Source: a virus. Taken from it: DNA of 51,285 bases. Under the pieces are notes generated by a model that did not search any database, was not told the DNA's origin, and saw only the letters and a list, made by a program, of their open reading frames with translations. A program made the position numbers and the translations under genes. Each line of letters begins with the position of its first letter. Within the stretch, counting starts at the first letter, position 1. Shown here piece by piece: positions 1-51,285 of this stretch. The stretch is from IMG/VR virus record IMGVR_UViG_3300015360_000059, positions 1 through 51,285 of that record, one strand, 5' to 3'.

Positions 1-582
1 CTCTTCGGTAGGATAGATAGATATAAAAGGAAGTTCTGGTATTTTAGAATCTTCTGGCCACCCATCTAAACAAGATACTAGATGGAATTTATAATCTATT
101 GTCGTAGGAAGTAGGCCGCTTATTACAACTCCGCTAGGTGTTGTGGGACAAGGGAATCTAATCCTGCCTTTATCATAGTCTACCTGGTACCAAGTCTTGT
201 CCATTAAAGAACCTGACTGGTCGTATACTTTAATATAGGTTTTTTCTCTTTCAGTAGGGAAGGAGAAAGAATAGTTTAAAAATTCAGTGTTATAAGTTGG
301 TACATACCCAGATGTAGTTACATTATAGATAGAGGTGGGGTTTATTGATGCAATATCAAAGCTTGTCCAGCCTCTTCCCTTTGCTATGGGTAGAGTACCA
401 AATGTTGAACTTTTTTCATCGACAATTAAATAAGAGTTTCTAGGGGTTCCGTCCGGTCCTAGAGAACTTTGGTATACCAATGGCTCATTAACTACTTCTT
501 GCGAAAAGAACCTAGCTAGGGCAGCTTCTTTTATATAATAAAATAAGGAGTCAAATTCTAGTTCGTTTCTATTTAGAGACAT
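1..582 (-). CDS. Virion-associated protein, C-terminus cut by window edge
   Basis: The reading frame is open from the ATG at 580-582 to the window edge, giving 194 visible residues with no stop, so the gene is partial. The protein is soluble and beta-rich and has a YQVDYDKGRIRF-like strand near residue 137, a pattern I associate with phage tail or appendage proteins. It lies directly downstream of the lysis-like cassette and is separated from it by a hairpin. A structural role is inferred from context only; I recognise no enzyme motif. Confidence 0.6.
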   Translation of the reverse strand, partial: MSLNRNELEFDSLFYYIKEAALARFFSQEVVNEPLVYQSSLGPDGTPRNSYLIVDEKSSTFGTLPIAKGRGWTSFDIASINPTSIYNVTTSGYVPTYNTEFLNYSFSFPTEREKTYIKVYDQSGSLMDKTWYQVDYDKGRIRFPCPTTPSGVVISGLLPTTIDYKFHLVSCLDGWPEDSKIPELPFISIYPTEE

Positions 583-589
583 TTGGTAT

Positions 590-629
590 AATACTGTTCC
601 TTAAATGTGTATAATAAGGAAATAGTATT
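590..629 (-). terminator. Imperfect inverted repeat between lysis-like genes and virion gene
   Basis: The arms AATACT-G-TTCCTTA and TAAGGAA-AT-AGTATT form a stem of about 13 bp with a small bulge and an 11-nt loop. The hairpin follows the stop of the 645-989 gene on the minus strand. No clean U-tract follows it, so it could be a weak terminator, an RNA-processing site or a translation-control hairpin. Confidence 0.4.
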
Positions 630-644
630 TTGCAGTAGCCACTG

Positions 645-989
645 TTAAAGAATAGGTGCTAACTGTATTACTAATAATATAGCCCCAGTAATTGAGCTAT
701 ACACGGCAATTCTACGCCACCTTACACTTGAGTCTTTGTACTTAATAACTTCCTGCTTTGCTCTAATCAAGTCTTTAGTAATACTAACAAGTTTGCCATC
801 TCTATCTTCTAATTGAGTATACAAATCGTTAACTAAAATCTCACAAGAACTTAGGACTTGAATGTCCCTCTCCGAGGCATCTAATAGAGTGATAAGATCT
901 ACCGTATCACTGTCTGTTATACATACCTGAGCTTGTGCGGGCATGGCAATAAGTAGACATAGCCCTAAGCATATTAAGAAGCTTTTCAT
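645..989 (-). CDS. Secreted coiled-coil protein with C-terminal membrane anchor (spanin-like candidate)
   Basis: This 114-residue protein starts with a clear signal peptide (hydrophobic residues 4-17, cleavage after AQA near residue 20). It has a short heptad-rich middle (about 45-85) and a hydrophobic C-terminal segment (about 93-112). Two cysteines (about 23 and 49) would lie outside the membrane. This layout, next to two other small membrane proteins, fits a phage lysis accessory such as a spanin component. There is no lipobox, so it is not a standard o-spanin. Its start overlaps the preceding stop by one base (TAATG), which indicates translational coupling. The function is inferred. Confidence 0.55.
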   Translation of the reverse strand: MKSFLICLGLCLLIAMPAQAQVCITDSDTVDLITLLDASERDIQVLSSCEILVNDLYTQLEDRDGKLVSITKDLIRAKQEVIKYKDSSVRWRRIAVYSSITGAILLVIQLAPIL

Positions 990-1429
990 TACTTAGTACC
1001 CCTCTTGTTTATTAGTCTATCTCTATACTGAAGAAGTAGTTTTTTCTTTTCTTCGCTGGAAAGTTTGGTAGCGGAGTCTTTTACTTCTTTGTTTAGTTGC
1101 TTATTATTTTCTTTTATTTTTTCTAATTGTTTAATTCTTGCTCTAAATATTTCTCTATCTTTCTTCATCTGCTCTAGGTCTATATTTAACCGAGACAATT
1201 CAACTTTAAGTTGTTCTGATCTCAGGGACTCGTTCGTTAACATATTAGATATATAAAAATATGCTGCGAAGGAAGCTATCAGTATTACTAACCAGTGTGT
1301 AACTAACTGCTTGCCGAGAAAAGCTGCGGGATGTGTAGCTTGAATTGCTGAAATAACTATATCTTTCTTAGATAAAGCCAGCTCATTTATTTTACTAGAT
1401 AAATTATTTAAAGTCTCTTTTATAGTCAT
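989..1429 (-). CDS. Membrane-anchored coiled-coil protein (i-spanin-like candidate)
   Basis: The 146 residues comprise a soluble amphipathic N-terminus, one transmembrane helix at about 44-62 and a long charged coiled coil from about 66 to the C-terminus. That is the usual layout of inner-membrane spanins such as Rz, although the N-terminal tail is longer than in Rz. It overlaps its neighbours on both sides by single bases and so sits in one translational unit with the holin-like and signal-peptide proteins. The spanin assignment rests on architecture and position, not on a conserved motif. Confidence 0.5.
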   Translation of the reverse strand: MTIKETLNNLSSKINELALSKKDIVISAIQATHPAAFLGKQLVTHWLVILIASFAAYFYISNMLTNESLRSEQLKVELSRLNIDLEQMKKDREIFRARIKQLEKIKENNKQLNKEVKDSATKLSSEEKKKLLLQYRDRLINKRGTK

Positions 1430-1821
1430 TACTTTCCTGAGGTAGGCAAATACTTTTTTAAGTCATCTGGACTAGTCTGTTCAGGCATTTTATTAATTAC
1501 TGCTTTAGTAGTTACACTATCAGTGTAGTAAGACATGCCTTTTACTGCAAACACACTAGCAAATATAGCTGCAAAAAATAATAGTAAGTGACTAAGGGCC
1601 TGGTCGTATAGGACTGTCTGCGAGTGGGTAATGATCTGCGTAGCGCCCTCTTTAGTTATAAAGCCCTGCTTATAAAGCCTTTCCGCTGTATGAGTAGAGG
1701 CTTCATATAGATGGCCCAGGCTTACCCAGGATAGCACTAATAAAACTATAGAAACCCAAAAGGATAAAAACTTGAAAGAGATTACTTGCCAAAGTAACTT
1801 TTGAATCCATTCTCCTATCAT
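1429..1821 (-). CDS. Two-transmembrane protein, holin candidate
   Basis: The 130-residue protein has hydrophobic segments at about 20-37 and 78-95 and a charged, proline-containing C-terminal tail. Small two-TM proteins directly upstream of spanin-like genes are commonly holins. I see no endolysin next to it, which weakens the assignment. The ATG lies 6 nt after the stop of the preceding gene. Confidence 0.5.
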   Translation of the reverse strand: MIGEWIQKLLWQVISFKFLSFWVSIVLLVLSWVSLGHLYEASTHTAERLYKQGFITKEGATQIITHSQTVLYDQALSHLLLFFAAIFASVFAVKGMSYYTDSVTTKAVINKMPEQTSPDDLKKYLPTSGK

Positions 1822-1826
1822 TTTTA

Positions 1827-2804
1827 TTACGATCCTGGCGGAAGACTCCTGAGCTTTCTATCAATTAATTCGACTAACCTTTGCGAGCCGGTGTTTCTTG
1901 CATAAATCCTAGCTACCTTTAAAGCAGTAGAACTTTTACAAGCACTTATCAAAAGTGCCGCATCTTTTTCTGATGTTTGATTGGCTGTGATAATGTCTTC
2001 TGGTTGGACTGCAGCACCTTCAGAATAAGTGGGGTAAGCTTTCTTGTTTTTATTAACTACCCTGTGGTCTTCGCCATCAATAACTTTTTTGGAGTACCCT
2101 TTAGTTACTGCGTCTGGATCAGCGTCTTCTCCCATTATAATTTGAGACCTGCTCCCATCGTCATTAATAATGTCTGGTGTTAAAATAGAAGCCCTTCTAG
2201 AAAGATTTGCCATCTTAGCGTTATCAGATCTTTCTTGTTCTTTGCTAATGGGTGCGACTGCTCGTGCTCCCCCATCCATATCAAGCACGAGGGCTTTTAC
2301 ATTATTTGTTTTAGCCAGATCATCTCCCGTCATTACTTGGCTACCTGGCTTTGGTTGGGATTTAAGCTGCTCTCTTGCAGAAATTCTCTGAGTGGCAGTA
2401 TCTTCGTGCTTCTCTAGCTCTGTGTGACCGACCTCATCTGGATGGCGCATATTTTTTAGCTTTGCCCTGGCCTCTTTTGCAGAAGAAGAGACTTCCACAC
2501 TAGTAGTAGTTAGGGAAATCTTACCAGAAGACTTTTTAGGGTTACTAATTTGAGCAAGTTCAACTCGATCTTCTTCTGAGAAGTCGTCGTCCGCTAAAGA
2601 CAACTCGAAGTCTTTGCCTAATCTAGGCATAAAGGTGGCGTGAAACCACCCCACAAATTCATCATCTAGTTCTGTTGGCTTACTAGGGCAATTAGATCCT
2701 AGTAGCTCGAATACTTTATCTAAGCTAACTTCCATTCCTGGCTGCCAGGCTATTTTCAGTGAGTGCACTGGCATACTACCTAAATATCTTAATGTTCCTT
2801 TCAT
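1827..2804 (-). CDS. Hypothetical protein with long disordered centre
   Basis: The 325 residues have a folded-looking N-terminus (1-90), a low-complexity, Ser/Lys/Asp-rich centre (about 90-265) and a helical C-terminus (about 275-325). The ATG is preceded by AGGAG at suitable spacing. I recognise no family. Its position between membrane/lysis-like genes and connector genes suggests a virion or assembly role, but nothing in the sequence proves it. Confidence 0.6.
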   Translation of the reverse strand: MKGTLRYLGSMPVHSLKIAWQPGMEVSLDKVFELLGSNCPSKPTELDDEFVGWFHATFMPRLGKDFELSLADDDFSEEDRVELAQISNPKKSSGKISLTTTSVEVSSSAKEARAKLKNMRHPDEVGHTELEKHEDTATQRISAREQLKSQPKPGSQVMTGDDLAKTNNVKALVLDMDGGARAVAPISKEQERSDNAKMANLSRRASILTPDIINDDGSRSQIIMGEDADPDAVTKGYSKKVIDGEDHRVVNKNKKAYPTYSEGAAVQPEDIITANQTSEKDAALLISACKSSTALKVARIYARNTGSQRLVELIDRKLRSLPPGS

Positions 2805-2830
2805 ATCGAATTAACTCCTGCTTGTCAAAT

Positions 2831-3184
2831 TTAATTTCTATTATATCTTATATCTTTTCTAGTGTCAAAGTACCTGTCTATAGAACCGTGAAGCATGTTA
2901 CTAAGCCTGTGTACTATCAGCACATTGACTAGCAAGTTGATAAAGACTATCGACAATATACTAGGGTAAGAAGCAGATAAAAAGTAGGCAGCTATATTAA
3001 CAGCAACCGAAAGCCAAAAAGAAGAACAATACCCACAAGTTATGAGTTTAGTCAAGTAGGTTACATTAAAATTAAATATAACTTCCCTTACTTTCTGAAA
3101 GATAAATGACTTGACTAATACTTCGGTTAAGGCTTCTGTAAGGAGAGCCATAATTAGGTAGGCAACGATAACTGAAAAAGACAT
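2831..3184 (-). CDS. DUF1360-like membrane protein
   Basis: The 117-residue protein has several transmembrane segments (about 3-20, 54-70 and 75-92) and a CGYCSSFW motif at 50-57. This matches the C-x-Y-C-x-x-F-W signature that defines DUF1360 membrane proteins, which occur in Bacillus (YngL type) and in phages. Their biochemical role is unknown. The motif may bind metal or a membrane partner. Confidence 0.65.
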   Translation of the reverse strand: MSFSVIVAYLIMALLTEALTEVLVKSFIFQKVREVIFNFNVTYLTKLITCGYCSSFWLSVAVNIAAYFLSASYPSILSIVFINLLVNVLIVHRLSNMLHGSIDRYFDTRKDIRYNRN

Positions 3185-3216
3185 CTATTTATCTTAGTAT
3201 AAAAATAAACTAAAGT

Positions 3217-3960
3217 CTATTTAAAGAGCTTGTATTGAACTGAGTCGAATGCTGCATTTAGTGCTGGGGCTTGTACTAATGAATAAAAATCAACAGCGTC
3301 CCAAACTTTGCTGAACCAGTCTCTTCCTGCTTTTCCTGATTGAGGGTGTTTTAAAGCCTCAACAGTATAACTCTTACCGGCGCGTTTTAATTTTGCATTA
3401 AGCACTGCAGACTCCTCGCCTGTAATTTTCCACAGGTGTCCTACGCCAAATCTACCTAGGTTACTTCCAGGCTGGCCTTTAAAAATCTCGTAATGTTCTG
3501 CATTAACCCAGTATAGATCGCTTTCTAAGTTTCCTAGTAGAAAGTGGGACAACCATTGAATTGGTTTAGTACCTTTATCGTCACCTTCCATGCCAATGCC
3601 TAAAAATTGATTTGAGATTAATACGATATTTATTGTAAAAGCTGCATCATCTATAGTCTTGGCTGCTGTAGCAAAGTTCTTTAAAATCTCAGATCTCAGG
3701 GCTTCGCCGTATAAGCTGGCAGTTACTTTTGTTGGATCTTCTTGTGAGGCAAGTCCTGAACCGCCCCAATACTCTGATTGTATTTCTGATAAGATCGCTA
3801 AAGCCATAGCTATATATGGCTCCGCAGACGAGGGATTTAGAAGCTGTTTCTTTAGCTCTATTGCGTATGCCTTATTAAATTCTGGCTTAATCCTTTTAAG
3901 TTTTTGTTTTAGTTTTTCTAAACTAGAGCCATCTTTGGCTTTTATTTTTATTTTTACCAT
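3217..3960 (-). CDS. Putative neck/head-completion protein
   Basis: The 247 residues begin with a basic beta-strand and a helical region, followed by a mixed alpha/beta body. The start codon overlaps the end of the upstream 3954-4697 gene by 7 bases, so the two are coupled. It sits among connector-type genes, downstream of capsid and upstream of lysis genes, which is where HK97-gp10-like or tail-completion proteins often lie. I see no diagnostic motif. Confidence 0.5.
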   Translation of the reverse strand: MVKIKIKAKDGSSLEKLKQKLKRIKPEFNKAYAIELKKQLLNPSSAEPYIAMALAILSEIQSEYWGGSGLASQEDPTKVTASLYGEALRSEILKNFATAAKTIDDAAFTINIVLISNQFLGIGMEGDDKGTKPIQWLSHFLLGNLESDLYWVNAEHYEIFKGQPGSNLGRFGVGHLWKITGEESAVLNAKLKRAGKSYTVEALKHPQSGKAGRDWFSKVWDAVDFYSLVQAPALNAAFDSVQYKLFK

Positions 3961-4697
3961 ACATCGTCACCGTCTACATGTGGCGGAATAGTAGGGGTGA
4001 TTGTACTAGCTTGATTAGATTGTGTACCAATTGTGTTATTGTTAATTCGGCTATCACCGTCATATACTATACTTGAACTTTGATCTTCTTGAATATAAGT
4101 CATATAGCCTTCTACTATAGCATCTTGACCCAATCCCTTCAACCTAGGTGGATCTTCTAGCTTTGCTTTAATACCGTCGATTATAAAGTATTTGGCGTCT
4201 CTAACAACCGAGTAGTTACAAGAGTAAGTCTTTATACGAACTAAATCTACTCCATCTCTACCTGCAGATAAATCTAAGGTATCTGGGCCGTATACACCTT
4301 TCTTCGGTAATCCCCTAGTGACTAAAGCTTGGAAGCAAACTACATTCTCTTCTTCTAAGTTTCCTTTACCCTTACATACGGGACAAACAGAGGCTTGTAA
4401 TATCTTAGGATTAGGTAACGCTGGGTTGTACTGAACACCCGAAACTGTCAATACATTAAAAGGTATTGGATATACCTTTCTTTCAATAGAAGTTCCTGGA
4501 AATATATTTAGTGGGCTTTTAAATGAAATATTGTATTTATTGCTAGACTTTTTTTGAACCAGGTCAGCGATGCAATTAGGACAATCTACACTGTAAGGCT
4601 CAAGGTAAGCAGATACAGGTCTACCAAGAGTCTTTATAAACTCTGCAAAACCATCTTTAAATTCTTTTTTAAGTCCTGCTGGAATTCTCAAAGACAT
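3954..4697 (-). CDS. Putative head-tail connector protein with zinc-ribbon cysteines
   Basis: The 247-residue protein carries two CxxC pairs, CPNC at 39-42 and CPVC at 105-108, the latter followed by KGKG as in DnaJ-type zinc modules. Together they look like one structural zinc site closed over about 60 residues. The C-terminus (about 200-247) is polar and Thr/Asn-rich. It is coupled to the next gene by overlap. A neck or head-closure role is inferred from its place in the structural operon. Confidence 0.5.
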   Translation of the reverse strand: MSLRIPAGLKKEFKDGFAEFIKTLGRPVSAYLEPYSVDCPNCIADLVQKKSSNKYNISFKSPLNIFPGTSIERKVYPIPFNVLTVSGVQYNPALPNPKILQASVCPVCKGKGNLEEENVVCFQALVTRGLPKKGVYGPDTLDLSAGRDGVDLVRIKTYSCNYSVVRDAKYFIIDGIKAKLEDPPRLKGLGQDAIVEGYMTYIQEDQSSSIVYDGDSRINNNTIGTQSNQASTITPTIPPHVDGDDVW

Positions 4698-4703
4698 TTG
4701 AAA

Positions 4704-5339
4704 CTACTCCACTTTATATACAGGTAGGCTAAGCATTCTGCATTTTGTTCTAGATTCTAGTGCTGCCTTGAGTTGATCTCCGATAACTTTCAATATATCT
4801 TTCATAGCAGAGGGCCTAGATTTAGCATCAAATCTGCTGTCTGAGTCTTGTATTTCAACTGCCGATTTAGCATAAACACTGATGTCTTTTGTTAGTAAAA
4901 TGTAGGCTGTGGCAAGGACTAGTAAATCCATACCTAACTCAGCTATAGACAGGTTACATTGGGCTGTAAGATAAGTTAAAGAGCCCGAGTCGTAGGTATC
5001 AACGATCTCTTGGTCTGAGTGTCTAAAGTGCTCATAAACTACTGTGATCTTAGTACCCGACACTAACACTGGTGAGTTAAATTTTAAAAACTTATATCCT
5101 AGAACAGATGGGTTTGTATTTGCTGTATATTCTACGCCCCCCACATATACTTCTAGTGGATAGCCTTTAGGCTCTTGCAGTTGGTACATAGTCCCAGAAG
5201 CTACTACACTTCCGCCTCCGCATCCTTTGCCTTCGTAAGTGTCGTCCACAAATATCTCTTTCTCATCTCCAATTAACTGGCGGATTCGAAAAGCTACTTC
5301 CATTTCTTCAACTGATAATACTGACTCTATTTGAAACAT
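4704..5339 (-). CDS. Hypothetical neck-region protein
   Basis: The 211 residues comprise a helical N-terminus, a beta-rich middle (about 40-110, with the Gly-rich segment KGCGGGS) and helical segments from about 130 on. It lies 6 nt from the following connector gene and 2 nt from the pseudo-receiver gene upstream. Size, composition and location fit a head-tail joining protein. No family is recognised. Confidence 0.5.
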   Translation of the reverse strand: MFQIESVLSVEEMEVAFRIRQLIGDEKEIFVDDTYEGKGCGGGSVVASGTMYQLQEPKGYPLEVYVGGVEYTANTNPSVLGYKFLKFNSPVLVSGTKITVVYEHFRHSDQEIVDTYDSGSLTYLTAQCNLSIAELGMDLLVLATAYILLTKDISVYAKSAVEIQDSDSRFDAKSRPSAMKDILKVIGDQLKAALESRTKCRMLSLPVYKVE

Positions 5340-5341
5340 AC

Positions 5342-5731
5342 TTATACTTCCTTACAGGTATCGAAGTAATGATCGCCATCTGAATTGGCCACTTCTAATA
5401 CCTTTAGAGCAAACTGCTTATCGCTTGCTGACTTATTTACTAAGCCTTTTATACCGTTATATTGAGGTCTTAGTTTTTGAATGTCTTTTCCTGTAGCAAC
5501 TACTACTATTGGTCCTGAATACCCTAATACTCTAATATAATTATAAACTTCATTGCCTTGAGTATTTTTTAAAAAGTGACTTACTAGTATTAAATCATAC
5601 GCCGTTTTATTGATCTTACATTTGGCCGACTCGGTGTCTAAACAAAAGTCAACCTCTTTACTAATTGATTTTAATTTTCTTCTGTAAAAAACTTCTAAAT
5701 CAGCATTAGAATCCACGACTAGAATCTTCAT
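5342..5731 (-). CDS. Pseudo-receiver (response-regulator-like) domain without phospho-acceptor
   Basis: The 129-residue protein is a single CheY-like receiver domain. The first strand is MKILVVDSN with acidic D7. The strand that normally ends in the phosphorylated Asp reads DLILVSHF, which puts Ser51 in the Asp position. Thr80 (VVVATG) and Lys100 (LVNK) match the conserved switch Thr and Lys. The fold is therefore kept while phosphorylation looks impossible. It is encoded within the virion gene block, between a coiled-coil membrane protein and a neck candidate. It may act as a protein-binding module in assembly or host interference. Confidence 0.7.
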   Translation of the reverse strand: MKILVVDSNADLEVFYRRKLKSISKEVDFCLDTESAKCKINKTAYDLILVSHFLKNTQGNEVYNYIRVLGYSGPIVVVATGKDIQKLRPQYNGIKGLVNKSASDKQFALKVLEVANSDGDHYFDTCKEV

Positions 5732-6064
5732 TTAAAACCCTGCCTTAGCGAAATAGGCGTATATAAGTGCTGCTGCTGTTATAAACGCTTGAACCATGGT
5801 AGTAAGTTTTTTTTCTTTCTGCAGTTCTTTCTTGTCAAATAACTTATCGTACTCTACAAAAGCCAAATCTATTTTTTCTGAAAGTTCTTCTAGTCTTTTT
5901 CTAGTAGTTTCTGCTATATAAAAAATATCTTTAACTTCTTCTGAGTTTTCGTCCAAGGACCTGGCCAAATCTTTAAGGTCTTCTTTAAGTTCAGTTTGAA
6001 CCTCTTTAAGATGAGTAATAGCTTCCTGAGCTTTTGCTATATCTATTATAATAGTAGAATCCAT
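5732..6064 (-). CDS. Coiled-coil protein with C-terminal membrane helix (XhlA-like layout)
   Basis: The 110 residues form a long heptad coiled coil (about 10-90) followed by one hydrophobic segment (about 87-107). This is the layout of XhlA-type phage membrane proteins and of tail-tip or lysis accessories. It abuts the pseudo-receiver gene with no gap, so the two may function together. I cannot choose between lysis and membrane-tethering roles. Confidence 0.55.
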   Translation of the reverse strand: MDSTIIIDIAKAQEAITHLKEVQTELKEDLKDLARSLDENSEEVKDIFYIAETTRKRLEELSEKIDLAFVEYDKLFDKKELQKEKKLTTMVQAFITAAALIYAYFAKAGF

Positions 6065-6142
6065 CTAAATGAAATACCTGTTAAATTTAACTATATGAGC
6101 AATATAGTATAATATGTTCAATTTTGTTGAGTTTACTACGGT
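6065..6142 (-). promoter_or_regulatory. AT-rich intergenic region with palindrome
   Basis: This short gap holds the perfect 12-nt palindrome GTTAAATTTAAC (6076-6087) and, on the minus strand, overlapping -10-like hexamers TATTAT and TATACT near 6105-6118. No good -35 is visible. A promoter or operator for the coiled-coil/pseudo-receiver genes is possible but weakly supported. Confidence 0.3.
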
Positions 6143-7168
6143 TTAAAACCGTTGGAAGTTTGATCGCTGCCAGCCACCCGAGGCTCTGATAAATAGGAAG
6201 TTATCAGCCCATCTAATTTCACCTTCATCTCCAGGAGACGAGGAATTTATGGGAGCTATGCCTGAGACTACTTGTAATGAGCCGCTGACTGAAAGTCTAT
6301 TATTAACTATTAAATCTGTACCATCTGATTGAACGGCGCTGGTTGGCACATAGCTGGTACCGTCAAATCTTAAAGTATCATTGAGGTTTCCAGGCAGTAA
6401 CGAAGAGCCTGAACCACCTCGCTGCCCTACATAACGGAATCCCTGAATATACAGGGGCTGTGCGTAAGATAAGCTTGCTGCTGTAAATCCATTAGCAAAG
6501 AGAAGCAGTCCGTTCTGCCAGTTAAATATCCAGGCCCCTGCTGTAGTAGTAATTTCTGTACCGTTAGCTTGGAAAAGTCTTACTGTAAATCCATTGCCAA
6601 ATCTCTGTGGTTGTATAAAGTCTTTCATTATTACTGAAAAATTACTACCGTGAGTGGCTCTTGCAAACCAGGCGAGCCCGTTGGATGTAGGATCTACGGT
6701 CAAATAAATTCTACTGTTTAATACTGCAGACCCCGCTGAAACTCCAGTATTATTATTTAAAGTAATTGTATAGCTTCCGGCCCCATTATCTACTACATTA
6801 GTTATAGACTTGATGTAAGTAGGATTTGGATGAGTGTTAGTTATTTGAAAGCCTATCTTTGGGATTATACTTCCAGAGTTTATATTCCAATTTAAGCCAT
6901 TTGGAACTAAGCTTATAGCAGCTCCACCACTTCTATTTTCAATTATAGTACCTGAAGTTGCTATAGATGCATTCTGCGCGGCCACTAAATTAGCAGCTTG
7001 AGTAATTGGATCAGACCAGATATCGTTTGGTACCACAACATGGCTACCTGCTAGAGTCTCCTCATACCACATCTTTCCGCCAGCGCCTGTTCCATTGGCA
7101 GTACCTACTATAGAGAATAGATGCTTCCAAGATGCGTTAACTTTTTCTGTGCTTGAGAAATCTGCCAT
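6143..7168 (-). CDS. Virion appendage/fibre-like protein
   Basis: The 341-residue, Gly/Ser/Asn-rich, beta-strand-dominated protein lacks catalytic motifs. Its C-terminus (about 290-341) has the pattern seen at the end of many phage tail or head fibre subunits: a repeated V-S-G-x-L strand, then a PGDEGEIRW turn, then FLFIRASGGWQRSNF. It follows a 664-residue structural gene with a 5-nt gap. Head fibre, tail fibre and capsid-associated protein are all possible. Confidence 0.6.
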   Translation of the reverse strand: MADFSSTEKVNASWKHLFSIVGTANGTGAGGKMWYEETLAGSHVVVPNDIWSDPITQAANLVAAQNASIATSGTIIENRSGGAAISLVPNGLNWNINSGSIIPKIGFQITNTHPNPTYIKSITNVVDNGAGSYTITLNNNTGVSAGSAVLNSRIYLTVDPTSNGLAWFARATHGSNFSVIMKDFIQPQRFGNGFTVRLFQANGTEITTTAGAWIFNWQNGLLLFANGFTAASLSYAQPLYIQGFRYVGQRGGSGSSLLPGNLNDTLRFDGTSYVPTSAVQSDGTDLIVNNRLSVSGSLQVVSGIAPINSSSPGDEGEIRWADNFLFIRASGGWQRSNFQRF

Positions 7169-7173
7169 TTAAA

Positions 7174-9168
7174 TTAAATCCAGTTTGTAATTTCCAATCT
7201 TGTAATTGACCTATTTAGAGCTACTGGGTTCTTGAAAGTAACTCGTACTTCAATTGCCATATTTGCTGCATAAGCAGTAGAAAATCCGCCTAGCGTAAAT
7301 TCAAAGAAAGGTTGAACTTGGGATTGAGTTGTAACAAAACAACCGTCACCATCATCACCTAAAAATGTCCCGCTATTATAGTCATCATTTAAACTTAACC
7401 AACCAGTACCTTCATTTCCAATATCTTGGATTCCATTACCTGGTATGTGAGTACCGACTACTCTAATTTCTACTAAAATATTCTTTGCTGCTCTATCTAC
7501 TTCAGATAGCCCGTCAATTCTCAGTATTCCATTTGACCTGGACATAGCTGCTGGATCCGTAAATCTTCTGACATATGATAGGTCTCCTGCAGACCCGCTA
7601 ATAGCCGTATAATTTGGATTGCTTGCTGGCACGGTAGAAGTAAAATTAAATTTTGGGTAGACCAAGGCTCCGTTAATTACTTGTAGTCCATTTCTTGAAT
7701 TTAAAGATAGTGTAGAGTCCCATGCATCGGCTCCTCTACCTATTCCACTAATAGAAGTCATTACAAGAGTGCCTGACGATGAGGACTCTAATCTAAAATT
7801 TTCATCTGTAAATCTTTCACTTACCGAAGTAGATTGGTTTGGTAGGGTATTTAAAAGAATTGCTGGGCTAGAGCCAAAGTTAGCACCGTTTACAGTTGTA
7901 AAGGGATCTCTTACTACAATGTTCATTTGTAGATAAGTACCTGCTGCATTTGGATTTAGTATATTTGTTCCCGTAATTTCTCTAAGCTCTGAGTATGTAA
8001 AGTCTTGATTAAAAACAAAAGGCGAAGTCGGAGGAGAAATAGAAGCTTTGCTTACTGCCGTAGAATTATAAGGTACATTATAGTTAGGAATACCGAAGTT
8101 AATAGACTGTATTGTTATAGGGTCTGCTCTATAAGTATCTGACCATATGTTATTAGACAGCATAGCTATTGTTACTTGTGGTCTATTTATTCCACTAATA
8201 GTAGCAAACCTTACTCCAGATAGGTACTTAAGTGGAGAGGAGGAGAGGGTAATAGACTGGCTAGTTATAGTTGGTGCGGCGTTTGCATCCCTAAAGAATT
8301 CCAAGTCTGGATGGGCATAGGTGTCAATACCAACTACATGTTCTAGCTCTACCCTTAAGTAACCAGAGCTACCGGCTAATAAAGTTGCTGCATTAATATT
8401 TAGACTTATGTAGCCTTCTTTTTTAGAACCTATCTGTACTAAGTCCGTAATACTTATTATTACATTAGGTAAACTAGTTTGGTCATTTAAAGTGTCGTCG
8501 GGAGATAGTGTTTCTGTATGTATTAAAGTATTGTTACCGTTGAAAAATCTTGCTGAAATAGTTCCTTGATTTAAATCAGTTATGGCCTGGCCTGGTACAA
8601 GTGCCCAGGTAATTGATGCATCTCTAGTTATATCTCTGTTACTATCAGTATCCCAAGTTCCTGTAAAAAAAGGATTGCCAAAAGTAGAAGGGGAAGCGAC
8701 TCTACCTAAGTTAAAAGTTGGGGGGTTAAGTACACCGTTAGTGTTACCATCGGTAGTACCTAAATGACTAGCAAAGGTTATAGATATAACAGTATTTAGG
8801 TATTCGTTTATAGCATCCAGCGCGTCTGCGATAGTGCCTGATGGATTTATAACTACTGGACCATCTGTAAATGAACCATCTGTAGGTAAGCCTACTGTAC
8901 CTCCTGTACCAGAAGCACAAAACGATACCCACCTATCATTACCTGGATCACTAACCTCCAAGCAACTTGTTGTAGAGTTTAGAATTAAAATGCCCCTTGG
9001 AATATCAGACAGTAAGGGTCTTTTAGAAGATTCAAAAGTATTAACTAATCCAGAGATTTCTCCACTTCTAGAAGATTGAGCGTAAGCGTATCCTCTGTCG
9101 GAAAACCTTACTTCTGTAGATTGTCTTACTCCCGTTTTCTTTACGGGCCTTGAGGGTGCATTCACCAT
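7174..9168 (-). CDS. Large virion structural protein
   Basis: The 664 residues are rich in Ser, Thr, Asn and Gly and mostly predicted beta. Around residues 60-85 there is an ILNSTTSCLEVSDPGNDRW-like strand, typical of phage fibre or structural proteins that display a small beta-sandwich motif. No enzyme signature is visible. The gene has its own sigma-70-like promoter just upstream and is separated from the major capsid gene by a strong terminator. It therefore starts a new late transcription unit, suggesting high expression. Confidence 0.6.
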   Translation of the reverse strand: MVNAPSRPVKKTGVRQSTEVRFSDRGYAYAQSSRSGEISGLVNTFESSKRPLLSDIPRGILILNSTTSCLEVSDPGNDRWVSFCASGTGGTVGLPTDGSFTDGPVVINPSGTIADALDAINEYLNTVISITFASHLGTTDGNTNGVLNPPTFNLGRVASPSTFGNPFFTGTWDTDSNRDITRDASITWALVPGQAITDLNQGTISARFFNGNNTLIHTETLSPDDTLNDQTSLPNVIISITDLVQIGSKKEGYISLNINAATLLAGSSGYLRVELEHVVGIDTYAHPDLEFFRDANAAPTITSQSITLSSSPLKYLSGVRFATISGINRPQVTIAMLSNNIWSDTYRADPITIQSINFGIPNYNVPYNSTAVSKASISPPTSPFVFNQDFTYSELREITGTNILNPNAAGTYLQMNIVVRDPFTTVNGANFGSSPAILLNTLPNQSTSVSERFTDENFRLESSSSGTLVMTSISGIGRGADAWDSTLSLNSRNGLQVINGALVYPKFNFTSTVPASNPNYTAISGSAGDLSYVRRFTDPAAMSRSNGILRIDGLSEVDRAAKNILVEIRVVGTHIPGNGIQDIGNEGTGWLSLNDDYNSGTFLGDDGDGCFVTTQSQVQPFFEFTLGGFSTAYAANMAIEVRVTFKNPVALNRSITRLEITNWI

Positions 9169-9206
9169 TAAAATTTACGCCTTTGCCTTTAGATTGTAGA
9201 TATACC

Positions 9207-9235
9207 ATAGTACATCAAGGACTGAGCGATATCAA
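9207..9235 (-). promoter_or_regulatory. Strong sigma-70-type promoter
   Basis: On the minus strand, TTGATA (9230-9235) is followed after exactly 17 nt by TACTAT (9207-9212). The spacer contains CTCAGTCCT. The predicted start lies about 30 nt upstream of the ATG at 9168. It would restart transcription after the major capsid terminator. Confidence 0.7.
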
Positions 9236-9293
9236 GCCCTGGAGACTAATGATAGGTTAATTTAAACAGATTGTAAACCAGAAATTAGGCAAT

Positions 9294-9322
9294 AAAAAAG
9301 CCCTCCGAAGAGGGCTTTTTTT
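9294..9322. terminator. Bidirectional intrinsic terminator after major capsid gene
   Basis: The arms AAAAAAGCCCTC and GAGGGCTTTTTT form a perfect 12-bp stem closed by a CGAA tetraloop, with A and T tracts on either side. It lies 21 nt past the capsid stop codon and would end the minus-strand capsid message. Confidence 0.92.
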
Positions 9323-9342
9323 AATAATTAATCAATTAACTA

Positions 9343-10419
9343 TTAAAGTGAACGATCTACGATACCCATAACAATCATTCTAGTATCAAGAACGGCCATG
9401 CCGATTTCTTCCCAACCATAGAATCCTTGTTTTTGCTCTCGGTGAAGAGCTGGGTCATCCCAGAACTCTAGCTCTGCTTTAACTGGCATAACGAGAGAAT
9501 CATTAGCTGTTAGATCAAATCCGTAGATCTGAGTCTCACCAGCAGTTGTTACTTCGCCGTTAGCGTTAACCTCATTAGCTGTAGTAGGTTCATAATCATT
9601 GAACTTACCACCAGTACCAACTCTGAACAGTCCAAATGCACTGTTATTTGAGTTAATATTGTATCGTCCTGTTGCGCCTAATTGATGAACTTTATGGAGT
9701 TTAACACCAAAGACTTCTCCTCGTCCGTTAGAAACGAAAATCTCTCTTCGAGTTGTTGGATCAACTTCTGATTCACCCCACTCTCTGATATCTGCCATGT
9801 CCTCTGGGGAACAGTAAACATCAGTTAGTGTTCTGCGACTTCTTTCCATTCGAACAATCATTTGATTGATAAGTTCTTTGGACATAAAGCCTGCAGCAGG
9901 GCCGCCAGCAATTTCTACGATTGGAGCAGGTCGTGCGCCAAGTAGTCCCTTTCCAGGGAAAGCTGAGGTAGCTGCTGGAGCTAATAGTCTCCAAGCTGAC
10001 TCTTCCTCGTAGTCTATGATTGCACGGGCAGCATTTCTCATTGCTCTTTGAGCAATATCAATACGGCCATCTCTTGCATATTTAAGAGACCAATCAAACG
10101 ATGTTCCAATATTGAAGGTTGGTACATAGACCTCTTCACCTGGAGATTCGATATGGTTCTGAGGAACTCTTCCAAGTTTTGGAAGAATAAATACTGGAGC
10201 CTCAAAATCATCTGCGATTGGGTACGAAGCCTGAGCACCTGGCTCTAGTGGTTCTACAGCAAATAACTGTCGAGCTAGAGAAGCATCACGGACTTCTTGT
10301 AAAATTGGTACAGAAATAGCTTGCGCTATTGCCTTACGAACCTCTGGATTATCAGAGGCTGTTTCTTTGAAAAGAGCCCTTAGTTGCTCTTTAAATTCAT
10401 TCATAATATTATCTTTCAT
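9343..10419 (-). CDS. Major capsid protein (HK97-like fold)
   Basis: The 358-residue protein is preceded by AAGGAGG nine bases before the ATG, the best ribosome site in the block, as expected for the most abundant virion protein. It is immediately downstream of scaffold and decoration genes and is followed by a strong terminator. The sequence has an amphipathic N-terminal helix (1-35), a PVFILPKLGRVP segment typical of N-arm/E-loop regions of HK97-like capsids, and a helical spine (about 110-150). Fold assignment rests mainly on operon position and this general pattern. There is no long cleavable N-terminal delta domain. Confidence 0.85.
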   Translation of the reverse strand: MKDNIMNEFKEQLRALFKETASDNPEVRKAIAQAISVPILQEVRDASLARQLFAVEPLEPGAQASYPIADDFEAPVFILPKLGRVPQNHIESPGEEVYVPTFNIGTSFDWSLKYARDGRIDIAQRAMRNAARAIIDYEEESAWRLLAPAATSAFPGKGLLGARPAPIVEIAGGPAAGFMSKELINQMIVRMERSRRTLTDVYCSPEDMADIREWGESEVDPTTRREIFVSNGRGEVFGVKLHKVHQLGATGRYNINSNNSAFGLFRVGTGGKFNDYEPTTANEVNANGEVTTAGETQIYGFDLTANDSLVMPVKAELEFWDDPALHREQKQGFYGWEEIGMAVLDTRMIVMGIVDRSL

Positions 10420-10437
10420 ATATTTTTGCCTCCTTCT

Positions 10438-10932
10438 TTATACTAAAAGTTTTACTCTTAGTGCTTTACCTGCAGTTGCTTCTGCTGTAGTTAGAGTGTT
10501 CTCTGCTACGGCTACAATTGCTGCAACTCCAAGTTCATCAAGAGCTACAGCGCCACCGGCTGCAACTAACTTACTGTTGTGGGTTACATCGCCAGTTCTT
10601 GCGTAAAGAGCGGCTCCAGCTGTTATTCCAGCGGGTAAGTGATAGTGTGTTGTCTCGAATTGTCCTTTACTATACACGAGTACTGAATCACCAAGTCGCG
10701 CTTGATTAGAACCAATTGCTCCTGGAAATTCGAAATTCTGTGGAAGTCCGGCTGCGTTCGCTCTTACTTGCTGGCCAAGCAAACCAAAAGGTTTGTTGCC
10801 GCTTGCTGTTACTTTAGCGACTTTTGAGTCACCGCTAAGGTATACAATAGCGCCCGCTTCTGCAGTTCCACTAAGTTCGTCGTGCCTACATAGCACATTT
10901 TGAATGTCAGGTTGTCTAGGGTTTAAAACCAT
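10438..10932 (-). CDS. Head decoration/stabilisation protein
   Basis: The 164-residue, Ala/Gly/Val-rich beta protein lies between scaffold and major capsid genes with a good AAGGAAGG ribosome site. The composition and the repeated short strands (for example AGAIVYLSGDS, GDSVLVYSKGQFE, GAALYARTGD) match phage capsid decoration proteins that sit on the outer shell. It is probably produced with the capsid protein from one message. Confidence 0.7.
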   Translation of the reverse strand: MVLNPRQPDIQNVLCRHDELSGTAEAGAIVYLSGDSKVAKVTASGNKPFGLLGQQVRANAAGLPQNFEFPGAIGSNQARLGDSVLVYSKGQFETTHYHLPAGITAGAALYARTGDVTHNSKLVAAGGAVALDELGVAAIVAVAENTLTTAEATAGKALRVKLLV

Positions 10933-10947
10933 ATTTTTATTCCTTCC

Positions 10948-11694
10948 TTAGTTATTATACTTTAACATTTTTATAAACCCCTCTGACAAAGATAATTTCT
11001 TACCTTCAGAAGCGATTTCTTTAACAGCAGACTCTGTGTCTTCCACAGTAGAAGTGTCTTTTGAAGACTTCTCTGTTTTTAATAGACCTTCGAGCATCAT
11101 ACGAATTTTATCTTTCGCAGCTTCAGGTGCTGATTCCAAAGCTTTACTGGCTTCCTCTAACTCAGTTTCGGTTTCTGCTGATTCCGAAGGCTGTGTCGCT
11201 GAAGAAGCTGGGATAACATCTGTCTGTTTAATCTGTGTAACATCAAGAAGTTCGTTGATATAATCATCGAACTCTTCTGCTGACATAGACTTAACTTTTT
11301 CAGCTTGCTTTATTTGAGCTTCCTCGGTTGACCTAAGAACTTTTAATTCCTTCAGTTTACCAAGTCGATCATTAAGCATAGCCTCTTCCTTAATTGAATT
11401 AAGGGTATTGACAGCCTCATCCCTCTCCTTGATTGCGGCTTCTAGTTTACTAGAAATCTCATCAAGTTGAGCTTTCAAAGAACTCACCTCGGCTTCGAAT
11501 TTCTCTTCTTGTGCGATTGTCTCGCCATGAAGGTCTTCGATTTCGGCAGCTTTATCTAGTATAGCTCTGTTTAGGTCCTCTAACTTCTGCTGTGTAGCAG
11601 AAAGTTCTACGAGAACTTGCTCAGAACCAATCTGTGAATTAGAGGTTGGCTGAATCTCAGGGTCTGTTTTAGTTTCCTTTTCCATATCTTTCAT
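10948..11694 (-). CDS. Capsid scaffold protein
   Basis: The 248 residues are almost entirely charged and helical, with a long coiled coil (about 25-140), an acidic Ser/Thr/Glu-rich linker (about 150-200) and a short basic C-terminus (about 225-248, ending GFIKMLKYNN) likely to contact the capsid shell. This is the usual organisation of scaffold proteins. AGGAGG lies nine bases before the first ATG, which settles the start. The position between protease and capsid genes supports the role. Confidence 0.8.
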   Translation of the reverse strand: MKDMEKETKTDPEIQPTSNSQIGSEQVLVELSATQQKLEDLNRAILDKAAEIEDLHGETIAQEEKFEAEVSSLKAQLDEISSKLEAAIKERDEAVNTLNSIKEEAMLNDRLGKLKELKVLRSTEEAQIKQAEKVKSMSAEEFDDYINELLDVTQIKQTDVIPASSATQPSESAETETELEEASKALESAPEAAKDKIRMMLEGLLKTEKSSKDTSTVEDTESAVKEIASEGKKLSLSEGFIKMLKYNN

Positions 11695-11730
11695 TTAGCT
11701 TAACCTCCTAAAATTAACGCTAACTAACTT

Positions 11731-12030
11731 TTAAAGTTTGTTATTATCTAAATAAGCTTCAAATTGCTTTAAAAAAGCTATAGTACATATTTCGAATATT
11801 TTAGCTCTTTGTATAACTTTTTTGGAACCTACTTCTATTTCTTCCTTATTAACACCTTTAACATTGTAAAAATGATTTAGTGCTGACAGGACTTGTCTCT
11901 TAGTTTCCAGGGGCAACTTTTTAACCCTTGGAAATGTATACTCTATTTTATTACTTTCTCTGTGTCGTTTAATTCTAAAATCAACAACCTGTTCCTTTAG
12001 TTCTAAAGGAAATAAATCAAATAGTTTCAT
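11731..12030 (-). CDS. Small protein with DUF6582-like module
   Basis: The 99-residue protein contains, at about 31-81, a copy of the module found twice at the C-terminus of the neighbouring prohead protease (pattern: [YF].[FI]PR...[LF]PLE.[RK].Q[VI][LI]SA...F). Its N-terminus (LFPLELKEQVV) looks like the start of a further partial copy. The stop of the protease gene is 2 nt upstream. Such modules accompany capsid proteases in many phages; they may be a scaffold-contact element. The function is inferred. Confidence 0.6.
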   Translation of the reverse strand: MKLFDLFPLELKEQVVDFRIKRHRESNKIEYTFPRVKKLPLETKRQVLSALNHFYNVKGVNKEEIEVGSKKVIQRAKIFEICTIAFLKQFEAYLDNNKL

Positions 12031-12031
12031 A

Positions 12032-14119
12032 TTAATTATGTAATAAATCTTTAAATTTTTCTTGAAACTGTGAAGAATCTATTTTAAGGCTTTTTGCGGC
12101 CCGTAAAATATTTACAAACAGTTGCTTCTTTTCGGCTTCGCTGATCTCAACCTTTATGTGGCGAAATCTGGACATTGCCGATATGATTTGTTCTCTGGAC
12201 TCTAATGGGAAAAGCTCTAACCTTGGTATGCCATAGGTAGACTTAACTTCGGATAGAGAGCCATAGTCTTTTTCAAAACCATCAGTCTTAACCTTAAGGG
12301 TTAAACTCTTAACAATAATATTATTAAACAGTTCTTTCTGTTCTGAAACTTTTAAGCTTGGTAATAATGAACCAAACATTTGCATAGTAGATATAAGCCT
12401 TTCCTTGGTGTTAATTGGATATTTTCTAGAAGAACTTAATCCAAATTCACTTGAGGCTAGTTCTTTTCTTTCATCTTTAGTTAAAGAAGCTACCTGTATT
12501 GGGAAGTCTCTGTATGGATCTTTTATTACAGTAGTCTTTTTATTAATTTTAACTAGGTTATCTGCAACCTTATCAGGTATAAATTCCGAGTCCATAATAA
12601 CTACAGAGGGTTGTTCAAAGGTATCTGATTTAGGCTTAACAGTCTTTACAGAACTCTTGGGTGCCTGCTGGCCTTCTGTTAATTTATCGGCAAGGGCTTC
12701 GTCTTGAGTCTTTGGAGAAGGCAAGTCAGTACCGGCCAGTAACTCTATGTCTTCCACTGGGACTGTACTCCTAGGGTTAAATGGAGTTTCCGTTAGTGCA
12801 TCTCCGTGCTGATTTTCATCTCTAACCATTCTAGAAAATTTATTTCTTAAACAATTCTTAGAATGTGCATCGGCACCAAGAACTGGGCAAGGTGAATTAA
12901 ATAGTTTACACCAATGGGTAGCTATAATTCTGCCTTTGTTAGAGTCATTAGGTCTTTCTCTAACATATTTTTCAAAGCTAACACAAATACCTGCGGTACT
13001 TTCGTTAGGTCCCCAGCGACTAACTAGTTCAGCTGACTCCTTAGAGCCACTAAATTGATTGATTTCTTTGACATTGCCAATATCATTGGTAATGTATGTA
13101 ATAACTTCGCTATCACTGTTTAAAGAGATATTTGATCTTGGTATGAATTTGCTCTTGGCGGCTACTACGAAGTAATCATTTTCGCCCTTACCTGAGGTAA
13201 TATCCAGAGAAGCTCTTCGAATAGCTTCTGCTGAAGCTTCGTTATAGTCTGTTGTATAAGAATCTTTAACTACTTCTGTAGCATTCTTAATAAGAAAATA
13301 CCCAGAAGATTCAATTTGAACTACTTCTGTTACGCCCTCTAAAACTTCTGTAGAGTCTGAGGCAGCTTCTAGTAAGTCCTCTCTTTCTTCAGCGTGTTTG
13401 ATGTTTTCTGCGGCGGCCTCTAAAATTAAAGACCTTTCGTTAGCTGGATTCTTAACGATTCCAACTCCACAAAACTTAACACCTCTTAAAACTCTTGAAA
13501 CTTTTGATGTGCCTAGTGCTGTTCCAGCTACTACTAACTTTAAATCTCTTATAACCTTTGGGTCTGGATTCTTATAGTTATTGGCTTGTGCCCTAGGTAT
13601 AATTAAATCTCCTACTTTGACATCGTAGTTATCGTAATAACATTCCATAGAAACTTTCCATTCACCTGCCTCTATTTCGTCAGCTAAATCTTTGAATCTG
13701 TCTCTATAAACTACGCAGATTATGCCTACATCCATAGACATTTTATCCATCTTTGATGAAACTGTTTTGTAGTCGTCGCCCGCCGAAGCAAGCTCAGTGT
13801 ACATAGCACTGTCGTCTAGTACATCGCCTTGTTGATCCATATACATACTGGAAACAATATGACCAATGATTACATCTTCTTTGTGTTCTATATCCAGCGG
13901 CTTTAAAGCAATAGTATCCCTAGCTTTCACAAGCTCAGAGCCTAGAAAAGTTGCACCATTCTTATTAGTACCTGTAGATACTAAGATAGCAGACATAAAC
14001 ATTAAATCTTTTTGTTGGTTTTCTGGAAGAGAAAGTTGAGAAGCTATTTCTTTTTTTCTAGCTGGAGAAAAATCATTTATTTTTAAGATTGCTTCTAAGA
14101 ATATTTTATTTTGTTCCAC
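12032..14119 (-). CDS. Prohead maturation protease with C-terminal repeat modules
   Basis: The N-terminal domain (about 38-225) fits a phage capsid protease of the S78/U9 type. NKNGATF at 52-58 is followed by IEHKE with candidate catalytic His79, then VSMECY with candidate Ser158. A central region (about 330-450) contains several cysteines (around a THWCKLFNSPC segment) that might bind metal. The C-terminus has two 52-residue DUF6582-like repeats (559-610 and 629-680). At 695 residues it is far longer than simple proteases, so it may also act as a scaffold. The start is GTG, overlapping the preceding TAG by one base (TAGTG) with AGAAGG upstream. Confidence 0.75.
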   Translation of the reverse strand: MEQNKIFLEAILKINDFSPARKKEIASQLSLPENQQKDLMFMSAILVSTGTNKNGATFLGSELVKARDTIALKPLDIEHKEDVIIGHIVSSMYMDQQGDVLDDSAMYTELASAGDDYKTVSSKMDKMSMDVGIICVVYRDRFKDLADEIEAGEWKVSMECYYDNYDVKVGDLIIPRAQANNYKNPDPKVIRDLKLVVAGTALGTSKVSRVLRGVKFCGVGIVKNPANERSLILEAAAENIKHAEEREDLLEAASDSTEVLEGVTEVVQIESSGYFLIKNATEVVKDSYTTDYNEASAEAIRRASLDITSGKGENDYFVVAAKSKFIPRSNISLNSDSEVITYITNDIGNVKEINQFSGSKESAELVSRWGPNESTAGICVSFEKYVRERPNDSNKGRIIATHWCKLFNSPCPVLGADAHSKNCLRNKFSRMVRDENQHGDALTETPFNPRSTVPVEDIELLAGTDLPSPKTQDEALADKLTEGQQAPKSSVKTVKPKSDTFEQPSVVIMDSEFIPDKVADNLVKINKKTTVIKDPYRDFPIQVASLTKDERKELASSEFGLSSSRKYPINTKERLISTMQMFGSLLPSLKVSEQKELFNNIIVKSLTLKVKTDGFEKDYGSLSEVKSTYGIPRLELFPLESREQIISAMSRFRHIKVEISEAEKKQLFVNILRAAKSLKIDSSQFQEKFKDLLHN

Positions 14120-14406
14120 TATAATACCTTCTTAGAAGAATCCTCTTCTGGCATTTCTATATCTGAAAATCTTTGTATAGTGTACAGTAAATTTAACTTT
14201 GTATACAATGTATCTACTTGTTCAGCAATATTCTTGGCCATTTGATTAAGCTGAGCCTGCATTTCAATAATGCCTTCCATCTCATCGTTGGACATGTACA
14301 AACATGTCTCATTCAAAGACTTAATAATTGCTGTAAGCGCAAAACTAATAGTTCTATGTTGTTTGAGTAAAGCTTCTATGCTTTGGGATACTTGTACTTC
14401 TTCCAT
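14119..14406 (-). CDS. Small coiled-coil protein between portal and protease
   Basis: The 95 residues are almost fully helical with heptad spacing and an acidic tail. GAGGA precedes the ATG. The stop overlaps the GTG start of the protease, so translation is coupled. Position suggests an assembly cofactor for portal or scaffold. No family is recognised. Confidence 0.55.
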   Translation of the reverse strand: MEEVQVSQSIEALLKQHRTISFALTAIIKSLNETCLYMSNDEMEGIIEMQAQLNQMAKNIAEQVDTLYTKLNLLYTIQRFSDIEMPEEDSSKKVL

Positions 14407-14482
14407 TGTGTGGTCCTCACTGTTGTTGGGATATTTCCTTATTTACAAAGTACAAAGTTAAACTATGGTACTTGTCCAATAA

Positions 14483-16612
14483 CTAGTCTGATTCTAGGAG
14501 GTCCTTGATAGTTAAAGGGGCCTCTAAAGTGGTCCCTAAGGTAGCCTCAACAAAATCAATTTCTGTTAAACTTTCCTCTTCCTCTGCAACTTCCTTTCTT
14601 ATTAAACTACCTACAAGGTTTTCTTGTAGGATAGGATCTAAATTTTTAATTGATGCAACCATTTCCTGTACGAACAAGCTGTCTTCTTCTGACATGGCAT
14701 TGGTTGCGCTAGGGACCTTAGTTTGGCGCTTTACTACCTTGGTCTGGTCTACAGGCTTCTTTGTAACTGCAGGTTGTCCTGCTGGTCGCCCTGCATCTGG
14801 GGCTGCTGAGGCTTGAAAAGGACTACCGGCTTGTAGAATACCTTTTTCGATCAAGCTAAATTCATCTGTCATCCTCTGGACTTCAGTTTCGTAATCGAGA
14901 TTCATTTCCCTCATAAAGGTCTGAATAGAAACTGCTTTTCTATCTAACATCCCTAACATTGAGGATCTCATAACAGCATCGCTATCTGTAGAAATTACTC
15001 CTTCCTTCCATCTAATAAATGGATAAGTAGTAAATCCTGAAGCTTTTGCAATTGTTTTATATTCGCCGTAAACCCAAAACTCAACTACTTCTCGTGCAGA
15101 TCTTAACTGACTTTGAACAGCTTTGACTGTAAGGTTTGCTGCATCACCAGTTATATTTGCGCCATCTATTAAAGCTCTAGCCATTCCTAGTGCTGCTGTA
15201 ATATCTGACTCTACGGGTTCATACTTCTCCTTACCTAGGATAGCTCCAACCTCTCCACTAGTTATCTTTTCGATGTCTAGGGTGTGGTTCCATACTACTG
15301 TAAAAGCTTTTTGGGGCGTGTTAAAGGCTTCTGCTAAATTCTCTAAAACTGTTGGGTCTGTTACAGGGTTATCTTTGTCCCCGACCGTAACTTTTAAAAT
15401 GTAGTTATAAATACCGTCTACTGTAGCAAAATCTGCTTTCTTAAGCTCGTCTTTATAATCGAACGAATCAAAAGCTCTCGAACCTTTGGGTTTAGCATAC
15501 CCTTCAAAGTCTTCTTTCCTTAGATTGAGAACATGTATTTCTCCATCTTGAAAGTAATAGTCTTGATTATCTTCAATAGCTTTTTTCAACCCACTAGGGA
15601 GAAATTTAATTACATCTTTACTTGATTTGTTTATTTTAGCATCATCATCAATAGCTTTAAGGAAGGCTTTGATTTGTTTGTACCCTGCTTTCCTGTATAT
15701 AATACCACTCTTATTAAAGAAACCTGAGGGCATAATAGTAATATTCTTAGGGTCTAACAGGGTGTATGCAATAGGCATTTGACCAGTTTTAGCTCCCATT
15801 TCAGTGCTACTATATAAATGCGAGAACTTTTCAAAGTCCATGTCTGAGCCAGTCTCTTTTCTAACCATTTCATTTAAGAAATAGGCTACGCTGGCTTTAA
15901 GTCCAGTCCTAGAACTCTTGTTAGGTTCTTTACCTGGAATAGAACTGATGCCATCCATATTAGGCTCATAGGGGCCATAGGCGGGCATAACATAACACAC
16001 ATTATACTTGTAAAGATTATGAAAAATCTTCTTAACTGTGTTGATAAAGTTTGAGTCCTTAACCCAAGAATCAAAGTATTCTTTAACTTCTAGGTTATTG
16101 ATTTCATTGTAAAATCCGGCTGCCGAGAAGTCTGATAGTAAGTCTAAGGTAGTTCCATAGATTCCAGTTCTATAATATTCCTGGTCTGACCTGGCGTAGA
16201 GCTTTATAGCTTCTACTTCTTCTGCTGGCTTGTCTCTTAGGTCTAGATAACTGTTCTTTAACTGGTCTCGGTACTTAATATCTAATCTAGCTACTTCCCT
16301 GTTAGGGTTGTTTTTTTGATCTTTGGCGTGAGCTATATCTAGCTTTTGAATTAATTGCTCATACTCTTCATTAAGTTTAACTTTTTCTAGAACAGAGCCG
16401 CTTTGTATTTTTCTTTCGCAAACTAGCTTTTTATAGTCTACTTTCTCAAACCCAAACCGTTGGTTGATTTGTTCTTGACTCATTACGGCAGTAAGTTCGA
16501 ACTTACCTGGCTCTACTTCTTTAATATCAGTAAATTCTGTACCAGAACCTTGGAGCTTAGCGTTAAGCTTTGATTTGACGCTGTTAAAGGATTTATCTTC
16601 TTTGTCTGACAT
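14483..16612 (-). CDS. Portal protein
   Basis: The 709-residue protein is encoded directly after the large terminase, with a 20-nt overlap of the two genes, and before the prohead protease. This is the standard portal position. It has a mixed alpha/beta body, a long helical region with Tyr/Trp-rich segments (about 180-215, containing YFDSWVKDSNF) and an acidic C-terminus ending in TIKDLLESD. The length fits the larger myovirus-type portals. It would form the dodecameric DNA channel at one capsid vertex and dock the terminase. Assignment is by context and size. Confidence 0.8.
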   Translation of the reverse strand: MSDKEDKSFNSVKSKLNAKLQGSGTEFTDIKEVEPGKFELTAVMSQEQINQRFGFEKVDYKKLVCERKIQSGSVLEKVKLNEEYEQLIQKLDIAHAKDQKNNPNREVARLDIKYRDQLKNSYLDLRDKPAEEVEAIKLYARSDQEYYRTGIYGTTLDLLSDFSAAGFYNEINNLEVKEYFDSWVKDSNFINTVKKIFHNLYKYNVCYVMPAYGPYEPNMDGISSIPGKEPNKSSRTGLKASVAYFLNEMVRKETGSDMDFEKFSHLYSSTEMGAKTGQMPIAYTLLDPKNITIMPSGFFNKSGIIYRKAGYKQIKAFLKAIDDDAKINKSSKDVIKFLPSGLKKAIEDNQDYYFQDGEIHVLNLRKEDFEGYAKPKGSRAFDSFDYKDELKKADFATVDGIYNYILKVTVGDKDNPVTDPTVLENLAEAFNTPQKAFTVVWNHTLDIEKITSGEVGAILGKEKYEPVESDITAALGMARALIDGANITGDAANLTVKAVQSQLRSAREVVEFWVYGEYKTIAKASGFTTYPFIRWKEGVISTDSDAVMRSSMLGMLDRKAVSIQTFMREMNLDYETEVQRMTDEFSLIEKGILQAGSPFQASAAPDAGRPAGQPAVTKKPVDQTKVVKRQTKVPSATNAMSEEDSLFVQEMVASIKNLDPILQENLVGSLIRKEVAEEEESLTEIDFVEATLGTTLEAPLTIKDLLESD

Positions 16613-19196
16613 GTTTACTGATTATAATCCCGCCGCCTGGTATGATAGTCCTATTAGAACCAGAAGCACTATTGTCTATAGGTGATATAGTACCTGCAAC
16701 TCTATCCCCACTTATCATATTAGAATTAGAATCAAGAGTCAAATTACTGCCTATCTCTTTAACAACTCCAGTTTGAACTAAATTTCTATCAGACTTAGGC
16801 TGCCATTTTAGGTCATAGACGCACTTGCAGGCTAGAACAAAAGCAGAGTATAAATCCTTCTTCTTAGCATTATACATGCTTTTAGATTTAAGGCGGGGCA
16901 AGTCATAATGTAATCTGCCTCCGGCAGTACCTGTTATAACAACAGAAGCTATCTGATTAATCATCTCTTGTACTAGGTCTAAAGTTTTCTTTTGTCCTTT
17001 AGCCGTATTCCTAGATACTTCAATAGGGTTATTATTATGAGGCAACTTAATCATCTTTTGCTCTAACAAGGTTTTAGTATTGTTATTAGCATCTTCAATG
17101 AATGCAGGATTGGGTACACAGGTTTTTAAAATTCTTTTACCAGAAAAGCTAAGGGACTCATCGACGGATATAATTTTCTCTGATGCGGAAAATCCTAAAG
17201 TTTCTGGATCAGCAAAATGATCCTTTAGATCTTTTCCTCCTCCGAATTCATCCATGTAAATCATTATAGGATTAAAAGCTCTAACTAAGTTTAAAATTGT
17301 CCGTGACTGTTGTGGGAAAGGCATTTGTTCTAGTTCTACTAGGTGTACTACTTTAGATGGATACCCTATTTCGACTACAACTATAGCGGTAGAATCTCTT
17401 TCGCGGGCGACATCAATACCGAATACATACTCTTTACCTTTATCTTCATTTAAATCTCTACCAGACTTTGGAACTATACTAGGATCCCTAACAGACTCCA
17501 ATAAGCTCATTGGAAAGGCACCCTCTGAATCTGCTACCCAAGCAGCCATCCACTCTGTCATAAATACATGGGAAGGTGAGTTATCTCTAGCATCTTCTAC
17601 GATAGCCATATCTAAGAAGCCTTCGGGTAATTCAGTGTAAGGAACAAACCTTAAATTATAACCAGGTTTTCCTGTTCTTATATTTTCATAAAAAGAGCAT
17701 ATCTGCTCCCACCAGTAGTTAAATTGATAGTATCCAGAAGTGATTCCAATGTAACCATTGGTGCTCAAATTATTAGTAGTAATTATCTCGCCATTATTTC
17801 TAGCCCTCTCCTCCTCTATCTGCTTAACTCTAAGCATAGGATTAGAAGCTGTAGACAACATAGGTTGAATAGAGGATCTAAATACAGTTTGAGGTAATTG
17901 GGCAATTTCGTCGATGATGATACAACTCAATCGCTCTCCACGGATCTTACCGCCGTCAGATCCCACTGGCAATGCTTTTACATAGCTTCCCATCATTCCT
18001 TTGCCTGGAGATTTAAATTCACATATACAGTGATCGTTTAAATATGAGGGGGCTCTACTAATACATTCTTGTAACATTGGACTTTCATTATAAAGTCTTT
18101 CAAATTCTTTAAATAATAGTTTGGACTGTCTGAAGGCTGGTGCAAATATACCAGCTCTTTTTCCTGGGTATAACATGCACTGTAAGGCAATATACACTGC
18201 CGCTGAAAATGAATTGTGTGTTACAACATAATCTTCTATTACATATAGCCCTTCTGGATCTGATATCGTAATACATTGAGAATCTTCATTACTATATTTT
18301 TCTATTGATAATACTCTTAATCCTGAATTTTTCGATAGTTTAATAGATAACTTTGAGAAGTTGTTATTTTTATGTTTATTATGTAGAAAACAACATCCAC
18401 CTAATTTCCAAACCAGTTGCTGAGTCTGTCTTGCAATTATTTTATTTGGCATTAGAACTGAAAAATCATAGCATAAACTATTAAGTTTATGTTTCTTGTT
18501 GGCATCGAATAGTCCCTTTATAAGTTCTAGTGACTGTTCTCTAGATAGATTTAAAAATTCTTCTGGTATAATTGAATTTTTTAAAGAGAGACTTCTCCCA
18601 AGTATATAAGGATGTATTGGTAGTTCCTTATCGGACTCCGTAATAAAACTATCTTCTACAAGAGATATGCGAATAGATTGGTGTTGATTTTTTGCTTTAG
18701 TATCTAAAAACTCTTTTAACTCTTGCGTTGTTCTTAATTGCCATTCATTTGACTTTGAGCCGTAGCCTGATACTCCAATACATTTCCACAGATGAGGTAG
18801 CCCAGCATACGCGGTTCTGCCATCCTGAAAAGTAAGTTTATATATGTCCTGCTTGCCGTGTGGGTGGATCTCCATAACGCTAGCTTTAGTGCCTTTAGGA
18901 GTTATTACTGAATCTCCTAATTGAATGTCTCCCATTCTGACCCAGCCTTTATCCGTTAGAATTTTACTATTCAAGTCTTGCAACTTTCCATACCCTCGAC
19001 TAGCAGTTAAAATACTAAATCTACTTTGCCACCATTCAGTAATAACTATCTGCTGAATAGGTGCTAGATATAGAGGCTGGCCATCTCTTCTTAATAAATG
19101 AGATGCGGCAACAATAGGATTTTCTCTGTAAAATTTAATCAGCTGAGAGGGTGTGTTCTCTAATGCATAGACAGTGGGTACTTTTATTAAGGTCAA
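16593..19196 (-). CDS. terL: Terminase large subunit interrupted by an intein
   Basis: The 867-residue precursor would give a terminase of about 610 residues after intein removal. The N-terminal ATPase has a P-loop (SRGYGK at 66-71 joined after splicing to SFSAA at 329) and Walker B CIIIDEIAQL with D429/E430. The C-terminal nuclease has VFGIDVAR with D595 and IYMDEFGGG with D649 as acidic metal ligands. It packages DNA into the prohead through the portal. The start is TTG at 19194-19196, placed 2 nt after the preceding stop and behind AGGAAGG; no Met codon lies nearby. The intein sits exactly in the P-loop, so ATPase activity should require splicing. Confidence 0.93.
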   Translation of the reverse strand: MTLIKVPTVYALENTPSQLIKFYRENPIVAASHLLRRDGQPLYLAPIQQIVITEWWQSRFSILTASRGYGKLQDLNSKILTDKGWVRMGDIQLGDSVITPKGTKASVMEIHPHGKQDIYKLTFQDGRTAYAGLPHLWKCIGVSGYGSKSNEWQLRTTQELKEFLDTKAKNQHQSIRISLVEDSFITESDKELPIHPYILGRSLSLKNSIIPEEFLNLSREQSLELIKGLFDANKKHKLNSLCYDFSVLMPNKIIARQTQQLVWKLGGCCFLHNKHKNNNFSKLSIKLSKNSGLRVLSIEKYSNEDSQCITISDPEGLYVIEDYVVTHNSFSAAVYIALQCMLYPGKRAGIFAPAFRQSKLLFKEFERLYNESPMLQECISRAPSYLNDHCICEFKSPGKGMMGSYVKALPVGSDGGKIRGERLSCIIIDEIAQLPQTVFRSSIQPMLSTASNPMLRVKQIEEERARNNGEIITTNNLSTNGYIGITSGYYQFNYWWEQICSFYENIRTGKPGYNLRFVPYTELPEGFLDMAIVEDARDNSPSHVFMTEWMAAWVADSEGAFPMSLLESVRDPSIVPKSGRDLNEDKGKEYVFGIDVARERDSTAIVVVEIGYPSKVVHLVELEQMPFPQQSRTILNLVRAFNPIMIYMDEFGGGKDLKDHFADPETLGFSASEKIISVDESLSFSGKRILKTCVPNPAFIEDANNNTKTLLEQKMIKLPHNNNPIEVSRNTAKGQKKTLDLVQEMINQIASVVITGTAGGRLHYDLPRLKSKSMYNAKKKDLYSAFVLACKCVYDLKWQPKSDRNLVQTGVVKEIGSNLTLDSNSNMISGDRVAGTISPIDNSASGSNRTIIPGGGIIISKHVRQRR
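18213..18983 (-). mobile_element. Class 3 (WCT) intein with degenerate homing endonuclease
   Basis: Residues 72-328 (257 aa) of the terminase precursor form an intein inserted between Gly-Lys and Ser of the P-loop. It ends VVTHN before Ser+1. The first residue is Leu, not Cys/Ser. It carries the three class 3 marks: Trp two residues after the block B His (PHLW), Cys in block F (SQCITI), and Thr before the terminal His-Asn. The middle has LAGLIDADG-like remnants (HPYILGRSL near 195 and LIKGLFDANK near 224), but the first motif lacks its acidic residue and the second lacks the usual DG. Homing activity is probably lost. Confidence 0.88.
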
Positions 19197-19198
19197 CT

Positions 19199-19813
19199 TT
19201 AAGTACCTTCCTCTTCGTCTTTTCTATCTTTATTGCTGGAGTGTATAGAGCTTGCCCCGAAAGCTTCCATGTAGTCGTCTAACTTAGTAAAGTTATTTTT
19301 TTCAGTTTGCGTCTTTAATGTTTGATCTTTTGCTTGTTGTACAAAGACTTCTGGATTTTCTTGGTAGTCCTCAAATAGATTAATAAAACTAAAATTAGAT
19401 TTATCTTTTCTGGATTTACCTCTATCTTTGAATCTTGCGCCCAAGTTTTCTTTACGGGCTTCCATACCTTTGTTCATTTTTTCAATCTGATTAATAAGAT
19501 TAGGGTCTATAGTATCTGCCTCAGCAAATCCCCTATAAATACCGTCTATGTAAATCCTGTCTCTGGCATATAAAGCTACTTCTTCTATATCAGTGTCTGA
19601 TAGTGAGTCGGCTCCTAAATCTTGTATCCAAGCATCACAAATTTTTAAAAACCTCTGTAAGTCGTTTGGAGGTATTGTATTTCTATCGACGAATAAAAAA
19701 ATCTTCTCTGGATCTATTACCCCATTACTTAAATCTTGAGGTTTTCTATATCCTGTCTTGCGGCCCCTCTTTTTTTTATTTTCATCAGTTGGTATAACCG
19801 GCTGGTTTGTCAT
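19199..19813 (-). CDS. Putative terminase small subunit
   Basis: The 204-residue protein lies 2 nt upstream of the large terminase, the usual place for the DNA-recognition subunit. It starts with a basic, lysine-rich tail (KKKRGRKTGYRK), continues with helices, and has a segment at about 110-130 (INQIEKMNKGMEARKENLG, then RFKDRG). That segment resembles the helical core of P27-type small terminases. The C-terminal tail is charged and probably disordered. It would bind the packaging site and stimulate the large subunit. Confidence 0.6.
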   Translation of the reverse strand: MTNQPVIPTDENKKKRGRKTGYRKPQDLSNGVIDPEKIFLFVDRNTIPPNDLQRFLKICDAWIQDLGADSLSDTDIEEVALYARDRIYIDGIYRGFAEADTIDPNLINQIEKMNKGMEARKENLGARFKDRGKSRKDKSNFSFINLFEDYQENPEVFVQQAKDQTLKTQTEKNNFTKLDDYMEAFGASSIHSSNKDRKDEEEGT

Positions 19814-20143
19814 TTAAACTAATACCCCGTTCACTACTATCTCGTCTGTTAGTTTATTAACTTTAACGGAGTAATAAACTTTACAGTGTGGGCAACATAT
19901 GCCTGCTGTAGTTCTATTAACTGAGAAACTATGATCGCAGTTCTCACTAAAGCACAGAAACCCTCCTATTGGAGATCCTGGAGCAATCCTGGTAGACGGC
20001 TTTTCAAAATCTATTTTGTTATTAACTATTCCAGTTTTAGGATCTCTCTTGCCCGCCTTATGTTTGTCATAAAAATCGTTAGACTTTTGAACCGCGTCTT
20101 TGTATTTTTTAGTTCCCTTTTCTGGAGTATTAGTTTTTGCCAT
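19814..20143 (-). CDS. Zinc-ribbon protein upstream of terminase genes
   Basis: The 109-residue protein has a basic helical N-terminus and a zinc ribbon formed by C64-x4-C69 and C84-x2-C87. It directly abuts the small terminase candidate. Small zinc ribbons at this place may act in late transcription or in packaging. Neither is shown by the sequence. Confidence 0.6.
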   Translation of the reverse strand: MAKTNTPEKGTKKYKDAVQKSNDFYDKHKAGKRDPKTGIVNNKIDFEKPSTRIAPGSPIGGFLCFSENCDHSFSVNRTTAGICCPHCKVYYSVKVNKLTDEIVVNGVLV

Positions 20144-20212
20144 AAGTGTGTCTATCCCTCAGTAGTTTAGCAGAGTTACAAAATAATTTCAAATGTACGA
20201 TTTGTTAAACTG

Positions 20213-20851
20213 TTAGAGAGGTATTCTAACGCCTGGGTGTTTTTTGGCATGTTCTATAGTCTCTTTACTAGGGTCGTACCTAGCAGGCTCACATACTTGC
20301 CATAGGTCGCTGTCGTGATCTCCCTTTTCCCCACCTTCAGCTATATGAAGCATTCTATGTTGTAATTCGTGCCGATAGATTTTTCTAATGTCTAAATTCT
20401 CTACTAAAAATATCTCGTGAGTTTCTGTATTGTAAAAGGCTAGTACCTTACCGTTATCAAAAAATCCTATATTTATATAATCAAAAATACCAGAAGGGTC
20501 AGTTTTAACATCTGGAGATTTATCTGTAATTACATAACAAACGGGTAACTCGAATTTATCTAGATGTTTCCCCCTCTTGTCAAGATATTTCTCATTAGTA
20601 CATTGTCTAGATTGTTCTGCTTGAGCTTCTACATCAAAGCTATTACAGGATTTAAGGTGCTCTTTTTGTGTAAACGGGAGGGCGGTATCAACTACAAAGA
20701 AACTAAGTTGAAAAAATCCCTTTGCATTATCAAACAGCAAGGCTTCTATTTTTACAAGTTTAGGTTTATTTTGTGTAGTTGGAGGATGGGTTAGTTGATG
20801 TCCTGATAGGAATAAACAAAAGAGAATGCTTAGTATAGTTCTCAACCTCAT
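20213..20851 (-). CDS. Secreted zincin-like metalloprotease candidate
   Basis: The 212-residue protein begins with a signal peptide (hydrophobic about 5-16). It carries HELQH at 161-165, the HExxH zinc-binding helix, followed by GDHDSD at 177-182, which may supply a third ligand. Cysteines at 69, 84 and 105 could form disulfides in the periplasm. It would cleave a cell-envelope or exported host protein, or help release or superinfection control. The neighbouring genes are of unknown function. The family is not identified beyond zincin-like. Confidence 0.6.
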   Translation of the reverse strand: MRLRTILSILFCLFLSGHQLTHPPTTQNKPKLVKIEALLFDNAKGFFQLSFFVVDTALPFTQKEHLKSCNSFDVEAQAEQSRQCTNEKYLDKRGKHLDKFELPVCYVITDKSPDVKTDPSGIFDYINIGFFDNGKVLAFYNTETHEIFLVENLDIRKIYRHELQHRMLHIAEGGEKGDHDSDLWQVCEPARYDPSKETIEHAKKHPGVRIPL

Positions 20852-20877
20852 TAATATTAGAAAGTACGGACTTCTAA

Positions 20878-21609
20878 CTATGTCTTAGATTGATATATAA
20901 TTGGCCTTGCACTTAGCTCGGGTAAAAACTTTTCTACCCAAAGTTTAACAGACTGAATAATTAAACTTTCTGTTATAAACTCTTTTGTATCTAGGTTCAT
21001 TGCCGTAAAAGTAATGGACTCACCTTTATGTAAATCTTCCAGTCTTATTGCTTCGTGGTTCCAATATTCAATTAGCCCCAAATCTTTTTCCCTGAAAGCT
21101 TCTTGCAGTAGTTCATTATTAATACTTAAGTCGCATTCGTAGTGGGAGTCTCTACTGTCCGTATTTTGTACCATATATAACCATCTAGTTTCATCGCCGC
21201 CTAGACATTTTAAATCTATAAACACATCAGTCCAAACGGATTGCCAGGTATATTTTCCGTCTGGTAAGGCTGTAAACCCGTACTTCTCCGGCTCTTCTTT
21301 CATAAAGTCTTCTACGAAGTCTACTTCTTCCCCATAGATATAGCCCGAGGTATAAACTGTGATTGGAAAGTCTGTTTTAGAAAGCCTGTTCAAATCTTTT
21401 AGCAAAGATACTTTCCTTTCTAGCTCCTCTCTCTCTAATTCACTATCAGTTTTTGATAATAACTTAGTAAAGGAATCTATAAAAGTATCAGCAAATTTTA
21501 TTTCAAATCCGTCTGGATTTGTTATCTTGGCAGTTTTAGAATCGTTCTCGACTTTGATGCGCCAAGCCTCTACACTCACTTTAAGTAGCTCGTTATCTTT
21601 GTCATCCAT
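20878..21609 (-). CDS. Hypothetical protein
   Basis: The 243-residue acidic protein has a central coiled coil (about 50-75) and a mixed alpha/beta C-terminal half with aromatic residues. No signal peptide, membrane segment or catalytic motif is visible. It lies in the minus-strand operon between virion-like small proteins and the secreted zincin. Confidence 0.6.
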   Translation of the reverse strand: MDDKDNELLKVSVEAWRIKVENDSKTAKITNPDGFEIKFADTFIDSFTKLLSKTDSELEREELERKVSLLKDLNRLSKTDFPITVYTSGYIYGEEVDFVEDFMKEEPEKYGFTALPDGKYTWQSVWTDVFIDLKCLGGDETRWLYMVQNTDSRDSHYECDLSINNELLQEAFREKDLGLIEYWNHEAIRLEDLHKGESITFTAMNLDTKEFITESLIIQSVKLWVEKFLPELSARPIIYQSKT

Positions 21610-21623
21610 ATTTGGTCTTTATT

Positions 21624-21866
21624 TTATTTAGTTCTTATTGAACCGCGACGAAGTGCTCTTTCGTCTGCTGTTGATGGGTAGTCGCCTGGCTCTACAATTA
21701 GATGCTGTAGACTTCCAGATACTGCAGTATTTGTTGCAAAGCCCGAAGTTGTTAAAACTTGTTGGGGCTCTAATGCAACTGGATCAGGCAAAATCCCACC
21801 GTAAGCTGTAGATAGTGGACCCTGGGCAGTTGCGAAATGAAATGCTGATCCTGAAGGTGTTGGCAT
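21624..21866 (-). CDS. Small Gly/Ser/Pro-rich protein, possibly virion-associated
   Basis: The 80 residues are low in charge and Ala/Gly/Ser/Pro-rich, with an Arg-rich C-terminal tail (ERALRRGSIRTK). The composition resembles the other small proteins at 23985 and 30010 and phage structural peptides. The function is unknown. Confidence 0.5.
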   Translation of the reverse strand: MPTPSGSAFHFATAQGPLSTAYGGILPDPVALEPQQVLTTSGFATNTAVSGSLQHLIVEPGDYPSTADERALRRGSIRTK

Positions 21867-21885
21867 ACTTTAATAATAGTACAAG

Positions 21886-22506
21886 TTAAGACTTAAAGAA
21901 AGCCCTTTTCCTGGCACCCATGGGGAATCTAACATTGGGAGAAGTAGGTGCTTGATAGTTTGGATTTATTTCCCAATTTAACCTACCAGCTGCAATAGAA
22001 TCTGGGTCATTTGGGATATAATCGTTTTCACCTAATGGATTAGAGTACGCTGTATTTTTGGCCACAATAAACTCCGCCCCAGAAGTTAAGGTATTTTCAA
22101 AGTCTTTATCTACTATAACTGGGTTGTCTGTAGGTAACCCATAGAATTCACTGAACGGGGGCTCTACAATAGGCTCTATTCCGCTTGAAGTTCCATAGAA
22201 CCCTTCTGGAACATTGCTCCCGTTTACAGCTGGACTTAGGAACCTGTATTTTGAAGATGCCAAGTTCAAAGGCTCTCTAACCTCAAGATTGTTATAATCT
22301 GGTCCTGGATTAGGTATTACGCCTCGGTAGGTCCTTCTCATTTCTTCTGAAGCATAATCAATATTAGAAGCTCCGCGATCATCAGATAGTGGAAAAGATA
22401 CTTCTATCCTTCTCCATTTGCCTGTGCGCCTTTCCTCAATATATGAATCAGCAAAACTAAAATCCGTACTTGCTTGTTTGTTAACTGCCCTAGGAAACCT
22501 TCCCAT
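21886..22506 (-). CDS. Hypothetical, probably structural protein
   Basis: The 206-residue protein is Pro/Asn/Gly-rich with no membrane helix or enzyme motif and a basic C-terminus (GARKRAFFKS). The repeated NPGPDYNN, PNDPDS and INPNYQAP turns are typical of extended virion proteins. It is separated from the dNMP kinase gene by a perfect hairpin. Confidence 0.5.
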   Translation of the reverse strand: MGRFPRAVNKQASTDFSFADSYIEERRTGKWRRIEVSFPLSDDRGASNIDYASEEMRRTYRGVIPNPGPDYNNLEVREPLNLASSKYRFLSPAVNGSNVPEGFYGTSSGIEPIVEPPFSEFYGLPTDNPVIVDKDFENTLTSGAEFIVAKNTAYSNPLGENDYIPNDPDSIAAGRLNWEINPNYQAPTSPNVRFPMGARKRAFFKS

Positions 22507-22518
22507 TTAAAGTACCTC

Positions 22519-22547
22519 TACTATATTTTGTTTAATAAAATATAGTA
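22519..22547 (-). promoter_or_regulatory. Perfect 11-bp inverted repeat between kinase and virion-like gene
   Basis: TACTATATTTT and AAAATATAGTA flank a 7-nt loop, with an extra ACCT/AGGT pair further out. It lies between the kinase stop and the next minus-strand start. It lacks a U-tract, so it may be an operator, an RNA-processing hairpin or a stabiliser rather than a terminator. Confidence 0.45.
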
Positions 22548-22559
22548 CTTATAGGTAAG

Positions 22560-23246
22560 TTAACTAAGTGTTTTTAGAAACTCTATAACTCTAGACTCAT
22601 ATACTTCCAATGTAGAGTCATTTTCAATAATATGGTGCCAGCTTTGAAAATCATTCAAGTCATTCTCACTAATATCTCCAGCGGCAGTCTTAGCTGTTAC
22701 GCTAGGTCTATTAATCTTTACAAACTTCAAGTCAAAACTATCTGAATGTTTGTTAGCCCATTTTAAAGCTACGCTCGCTTCATTTTTAAATCTAAAATCT
22801 GTAACAATAAATTTATTATGCCCTAGGGCCTGAAGTCTAGGAATCTCTACATTAAAAACATAGGAGGCCCATATATCTGCAAACAAAGATCTTTGATCTT
22901 GTCCAAAAATTTGTAAAATTCTTCTCGGAGTGAGTAAGGGCTTATAGTCTGGGTTAGGTACTTCTTTACTATAGCCTTCCAATCCAACCATAGGTCCGTA
23001 ATCATCTTCTTCCCATTCGATTAAAGTCTTAGGGTCTTTATAATTTGGATATCTTTCATCCATTACATCTTTTAAATTTCCGTGCATCTGGTCGTGGGAA
23101 AAGTTATAGAGGTCTGCCACTACGGACTTGAGACGATCTGCAAACGCCAACCTTTGAAAGCCGAACTCGCTCTTAGATAGAGAAAAGAAATGATCTTTTC
23201 CTGACATTGATTTGTGGCCTAGCATCAACACTAGTGATTTATTCAT
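22560..23246 (-). CDS. Deoxynucleoside monophosphate kinase
   Basis: The 228-residue protein has a P-loop GHKSMSGKD (10-18) followed by a RLAFADRLK segment, RRILQIFGQDQRS and VTDFRFKNEA. This order (P-loop, A-D-x-L-K, L-Q-x-G-Q-D-x-R, D-x-R-F-x-N-E) is that of T4 gp1-like dNMP kinases, which phosphorylate dNMPs to dNDPs for phage DNA synthesis. Its start overlaps the preceding stop (ATGA). Confidence 0.8.
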   Translation of the reverse strand: MNKSLVLMLGHKSMSGKDHFFSLSKSEFGFQRLAFADRLKSVVADLYNFSHDQMHGNLKDVMDERYPNYKDPKTLIEWEEDDYGPMVGLEGYSKEVPNPDYKPLLTPRRILQIFGQDQRSLFADIWASYVFNVEIPRLQALGHNKFIVTDFRFKNEASVALKWANKHSDSFDLKFVKINRPSVTAKTAAGDISENDLNDFQSWHHIIENDSTLEVYESRVIEFLKTLS

Positions 23247-23488
23247 TTCAGTCTTTTTCCTATATTCTCTAAGTTCTTTACATGTTTTTTGAGTTTTTGT
23301 TTACTAACTTTAAGCTTATTTAACTCGTCTTGTAATTTAGTATTTTTATTTAGATCATCATATACTCTAATAACTTTGACTACAACTAATTCAAACTTGT
23401 CTAAGTCATCGGGCTGCTTAAAAAATAGCTCTGGATTTTCTTTATTTTTATTCCAGTACCCTACTAGAGTAAACTCTTCGTTACTCAT
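23243..23488 (-). CDS. Small coiled-coil protein
   Basis: The 81 residues (start MSNEEFTLV) have a globular N-terminus and a strongly basic coiled coil from about 40. The ATG at 23488 overlaps the upstream stop (ATGAGTAA). A TTG nine bases earlier is also in frame but has no advantage. The function is unknown. Confidence 0.55.
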   Translation of the reverse strand: MSNEEFTLVGYWNKNKENPELFFKQPDDLDKFELVVVKVIRVYDDLNKNTKLQDELNKLKVSKQKLKKHVKNLENIGKRLK

Positions 23489-23900
23489 CTGTCTCAAGCT
23501 TCTTGTTAGTAAATTCTATTAGATTATTTAGATCCCGTAAAATACTTTGGTCTCTATTTGTTAGTTTATTTAAAATTTGAATATTAAAAGTCTGATCGTT
23601 GTTAACTCTTGTTAATAATTTTAAAATACTTTTGTTTAACAGAGTACTGAGTAAGGCAGATACAATGCTCTCTGCCGATAATTCTTTTTGGGAGGTCTTA
23701 CTTAAGTCTTTAAAAAGATTAATAAACCTAGAACTAATATCCTCTAATCTGTTTTGAACTGAAGATAAGGTCATTTCAGAGACCTGAAGTTTAGCATTTT
23801 CTATTGCTGGGTTTTGATTACTTATTTGTAAGTCTATGAGATAACCTAGCTCAATTTCTAATAACTCGAACTCTTTAGAAATTTTATCTACTTCTGACAT
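23481..23900 (-). CDS. Hypothetical helical protein
   Basis: The 139-residue protein is predicted to be nearly all alpha-helical with heptad spacing (for example 35-60 and 105-130). There are no cysteines, membrane helices or catalytic motifs. It precedes and overlaps another coiled-coil gene, and the two may interact. Confidence 0.55.
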   Translation of the reverse strand: MSEVDKISKEFELLEIELGYLIDLQISNQNPAIENAKLQVSEMTLSSVQNRLEDISSRFINLFKDLSKTSQKELSAESIVSALLSTLLNKSILKLLTRVNNDQTFNIQILNKLTNRDQSILRDLNNLIEFTNKKLETDE

Positions 23901-23927
23901 TTAAGAAGTATACATTAAGTGCGGGCG

Positions 23928-23958
23928 AAAAAAAAGACCCACGGGTTAGGTGGGCCTT
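23928..23958 (-). terminator. Intrinsic terminator
   Basis: In minus-strand RNA the arms AAGGCCCAC and GTGGGUCUU pair over nine positions with one G-U wobble, and UUUUUU follows. It lies just past the stop of the 23985-24311 gene. Confidence 0.88.
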
Positions 23959-23984
23959 AAAACTTGGTAGTTTATTCACTTAAA

Positions 23985-24311
23985 CTATTTTGCAATAGTA
24001 GATGGTGAAGTCTTAACTGTGCTCTTGGCGCTTGGAAACGGGTTACCCATTGGTGCAGTAGTTACAGCAGTTGACTGAATATTTCCGCCACCTGATTTAC
24101 TATCTGAACGGGCACTTGTTCCTGGTGCAGCCAATCCTGGGTATGCTGAGACAGCACCCATAGCGGCATCTGGATTACCAAATTGTCCAAAATCTTGAGC
24201 TTGAAGTAGGGCTGCTCCTGGTGCTGTTGCTAAATTCTCTAGATCATTTGAAACATCTGATCCATCTAAACTAGCTACTTTACCTGCAGGTACTGGTTTT
24301 GCTACGAACAT
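23985..24311 (-). CDS. Low-complexity Ala/Gly/Ser-rich protein, probable virion component
   Basis: The 108 residues are dominated by Ala, Gly, Ser, Pro and Thr with no clear secondary structure. CGGAGGA lies upstream of the ATG, and a strong terminator follows the stop, so the message may be abundant. This is typical of small virion or DNA-associated proteins. No function can be assigned. Confidence 0.55.
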   Translation of the reverse strand: MFVAKPVPAGKVASLDGSDVSNDLENLATAPGAALLQAQDFGQFGNPDAAMGAVSAYPGLAAPGTSARSDSKSGGGNIQSTAVTTAPMGNPFPSAKSTVKTSPSTIAK

Positions 24312-24409
24312 AAGCTTATATCCTCCGATAAATTATTAAAAGCAAAGACTTAATTATTTCTAACCTCTTAAGAGTTATGCCTTGCCTTATAGATAAATAA
24401 AGTACAAAT

Positions 24410-25201
24410 TTAATGTTTGGAGATTATTACAGGTCCGTTAGAAGTTAAATAGATTTGATTCTCGTAATGCGCGGAGGGAAGTCCATCGTCAGTATAAAAT
24501 TGTTTAATTTCTGTATTTTCCATTGTTTCAATGATTCCGTCAGAAGAATCATACAAAACTACGGGCTCTATGCAGATGCACATACCTTCTACTAAAGTAG
24601 TTCCAGCCCCTGCAAATCCAATATTAGGTATGTTTGGGTCTTCGTGTAGATCTCTACCTATACCGTGCCCAAAGACTTTATGAAATACTTTAAATTTTTT
24701 GCCCAGGTGCTTTTGGAAGGGGTCTATATAGTGCCTAGAAACCTCCCTGTTAACTGCAGATCCTACATGACCCACAGTATTTCCTGGAACCGCTGCCTTC
24801 AATCCTGCCTCAAATGCGGCCTCAGTAACCTCGATTAGGTGACTGTGCTCTGTTTCCTGCCCGCCTACAATTAAAGTCCTGGCATTATCGCCACAGTACC
24901 CGTTTAATTTAACGCCTATATCTATAGATATAACATCTCCAGAATTTAATGGGTTCGCGTTGGCCATTCCGTGGACAATATACTGGTTAACAGACAGGCA
25001 AGTACAGAAAGGAAAGCTTTCATATCCTTTGAATAAGGGCGTAGCTTTATTTTGTTTAATTAAATTTTCTGCTAGATTCTCTATGTCCAGGGTGGTTACT
25101 CCAGGCTTAGTGAAATTGACTAGCTCCTGTAATATGTAACTAGCTAATGAGGCTGCTTCTTTTAACTTTGGAAGATCTTCCGAACTATAAAGATTATACA
25201 A
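24410..25201 (-). CDS. map: Methionine aminopeptidase (type I)
   Basis: The 263-residue protein has the full pita-bread metalloprotease set: H77 (IVHGMA), metal ligands D94 (SIDIGV) and D105 (CGDNAR), H179 (FGHGIG), H186 (DLHED), E212 (CIEP) and E247 (HYENQIY). It removes the initiator Met from nascent proteins. The length matches bacterial type I enzymes, with no N-terminal zinc extension. The start is TTG at 25199-25201; alignment of LYSSEDLPKLKEAA with the usual bacterial N-terminus supports it. The Shine-Dalgarno site is weak, so translation may depend on the upstream actin-like gene 6 nt away. Confidence 0.9.
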   Translation of the reverse strand: MYNLYSSEDLPKLKEAASLASYILQELVNFTKPGVTTLDIENLAENLIKQNKATPLFKGYESFPFCTCLSVNQYIVHGMANANPLNSGDVISIDIGVKLNGYCGDNARTLIVGGQETEHSHLIEVTEAAFEAGLKAAVPGNTVGHVGSAVNREVSRHYIDPFQKHLGKKFKVFHKVFGHGIGRDLHEDPNIPNIGFAGAGTTLVEGMCICIEPVVLYDSSDGIIETMENTEIKQFYTDDGLPSAHYENQIYLTSNGPVIISKH

Positions 25202-25207
25202 ATTTTA

Positions 25208-26260
25208 TTATTCTGAAAGTAAAGCCAGTAGGCAACCTTCAGAAACAGCTGTTAAAGCTTTTGTTGAATGTCGTACTTCTTTGACCCTAAAAGGCAATAA
25301 ACCCTTTTGTCTTTCAAATTCCTCTTTAAATACTTCTATGAAGCCTATGGCTAGAGAGGTTCCTCCAGCAACTACTACAGGTACTTCATTAATAAATCTA
25401 GGTACACTTCGTTGTGTACTTAGTTGTTGGACCAGGTTTTCGATAATATATCGAATTAGAGAGTTATAGTGCGCCGCGATTCCCAGTTTGACTTTATCAG
25501 TTTTATCTGGATTTTGAATATCTACGCCCTGCTCTTTAACATAAGTAACTAAATTTGGCGTTATAGGGCTACTCTTAGGGTAGTTGGGATCAAACCCCAA
25601 GCTCACTGCGGTATTGAAGTCGATGTAATCTCCTCCTTTTGCAACTGAAAATTTACAAACCAAGTCTGCAACATTAGTTACAGCGATATTTGACATGCCA
25701 GCGCCTAAGCTAATAGACACTCCTGTATAATCGTCCTCTTCTAGTTCAGCTAGTGCGAGTGCGTGGGCTTCATTTATGGCTTTACCGGAATAACCTAAGT
25801 CAGCTAAAATAGAAACAATAACTGATTCGTGATAAATAACATCAAAGGCTGCATCTACTGGAGGAGCTGGAACCGTGAAAACTACTTGTTCATTTGGTAC
25901 TAGAGGCTCGCCTAAAAGTTCTTTCAGTAATGCTTTAAACATTGGTAGGGCTTGAACTTCGTTAGGAGAAATAACTCCTTTAGCCATTGGCCTTTGAATT
26001 ACTGACTGCCTTTCTACAGATTGTAAAAGAGCATCATCACCAAGTACATAAAACCTATCGTCCATCTCCAGAAAATTTACACCGGCCTTGACTAGGCCCT
26101 TCTTCATAGTACCGTGTACTAATTTATTTGGGGGCTTAATTTCTAGAAAGCTATCTCTAACTGTCTTAGTAACTACCTCACCATCTTCAGTCATTCTAGA
26201 ACATAGAAGGTTACCAGTTCCGCAATCTAAACCAACACCTGGTTTTAACTTATTTGTCAT
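25208..26260 (-). CDS. Actin/MreB/Hsp70-fold protein
   Basis: The 350 residues show the actin superfamily motif order: phosphate-1 VGLDCGTGNLL (9-19, D12), a VPAPPVDA strand (130-137), the connect region INEAHALALAE (162-172), phosphate-2 SISLGAGMSN (182-191), a GGDYIDFNTA segment (209-218) and adenosine VVVAGGTS (295-302). In phosphate-2 the usual Asp is Ser184, so hydrolysis may be altered. There is no membrane-binding helix. Phage actin-like filaments can position DNA or segregate replicons; a MreB-like or Hsp70-like protein is also possible. Confidence 0.75.
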   Translation of the reverse strand: MTNKLKPGVGLDCGTGNLLCSRMTEDGEVVTKTVRDSFLEIKPPNKLVHGTMKKGLVKAGVNFLEMDDRFYVLGDDALLQSVERQSVIQRPMAKGVISPNEVQALPMFKALLKELLGEPLVPNEQVVFTVPAPPVDAAFDVIYHESVIVSILADLGYSGKAINEAHALALAELEEDDYTGVSISLGAGMSNIAVTNVADLVCKFSVAKGGDYIDFNTAVSLGFDPNYPKSSPITPNLVTYVKEQGVDIQNPDKTDKVKLGIAAHYNSLIRYIIENLVQQLSTQRSVPRFINEVPVVVAGGTSLAIGFIEVFKEEFERQKGLLPFRVKEVRHSTKALTAVSEGCLLALLSE

Positions 26261-26624
26261 AGATCTTTTCTCCGTTTTCTATCCTTTTTATTATTGAAAG
26301 GATAAAAATTTTAGTACCTTCTAGGTCTGCTAGAATACACTCTTTGATTCTTATTATGTTTATTTTAGAATATTTATGGTATAAAACACAAGCGGCGTCC
26401 CTTCTTTTTTGAAAGCTCTGCCTAGCATATGTTTTTTTACCAATGTTTAACTCACATCCGTGATTATGAACCCAACACCCATCGACTTGTATTGTTAAGT
26501 TATACTTCTTTAAAAAGAAATCTACGGGATAGTTGCCTACTCTATGTTGTTTCTTAAAGTTTAATTTTAAGTCTCTAAGTAGAAATTCCAATGCTATTTC
26601 GATATTGGTATCTTTATTTTTCAA
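26250..26624 (-). CDS. Vsr-like endonuclease (possible free-standing homing nuclease)
   Basis: The 124-residue protein resembles very-short-patch-repair and DUF559-type nucleases. KNKDTNIE is at the N-terminus (2-9), YPVDFFL provides D35, QVDGCWVH provides D48 and H53, and NHGCELN follows at 54-60. FQKRRDAA and NIIRIKECIL complete the family order. It could nick DNA at mismatches or act as a homing nuclease. The TTG start lies 4 nt after the preceding stop, and the end overlaps the start of the actin-like gene. Confidence 0.7.
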   Translation of the reverse strand: MKNKDTNIEIALEFLLRDLKLNFKKQHRVGNYPVDFFLKKYNLTIQVDGCWVHNHGCELNIGKKTYARQSFQKRRDAACVLYHKYSKINIIRIKECILADLEGTKIFILSIIKRIENGEKIYDK

Positions 26625-26628
26625 GAGA

Positions 26629-27174
26629 CTAAGTTTTTTTAAGATTCTTCAATCTATCTAGTTTGCCTTGTAGATTACCACCAGATTTACTATCAATCGT
26701 TACATTGGCTTTAATACTGTTAGATTTCTCTTGATCCATAGGGTTGACAAAAACTGTAGGTAGTTCAATACCAGTTCCTGGCTTAGCTTCAGGTGTATAA
26801 CCTTGCTGAGCTGGTTGAGTGGTTGTTATCCCCGCCAAGGTACCTTTAATTTCCATCAAGCTATTGAGAATCTGGGCAGTAAGTAAGTCGGAGGACTCAG
26901 ATGTCGCTTGTGGTGTAGAGGTAATAACCTGCCCTTGGTCCTCACTAACTCTCTTGGCGAGTTGCTTTAACATCATATCTACTTGTATAGGCTGAGAGTT
27001 AAAGTCAAAGCCGGATAGTTCAATAATTCTGGATATGTTAGTCAAGGCAGCTATATAGTTCTGCAAATTCACCGACTGGTTGTTTACCTTAGCAATAAGC
27101 TCTCTCAAAGGATCTGTAACTACCCCTAAGTTTTCCACTTTCGCTATCAATGATTTTATGAACTCAATATCCAA
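26629..27174 (-). CDS. Hypothetical helical protein next to clamp-loader genes
   Basis: The 181 residues have a helical N-terminal half with coiled-coil propensity (1-85) and a Thr/Pro/Gly-rich linker (about 85-150), ending in a basic tail (KLDRLKNLKKT). The start appears to be TTG, 2 nt past the delta-subunit stop. The function is unknown. Confidence 0.5.
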   Translation of the reverse strand: MDIEFIKSLIAKVENLGVVTDPLRELIAKVNNQSVNLQNYIAALTNISRIIELSGFDFNSQPIQVDMMLKQLAKRVSEDQGQVITSTPQATSESSDLLTAQILNSLMEIKGTLAGITTTQPAQQGYTPEAKPGTGIELPTVFVNPMDQEKSNSIKANVTIDSKSGGNLQGKLDRLKNLKKT

Positions 27175-27176
27175 TG

Positions 27177-28070
27177 TTATCTACTCTTTAAATAGGCTTT
27201 CCTATCTATAAATAGTATCAACTCGCACAGGGATAGCCCTAAATCTTTTTTATCAAGAAAATTGCAAAAAGATGCGTCTACATATAGGTAGAGATTGATT
27301 AATCCCCTAGTTGTAAACTTCATAGATTGTTTTACTGCTATATTATAAAAATACCCTTGGGTACGCCAGACCTTGTTACAAGATACCTCATCATCAAGAG
27401 ATAGATGAATTAGACTCCTTATCTTTTTTAACAAGGTAGCTCCTACTACAAGAGCGGGAATTTCACAGGAGATCTTCTCTACATATTGATGTGCTTGTAA
27501 ATACCTACCATCTAGTAAGTTAGAGATATACTCTAACACATCTAGACTACCATTGTATTTGCATATACTTTTATTGAGTAGGTCTTCATCCTTAAACTTA
27601 CTAAAAATGAGTGCTGCTTTTTCAATATCTTTAGATAAGACTAATCTATCTTCGGAGCCATCAATAAGAAACTTATCTAGAAACTTTAAAGGGATTGCTT
27701 TTGCAATTAATAAGTTTTTAATAAATTGTTTCTTATCGGGTTGCTTCTTTAGATCAGAAATTTCTTCTATTGAAGATATTGTAGAAAGTTTTTTAAACAG
27801 CTTAGTATTTTTCTTTAGGCTAGTGAAAGCCCAGACACATTTGTGTCTTACTTCAGAACTGATCTTTAGTAAGTTCTCTAGCTCGACTTTAGACTTATCT
27901 AAATTTACAAAGCACTTTATTTGACTGGACTCGAATAGAGAAGGTTGATGCATCTTCTTTATTACACTTTCCTCTAGATCAGCACAGTCGATGATCTTAT
28001 AGTTAGAAAATTGATCGTCAATAACATATCGAACTTCAGATTGAGTGCCAATAAAGGTTTTGCAAATCAT
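27177..28070 (-). CDS. Clamp-loader delta subunit (HolA-like)
   Basis: The 297-residue protein follows the general pattern of delta subunits: a degenerate AAA+ fold at 1-180 without a P-loop, then a helical collar. The region at about 235-280 (GYFYNIAVKQSMKF, then LYLYVDASFCNFL and LSLCELILFI) fits domain III of HolA. It is coupled by ATGA overlap to the gamma/tau-like gene just upstream, which strongly supports a loader role. Delta opens the sliding clamp. Confidence 0.7.
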   Translation of the reverse strand: MICKTFIGTQSEVRYVIDDQFSNYKIIDCADLEESVIKKMHQPSLFESSQIKCFVNLDKSKVELENLLKISSEVRHKCVWAFTSLKKNTKLFKKLSTISSIEEISDLKKQPDKKQFIKNLLIAKAIPLKFLDKFLIDGSEDRLVLSKDIEKAALIFSKFKDEDLLNKSICKYNGSLDVLEYISNLLDGRYLQAHQYVEKISCEIPALVVGATLLKKIRSLIHLSLDDEVSCNKVWRTQGYFYNIAVKQSMKFTTRGLINLYLYVDASFCNFLDKKDLGLSLCELILFIDRKAYLKSR

Positions 28071-29152
28071 AGTGCCCAGGATTGTGCTAATGTAATTGCA
28101 AACCTTCTTAGTGCAGCTTCTTTATTAGTAGTTCTTTTTAAATTACACTCTAGCGCAATGCTTAAATCATACAACTGGTCTAACTTGCCACCAATAGCAG
28201 AGATAGTAGGCTTATCCAGTTTCTTTCCTGATTTGGTCAAGCCCTCTTTAACTAAACTTAAAAAAGGCTCTACATCGCTTTTGGATTTTAACTTATAGTC
28301 TTCAAAGATAAGAGCATAGCGACAGTCAATTGCATACTGTTGTAGTTTTCCAATTGCTCTTGCACTATCTGTGTTATCTGGAAAGAACATTTCAATTCCT
28401 TCATCAATTTTTGAAAAGTCTTCGCTTACATACGCAAACATAAACTCAGCAACCTTGGTAGTTCCCAAGACGCCTAAAGTCTTTGCAATACTTACCTCTG
28501 TATTACCTGCAAGATAGCTTTGAACTACTGTATTTAAAAACACAATCGCATTTCTTAAAGACCCTTCCGATGAATCCACAATTAAGTTGATTAGTTCTGG
28601 GGTAATATCCATCTTTTCTTTTTTAACAATGGATTTTAACCTTTCCTTAATTACAGACCCAGGAATAGAATGTAAGGCGTGGCATTGACTACGAGATTTA
28701 ATTGTTAAAGGAAGATCTTCAAAGCTAGTGGTTAAGAATATAAACTTAACATGTTCTGGAGGCTCCTCAGTAATTTTTAATAGAGAGTCAAATGCAGCTT
28801 TAGATAGTCGGTGACACTCATCAAAGATGTAGGTTTTATATTCACCTACAAAGGGTTTATTATAAATATCTGTTTGGAGAGACCTTAGAGAATCTTTTCC
28901 ACCTTCAGAGCCTGCATCTTTTTCAATAGTTCCGTGCTCTGAGGAGTTGAGTCCTGTAGCAACTAGTCTAGCCAGTGAAGTTTTTCCAACGCCAGCAGCA
29001 CCATAGATAATTATACAGTTTGGAACTGTCTTTTCTTGTATTTGTAATTGAAGTAGCTTAGATACATGCTCCTGGCCTACGAGTTCGTCAAAAGTATTGG
29101 GACGGTACTTGCTATACAGGTTTATATAAGACTTGTCGATTTCATTTTTCAT
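28067..29152 (-). CDS. dnaX: Clamp-loader gamma/tau subunit (DnaX-like AAA+ ATPase)
   Basis: The 361-residue AAA+ protein has LYSKYRPNTFDELVGQ (12-27), Walker A GAAGVGKTS (51-59), Walker B IFDECHR (109-115, D111/E112), LLKITEEPPEH, sensor 1 FLTTS and sensor 2 EGSLRNA. Bacterial DnaX carries a four-cysteine zinc module after Walker A; this is replaced by a short polar loop (about 70-85). The arginine-finger region reads SRSQC instead of SRC. It is short, like gamma, with no tau tail. It would load the sliding clamp for phage replication together with the adjacent delta subunit. Confidence 0.88.
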   Translation of the reverse strand: MKNEIDKSYINLYSKYRPNTFDELVGQEHVSKLLQLQIQEKTVPNCIIIYGAAGVGKTSLARLVATGLNSSEHGTIEKDAGSEGGKDSLRSLQTDIYNKPFVGEYKTYIFDECHRLSKAAFDSLLKITEEPPEHVKFIFLTTSFEDLPLTIKSRSQCHALHSIPGSVIKERLKSIVKKEKMDITPELINLIVDSSEGSLRNAIVFLNTVVQSYLAGNTEVSIAKTLGVLGTTKVAEFMFAYVSEDFSKIDEGIEMFFPDNTDSARAIGKLQQYAIDCRYALIFEDYKLKSKSDVEPFLSLVKEGLTKSGKKLDKPTISAIGGKLDQLYDLSIALECNLKRTTNKEAALRRFAITLAQSWAL

Positions 29153-29201
29153 AGATGTGTTACTAGTTATACACTTATAGTGATGACTAAGTATACTACT
29201 T

Positions 29202-29690
29202 CTAGTTAAACTTTTCTATACAAAAATTGAGGAGAGTTTCTTCTGGTTTAAATGACACTCTAAAATATGAGTAACCGTCAGCTGTAAGTACTTGATCTTT
29301 TTTGTTACCTTTAGTTTTTCCATCAGCACAAACTAGGCAAAGGTATTCTTCATCTGGATCAAAATAAATGATGACACCTAAGTCCTCATCTTTACCTATA
29401 AGTCCACCCTTCATCTCGCAATCTTCTAAGAAAAGAAGCTTTCTTTCTTTGTAAAGTTCTATAACTAAGTCTTTATTTAGTTCTAACTCTCTATCCCAAT
29501 CGAAGGGTTGGATGTCTAGGGAGAGGGCGTGTATAGTGCCTGAGTCTAAATAGGTACTACCAACTATGAGAATAACTGGCTTAAGTTTCTTGCCTCTTGC
29601 CATTTTTAGTAAGTCATCCGTATCGGATGCTATCTGTTTCTTTAGCTCTTTAGAGCCTAATAGTTTAAATGATTTAACTGATTTAGACAT
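29202..29690 (-). CDS. Hypothetical protein
   Basis: The 162-residue protein is alpha/beta with a KPVILIVGSTYL strand-loop near 37-48 that is not a P-loop. It is acidic in the middle. No family is recognised. It lies in tandem with a zinc-ribbon protein upstream and the clamp loader downstream. Confidence 0.55.
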   Translation of the reverse strand: MSKSVKSFKLLGSKELKKQIASDTDDLLKMARGKKLKPVILIVGSTYLDSGTIHALSLDIQPFDWDRELELNKDLVIELYKERKLLFLEDCEMKGGLIGKDEDLGVIIYFDPDEEYLCLVCADGKTKGNKKDQVLTADGYSYFRVSFKPEETLLNFCIEKFN

Positions 29691-29692
29691 CG

Positions 29693-29935
29693 TTAAGAAA
29701 CCTGTTCAAATCTATCTTTTATAAGTCCTCTTTCTACAAAGCTCGTGTAGGTCTCTGCTGAGAGTTGCCACATTTGCCTAACTTTATCTCTACAAAAGGC
29801 ACCTTGGCATTCTGTGCAAAGGAACCATTTTTTAGTGCCATCATTCGTCTTTTCGACTAGATAAAATTCTTTATTATCTGATGGAAGGGGTATTAGTGAA
29901 TTTTCTTTTTCGGGACAACAAAAAGGACAATCCAT
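29693..29935 (-). CDS. Small zinc-ribbon protein
   Basis: The 80 residues contain CPFCC at 3-7 and CTEC at 40-43 (plus C48), giving one four-cysteine ribbon with a beta-rich insert, followed by a helix. Such proteins bind nucleic acid or mediate contacts. The gene is followed 2 nt later by the unknown 29202 gene. Confidence 0.6.
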   Translation of the reverse strand: MDCPFCCPEKENSLIPLPSDNKEFYLVEKTNDGTKKWFLCTECQGAFCRDKVRQMWQLSAETYTSFVERGLIKDRFEQVS

Positions 29936-29957
29936 TTTTAAAATAACCTCTATTATT

Positions 29958-29999
29958 AAAATAGCCCTAAGTTACTCAAAGAGTTGATAGGGCTATTTT
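29958..29999. terminator. Bidirectional intrinsic terminator
   Basis: AAAATAGCCCT and AGGGCTATTTT pair over 11 bp, and an inner ACTC/GAGT stem extends the loop. On the minus strand it ends the 30010-30246 message. Confidence 0.85.
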
Positions 30000-30009
30000 A
30001 AAACTTTTC

Positions 30010-30246
30010 CTAGTCTACTTGCTCCCAAACGCCATCAATATTTATCAATAGCTGAGTATCGTTTTTATCGAATACTAGACATCCATCTGGTAGAGATGTT
30101 GGATCTGGTAGAGCCGCTGCGTTAGCGAAAATTTTCACTAAGCCTTCTGTTTTTCTTGACCTTCCAGTCTCGCCTTGAGCCGTACCATTTATTTTCTTAA
30201 CTCTAGTTACAGGTCGAACCTGTTGTTTCTTTTTACTTGTTGACAT
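30010..30246 (-). CDS. Small monocistronic virion-like protein
   Basis: The 78 residues have a very basic N-terminus (KKKQQVRPVTRVKK) and a C-terminal GCLVFDKNDTQLLINIDGVWEQV element. The latter resembles the short beta-hairpin found in many phage fibre or structural subunits. It has its own promoter-like sequence and terminator. The role is unknown. Confidence 0.55.
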   Translation of the reverse strand: MSTSKKKQQVRPVTRVKKINGTAQGETGRSRKTEGLVKIFANAAALPDPTSLPDGCLVFDKNDTQLLINIDGVWEQVD

Positions 30247-30263
30247 TTTGTATATACCTCGTT

Positions 30264-30291
30264 ATTTTAAAATTTTTAGATTGCAATCCAA
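30264..30291 (-). promoter_or_regulatory. Sigma-70-like promoter
   Basis: On the minus strand, TTGGAT (30286-30291) is followed after 16 nt by TAAAAT (30264-30269), about 18 nt upstream of the ATG at 30246. Confidence 0.45.
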
Positions 30292-30311
30292 TAACCCGTT
30301 AATATTTCAGA

Positions 30312-30566
30312 TTATTCTGTAGATATAGTACTTGTTGAGGACCTTTTAGTTATCTCGTGATCTACGGCTTTATTTACAGAATCTTTTAGTTGGCCCAGAG
30401 ACTTTTCTGTAAGCCCACTTAGAAATATTATGTAATCATTAAGTTTCAAACAGGTACCTGCCTTACTTAAATTTCCACTGTCGTCTAGAAGCAAGGTATC
30501 GCTTTCACACCAGTCAAAACTAGGTACTAAAGTTGAGGGGTCCATGGGGCTTTTAAGGTCTGTCAT
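30312..30566 (-). CDS. Hypothetical small protein
   Basis: The 84-residue, acidic, Ser/Leu-rich protein has one amphipathic C-terminal helix. The ATG overlaps the end of the preceding gene, showing translational coupling. No motif is recognised. Confidence 0.5.
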   Translation of the reverse strand: MTDLKSPMDPSTLVPSFDWCESDTLLLDDSGNLSKAGTCLKLNDYIIFLSGLTEKSLGQLKDSVNKAVDHEITKRSSTSTISTE

Positions 30567-30820
30567 TAGTCAGTTTCAATAAAAATAAAATCTAAGTCAT
30601 TCTGCAATTTCTTAAGCCTTGCAGTACAAATATTAAAAAGTTCTGCTACCTTGGGGTCTTCGTATTTTTTAATCTCGCTTAAATCTTTACTGGAATTGAT
30701 GTTATAATTACTACAAAGGGTAGTGAGGGTAAAACAAACATCATTCAACTCGGTTATCAAAGTAGATAACTCTTTTAAGTCGTGGTTAGAAAAATTATCT
30801 AGGTTCAAGTGGCTTAACAT
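30566..30820 (-). CDS. Hypothetical small helical protein
   Basis: The 84 residues are acidic and helical with three scattered cysteines. It is coupled to the following gene by overlap. No family is recognised. Confidence 0.5.
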   Translation of the reverse strand: MLSHLNLDNFSNHDLKELSTLITELNDVCFTLTTLCSNYNINSSKDLSEIKKYEDPKVAELFNICTARLKKLQNDLDFIFIETD

Positions 30821-30911
30821 ATACTTCCCATACTTAATAAAAAGTATGAAATATTTAATAAAATTAAGAATAACAAAAATAAATACTTATGTCAAAGGTG
30901 GGTAAGAAAAA

Positions 30912-31157
30912 TTAGGTTATAGTTTTTTTACTAGAGTGGTTTGTGCTAATAACTTTTATTCTGTAGGAGGATGCGGAAAAATCAGAACACTCAAAAAGAA
31001 CTTCTTCGAGCTTCCTGGCTATGGCCTTTTGAACTTCAAAAATTGAGCTAGCCTGAAGTTCAGATATTTCTAAAGAATCTAAATCTACGGAAATAGAGAT
31101 TGTGGCCTCGGCTAAAACCTTAGTTTGAATTTCACAGCCTTTTTTAACCTCTCCCAT
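30912..31157 (-). CDS. Hypothetical small alpha/beta protein
   Basis: The 81-residue protein is the first gene of the long minus-strand block leaving the divergent control region, so it is probably expressed early. The strand-helix-strand pattern (ISISVDLDSLEIS, then a helix, then SYRIKVIST) could form a small ferredoxin-like domain. Nothing further can be assigned. Confidence 0.5.
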   Translation of the reverse strand: MGEVKKGCEIQTKVLAEATISISVDLDSLEISELQASSIFEVQKAIARKLEEVLFECSDFSASSYRIKVISTNHSSKKTIT

Positions 31158-31585
31158 TAGAAAACTTAGCCTCTTATTTTAATATAGTTTTATCTAAGAA
31201 CTAAAACCTGTACCAGAGACGATTTTAAGTGAAATGGAGGGAATCTAAAAGTTAAACAAAAATAGATCTCTGTCTTCTAATCCTAATTATATTATAGTAG
31301 GGTTCTTATAGATCTAGAGTACCATTTTTTTCAGAGATCATAAAGGTATAAGTATTACAAGTAGTTACCAACAAGAACTTTTTCCAATGGAAAAGTTTAT
31401 TTAATCAAAAATTTTCTTTAAAAGGGGCTGTACTATAGTGATTTTATAGCCCGATAAGCTGTCGAATTAATGCTCTTAATTGGATTCAAAACTCCTTAAA
31501 GTTACAAGATCTTCTAATCCTTGAGTCCAGTAAAAGAACAACACTTCAATAGCCATTAAGAGGTAAAATAAGGAGAATCAATATT
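31158..31585. promoter_or_regulatory. Gene-free divergent control region with hairpins and direct repeat
   Basis: This AT-rich stretch separates the long minus-strand block from the plus-strand block. It holds an exact 12-nt direct repeat TCTTCTAATCCT (31273-31284 and 31510-31521). It also has three hairpins: 31376-31397 (AACTTTTTCC/GGAAAAGTT), 31425-31452 (GGGCTGT/ATAGCCC) and 31465-31481 (AATTAA/TTAATT). A minus-strand promoter for 31157 and upstream plus promoters are expected here, but I found no hexamer pair I would defend. I found no tRNA and no long ORF. Confidence 0.5.
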
Positions 31586-31657
31586 ATGTTAGAAGTAATA
31601 ATTATGGCATTAGTAGGGGCAGTTTGTTACCTATTTGGTGCTCGATGTAAGTGCTAA
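31586..31657 (+). CDS. 23-residue hydrophobic mini-protein
   Basis: ATG at 31586 follows AAGGAGA with 10-nt spacing. The product, MLEVIIMALVGAVCYLFGA followed by RCKC, is a single transmembrane segment with a cationic, cysteine-containing end. It is too short for standard gene calls. It is followed by a 12-bp inverted repeat. A regulatory or membrane-acting peptide is plausible. Confidence 0.55.
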   Translation: MLEVIIMALVGAVCYLFGARCKC

Positions 31658-31666
31658 TCACTTAAT

Positions 31667-31718
31667 AAAATACCTTCGTTTATCTGTTATTTACTTAGCA
31701 ATTGATCGAAGGTATTTT
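31667..31718 (+). terminator. Long-loop inverted repeat after mini-ORF
   Basis: AAAATACCTTCG (31667-31678) and CGAAGGTATTTT (31707-31718) are perfect complements over 12 bp with a 28-nt loop. It lies just past the mini-ORF stop and ends in a short T-run, so it is a probable terminator or a structured 3' end. Confidence 0.6.
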
Positions 31719-31736
31719 ACTATTTAACTTAAAAAT

Positions 31737-31765
31737 TTGATTTAACTTTTTAAAAATGTTATAAA
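31737..31765 (+). promoter_or_regulatory. Strong sigma-70-type promoter of the plus-strand operon
   Basis: TTGATT (31737-31742) and TATAAA (31760-31765) are 17 nt apart. The predicted start, near 31772, falls at the beginning of a hairpin ATAAGC-GTTTT-GCTTAT (31770-31786). The exonuclease mRNA would thus begin with a hairpin, a known stabilising arrangement. Confidence 0.7.
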
Positions 31766-31803
31766 CTCTATAAGCGTTTTGCTTATATTTATTGGAGTTT
31801 ATA

Positions 31804-32475
31804 ATGGCCCTAAAAATCAACCTGCCCAACCCTTTAATTGTATTTGATACCGAAACTGGCGGCCTAGATGGTGACTTCGAGATCAAGTGGAATCGAGACC
31901 AGTGTTTGAAAGCCTCAGTAAACTCCATAGTAGAAGGAAGGGTAACTAAGACCCCCGCACCTATTCTAGAGATAGGAGCCGTTGTATTAAGTCCAAGTAC
32001 TTTAGATGAGATAGCGGTATTCCACACAATTTGCGGACCAGAGAAAGGTCAAACTATAGAAAACTTTATGTCACAATGTAGTGACCAAGCTCTAAAGATT
32101 AACGGATTTGGAGAAAGAGTTTCTGAGCTAGCTGAAGCCAAGCCTCTTAGTGAATGTCTAAAAGATTTCATTAAATTCATTCCCAATAGATTTATGGCGG
32201 GCGGCCAAAATCTCAGATTCGACATGCATATGATTGAATCCGCATGTTATAGGTTCGGAATTAATTACGCATTTAGAGCAACTCCAATTGAGTTAGCTCC
32301 CTTAGCCCAGATTTATTTCTCTCTACCTGATACACCAATTGTAGCTAACTATAAGCTTACAACTATAGCTCAAGCTCTCGGAGTTCCTACAGAAAACGCA
32401 CATACAGCTTTAGCAGATGTTAGAATGACTGTTGCCTGCCTTAAGAAAATTCTAGAAAAATTTACTTCTTTTTAA
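31804..32475 (+). CDS. DEDDh 3'-5' exonuclease (DnaQ-like)
   Basis: The 223 residues carry all three exonuclease motifs: FDTET (D15, E17), GQNLRFD (D140) and HTALADV (H200, D205), which defines the DEDDh group. It degrades DNA or RNA from the 3' end, for proofreading or nucleotide recycling. It is first in the plus-strand operon behind a strong promoter. The ATG at 31804 is chosen because TTGGAG, six bases upstream, is its ribosome site; the in-frame TTG at 31792 is part of that site. Confidence 0.88.
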   Translation: MALKINLPNPLIVFDTETGGLDGDFEIKWNRDQCLKASVNSIVEGRVTKTPAPILEIGAVVLSPSTLDEIAVFHTICGPEKGQTIENFMSQCSDQALKINGFGERVSELAEAKPLSECLKDFIKFIPNRFMAGGQNLRFDMHMIESACYRFGINYAFRATPIELAPLAQIYFSLPDTPIVANYKLTTIAQALGVPTENAHTALADVRMTVACLKKILEKFTSF

Positions 32476-32539
32476 AAAAAAACTAAAGGTATTTTTAAAA
32501 CAGCCGATAGGTAATGTATAACCAGGAGTTACTTTAATT

Positions 32540-34096
32540 ATGACAAACAAAAAATACGATTCTTCAGCAATTAAAATGTTCGGTATGGATGCAGAGTTTA
32601 AGTTCTGCCATCTACCTTTTATAGTAGTAGACGATGTGCTTGGCTGTATAGCTTTAGAAGGTACATCAGGTAGTGGCAAAACTACCTTAGCTAAACGACT
32701 AGGCAAGCTCAATGAACTTGCAACTGGAGGAAAAGTAAAAGTATTCTCCGCAGATAAAGCTAGGTACGAAGATTTTATCGGTATCCCCATTCCTGACGAG
32801 AAGACAGGTAGAATGAAAGTCTATCCAATGGATAACTCTGTCTCACAAATGGAGACTGTAGTAATCGACGAAGCTAACCGAGCTAATTACGAAAACCAAG
32901 AGAAGTGGATGAGTCTCATCGCAACACGAGAGATTGACGGACTTGATACACGGTGTAAGTATATCTATCTAGCAATGAATCCAGTTTTAGGAGAAGGCAA
33001 TGACACCTACGAAGGAGTAATGCCCCTAGACAAGGCAATGGGAGAAAGAATTTACGCCCTAATTACTATGAGTTCTTTTAGCAAGCTGCCAAAAGCAGTT
33101 CGATACGAAATTATGAAGTCTAGTGTTAACAATCAGACAAGCTGGAACCCCACAGAAGAGGATGTTCATCGTCATAGTTTGTATGTAGCCCAAGCTAGGC
33201 AAGTATACGGTGACCTTAAAAACTCTGATTCTCTAGGTAAGGTCTTAGATTATATTGATGCTGTGCAAATGGATCTTAAGAAGGAAACTAAAGGACATAT
33301 TACAATTGAAGCCCGTCGAGCCCAATTTATTGTTACAAATATTCTCGCAGTACACGCTTTAAATAGAGCTGATGGGGGAGTAATATCTTTAGAAGATTCT
33401 GCAGTAGCTGCTCTTAGTTTGAGCTTTCCTAACAGATTATGGGAACAGCCAATCAATAACGAAGCCTTAAGAATGTCTCACGAAAGGTTTAAGAACATCC
33501 TTAAGTCAGACTCTTCAGCTAAAGATAGGGCAGTTCTAGATTTTGAAGGGCTTGAGTCTTCGCTAAACGAAGTAGAAAACTTTTCTAGAAAGATGCCCCT
33601 TCCAGATAAAGAACAAATATCTAAGGTAATCAACCAAAGTTTGCCGGACGAGAAAGAACATTATGTAAACCACTTAATCTTCTCTATCGGGGCTGTTAAA
33701 GGATTGACACTAAAGCTTGGAGCGAATAAAAAGCAAGGCGTAATGAAACAACAAGAGTTTGAAAGACTTTCAAACATCTCTAAGCTAGTAGAAGACACTA
33801 GCGAATACAAGAAGTATAAACTAGCTTTTGATCACATAATGGAAAAAGACGAACTCCCAGAAAACATGGATATCCCTACCTGTATAGCAGAAGATGCTGG
33901 TAATGGTAGTGATGGTTTTGAAGAGTTAGTTAGGTCGATGTTTGGAATGGACTCTGCCCCCTTTATTATGGGTGTGCTAGAGTTGGCCAAGGTCAAGCTT
34001 ACTTCTACATCTCAATTTATCGCTCTTACGGATAAAATTGTTTCAGCAACAGGAACCTTCTCTGGGGTTGCAGATTTGTACGCCTCTAAGGTATAA
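32540..34096 (+). CDS. MoxR-type AAA+ ATPase with extra C-terminal domain
   Basis: The 518-residue protein has Walker A GTSGSGKTT (41-49), Walker B TVVIDEANRA (D110/E111) and sensor 1 Asn147 (LAMNP). An RYEDFIGIP element near 75-83 is typical of MoxR ATPases, which remodel partner complexes together with VWA proteins. Residues about 364-505 form a separate helical domain that is repeated as a free protein by the next gene. It is followed by that gene and by a metallopeptidase/VWA gene with 7-nt and 4-nt junctions, an operon like RavA-ViaA or MoxR-CoxE pairs. Confidence 0.82.
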   Translation: MTNKKYDSSAIKMFGMDAEFKFCHLPFIVVDDVLGCIALEGTSGSGKTTLAKRLGKLNELATGGKVKVFSADKARYEDFIGIPIPDEKTGRMKVYPMDNSVSQMETVVIDEANRANYENQEKWMSLIATREIDGLDTRCKYIYLAMNPVLGEGNDTYEGVMPLDKAMGERIYALITMSSFSKLPKAVRYEIMKSSVNNQTSWNPTEEDVHRHSLYVAQARQVYGDLKNSDSLGKVLDYIDAVQMDLKKETKGHITIEARRAQFIVTNILAVHALNRADGGVISLEDSAVAALSLSFPNRLWEQPINNEALRMSHERFKNILKSDSSAKDRAVLDFEGLESSLNEVENFSRKMPLPDKEQISKVINQSLPDEKEHYVNHLIFSIGAVKGLTLKLGANKKQGVMKQQEFERLSNISKLVEDTSEYKKYKLAFDHIMEKDELPENMDIPTCIAEDAGNGSDGFEELVRSMFGMDSAPFIMGVLELAKVKLTSTSQFIALTDKIVSATGTFSGVADLYASKV

Positions 34097-34103
34097 GGTA
34101 AAA

Positions 34104-34583
34104 ATGATAGTAGCAGAAGAAATGACAATGATTGATAAAAATTTACCAGGCGACAGAGAGCATTATTTAAATGTACTGCTCTTCTGTGTCGCGGCGAGTA
34201 GAGGATGGCATCCAACATCCAGGGTAAGTAATGAGCAAGAGAAAGTTGAGGTTATTTCAAATATTACTGAATTAGTAGAAACTACTGACCAGTATAAGAA
34301 ATATAAAACAATATTTGACCATATACAAGAAAGTAATACAGTACCAGAAGCTGTAGAACTTCCTGCATTTCTTACAGAAGCTAAGGGTAGTGATGGGTTT
34401 GAAAGTCTAGTTAGATCGCTTTTAGGATTTAGTAATACGCCTCATTTAATGGGTATACTTCAGGTAGCTAAGATAAAACTTACCCGTTTATCGCAATTTT
34501 TCTTTCTTATGGATAGGTTTCACATGTCAATCCTCGCTTTACATCCGACCAAAGATCAAGTTATAGAAGAGAAGATAAAATGA
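34104..34583 (+). CDS. Stand-alone duplicate of the MoxR protein's C-terminal domain
   Basis: The 159-residue protein aligns along most of its length with residues about 364-505 of the preceding ATPase. Shared features include N-L-P-x-x-x-E-H-Y, [KQ]YKKYK, FDHI, GSDGFE.LVRS and the MGxLxxAKxKLT segment. It has no ATPase motif. The ATG at 34104, with AAGG upstream, is preferred over upstream in-frame starts that lie inside the ATPase gene. Its stop overlaps the next start (ATGA). It may be a regulator or extra subunit binding the same partner. Confidence 0.72.
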   Translation: MIVAEEMTMIDKNLPGDREHYLNVLLFCVAASRGWHPTSRVSNEQEKVEVISNITELVETTDQYKKYKTIFDHIQESNTVPEAVELPAFLTEAKGSDGFESLVRSLLGFSNTPHLMGILQVAKIKLTRLSQFFFLMDRFHMSILALHPTKDQVIEEKIK

Positions 34584-36367
34584 AGACAATAGAAGAATTT
34601 CTCGAAGAGTTAAATAAACTTCCCTCTGAATCAAAAGAGGCAGTAGTACTTCCTCTACCTGAAAAGCCAGAGGAGTTTTTATCTCAACTTATTGAAGCTT
34701 ATCCTAGAGAAGATTTTCCAACTCTCAGAAAAGTTATAGCGATTGGAAAGGTTAAGTACATTGATAAAGACCTAATGCCTGGAATGCCAATGACAGCAGC
34801 AGTGATGAATACTAAACCAGTGACACTGATGTTTGGTAAGAAGTTTATGGAGGAAACTACCAGAACTTTAGAAGACAGACAGTACATTTTTTCTCACGAA
34901 CTGACGCACTTAGTTCTAGACCACTTTGCTAAGGATATTATCGAGCAGTTTGAAAAAGCCCGCAAAGTTATGGTAAAGGTTAAGGATGAAGTTACTGGAG
35001 AAGAGACTGGCGAGGAGAAAGAAGAGTTCGAGGGACTAGGGTTCAAGGCAATGCATATTATAGTTGACTGCCAAGTAAACGCTACTGTTATTAACTCCTT
35101 GAAAGACCCTAAGTACCACGAGTTTGTAAAGAGCTATTACCATAAAGAAGCTGTTCCCTATTGTTTCTTTCGGCCTGATGGAATTCCAACTTACAATATT
35201 GAGGGACAAGAGCCTGACCTAGAAGACGAGAAGACCTCATTAATCATTGCATCTGAACATTTTCATGATCAACAGACTGATCCAAGATTAATGAAGCTAA
35301 TGAAGTTTAAGCCCACTTTAGTACCATTAAAACCAGAAATGGAAGCTACTCTCAGACAGCTACACACCGACCTATACTCTGAAGACGGGGTTACTAATAA
35401 AGAGCTTATTGATAAGTTAATGCCTTGGTTTGAAGAGAAGCAAGATAGCTTAGACCAGATGATTTCTAAGTTACTAGGCAACCATAAAGATATTTTATCA
35501 GATAGGGGAGGTTCGGGAAGCAATTCAGATGAAATGTCTGATATAGCAGATGCCCTGGCTTCAGATTTGTCTGAATACCTAAATAAAAAACAAGATAAAG
35601 AGCAACCAGGGCCTAGCAATAAAGAAGGCGAGGGTACTGAAGACGGCGAGAGCCCAAGTGGAAGGAAGGCCGGTAAAGGCGGGGATCTTAGAGATAGACA
35701 GTTGAAAAACTTTATAGAAGACAATGCAGCTATTAAAGCAATTAGGAATAATTTAAAAGTCAAGTTAGTAATCAGCCCCGTATCTAGAATTTTTAAAGCT
35801 ATTGAAGATTATGTACCAAGAGTCTCTGTAAGGTCTGTTGTACCTAATTTTCACGATAGACGCACTGCTACAATGTACGCAAAAGGCAGGATGCCTGTGT
35901 TTCATACACGCCCTCAGATAGGAAGTAAGGTATTGGTGCCTTGCTATCTAGATGTGTCTGGCTCACAAGAACATGTATTAGATCATACTTCTTTGGCAGT
36001 ATCAAAACTTAGGCAAGAACTAGGTAATGTTGTATACTGTTTCTCTACTAAAATTTACGAGGCAAAAGTCACTAGTTTAAAAAATAGAGATTCAATTCAA
36101 AGTACGGGCGGGACAGATTTTGATATCGTTGCCGAACATATCTTAAAGAATAACTTCAGATGTGCAGTTATTATTACGGATGGGGAGGCAAGTCTAGACT
36201 CTAGATTAGCAGAAAAATTAAAGCAGAGAAATGTACAAATTACCGTAGGTTGGACGACACCTAGCCCTAGCAAGTACCCATTAGAGCAAGTTGCTAAAAA
36301 AACCTTCTTTGTATTCGATCCTAATCAGTACCAGGAAGCTGTAACTAAATCTAGGCAGGGACGATAA
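34580..36367 (+). CDS. Metallopeptidase-like/VWA protein, partner of MoxR ATPase
   Basis: The 595 residues comprise an N-terminal zincin-like domain with SHELTH (105-110) and an IVDCQVNA helix (161-168). A charged linker (about 305-370) follows, then a C-terminal VWA domain with MIDAS residues D458-x-S460-x-S462, T512 (TGGTDF) and D534 (IITDGEA). This is the DUF2201 (VWA-like metallopeptidase) layout found next to MoxR ATPases in bacteria. The ATPase and VWA protein probably act together as a remodelling complex. The protease part may be active, since HExxH is intact. Confidence 0.8.
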   Translation: MKTIEEFLEELNKLPSESKEAVVLPLPEKPEEFLSQLIEAYPREDFPTLRKVIAIGKVKYIDKDLMPGMPMTAAVMNTKPVTLMFGKKFMEETTRTLEDRQYIFSHELTHLVLDHFAKDIIEQFEKARKVMVKVKDEVTGEETGEEKEEFEGLGFKAMHIIVDCQVNATVINSLKDPKYHEFVKSYYHKEAVPYCFFRPDGIPTYNIEGQEPDLEDEKTSLIIASEHFHDQQTDPRLMKLMKFKPTLVPLKPEMEATLRQLHTDLYSEDGVTNKELIDKLMPWFEEKQDSLDQMISKLLGNHKDILSDRGGSGSNSDEMSDIADALASDLSEYLNKKQDKEQPGPSNKEGEGTEDGESPSGRKAGKGGDLRDRQLKNFIEDNAAIKAIRNNLKVKLVISPVSRIFKAIEDYVPRVSVRSVVPNFHDRRTATMYAKGRMPVFHTRPQIGSKVLVPCYLDVSGSQEHVLDHTSLAVSKLRQELGNVVYCFSTKIYEAKVTSLKNRDSIQSTGGTDFDIVAEHILKNNFRCAVIITDGEASLDSRLAEKLKQRNVQITVGWTTPSPSKYPLEQVAKKTFFVFDPNQYQEAVTKSRQGR

Positions 36368-36402
36368 CAAACTTTAGTAAGTATTTATTACAGGAATGAA
36401 TC

Positions 36403-37074
36403 ATGGAAACAGCCCTTATTGACAAGAGAGCAGAAGATTTAGCAGATTTAAAAGCTCTCTACCACCATATGAGAGATAGAGTCCAGTCTTTAAGAGACTC
36501 AGGTAAGACTATTTACCCAGCTCAGCAAGATCTCTTAAGTGCGTTTAAGCACTTTGATTTCGATTCTGTAAAAGTAGTTCTACTAGGGCAAGATCCCTTT
36601 TTCAACGAGAATCAAGCAACAGGTATGTCCTTCTCTGTACCTAATGGAGTCAAATTACCTGTGTCTTTAAAGAACATATTCAAAGAACTAGAGGAAGATT
36701 TAGGAATAAAAAATTCAACAGGCGACTTGGATTATTGGGCACAGCAGGGCGTCTTACTTCTCAATAGAGTTTTATCTGTAGAAGCCGGTAGGTCTGGTTC
36801 ACACAGGGACATTGGCTGGGAAGAGTTTAGTAACAAAGTCATTTCCTATTTAAGCACCTACTCTGATAGAGTAGTTTTTATATTGTGGGGCAAAGATGCT
36901 CTAGAGGTAAAAGCCCTGATTGATGAATCAAGGCATAAAATTTTGACTGCCACCCATCCCTCGCCTATGTCGGCACATAAAGGATTTTTTGGCTGCAAGC
37001 ACTTTTCTCAAGCAAATCAATTTCTTGTAGAAGCGGGGAAAGAACCTATAGATTGGAGCTTATCTCATGGCTAA
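36403..37074 (+). CDS. ung: Uracil-DNA glycosylase, family 1
   Basis: The 223-residue enzyme removes uracil from DNA. It has the water-activating loop LLGQDPFF (61-67, D64), LLLNRVLS with N121 for uracil recognition, and HPSPMSAHKGF with H185. In typical UNG the loop is GQDPYH; here Tyr66 and His67 positions are both Phe. Length and the rest of the motifs are normal. It is expressed from the plus-strand operon, and its stop overlaps the next start. Confidence 0.9.
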   Translation: METALIDKRAEDLADLKALYHHMRDRVQSLRDSGKTIYPAQQDLLSAFKHFDFDSVKVVLLGQDPFFNENQATGMSFSVPNGVKLPVSLKNIFKELEEDLGIKNSTGDLDYWAQQGVLLLNRVLSVEAGRSGSHRDIGWEEFSNKVISYLSTYSDRVVFILWGKDALEVKALIDESRHKILTATHPSPMSAHKGFFGCKHFSQANQFLVEAGKEPIDWSLSHG

Positions 37075-37450
37075 TTCCTTTGAAGAAGACCTTCTCTTAG
37101 AAGTACGCAATGAAAAGTTGTCAGAAGTACTTGACGGTATCCTAGACACTGCTAAGCAAGCAAGAGAACAAAGTGACTCATATAAGAAGCTATTTCATCT
37201 GTCTAAAGAGGAAAGTATCGAAACCGCGCTGAGAAAAGCCGATCACGAAATGACTAGGATAGCCTTAGATTTGGCACATGTCTTAGAGTCAAAATATAAT
37301 AAAAAAACTACTAATGAAAAATTTGATGTATTACAAGCCTTGCCCTATATAATCCACCGCCTAACCGAGGATATTAGAAAGAAAGAGGGTAACACTTGTT
37401 GTGTAGATAAAGCATTCTTTTTAGTAAATAAATTATTATTAGATTTGTGA
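37067..37450 (+). CDS. Hypothetical helical protein
   Basis: The 127-residue protein is alpha-helical and charged, with a histidine- and acid-rich centre (about 55-80, RKADHEMTRIALDLAHV). That centre could suggest an all-alpha metal or nucleotide-binding fold, but no family signature is complete. It overlaps the glycosylase gene by 8 bases. Confidence 0.5.
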   Translation: MANSFEEDLLLEVRNEKLSEVLDGILDTAKQAREQSDSYKKLFHLSKEESIETALRKADHEMTRIALDLAHVLESKYNKKTTNEKFDVLQALPYIIHRLTEDIRKKEGNTCCVDKAFFLVNKLLLDL

Positions 37451-37451
37451 T

Positions 37452-37673
37452 ATGCCCATTAGAGAGTATACTTGTATTAAGTGTGGAGTATTTGAGAACA
37501 TCGAGTTAAAAGCCGAGGAAGCTCTAAAAAACTGCCCTAAATGTAACAATAAAGTAGAAAGAATAATGTCACTGTCAAGTATTAGATTCAACGGGTCCGG
37601 TTATTATTTAACCGACTATAAGTCACCAACGAAAGCAGAGAAAAAAGCTAAGAAAAAAGATGATAACAAGTAA
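37452..37673 (+). CDS. FmdB-like zinc-ribbon protein
   Basis: The 73-residue protein has CIKC (8-11) and CPKC (28-31), then a FNGSGYYLTDYKS segment and a lysine-rich tail. This is the CxxC-CxxC FmdB/regulatory family pattern, in which the GSGFYxTDY motif follows the ribbon. Family members are small zinc proteins of unknown or regulatory role. The gene is tightly packed with its neighbours. Confidence 0.75.
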   Translation: MPIREYTCIKCGVFENIELKAEEALKNCPKCNNKVERIMSLSSIRFNGSGYYLTDYKSPTKAEKKAKKKDDNK

Positions 37674-37998
37674 CAAAATAGATAACAAAATAAAGCAATT
37701 ACTACTGTCCCTAGTATTTTTACAAATAGTGGATGGAGTTTTGACTTGTATTGGTATATCACTCTTTGGCATAGAAGCAGAGGGGAACCCTTTAATACAA
37801 CTTTTACTTCAAGTACTTCAAGTATTTCAAATATTCAATCCCGATCTAGCTTTACTACTCGTTAAGGGTATAGTTATATTAATACTACTACTACTATATT
37901 TAAACTATAAAAAGTTATCTGACGAATCAAAAAAGATTTTTATGTACTCTGTAATATTGTGTATGCCCTGGCTGCTGTTGGTTGGATATATATTCTAG
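37660..37998 (+). CDS. DUF5658-like membrane protein
   Basis: The 112 residues form three hydrophobic helices (about 12-35, 58-83 and 92-112). Key positions are FLQIVDGVLTCIG and EAEGNPLIQL, which match the pattern of DUF5658 small membrane proteins. Its start overlaps the FmdB-like gene. The function is unknown. Confidence 0.55.
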   Translation: MITSNKIDNKIKQLLLSLVFLQIVDGVLTCIGISLFGIEAEGNPLIQLLLQVLQVFQIFNPDLALLLVKGIVILILLLLYLNYKKLSDESKKIFMYSVILCMPWLLLVGYIF

Positions 37999-38027
37999 CT
38001 ACTTATTAAATTTATGGGAGTTTAATT

Positions 38028-38630
38028 ATGATTAATTTTTTAAATAAGATAATAGGTACCTTACAAAAAATTGTAAATTTCTTTAAAGCAGATAAAGAAG
38101 CATCGACACCCGTACCTGCGCCCCCGCGAGAGGAAGTCAAACCTACCCCTGCAGTTCAAGAGACTAAGCCCACCACGCCAGCTCCAGAGGCTCCAGAGGC
38201 TACAGGGGACGATCCTGCAGTGACTAACCCTTCAGCGGGAATAACTAGCTTTCTTTGGAAGCCTCTAAGTGATACCAACCCCAAAGTAACTGTAATAACA
38301 GTCAGCGCGGATGAAATTAAGTCTGACGATTTAAGAGTAAGAATCTTAAACAAAAAAGGGAAAGACATGGAAATTATCACTGTCAAAAATAAATACAGCA
38401 CTGCTAGAGGCAATAAACTTCCTCAAGACAAGCTAGGTAGGATAAACTTTAAGCCTGGACTTACAGCAGAACAATTTATGAAAGCCGCTCCAATTAAAAT
38501 AATTTTTTACACAGAGATAGCCGGAAAAAAATCAGATATATTGACCTGCGGAAACGCTGTTGTTGAAATTAAAGATACCACTAAAAGGTGGGTTATCAAA
38601 AACGGTAAACTTACCCCAGACCCTAAATAA
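38028..38630 (+). CDS. Hypothetical protein with amphipathic N-terminus and Pro-rich linker
   Basis: The 200-residue protein starts with an amphipathic helix (FLNKIIGTLQKIVNFFK), has a Pro/Ala/Glu-rich linker (about 25-65) and a C-terminal beta domain (about 72-200). The linker suggests that the C-terminal domain is tethered to a membrane or surface through the N-terminal helix. No family is recognised. Confidence 0.5.
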   Translation: MINFLNKIIGTLQKIVNFFKADKEASTPVPAPPREEVKPTPAVQETKPTTPAPEAPEATGDDPAVTNPSAGITSFLWKPLSDTNPKVTVITVSADEIKSDDLRVRILNKKGKDMEIITVKNKYSTARGNKLPQDKLGRINFKPGLTAEQFMKAAPIKIIFYTEIAGKKSDILTCGNAVVEIKDTTKRWVIKNGKLTPDPK

Positions 38631-38631
38631 A

Positions 38632-38655
38632 AAAGGCGGCAATTAAGCCGCCTTT
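38632..38655. terminator. Bidirectional terminator between convergent genes
   Basis: AAAGGCGGC and GCCGCCTTT pair over nine bases around a 6-nt loop between the convergent genes ending at 38630 and 38680. It has A-rich and short T flanks. Confidence 0.82.
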
Positions 38656-38679
38656 AACCTTTCTAAAGTCTTTAAAACT

Positions 38680-38913
38680 TTATGCAGGGAATCTAGTAGA
38701 CAAAGCAGAAGCTAAAGCTTCGTGCTTATCCAAACCAATTCCTTGAAAGGTATCATTGTGATTACTGTCCATACAGCAAGTAACTTCAACTGACCCTCCA
38801 ATCATTTTCTTTACTGAGTCTAAAGTGTTGCAAACACCATGAGCAGTATTGGCCCACTTCAACATAGTTGAAGCAGATGAATGAGCGTTCATTAACGAAT
38901 TTTTATTTGGCAT
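38680..38913 (-). CDS. Small hypothetical protein behind a palindromic control region
   Basis: The 77 residues include three cysteines (VCNTLD, TCCMD) and a helical C-terminus. GGAGG precedes the ATG. A perfect 14-nt palindrome lies upstream, suggesting repressed or early-regulated expression. No family is recognised. Confidence 0.5.
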   Translation of the reverse strand: MPNKNSLMNAHSSASTMLKWANTAHGVCNTLDSVKKMIGGSVEVTCCMDSNHNDTFQGIGLDKHEALASALSTRFPA

Positions 38914-38937
38914 TATTATACCTCCGAGGTATTATCT

Positions 38938-38966
38938 TTGTTATATAACAATTGTTAAATAGTATA
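38938..38966 (-). promoter_or_regulatory. Operator-like palindrome with -10 element
   Basis: TTGTTATATAACAA (38938-38951) is a perfect palindrome, overlapped by AACAATTGTT (38947-38956). A minus-strand TATACT lies at 38961-38966, followed by these palindromes before the ribosome site. No clear -35 is visible. Confidence 0.45.
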
Positions 38967-39001
38967 GTCTGTCTTTACTTAAAGAGATAGACTGAGTGTA
39001 T

Positions 39002-39457
39002 TTATTTAACCGAGTCTTTGTATTTTTCTATAAGATCTGAGCAAACGCCTGCGGGTAAGTTAGCAGTGTTAGAAGCAACCTTGGGGTCTAGGCCATACCG
39101 CATAAGGATACTTTTTTCACATGTAACCTCACAGTTGGGGTGGGTCCAAAAAAACCCTGATTTAGTGATAGCAACCTCATCCTGGTCATTAAAGAACAGA
39201 TTGGGTATGTCGAAATTAGACAAGTAGTGGAAGGTACTTACGGTCTTAGCATGTACCCAAAACTTAGTATTTAAGAGGTAGTCTAAGTCCACTTCTTCTT
39301 GGGCGGCATCGTGTCCTAAATATAGCTTAGTACCAATAAGCCTGACATCTATCTCTACATCATATCCAGCGTCTAAAGCTTCTTGGATATAGTCTATGGT
39401 ATTCTCCCTGGAGGAGGCTAAGACCTTAATATTACCTCTATGGGAAATTAACCTCAT
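39002..39457 (-). CDS. Glycerophosphodiester phosphodiesterase-like protein
   Basis: The 151 residues keep the GDPD active-site pattern: SHRGN (H6, R7), ENT (E18), VEIDV (E35, D37) and LGHD (H49). It is about half the length of typical GDPDs and resembles compact members found in polysaccharide gene clusters. It probably hydrolyses a phosphodiester in the glycan pathway rather than serving lipid recycling. It is translationally coupled by ATGA overlap to the HAD/nucleotidyltransferase fusion. Confidence 0.75.
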   Translation of the reverse strand: MRLISHRGNIKVLASSRENTIDYIQEALDAGYDVEIDVRLIGTKLYLGHDAAQEEVDLDYLLNTKFWVHAKTVSTFHYLSNFDIPNLFFNDQDEVAITKSGFFWTHPNCEVTCEKSILMRYGLDPKVASNTANLPAGVCSDLIEKYKDSVK

Positions 39458-40794
39458 TTCTTACCTAGAAAAATATTTAAATCCTCAGGTGTACCAAGTC
39501 CCCACATTTTCTCTTTATCAATATTATATATCAATACTTTCTTTTGATTTACAATCATCTCATTAAAAACTGGGCAAACATAGAATTCATTGTTAACTCT
39601 TATGTTCTTACTAATCATCTGTTCAGCGGCTTCTACAAAGTACTTACCCTGCTTGAAGTAATAGATTCCTACCGTAGCGTTATCGCTAATAGGGTTTTTT
39701 TCTGCCACTTCTGTTACTAAGGTAGGGTCTTCTGGAGAACACTTAGCAAAGCTCCACTTAGGGTTAGTATCTTTAAAAGTCAAGATACCTCCATCGGCTT
39801 TATTTTCCCGCATAAAGTCTACAAACAGTGCCATGTCAAAGTCTACATACTGATCACTATTTACTAATATAAGTTCGTTACTATTGTTAATAAATTCTTT
39901 AGATAATAGAACAGTACTGGCCGCACCTTCTGTAAGACCCTCTACGGGTACCAGAAGAATATCAGGATCATAGTGTTTAAGGACATCCTTAGCTCTATAC
40001 TGTTTTATATGTCTATCTTGCATTAAGACTATTTTTCTTCCCACCTTGTCAAAGTTATTTAATACAAAAGACAACATAGGAGCCCCCTTTACATCAATTA
40101 AGGGTTTAGGTAGAGTGTAACCGGCCTCGGAGAATCTTTTACCCTGGCCCGCAGCAGGTATCACCACATTAACTTTTTCGGAATTAAGTATAGTAGCTTT
40201 GACACTATAATAGTTTACCTCACTAGGGCAGAGTACACTACACAGGCAGGCTCCAGACTCTTTAGCTGCGGCTTTACCGACATCTGAATCTTCTACTATT
40301 ACCACCTCTTCGGGAGATAGATTTAATAAGCTAATAGCCTTGTTATAAATTTCTGGGCTAGGTTTTGGGTTTGTAACATCTTCATTGGATAAAAAGAAGT
40401 CAAAGAACTCTAGTAGTCCAGCCTTATCTAGCATAAGTTTAATCGAACTACTAATAGCATTAGAACAAACTACTAGCTTATAGTCTTTTTTAAGTAGCTG
40501 CAGCATTTCAATTTTTTCAGGGTCTTTTTCAGAGAATCTTGCAACTATATCTTCGGTCACTTCCTGCTTTAATTTATTGATCCTATCAGATAACTTTAAG
40601 TCTAGCCCTTTTCTTTCGGCTAAAAGTTTTAGTTTGACTTTAGTTGGTATACCTTTATATATACCCAAATGCTCTTCCCAAGATATTGGATCCACATTAG
40701 AAACTTGTAATGCAGTATTGAGGGCATTAAAATGCCACCTATCTGCATCTATCAGTACGCCGTCCATGTCAAATATAATAGCTTTTATTTTCAC
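39454..40794 (-). CDS. HAD phosphatase fused to sugar-1-phosphate nucleotidyltransferase
   Basis: Residues 1-200 form a HAD hydrolase with FDMDGVL (D9, D11), a CSNA motif (110-113) and VIVEDSDVG near 166-173, like beta-phosphoglucomutase-type enzymes. Residues about 208-446 form a nucleotidyltransferase with PAAGQGKRF (213-221), LPKPLIDV (228-235) and a VNSD motif that gives an acidic metal site. The fusion would activate a sugar phosphate as an NDP-sugar and hydrolyse a sugar phosphate. The GTG start overlaps the preceding TGA (GTGA) behind GGAG. Confidence 0.82.
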   Translation of the reverse strand: MKIKAIIFDMDGVLIDADRWHFNALNTALQVSNVDPISWEEHLGIYKGIPTKVKLKLLAERKGLDLKLSDRINKLKQEVTEDIVARFSEKDPEKIEMLQLLKKDYKLVVCSNAISSSIKLMLDKAGLLEFFDFFLSNEDVTNPKPSPEIYNKAISLLNLSPEEVVIVEDSDVGKAAAKESGACLCSVLCPSEVNYYSVKATILNSEKVNVVIPAAGQGKRFSEAGYTLPKPLIDVKGAPMLSFVLNNFDKVGRKIVLMQDRHIKQYRAKDVLKHYDPDILLVPVEGLTEGAASTVLLSKEFINNSNELILVNSDQYVDFDMALFVDFMRENKADGGILTFKDTNPKWSFAKCSPEDPTLVTEVAEKNPISDNATVGIYYFKQGKYFVEAAEQMISKNIRVNNEFYVCPVFNEMIVNQKKVLIYNIDKEKMWGLGTPEDLNIFLGKK

Positions 40795-41537
40795 CAGCTG
40801 TCTCCAAAAGTGTCATTATGCCTTCCGCAGACTCTCATCAAGTCTCTACTAGTTGTCCAATGTTCTTTGTGTTTTATCCATCTTATATTAATATCTGGAA
40901 TTGGCTTAAAGTAAGTGTCCAGGACAGTTTCACTAAGTAGTCTAGACATAGCATATCCAGGCTGATGTTGAACCAAAAAGTCATTAATGCAGCTTGGGTC
41001 CATCATGTCTCTAACTCGTTGATCTGTCTTTGCTATGTAAGCTGCTGTAATATAAGTTTCTGGAATTATTGCTCTTTGTAGATTTGGAAAATGATTTTCA
41101 GAGTATTGGAGCGGAGAATTAAATAAGTTAAGTACCTGATTCTGAGTTCCAAAATAAAAGAAGTCCCAACTAAAAAAAGAATAGTCTCTGCTTAAGGCAA
41201 GACAAAGTACTCTACCGGCTGCTGCTCCAAGGTAGTAGGGTAGGAACTTTTGTAAATCTTCTTTTTGAATTAAAACATCTGCTCTCATCTTTAAACAATA
41301 GGTTGCCTGACTTTTAGATACCCCAGCCAGAGAAGAGACTATTTGATAATTACAATTACCACTTCCTGCTAACGAAGGAGGATCACAAAATACCTCTTCT
41401 ATACCAGGCTCATTTAGACTGTCTTCTGAGGTCCAGTGGCAATAAAATATCTTATTAAAGAGATTAGTCTCCTTATAATGTATAAGGACTTCCCTGGTGT
41501 AACTCTGTAGTGGACCTTGTAAAATTAAATCAATCAT
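40791..41537 (-). CDS. WavE-like glycosyltransferase
   Basis: The 248-residue protein begins DLILQGPLQSYTRE, then has IFYCHWTSED, a CNYQIVSSLAGV region and YCLKMRADVL. This order matches the WavE family of LPS core and capsule transferases. It would transfer a sugar in the cytoplasm. It sits between a GT-B-like gene and the HAD/nucleotidyltransferase fusion, supporting one pathway. Confidence 0.7.
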   Translation of the reverse strand: MIDLILQGPLQSYTREVLIHYKETNLFNKIFYCHWTSEDSLNEPGIEEVFCDPPSLAGSGNCNYQIVSSLAGVSKSQATYCLKMRADVLIQKEDLQKFLPYYLGAAAGRVLCLALSRDYSFFSWDFFYFGTQNQVLNLFNSPLQYSENHFPNLQRAIIPETYITAAYIAKTDQRVRDMMDPSCINDFLVQHQPGYAMSRLLSETVLDTYFKPIPDINIRWIKHKEHWTTSRDLMRVCGRHNDTFGDSW

Positions 41538-41574
41538 TTATTCCGACATCAAATATTATAGCCATAGGATCTTC

Positions 41575-42609
41575 CTAAATTGTTTTAAATAATTCGGTCC
41601 ACCCTTGTACAGCTTGCTCTTTTGAAAAGACTTTCAAGCACTTGTCTTTTCCAGATTTACCTAGTTGTTGAGCAAAAGAAGCATCAACACTTACTAAGTT
41701 TATATAGTAAAATAATTCTTCAAGAGAGTCACTAGATATTAAGTCTTTACCGTGCTCGAATAGATCGGGAATTTCAAAGCTCAACCCTCTACCAATGTTC
41801 TCACTACCTAAGTATTTTCCCCAAGTAATAACAGGTATGCCACATGAAAGAGCTTCTAAAATGCTATAAGTATATGGAGCAGGTTTGGACCCTAGGTTTA
41901 AATAAGTATTGCAGTTTTTATACTTATCCTGCTGCTCTTTAGCAGCTACTTTACCTTTATTTTGGGGAATCTCTAGTGCTTCGTTACCGTAACCATAAAG
42001 TTCAAAGGTTCCTCCCATTGATACTAGCTTCAAATACTCCTTTAAGTTACAACAGGCTGACCTAGTGGTGATGGCATTGCAAAAAGTGAGTACATACCCA
42101 CCACCTCCCACCCAAGCGTTGTAAACAGAGGGATCGGCAGTTACTCTAATTAAAGCATCTTCTCCCGCGAAGCCTAAAGCGTTAGACTCTGAGGGGCTAA
42201 ATCTGACAATTTTAGCATTATTATTTTTAAAGAAGGTAGCGTTACTTTCGTACCAACCACTAGGCTGCCCAGGGCTTCTTACAACTATTCTAGGCTTTAT
42301 ATTTTGTAACCCTAGGTTCCTCAACCCTTGGAAATGAAAAACAGTTATAACAACATCAAACTTATTAATAAACTCTAAAGACAAATTGCACTCATTACCT
42401 GGTATAAAACTAGGATTTAGCTTTTGAAATTCGTGCAATAAAGAAGGGTCTGACTTTTTTACTTTAGGTAAAGAATCTCTATAAGTATCTAGCGGAAATT
42501 CGGGATCCAAATAGTAGCCAGCAGAGAAGACCTCGTGGCCCAGTCCATCTAAAAGTGCTACTTCATTGTACTCTAAGATTTGATGGCAAGATAGATATAA
42601 AATTTTCAT
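41575..42609 (-). CDS. GT-B-like glycosyltransferase
   Basis: The 344-residue protein (start MKILYLSCHQ) has YGYGNEALEIP, an EQQDKYKNCNTYLNLGS region and the donor-site motif PAPYTYSILEALSCGIPVI followed by TWGK, as in GT4-type enzymes. It is a paralogue of the plus-strand protein at 43906-44991, sharing MKILYxS at the start and the PAPYTYxxLEA.xxGxPxx motif. The ATG at 42609 is chosen over a GTG at 42681 because a promoter for this gene lies between the two and because the paralogue starts there. Confidence 0.75.
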   Translation of the reverse strand: MKILYLSCHQILEYNEVALLDGLGHEVFSAGYYLDPEFPLDTYRDSLPKVKKSDPSLLHEFQKLNPSFIPGNECNLSLEFINKFDVVITVFHFQGLRNLGLQNIKPRIVVRSPGQPSGWYESNATFFKNNNAKIVRFSPSESNALGFAGEDALIRVTADPSVYNAWVGGGGYVLTFCNAITTRSACCNLKEYLKLVSMGGTFELYGYGNEALEIPQNKGKVAAKEQQDKYKNCNTYLNLGSKPAPYTYSILEALSCGIPVITWGKYLGSENIGRGLSFEIPDLFEHGKDLISSDSLEELFYYINLVSVDASFAQQLGKSGKDKCLKVFSKEQAVQGWTELFKTI

Positions 42610-42643
42610 GTAGTTACTAAAGTCCGTGATACTATAGATAAGT

Positions 42644-42672
42644 ATTTTATTAGATGTACCTATTTTAGTCAA
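42644..42672 (-). promoter_or_regulatory. Sigma-70-type promoter for the minus-strand glycan genes
   Basis: TTGACT (42667-42672) and TAAAAT (42644-42649) are 17 nt apart on the minus strand, about 35 nt before the ATG at 42609. It lies back-to-back with the plus-strand promoter. Confidence 0.7.
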
Positions 42673-42681
42673 GTCTACCAC

Positions 42682-42711
42682 TTGTAATAAAGATTTAACA
42701 TGTAGTATAAT
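42682..42711 (+). promoter_or_regulatory. Sigma-70-type promoter for plus-strand glycosyltransferases
   Basis: TTGTAA (42682-42687) and a perfect TATAAT (42706-42711) are separated by 18 nt. The ATG at 42740 follows after about 28 nt with only a weak ribosome site. Confidence 0.65.
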
Positions 42712-42739
42712 TCTAGCTTAAGTCATTTCGGTATTTATT

Positions 42740-43903
42740 ATGACAATTAAATGTGTAGGTCCCATATTCGATGTCAGTGGTTATGGCGAATGGGCTAGGT
42801 CTTTTATGTCTGCCTTAATTGATGAAGGGGCAGATATCACAATTTCTCCGATTTCTTTTGAAAAAAATAGACCCGACCTTGGTGAGCTAGGCGAAAAACT
42901 AAAATCAAAAATAAATGTTAAAAGCATCTACGACAAAGTAGTAGGATGGGTTACTCCAGAAGTAGCTTATAGTGTTTTCCAAAACGAGCCTGCTAGTGTA
43001 AAGAAAATAAATATGACCTTGTGGGAGACGACAAAAATACACCCAGACTGGTGTAAATGTATAAGTACATTTAATGAGTTATGGGTACCAGGAGAATGGA
43101 ATAAAAAAGTCTTTAAAGATAGTTTACTAGAATTTGAAAAACAAAACCAAGGGTTTGAGTCTTTAAAGTCCCTCCCGATCAAAGTAGTACATACACCACT
43201 TGTCTCTGCTAAAGAAGAGTCCAGTAGCTTAAATACCTTTTTCATGTTGCAGGACTCTCTAACTGGCGAGCTATTTGATAATTCCTATTTTGCATTTTAC
43301 TTTATCTCACAATGGAGTGAAAGAAAAAACTTCGTAGACTTGATAATAGCATATTGGGCCGCATTCCAGAAAAACGAGAAAGTAGTTCTAGTGCTAAAGA
43401 CTTACCTAGGTGGGCATACTACAGATGAACTAGATTTTTTCAGAAGAATGTTAGCTAATTTAGCAGTGGCGGCAAATAGTCAGACCTTGCCAAAAGTTTG
43501 TATAATAAACCAAGTACTCTCTAAGACGCAGATGTCTGCCTTACACAAAAGGGGAGACTGCTATGTAAACCCCTCTAGAGGAGAAGGATTGGGGCTTGGC
43601 TTAGTAGAAGCCTCCCTATTCGGTAATCCTGTTATAACAAACTTATTTGGTGAACAGAGTACTTATTATAATGAAAGTAATGCTATGATTTACGGACATA
43701 CTTTAAAACCTGTTATAGGGCAAAATAGTTGCTGGTACAGTATTGAACAGCTGTGGGCTGCGCCTGATATGGTTAGTCTAATAGATAGGCTAAAGTATGC
43801 ATTCAGTAATAAACTAGAGACTAAACAGCTAGCCTTAAACGCTAAAAAAGATATAGAAGGCTTTAGTAATATTAAGCAAATTGTCAAACAGATTGTGGAG
43901 TAA
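42740..43903 (+). CDS. GT4-like glycosyltransferase
   Basis: The 387-residue protein has an N-terminal DVSGYGEWARSF element typical of GT4 acceptor domains. Its C-terminal donor domain contains ISQWSERKN, LSKTQMSALHKRGDCYV and PSRGEGLGLGLVEASLFGNPVI, the usual E-x7-E-like nucleotide-sugar site. It probably extends or decorates a glycan. It is followed by a second glycosyltransferase after 2 nt. Confidence 0.8.
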   Translation: MTIKCVGPIFDVSGYGEWARSFMSALIDEGADITISPISFEKNRPDLGELGEKLKSKINVKSIYDKVVGWVTPEVAYSVFQNEPASVKKINMTLWETTKIHPDWCKCISTFNELWVPGEWNKKVFKDSLLEFEKQNQGFESLKSLPIKVVHTPLVSAKEESSSLNTFFMLQDSLTGELFDNSYFAFYFISQWSERKNFVDLIIAYWAAFQKNEKVVLVLKTYLGGHTTDELDFFRRMLANLAVAANSQTLPKVCIINQVLSKTQMSALHKRGDCYVNPSRGEGLGLGLVEASLFGNPVITNLFGEQSTYYNESNAMIYGHTLKPVIGQNSCWYSIEQLWAAPDMVSLIDRLKYAFSNKLETKQLALNAKKDIEGFSNIKQIVKQIVE

Positions 43904-43905
43904 TT

Positions 43906-44991
43906 ATGAAAATCTTATATGTCTCTAGTAACCACGCTGTTTTGGAGTACGATGACTGCCAGATATTTACTAGATTGGGTATTGACTGGTTTTCTACTGG
44001 GATATACATGGATCCTCAAAATCCCGATCCTTTTCATAAAAGAAGGGCTATAGCCAAGATCGCAGATCACAATCTTATACAAGAGTTTAAGTCTACTAAC
44101 CCTACGCAGGACTGTAATAGACATCTTAGACCTCACTTTCCCATTAGATTGACAGAAGATTTCGTAGATAAATTTGATTGTGTTATAGTCAATAACTTTT
44201 TTTATCTACTAACGGATAATTGGAATGTATTAAAAAACAGAAAAAATGTATTTTTTAGAACTTATTATTATACCAGCCCTCAACAAGAACATCAAATGGG
44301 GCTAATGAGACAGGAAGGTTTGAAGGTAATTAGGATGTTTGAAGAGGAGCTTACCCTAAAGGGAGGTTGCCCAACTGACTTTCTAATTCCCAATCATATC
44401 GATCCTAATGAGTACGATAACTGGGTGGGCAATGATCTAAGTATACTAACCTTCCAGAACGACTTTGCAACTAGAATAACCCACAGAGACGAGTATGGCA
44501 CTCAAGTATTTAAAGCCTACGCAGAGTACATAAACTTTATTAAGGCAAACCCTGATCTTAAATATAAACTGCATGGCTACAATAATAATGTTCCAGGTTT
44601 TGATAGAGGCACGGTCTCTTGGGAAGAGCAAAAAGAGTTATATAAAGACAGTAGAATCTATTTCTCTTTGGGCAGCTTTCCAGCGCCTTACACTTATAAC
44701 TTCCTAGAAGCTATGTGCGTAGGAACTCCTACTCTTAACTTTGGTCCGAAACTAGGGGACTACGATCATCCTTGGTTTAGTAATAGTTATAGGGTCCATA
44801 AGATTATCGAGAATGAAGTGGATGGTTTTTATTCGGACGATATAAATGTACTTGCTTCCTATGCAAGGGAACTCTTAAATAATGAAACTCTAGCTAAGCA
44901 GGTATCTGTTAAAGCTAGAGAAAAAATTATTAAGCTTTTTTCTATAGATAACGCCGTAGTTAATTGGAAAGCTTTCTTCGATTCTTTGTAA
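43906..44991 (+). CDS. GT-B-like glycosyltransferase, paralogue of the 41575 gene
   Basis: The 361-residue protein shares with the minus-strand paralogue the start MKILYVSSNH, a FSTGIYMDP segment, a YGxNNxxxGF region and the donor motif PAPYTYNFLEAMCVGTPTL. The two probably arose by duplication and then inverted orientation. A GGAG ribosome site precedes the ATG, and a bidirectional terminator follows the stop. Confidence 0.75.
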   Translation: MKILYVSSNHAVLEYDDCQIFTRLGIDWFSTGIYMDPQNPDPFHKRRAIAKIADHNLIQEFKSTNPTQDCNRHLRPHFPIRLTEDFVDKFDCVIVNNFFYLLTDNWNVLKNRKNVFFRTYYYTSPQQEHQMGLMRQEGLKVIRMFEEELTLKGGCPTDFLIPNHIDPNEYDNWVGNDLSILTFQNDFATRITHRDEYGTQVFKAYAEYINFIKANPDLKYKLHGYNNNVPGFDRGTVSWEEQKELYKDSRIYFSLGSFPAPYTYNFLEAMCVGTPTLNFGPKLGDYDHPWFSNSYRVHKIIENEVDGFYSDDINVLASYARELLNNETLAKQVSVKAREKIIKLFSIDNAVVNWKAFFDSL

Positions 44992-44992
44992 C

Positions 44993-45023
44993 AAAAAGGC
45001 CCTCACAAATTGGAGGGCCTTTT
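44993..45023. terminator. Bidirectional terminator between convergent genes
   Basis: AAAAGGCCCTC and GAGGGCCTTTT form an 11-bp stem around an 8-nt loop, flanked by A and T tracts, between the genes ending at 44991 (plus) and 45053 (minus). Confidence 0.92.
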
Positions 45024-45052
45024 ATTTAGTTATCTTTATTTAGTAAATTTAA

Positions 45053-45268
45053 CTACGCTGAAGTGGATACCCCAGTAGATTCTGAATGGGACTTACGAGA
45101 ACCCTTCTTTGGTGGACGCTTGACTACTTGAAAATCTGCAAAGAACTCGTCTAGAGCCTCTACTACTTCTCGCAAAACCTTTGCATCAGGAGATGCCGCT
45201 AGCTCTGCAGTTGTCTTTCTTTCTTTCCAAGTGTTGAGGAACTTCTTTAATACTTGTGATTGTTTCAT
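45053..45268 (-). CDS. Hypothetical small helical protein
   Basis: The 71 residues have a basic helical N-terminus, an acidic helix (about 30-46) and a Lys/Ser-rich tail. GGAG precedes the ATG, with a promoter (TTGCTT/TATAAT) upstream. No family is recognised. Confidence 0.55.
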   Translation of the reverse strand: MKQSQVLKKFLNTWKERKTTAELAASPDAKVLREVVEALDEFFADFQVVKRPPKKGSRKSHSESTGVSTSA

Positions 45269-45312
45269 TTTAATTTACTCCTTAGTTTAAGTGCCTGGCA
45301 CAATAGTGTTTA

Positions 45313-45341
45313 ATTATACTAATAACTGTTAAATTAAGCAA
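45313..45341 (-). promoter_or_regulatory. Sigma-70-like promoter for the 45268 gene
   Basis: TTGCTT (45336-45341) and TATAAT (45313-45318) are 17 nt apart on the minus strand. The ATG is about 45 nt downstream. Confidence 0.6.
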
Positions 45342-45348
45342 GTAAATT

Positions 45349-45729
45349 CTATTTAATTTTACTTAAATCTTCTTTAATTTCGAACGCACACCAGGATATC
45401 TGGCAATCGAGCATATGTAGAAATTTAGGTTTGTCTTTGAAGTTGACAGTTGAAAACCTGTTGCGCGAAAAATCAAAGTTTAAGTTGTAGTAATAGATCC
45501 CAGTGTTCGAAAAGCTGGAGTTAAAGGTCCCAAAAGTAGAAGATACCTCTAAATTTAATCCGTCATTAACAGCTACGATTTGTATAATTTTGGACTTACT
45601 TCTATTACTTGTTAGGGCCTCATCTAAGGAATATTTTTTACTAATAGTAAGATCTTTAAAATCTACACTATTAAGTATTAAATTTTTTTTAATCAAATGG
45701 GCGAGAAGTTTCTTGTCGTAGTCCCTCAT
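45349..45729 (-). CDS. Small unknown protein, possible outlier of the Trp-Trp family
   Basis: The 126 residues are beta-rich and end with ISWCAFEIKED. This resembles the hydrophobic strand plus Trp ending (WW) of the array further right, with Trp-Cys in place of Trp-Trp. It is separated from that array by the SSB gene. The role is unknown. Confidence 0.45.
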   Translation of the reverse strand: MRDYDKKLLAHLIKKNLILNSVDFKDLTISKKYSLDEALTSNRSKSKIIQIVAVNDGLNLEVSSTFGTFNSSFSNTGIYYYNLNFDFSRNRFSTVNFKDKPKFLHMLDCQISWCAFEIKEDLSKIK

Positions 45730-45755
45730 TATTTAAACTTACAGACAGAGCGGGT

Positions 45756-46247
45756 CTAGCTCTTTAGATCCACCTCTGCTGCATATTCAACAAACTTAGA
45801 AGGGTCCTTGCCTGTACTTAAAGAAGAAGAGCACAAATTGCACCCCTCAACTAGAGGGATTCTAGTCGCTTCTACAAGAGGGACTCTGACGGCTTCAGCC
45901 TGCTCCTGAGAAGGCTCTGAAGGAGAGGCTGCACTGTGAGAAGGTCTGTCTAGGAAAAGAACCTCAGCGGCGCGAATAGAGCACTCTTGAACCTTGACCC
46001 CGTTTACATCCCTATCTCTATACTGTAGCCTACCCTGCACCTGTACCAACCTTCCTTTAGTTAGATACTTTAAACAGAGTTCGGCTAACTTGTCATATAC
46101 CATGACAGTATGCCAGGAAGTCTCCTTCTTGGTAGATCTGGAATCTGTGGTGGCTACAGAGAGTATCACCCCAAAAGTTCCATTACTAAAATCGATCTTT
46201 TTAGGATCCTTGCCTAAGTTGCCTATGAGTATTACTAAGTTTTGCAT
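45756..46247 (-). CDS. ssb: Single-stranded DNA-binding protein (bacterial type)
   Basis: The 163-residue protein begins MQNLVILIGNLGKDP, then has SWHTVMVYDKLAELC and LTKGRLVQVQGRLQYRD, matching the OB-fold of bacterial SSB (residues 1-105). It protects ssDNA during phage replication. The C-terminal tail lacks the DDxIPF peptide that recruits partner proteins; instead it has a duplicated RVPLVEA/RIPLVEG element and a CNLC motif. No ribosome site precedes the ATG, which lies 7 nt from a promoter -10, so the mRNA may be leaderless. Confidence 0.85.
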   Translation of the reverse strand: MQNLVILIGNLGKDPKKIDFSNGTFGVILSVATTDSRSTKKETSWHTVMVYDKLAELCLKYLTKGRLVQVQGRLQYRDRDVNGVKVQECSIRAAEVLFLDRPSHSAASPSEPSQEQAEAVRVPLVEATRIPLVEGCNLCSSSLSTGKDPSKFVEYAAEVDLKS

Positions 46248-46253
46248 AAAACA

Positions 46254-46283
46254 AGTATACCATATCTAATTTCAGACTTTCAA
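46254..46283 (-). promoter_or_regulatory. Promoter of ssb
   Basis: TTGAAA (46278-46283) and TATACT (46254-46259) are 18 nt apart on the minus strand. Only six bases separate the -10 hexamer from the ATG. Confidence 0.6.
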
Positions 46284-46312
46284 TAGACATTAAAAGTTCA
46301 ATAGACTATATT
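46284..46312 (+). promoter_or_regulatory. Plus-strand promoter with AATAGAC repeats
   Basis: TAGACA (46284-46289) and TATATT (46307-46312) are 17 nt apart. AATAGAC occurs at 46282, 46300 and 46317 with spacings of 18 and 17 nt, overlapping both divergent promoters, as a repressor or activator site might. Confidence 0.45.
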
Positions 46313-46369
46313 TAAAATAGACCTGAATGTAGTTCCTGTATTTAGGTATCTTTTTAGGGACAGATTTAA

Positions 46370-46597
46370 ATGCAAGATGAAATCGACTTGACTCACCTAC
46401 TAGGAGCTTGGACCGTAACCAAAGAAGTTCTAGTAAAAAATCCTTTCGGCGACTTTACTCTCAAGACTGGGGAAACAATTAAAGTAATTAAAACAGACTC
46501 TGCCTTAGATAGGGTATTAATCGAAGTACCTAACGGCAAAATTGACTGGAAAAGACTCCCATGGCTAACTCAACATAGCAGTAAGATTAGTCAATAG
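46370..46597 (+). CDS. Hypothetical small protein, lone plus-strand gene
   Basis: The 75-residue beta-rich protein follows AGGGA and its own promoter. Its 3' end overlaps the convergent minus-strand gene by 11 bases. The pattern of strands (TVTKEVLVKN, GETIKVIKTDS, RVLIEVPN) suggests a small beta barrel such as an SH3-like fold. The function is unknown. Confidence 0.5.
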   Translation: MQDEIDLTHLLGAWTVTKEVLVKNPFGDFTLKTGETIKVIKTDSALDRVLIEVPNGKIDWKRLPWLTQHSSKISQ

Positions 46598-46790
46598 ATT
46601 TACAGATCCATTCTACATTGTAGTTTGAGGAGTCTGCATCAAGGTATCGGGCAGCTAGTGTTCCAGAAAAGCTATACCTGGTGCCGTCGATTAGACTCAA
46701 AGAAGCTTCGAAGATAGAGTCAGAGTCCCTGTTAACCTCTACTGAATATGTTCCACTAACTACCAATTCGTCTAAATTTAGTTGTCTCAT
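46587..46790 (-). CDS. Trp-tail family member (divergent), array end
   Basis: The 67-residue protein is beta-rich and ends YNVEWICKSID, close to the YNVNWW ending of the 47666 protein but with one Trp. It is the last gene of the coupled minus-strand array. Its small size suggests a minimal single domain. Confidence 0.5.
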   Translation of the reverse strand: MRQLNLDELVVSGTYSVEVNRDSDSIFEASLSLIDGTRYSFSGTLAARYLDADSSNYNVEWICKSID

Positions 46791-46797
46791 ACTATGA

Positions 46798-47208
46798 CTA
46801 TAGTAAGTTTTGCATCTGTTTATTCGGTAATTTAACTAACCACCAATCTTCGTTAAAGCTAAGCAGGCTCAGTCTTATCTCAGTTTGTTTAGAGAAGGTT
46901 ACTCGATATTCATATTTATGGATCCTATCGGGAGTAGCATTAATTAGAGATACCCACGCATCGTCAAAAACTCTGTTAATAGTTACAGGGTAAGAGTATG
47001 ATACATCTTTGTATTTTGAGCTGAGTATGGAAGTTTTAAACTGAAAATTACTTATAACTATAAAACTTTCCTTATCAGACTTGTCATCGTTCGTGCCGCT
47101 AAGAAAGTTTCCATAAGGCAGTGTTCTCTCTAACTCTTCTTTGGTAAGACAGAATAGCCCCAAATTTAGTTTAAATATTCTAAGCAGGTCTTTCTTATTC
47201 TGGTTCAC
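46798..47208 (-). CDS. Trp-Trp tail family protein
   Basis: The 136 residues have a helical start and beta-rich remainder, ending IRLSLLSFNEDWWLVKLP plus a short tail. The GTG start overlaps the preceding TGA (GTGA). The family is unknown; the C-terminal strand followed by WW is the shared feature. Confidence 0.55.
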   Translation of the reverse strand: MNQNKKDLLRIFKLNLGLFCLTKEELERTLPYGNFLSGTNDDKSDKESFIVISNFQFKTSILSSKYKDVSYSYPVTINRVFDDAWVSLINATPDRIHKYEYRVTFSKQTEIRLSLLSFNEDWWLVKLPNKQMQNLL

Positions 47209-47669
47209 TTAGTTAGCCACCAGTCTACTGCGTAAGTACTGACAGGTAGGTCAACAATATGCGTTGACCAAGTAAGGACATTTATTGGTACCTGCTCTAA
47301 AAAAATAGCAACCATGTAATTTGAACCTAAATCAAGAGATACACTGGAGGTCGATTTAATAATCGCGCTTCCACGACTTTTTATAACATCATATTTAAGT
47401 ACTTTATTTTTAAAAGAGTAGATATCAAAATTAGTAGTAATATTATTTATTTCATAGCCTTTGTAATTCCCGAGGCCGAAGTTAGCTAAATTGGACCTAT
47501 GGTTTCTTTTCTGCTTGAATAAAATATTCAGGGTAGGTTGACATGAATACTCAAAAGATGTAGACATGGGTATAGAACTGTCCAATTTAGTTGTGAGTTT
47601 TATCAAGCCTAGCTTATGATAGGCTATAGCCAAATCTTTAGCGGCAAAAGGATTAAACTTGTGACTCAT
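47205..47669 (-). CDS. Trp-Trp tail family protein
   Basis: The 154-residue protein is mainly beta-strand and ends VSTYAVDWWLTK. The start overlaps the preceding stop (ATGA). It has no recognised motif beyond the family ending. Confidence 0.55.
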   Translation of the reverse strand: MSHKFNPFAAKDLAIAYHKLGLIKLTTKLDSSIPMSTSFEYSCQPTLNILFKQKRNHRSNLANFGLGNYKGYEINNITTNFDIYSFKNKVLKYDVIKSRGSAIIKSTSSVSLDLGSNYMVAIFLEQVPINVLTWSTHIVDLPVSTYAVDWWLTK

Positions 47670-48007
47670 GCAACCACTATGTTAGGTATTAACCACCAGT
47701 TTACATTATAGTCACCAACAGACTCTGCGTGTACATCTATAGGAGTATCTGAGGAGCTATAAAAATGTAACTCAGCTACTTCACCTGTTAGGACTCCGGT
47801 GCTCCTGGTGATAGGTAAGGTATCTTTTAGTTTACAATTAGGATACCAGCAGTATACACCTAACTTTCTATAAAGACTGATTTTTCTTAAAGATCCGTCT
47901 TTAAATTCAGTCAAGTCTCTAGTAGTAATTAGAGTATACTTCTTGTTACGATCAATCAGATCAAAACTAGTGTATATCCTTCTAAAGTAAGTATCTTCTA
48001 AATCCAT
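47666..48007 (-). CDS. Trp-Trp tail family protein
   Basis: The 113 residues have IDVHAESVGDYNVNWWLIPN near the C-terminus, a variant of IDVYTKG...TLWWFLPK in the 48015 protein. This shows the similarity extends upstream of the Trp pair. The stop overlaps the next start. Confidence 0.55.
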   Translation of the reverse strand: MDLEDTYFRRIYTSFDLIDRNKKYTLITTRDLTEFKDGSLRKISLYRKLGVYCWYPNCKLKDTLPITRSTGVLTGEVAELHFYSSSDTPIDVHAESVGDYNVNWWLIPNIVVA

Positions 48008-48014
48008 ATATTCC

Positions 48015-48383
48015 TTATTTTAAATTACTGTCTTTAGGCAGAAACCACCACAGGGTTTTATAATCAATCTTATTATAAGCAAGTACTCCGCTAGTGCCTT
48101 TTGTATATACATCAATAGATGTTGAAGTTTGATAAGAAGTTACCGCCGCCTTGAAAAAAGCAAAATTTAAGTTTATGCTAGATGGCTTACCTAATGCAGA
48201 GTTCGTTCCCTTAGCTACTTCTTTCATGTTAGTTGAGTGAACTAATAACACTAGGGTACCAAAGGGTATTGATTTTAGGTCGTCAATATCATAACTGTGT
48301 AAGGAAAGTTGCCTACTAATAATTTGATTAACTTCTAAAGTTAATCCTTCCGAGAAGAACGATAAAATACTCATACCAACCAT
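48015..48383 (-). CDS. Trp-Trp tail family protein
   Basis: The 122-residue protein contains a TSIDVYTKG strand and ends YKTLWWFLPKDSNLK. Its N-terminus includes an internal MSILSFF start that is also possible. The role is unknown. It marks the junction between the Trp-tail and DR-tail gene runs. Confidence 0.55.
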   Translation of the reverse strand: MVGMSILSFFSEGLTLEVNQIISRQLSLHSYDIDDLKSIPFGTLVLLVHSTNMKEVAKGTNSALGKPSSINLNFAFFKAAVTSYQTSTSIDVYTKGTSGVLAYNKIDYKTLWWFLPKDSNLK

Positions 48384-48399
48384 ATCGGCAGTAGTAGGT

Positions 48400-48630
48400 T
48401 TAAACTTTAGTCTTTTCTAAAAGATATTTAATAATGTGCTCTCTCGGTAAGTTATCTAGTACTTCTTTCGAGGTATCGAAATCTTCTGTAGGGGTTGTAA
48501 ACCGGAACGGGATTAGAGTGGGCAGAGGCATAGGGTTCAACGGAGGAATTGTCCATTCTTCCATATTTTTAAAGCCCTCTATAGCTAGTTCAGCTAATTT
48601 AAGTTCCTCGCTAGAGAATTGATTTTTCAT
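48400..48630 (-). CDS. DR-tail family protein
   Basis: The 76 residues have a Pro-rich centre and end LDNLPREHIIKYLLEKTKV, the shared tail with Pro in place of Asp. The body is unlike the other members. Start and stop overlap the upstream gene (ATGA). Confidence 0.6.
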   Translation of the reverse strand: MKNQFSSEELKLAELAIEGFKNMEEWTIPPLNPMPLPTLIPFRFTTPTEDFDTSKEVLDNLPREHIIKYLLEKTKV

Positions 48631-48914
48631 TTACTTCCTTCTAATAAATACTTTAATATCTCGTTTCTAGGAATGGACTTTAATACCATTGAGTAACCTA
48701 AATTTTTTATCGCGTGTGCGACCATAACTAAGTCATTAGTAGACGCCTCTATCTGGGGAACCGCACTTGACGAGCCAGAAAGTAATTGAGGTACCGTATA
48801 GGAGCTGGAAGGTATGGATGTAGAAGGTATAGATGTAGAAATAGGTTTCGAAATAATACTAAACTCTTTTGCTAATACCGCTAGAGTATCTTTAAACTTA
48901 TCTAGGTCTACCAT
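48627..48914 (-). CDS. DR-tail family protein with Ser/Pro repeats
   Basis: The 95-residue protein has a Ser/Pro-rich repeat (SIPSTSIPSSS) near 29-38 and ends LKSIPRNEILKYLLEGSK. The repeat corresponds to GGTATGGATGTAGAAGG-like direct repeats in the DNA. It is translationally coupled to the next gene. Confidence 0.6.
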   Translation of the reverse strand: MVDLDKFKDTLAVLAKEFSIISKPISTSIPSTSIPSSSYTVPQLLSGSSSAVPQIEASTNDLVMVAHAIKNLGYSMVLKSIPRNEILKYLLEGSK

Positions 48915-48916
48915 AC

Positions 48917-49240
48917 TTACTTCTTGCTTGAGTCCATTATATATTTTAGTATAATACTTCTATCCATATTTTTAAGCAATTCTAAGGCAGTGTAGTGATC
49001 TACTATGTCCTCTTCCATAATGGTTTCTAGAACTCGGTTAACCCCAATCAAAAGATGAACGAAGTCTTCAATTTTAGATTTTATATTGGGGTGATCCATA
49101 CTACTTCCCGAAAGATAGTTAATAGATGTAACATCCGTTATGGTCACCACACCAGTGCTCTTATCCTCGCTGAGAGTCTCAATACACCAGCCGCCCATAT
49201 CTTCACAGTATACGATTCTAGTTTTAATTTCTATAGTCAT
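48917..49240 (-). CDS. DR-tail family protein
   Basis: The 107 residues have a beta-rich N-terminus and a helical C-terminus ending LKNMDRSIILKYIMDSSKK. The start overlaps the preceding stop. Confidence 0.6.
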   Translation of the reverse strand: MTIEIKTRIVYCEDMGGWCIETLSEDKSTGVVTITDVTSINYLSGSSMDHPNIKSKIEDFVHLLIGVNRVLETIMEEDIVDHYTALELLKNMDRSIILKYIMDSSKK

Positions 49241-49425
49241 TTATCTAATAGGTAATTAAGAATTGTACTTCTATCTAAACAATCTAAAATCTGTTTGGAA
49301 GAAAACGGCTTTAAACTCTCTTTTAAATTAATTTCTGGAAGTTGGATTGCCCCAGTACTCCAGTAGTTTTTGCTAGGATCTAATCCTACAAAAATAGCAC
49401 CCGATGTCGTAATACTGCTATGCAT
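49237..49425 (-). CDS. DR-tail family protein, minimal
   Basis: With 62 residues this is the smallest member. The short body ends in LDCLDRSTILNYLLDK. It shows that the tail can be attached to almost no domain. Confidence 0.6.
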   Translation of the reverse strand: MHSSITTSGAIFVGLDPSKNYWSTGAIQLPEINLKESLKPFSSKQILDCLDRSTILNYLLDK

Positions 49426-49447
49426 TTGTATAGAATAGCACTACAAG

Positions 49448-49666
49448 CTAGTCTTGGCAAAGATACCGTAAGATACGCTTTCTATCAATAAAATCTAAAA
49501 CTAAGGTGCTAATAATAGGATCGTCTATCTTGTATTTATTCCCATGCCTTTCATCTATCTGCAAGAAAAGGTCTAAAAGTACTTCCTCAGTTGAAAAAGC
49601 GTCTAAGAGGGTATTAACAGCTTCACTAATCTTATATAATTTTTTATCACTATTGGTTTTATTCAT
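49448..49666 (-). CDS. DR-tail family protein
   Basis: The 72-residue helical protein ends LDFIDRKRILRYLCQD. No other motif is seen. Confidence 0.6.
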   Translation of the reverse strand: MNKTNSDKKLYKISEAVNTLLDAFSTEEVLLDLFLQIDERHGNKYKIDDPIISTLVLDFIDRKRILRYLCQD

Positions 49667-49698
49667 ATATACAGTATCGTCTTATATGTCTAATAACT

Positions 49699-50094
49699 TT
49701 AGCTAATTGCTCCCGTAGGAGGAAATAAGGGGGCCAGCCACCAGTTTGCTAGATAACTAGAGTAGTTAAAGATATAGGGTATATGAGTATGTTCCGTACC
49801 AGTTTGAAAAATCTGTATAAAGTCAGGAAACTCATTTACTATATGATAAAAATCGGAAATAAGGTGCATTCTATATAGTCTACGGCCCACTAAAATAGTA
49901 TTACTAAAGACAAGTGGATTGACTTCAATAACCTTTAATTCCCTCGTAAACCACGAGGAGATACAAGCCTTATCTTCTCGATCTAAAAAAGCATAAATTA
50001 TAGCATCACTAAATACTTCTGGCGCAAGAGTTAAATCCAAGCTACCAGTTAACTCACTGTATACTCTAGCTATATGGAGAGGGTCCGTAATCAC
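49699..50094 (-). CDS. Mixed DR-like and Trp-Trp family protein
   Basis: The 131 residues contain YAFLDREDKACISSWF near 34-49, similar to the DR tail but internal, and end LANWWLAPLF plus a Pro-rich tail. It may join both modules. The GTG start overlaps the preceding TGA (GTGA). Confidence 0.5.
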   Translation of the reverse strand: MITDPLHIARVYSELTGSLDLTLAPEVFSDAIIYAFLDREDKACISSWFTRELKVIEVNPLVFSNTILVGRRLYRMHLISDFYHIVNEFPDFIQIFQTGTEHTHIPYIFNYSSYLANWWLAPLFPPTGAIS

Positions 50095-50453
50095 TTTTGT
50101 AAGTACCTTAGTACAATGTCTCTAGGTATGAGCTGTAACAAGGAGTGGTAGAAGTCATCCGATCTTTCTGTCTCGTTTCTAACATCCCGCGAGCTATCTT
50201 TTAGCTCTCCCACGCTCAAAAGAACGGATACTCTAGAGATTAAATTAACCGCTCCCACTCTATCTAAGAGTATAGATAACATCTCTCCTATATTAAGCAT
50301 AACTTTAAAAGACTTTTCAGCCGTCTCTAGTGCAACGGCAGGGCTCACATCACCGGCCTCTACTTCTATAATAAATTCAGTAGATTGTTCTGGTAAAGTG
50401 GGTGTATTTGGGTCGCTCCAGTGCGTAAGTTTATCGAAAGAAATTAAAGACAT
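50091..50453 (-). CDS. DR-tail family protein
   Basis: The 120-residue, acidic, helical protein ends LLQLIPRDIVLRYLQK. It is preceded by a 28-residue membrane mini-ORF that ends 1 nt before its start. Confidence 0.6.
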   Translation of the reverse strand: MSLISFDKLTHWSDPNTPTLPEQSTEFIIEVEAGDVSPAVALETAEKSFKVMLNIGEMLSILLDRVGAVNLISRVSVLLSVGELKDSSRDVRNETERSDDFYHSLLQLIPRDIVLRYLQK

Positions 50454-50454
50454 A

Positions 50455-50541
50455 TTAATCAGGCTCCCTTGATATGTAGATTCCCACAGATAAGTTTAAA
50501 ATAATAACTAAGGTAAAGACAACAAAAACTATAACTAGCAT
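50455..50541 (-). CDS. 28-residue membrane mini-protein
   Basis: ATG at 50539-50541 follows GGAGGAGG (inside the end of the preceding gene) at a spacing of 11 nt. The product begins MLVIVFVVFTLVIILNL and ends ISREPD, a single transmembrane helix with a polar C-terminus. Its stop lies one base before the next start, so it fills the gap exactly. Confidence 0.65.
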   Translation of the reverse strand: MLVIVFVVFTLVIILNLSVGIYISREPD

Positions 50542-50547
50542 GATTTA

Positions 50548-50835
50548 CTAAGCCTCCTCCAATAAATACTGTAGGATGGTAGCTCTGTCAATCAAATCTA
50601 ATACACGCATCTTACCCTCATCGCTCTTTAATAACTTGCTAGACTCTAAAGCAGTAAGGAGACTACTACCTCCCGTTGCGCTACCATAGTATACTGCAAA
50701 GTAATCAGCCAGTGCTATTGCCTGACCTGGTGTCAGGGCTGCGTCTAAACTATCAGTTATGGTTCTTGTATTGACTATCTTTAATAAGTTTACTAGATCT
50801 TTAAAAGTCTTTGAATCGTGTGCTCCTCTTGTCAT
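50548..50835 (-). CDS. DR-tail family protein
   Basis: The 95-residue protein (start MTRGAHDSK) has helical segments and a small Gly/Ser-rich turn and ends LDLIDRATILQYLLEEA. The ATG at 50835 overlaps the upstream stop (ATGA), which favours it over a TTG 12 bases earlier. Confidence 0.6.
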   Translation of the reverse strand: MTRGAHDSKTFKDLVNLLKIVNTRTITDSLDAALTPGQAIALADYFAVYYGSATGGSSLLTALESSKLLKSDEGKMRVLDLIDRATILQYLLEEA

Positions 50836-51098
50836 ATTACCCACCAAGATTTTCCGTATTCTCTTAAAAGTAGAACTTGATAATGTTTATTGTAATAAAA
50901 AGTAGTGTGTCTGCTTTCGCTAATAGAGCCGTCTAAATAAACATCGCCTCCCAACTTTACTCTAGTAATTTGGTATGCTTGGTTTTTTTCAATAACAAAT
51001 AAAGTACCAGATGCATAAAACTCACTGACCTCTTTTAGAGGCTTACATGTAAGACTGAGCCATTTGGCATAAATTTTACAAAACTGCTCTGTCAGCAT
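50832..51098 (-). CDS. Trp-Trp tail family protein
   Basis: The 88 residues (start MLTEQFCKI) are beta-rich and end LLREYGKSWWVI with no tail after the Trp pair. The ATG overlaps the upstream stop (ATGCTGA). A GTG 15 bases upstream is an alternative. Confidence 0.55.
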   Translation of the reverse strand: MLTEQFCKIYAKWLSLTCKPLKEVSEFYASGTLFVIEKNQAYQITRVKLGGDVYLDGSISESRHTTFYYNKHYQVLLLREYGKSWWVI

Positions 51099-51285
51099 TT
51101 TATAATCATCCACTGTTTTTTATAAAACCTGGCCTCCAGATACATATCTACCCCTATGAAATTAGACACATTAAAAAGATATTTCTTTACATGGCTACTA
51201 TCGAAAAGTTTAGAGGCATAAAAGGTTCCACCCTTCCCTTGATTTAATAGGATCCTATCAAAAGGCTTATTTTTACCGTAAGCCC
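51092..51285 (-). CDS. Trp-tail family protein, N-terminus cut by window edge
   Basis: The frame is open from the edge to the TGA ending at 51092, giving 63 residues. It ends VDMYLEARFYKKQWMIIKC, a strand plus Trp ending akin to the neighbouring family. Only the C-terminal part is visible. It shows that the array continues beyond the window. Confidence 0.5.
   Translation of the reverse strand, partial: AYGKNKPFDRILLNQGKGGTFYASKLFDSSHVKKYLFNVSNFIGVDMYLEARFYKKQWMIIKC

What the first reader, a model, noticed from the sequence alone, without database searches (positions are those of the whole stretch)
48400..50835. Seven small proteins share one C-terminal tail on otherwise different bodies
Proteins at 48400, 48627, 48917, 49237, 49448, 50091 and 50548 all end in the pattern [LIM][DP]R..[IV][LI].Y[LI], e.g. 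LDRSTILNYLLDK, IDRATILQYLLEEA, IPRNEILKYLLEGSK. Lengths (62-120 aa) and bodies differ. A shared terminal tag suggests a common docking, sorting, packaging or degradation signal. I know of no described phage family with this tail.
Basis: partly seen in the sequence, partly recalled or inferred. Interest (0 to 1): 0.85.

Follow-up and report, generated by a model that had tools for sequence, protein, structure and literature searches.

The report
Phage gene array sharing C-terminal unit
A large, uncultured bacterial virus carries a row of seven small genes whose proteins all end in the same short helical segment while the rest of each protein has diverged, and related viruses carry similar rows with other shared endings, which suggests families of fast-changing proteins that keep one common docking piece.

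Summary
Seven minus-strand genes (48400-50847) encode 62-120 aa proteins ending in [VIL]L..[LIM][DP]R..[IV][LI].Y[LI]. A profile from any six tails finds the seventh ahead of everything else. Synonymous codons are near-randomised, so the peptide is conserved, not the DNA. 'Otherwise different bodies' is only partly right: genes 2-3 share their bodies (2-4 probably), and protein 3 matches, ungapped over 36 residues, the C-terminus of phrog_18028, an 86-aa protein of unknown function in T4-like Aeromonas phages. There the same element is the last of three 18-residue units, so the tail looks like the end unit of a short helical repeat, not an unprecedented tag. The motif was not convincingly found elsewhere. 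The locus type recurs: a second shared C-terminus (Y..xWW[LIV]), interleaved here, also occurs in two relatives, and one relative has 59 proteins ending [YF]Y[LF]I-COOH (50 of 85 array genes; 0.6 expected). Best reading: a tandem array of fast-diverging small phage proteins keeping one C-terminal helical interaction unit for a common, unknown partner. Docking, capsid targeting and degradation remain untested.

The parts
48400..48630 (-). Tail protein T1, 76 aa; tail core VLDNLPREHIIKYLL at 48418-48462; Pro-rich body
48627..48914 (-). Tail protein T2, 95 aa; core VLKSIPRNEILKYLL at 48642-48686; Ser/Pro/Thr-rich body similar to T3
48917..49240 (-). Tail protein T3, 107 aa; core LLKNMDRSIILKYIM at 48935-48979; a second unit VLETIMEEDIVDHY precedes it; matches phrog_18028
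49237..49425 (-). Tail protein T4, 62 aa; core ILDCLDRSTILNYLL at 49246-49290; last 31 residues match the avDM6 phrog_18028 protein (p 0.002)
49448..49666 (-). Tail protein T5, 72 aa; core VLDFIDRKRILRYLC at 49457-49501; possible extra unit LLDAFSTEEVLLDLF (p 0.07)
50091..50453 (-). Tail protein T6, 120 aa; core LLQLIPRDIVLRYLQ at 50097-50141; weakest member
50548..50847 (-). Tail protein T7, 99 aa, TTG start; core VLDLIDRATILQYLL at 50560-50604; last two predicted helices 76-85 and 88-98
46587..48383 (-). Five W genes (46587-46790, 46798-47208, 47205-47669, 47666-48007, 48015-48383) with a second shared C-terminus, Y..xW[WYI][LIVC]
49699..50094 (-). W gene lying between tail genes T5 and T6
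50832..51113 (-). W gene upstream of T7; the array continues past the end of the contig

Best explanation
The seven genes belong to one tandem array of fast-evolving small genes of a large tailed bacterial virus. They descend wholly or partly from one ancestral small protein by tandem duplication. Their N-terminal parts have diverged, been shortened or been replaced, while one C-terminal unit of about 15 residues has been kept. That unit is the last copy of an 18-residue helical repeat also present in a T4-like phage protein family (phrog_18028). Inferred, not shown: the unit folds as a short helical hairpin and is a common interaction surface through which all seven proteins meet one shared partner (a phage or host protein, or each other), while the bodies act on different targets.
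For: Leave-one-out recovery of every tail. Synonymous sites near-randomised while residues are kept. Neighbouring genes T2/T3 (and T3/T4 marginally) share bodies, as tandem duplication predicts. T3 matches phrog_18028 ungapped over 36 residues covering two units, z 8.7, no shuffle of 2000 as good; T4 p 0.002; the avDM6 protein repeats the unit three times at period 18. The loose unit pattern occurs 7 times in the window, all at these C-termini, and once in about 0.6 million residues of 14 relative records. Relatives show the same kind of array: the W C-terminus learned from G001 and G002 returns exactly the seven window W genes as best window hits, and G002 holds a recent duplicate pair with identical ends and a diverged middle; G001 has 50 of 85 array genes with one extreme C-terminal motif, 0.6 expected.
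Against: No partner is known and no interaction was tested. T1, T6 and T7 bodies show no clear homology to the others, so common descent of the whole proteins is unproven. The structure model is poor (mean pLDDT 51). The tail is absent from all close relatives, so no orthologues inform on constraint.
Confidence: 0.5

Rival explanations
1. Plain paralogues: a tandemly duplicated small helical protein whose C-terminus is merely the most constrained part of the fold. There is no common partner and no tag function.
For: T2/T3 bodies are homologous and T3/T4 marginally so; T3 is related over about 50 residues, not just the tail, to phrog_18028; a recent duplicate pair in G002 shows ends kept and middle changed without any need for a tag.
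Against: 18 of 21 body pairs are indistinguishable from shuffles; lengths run from 62 to 120 aa and body compositions differ; in G001 a shared C-terminus sits on 56 body groups, one of them an ankyrin-repeat protein.
Confidence: 0.35
2. Capsid-targeting signal: the tail brings small counter-defence proteins into the prohead, as the N-terminal capsid targeting sequence does for the T4 internal proteins.
For: [quoted passage not shown]
Against: The tag is C-terminal here; six of seven proteins are neutral or acidic (net charge -7 to 0, one at +1); no structural protein of the window carries the motif; the genes lie far from the head genes.
Confidence: 0.08
3. Degradation or adaptor tag: the tail delivers the proteins, or host targets bound by their bodies, to a host protease such as ClpXP or Lon (or to a phage-made hub).
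For: One shared hydrophobic terminus on many bodies fits an adaptor; poxvirus ANK/PRANC proteins recruit a host ubiquitin ligase through a shared C-terminal domain (PMC2842262, PMC3185573).
Against: The tail does not resemble the ssrA-type degrons known to the author; nothing here tests it.
Confidence: 0.05
4. Membrane-targeting amphipathic helix shared by the seven proteins.
For: The last 11-15 residues form a hydrophobic helix and several ends are weakly basic.
Against: Helical hydrophobic moments are 0.16-0.53, not above the background of the window's large proteins (mean 0.29, 90th percentile 0.49); net charge runs from -2 to +2.
Confidence: 0.02
5. A nucleic-acid element (ribosome-binding site, operator, recombination site) at gene ends that only looks like a conserved peptide.
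For: Genes touch or overlap, and several gene ends hold the next gene's Shine-Dalgarno sequence.
Against: The core begins 16-20 codons before the stop, upstream of those sites; third codon positions vary, and the DNA copies found are only about 69-86% alike over 21-32 nt.
Confidence: 0.02

Closest known systems
phrog_18028 (86-aa protein of T4-like Aeromonas phages, e.g. avDM6 UYD59502, phage 65 ADQ53344; function unknown)
   Same: C-terminal unit [IV]LDxF.xxxV[IV]xYF / LLTKMDPDVILRYL; T3 aligns ungapped over two units (36 aa) and, with gaps, over most of its C-terminal half.
   Different: phrog_18028 has three tandem units and occurs as one gene per phage record; the window tails are mostly single units on seven proteins. 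The Ceceduovirus members end IMDAL, so even there the last unit varies.
T4 internal proteins with a conserved capsid targeting sequence (PMC3012670)
   Same: Highly diverse small proteins sharing only a terminal sequence.
   Different: N-terminal and used for packaging in T4; C-terminal, on neutral to acidic proteins, role unknown here.
Poxvirus ANK/PRANC proteins (PMC2842262, PMC3185573)
   Same: Many bodies with one shared C-terminal module; some G001 array proteins are ankyrin repeats.
   Different: Eukaryotic ubiquitin-ligase recruitment by a larger C-terminal domain; no sequence relation shown here.
W arrays (Y..xWW[LIV]) of window, G002, G001 and the [YF]Y[LF]I-COOH array of G001
   Same: Arrays of small genes, mostly on one strand, with a conserved C-terminus on dissimilar bodies; the window and G002 arrays follow a glycosyltransferase block.
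   Different: Different motifs; no reciprocal profile match between the DR..IL.YL tail and the other two.

Membership tests
phrog_18028 | Profile match of the family model | tested here: inconclusive
   T3 E 3.1e-4 over profile 42-86 of 86 and z 8.7 to avDM6: related. The other six tail proteins gave no phrog_18028 match in the same scan.
phrog_18028 | Three 18-residue C-terminal units | tested here: not met
   T3 has two recognisable units, T5 perhaps two, the rest one.
phrog_18028 | Homology along the whole length | tested here: not met
   hhalign of the family plus T3 matches T4 over its last 29 residues and T5-T7 over only the last 16-19; T2 body unmatched.
T4-type capsid-targeted internal proteins | Terminal targeting sequence, presence in the virion, cleavage by the prohead protease | not testable with these tools
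   Needs virion proteomics; the position (C- not N-terminal) and neutral to acidic charge argue against.
Simple paralogous family | Bodies homologous throughout | tested here: inconclusive
   Met for T2/T3 over a 44-residue stretch, marginal for T3/T4 and T3/T6, not detectable for 18 of 21 pairs.
Membrane-targeting C-terminal helix | High hydrophobic moment and basic face | tested here: not met
   Moments within background, charge -2 to +2.

The most novel reading that the evidence does not exclude
This lineage of large tailed viruses builds arrays of dozens of small effector proteins by attaching unrelated bodies to a short, lineage-specific C-terminal docking module (DR..IL.YL and Y..xWW[LIV] in the window virus, [YF]Y[LF]I-COOH in relative G001). 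The modules bring all of them to one partner, such as a virus-made hub, compartment or hijacked host machine: a plug-in effector system not described before in phages.
Probability: 0.25. Interest if true: 0.82.

Novelty: new variant of a known kind. Interest (0 to 1): 0.5.

Why it matters
If the shared C-termini are docking modules, one bait experiment would reveal the common partner of dozens of unknown small viral proteins at once, and the bodies would become a catalogue of host targets. Even if they are only retained ends of diverging duplicates, the arrays show how large phages generate new small proteins: copy, keep the ends, rewrite the middle. They also help explain why such genes look like orphans.

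Tried and rejected
Close relatives of a tail protein in IMG/VR (none). tblastn of tails and consensus against 50,697 phage records (nothing significant; the weak hit in avDM6 led to phrog_18028). Degenerate DNA patterns for the D and P forms of the tail over IMG/VR (16 and 49 stretches, none with the motif at the C-terminus of a convincing gene; AGR codons for Arg were assumed, so CGN-coded tails would be missed). Tail profile against 32 related records: the only fair match was in G027, to a protein ending ...KQILDNMDR that lacks the helix, read as chance or a remnant. Pfam for tail proteins (nothing). AlphaFold2 for T7 and a W protein (poor); Foldseek with the W model (nothing). Promoter scan of the region (no clear excess over shuffles). 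Relatives beyond the close contigs by capsid and terminase and volactin in cellular genomes (one Planctomycetota MAG contig): host not resolved. Phage-tail literature searches: nothing matching. The idea that DR..IL.YL and [YF]Y[LF]I are one motif: the tail profile ranks tagged G001 proteins above expectation (9 against 2.6 in the top 100) but the reverse fails; not claimed.

Full report
What the window is. The record is a 51,285-base virus fragment, 37% GC, with no close match in the annotated phage collection. It has a terminase, portal and clamp loader, a weak capsid match, an SSB and an actin-like protein of the volactin family. Five IMG/VR contigs are clear relatives, called here G001 (260 kb), G002 (102 kb), G003 (72 kb), G004 (140 kb) and G005 (12 kb), with gene order conserved over most of window 645-38913. 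Relative G001 encodes bacterial-type DnaB and release factor 1, so the hosts are probably bacteria.

Observation. The seven proteins are ORFs on the minus strand at the stated coordinates. The core alignment is VLDNLPREHIIKYLL, VLKSIPRNEILKYLL, LLKNMDRSIILKYIM, ILDCLDRSTILNYLL, VLDFIDRKRILRYLC, LLQLIPRDIVLRYLQ, VLDLIDRATILQYLL (T1 to T7), followed by 1-5 further residues. Leave-one-out HMMs recover each of them, and shuffled proteins score lower. Third codon positions vary, and identical-residue codon identity is close to that expected from codon usage apart from the Arg, which is AGA in all seven. So the peptide, not the DNA, is conserved.

Bodies. Smith-Waterman against shuffles shows one clear body pair (T2/T3), two marginal pairs (T3/T4, T3/T6) and 18 pairs no better than shuffles, while all tail pairs are significant. 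T2-T4 are neighbouring genes, as tandem duplication predicts.

A known relative. hmmscan gave T3 a match to phrog_18028 (E 3.1e-4, reaching the last profile position). The family was traced to an 86-aa protein of Aeromonas phage avDM6 (2e-43 for the family in that record) and 12 further Aeromonas phage records. That protein contains ILDELGIREVVRYF, VLDHFTIQDVIDHF and LLTKMDPDVILRYL at a period of exactly 18 residues (of periods 14-22 only 18 gives a positive self-score). T3 aligns with it ungapped over 36 residues covering two units (score 71, z 8.7, no shuffle of 2000 as good), and T4 with p 0.002. A loose regular expression for the unit hits 7 times in the window, all at the C-termini of these proteins, and once in the roughly 0.6 million residues of 14 relative records. 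The tail is therefore best described as the terminal unit of a short helical repeat that other phages also have. Its function is unknown in both places.

Specificity. The tail is absent from the five close relatives and, apart from a truncated look-alike in G027 and weak hits, from 28 further volactin-bearing virus records. IMG/VR pattern scans found no second occurrence at a convincing gene end. It appears to be a lineage-specific expansion.

The setting is the more unusual part. Interleaved with the tail genes is a second set with the C-terminus Y..xWW[LIV]. A profile built only from G001 and G002 has the window's seven W proteins as its seven best window hits, three of them at E below 0.005 and the rest weak. 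G002 has an array of about 15-20 such genes downstream of its glycosyltransferase block and SSB. Two neighbours there, 96665 and 97332, share identical ends with a diverged middle (82 of 109 identical), a snapshot of how the arrays grow. In G001, 54 of 263 small genes end in an extreme C-terminal [YFWHILV][YWHFIL][LFIVYHW][IV] against 1.6 expected from internal frequency; 50 of 85 in the array regions against 0.6, and 0 of 185 in the core. Of the 59 tagged proteins, position -3 is Tyr in 40 and -1 is Ile in 50; they fall into 56 groups by body at E 1e-3, codons vary, and one is an ankyrin-repeat protein above the Pfam Ank_2 cut-off (31871-32767). The pattern was defined after seeing the data, but the internal-frequency control and the empty core make chance untenable. 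Other volactin viruses show no comparable excess of similar C-termini, apart from a small set in G013.

Mechanism. Shown: a conserved protein-level C-terminal unit; partial body homology; a repeat relative; array context; duplication in progress in a relative. Inferred: the unit is a helical hairpin (AlphaFold2 helices 76-85 and 88-98 of T7, pLDDT about 70 only) and a common interaction surface. Membrane targeting is unlikely. Capsid targeting has a strong conceptual precedent in T4 (PMC3012670) but no support here, and all but one of the proteins are neutral or acidic. A protease or hub adaptor role is conceivable and untested. Plain paralogy without a shared partner remains a serious rival.

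Verdict. Observation confirmed; interpretation partly supported. It is not a wholly unknown tail, but a lineage-specific, multiply used copy of a short helical C-terminal unit within a type of gene array (shared ends, changing bodies) for which the limited literature searches here found no description in phages.

Noticed in passing
G001 = IMGVR_UViG_3300037851_000542 (L015, L016, L027): 224-8830, 24000-37000, 249000-257900: 59 proteins end in an extreme C-terminal motif close to [LIF][YF]Y[LF]I-COOH; 50 of 85 small genes in the array regions (0.6 expected), none of 185 core genes, 56 body groups, including an ankyrin-repeat protein. Stronger than the finding itself and probably worth its own study.
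   Followed up: partly
window 46587-48383, 49699-50094, 50832-51113; G002 87466-102188; G001 24040-24600, 49617, 59134, 237515-239038: Second small-protein family with shared C-terminus Y..xWW[LIV]; in G002 many members also share an N-terminal LL.K.Y helix. No known fold found.
   Followed up: partly
window 25208-26260: Actin-like protein of the Pfam Volactin family (E 4.9e-59), also found in dozens of large IMG/VR viruses, although described from haloarchaea.
   Followed up: partly
window 16593-19196; G001 194856-197372 and 216019-218796: The terminase of window, G001 and G003 carries an intein-like insertion after the Walker A motif (no NCBIfam intein match for the window protein); the ribonucleotide reductase of G001 has an intein match.
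   Followed up: no
G001 42822-43907: Full-length bacterial release factor 1 (prfA, 527 bits) in a phage genome.
   Followed up: no
window 50454-50547: A 28-aa hydrophobic mini-ORF, MLVIVFVVFTLVIILNLSVGIYISREPD, between T7 and T6, a possible single-span membrane peptide.
   Followed up: no
G013 67315-68676: Five adjacent small genes with similar C-termini (containing WN followed by [VI]K or similar) and partly similar N-termini (LPCP), another small array with conserved ends.
   Followed up: no
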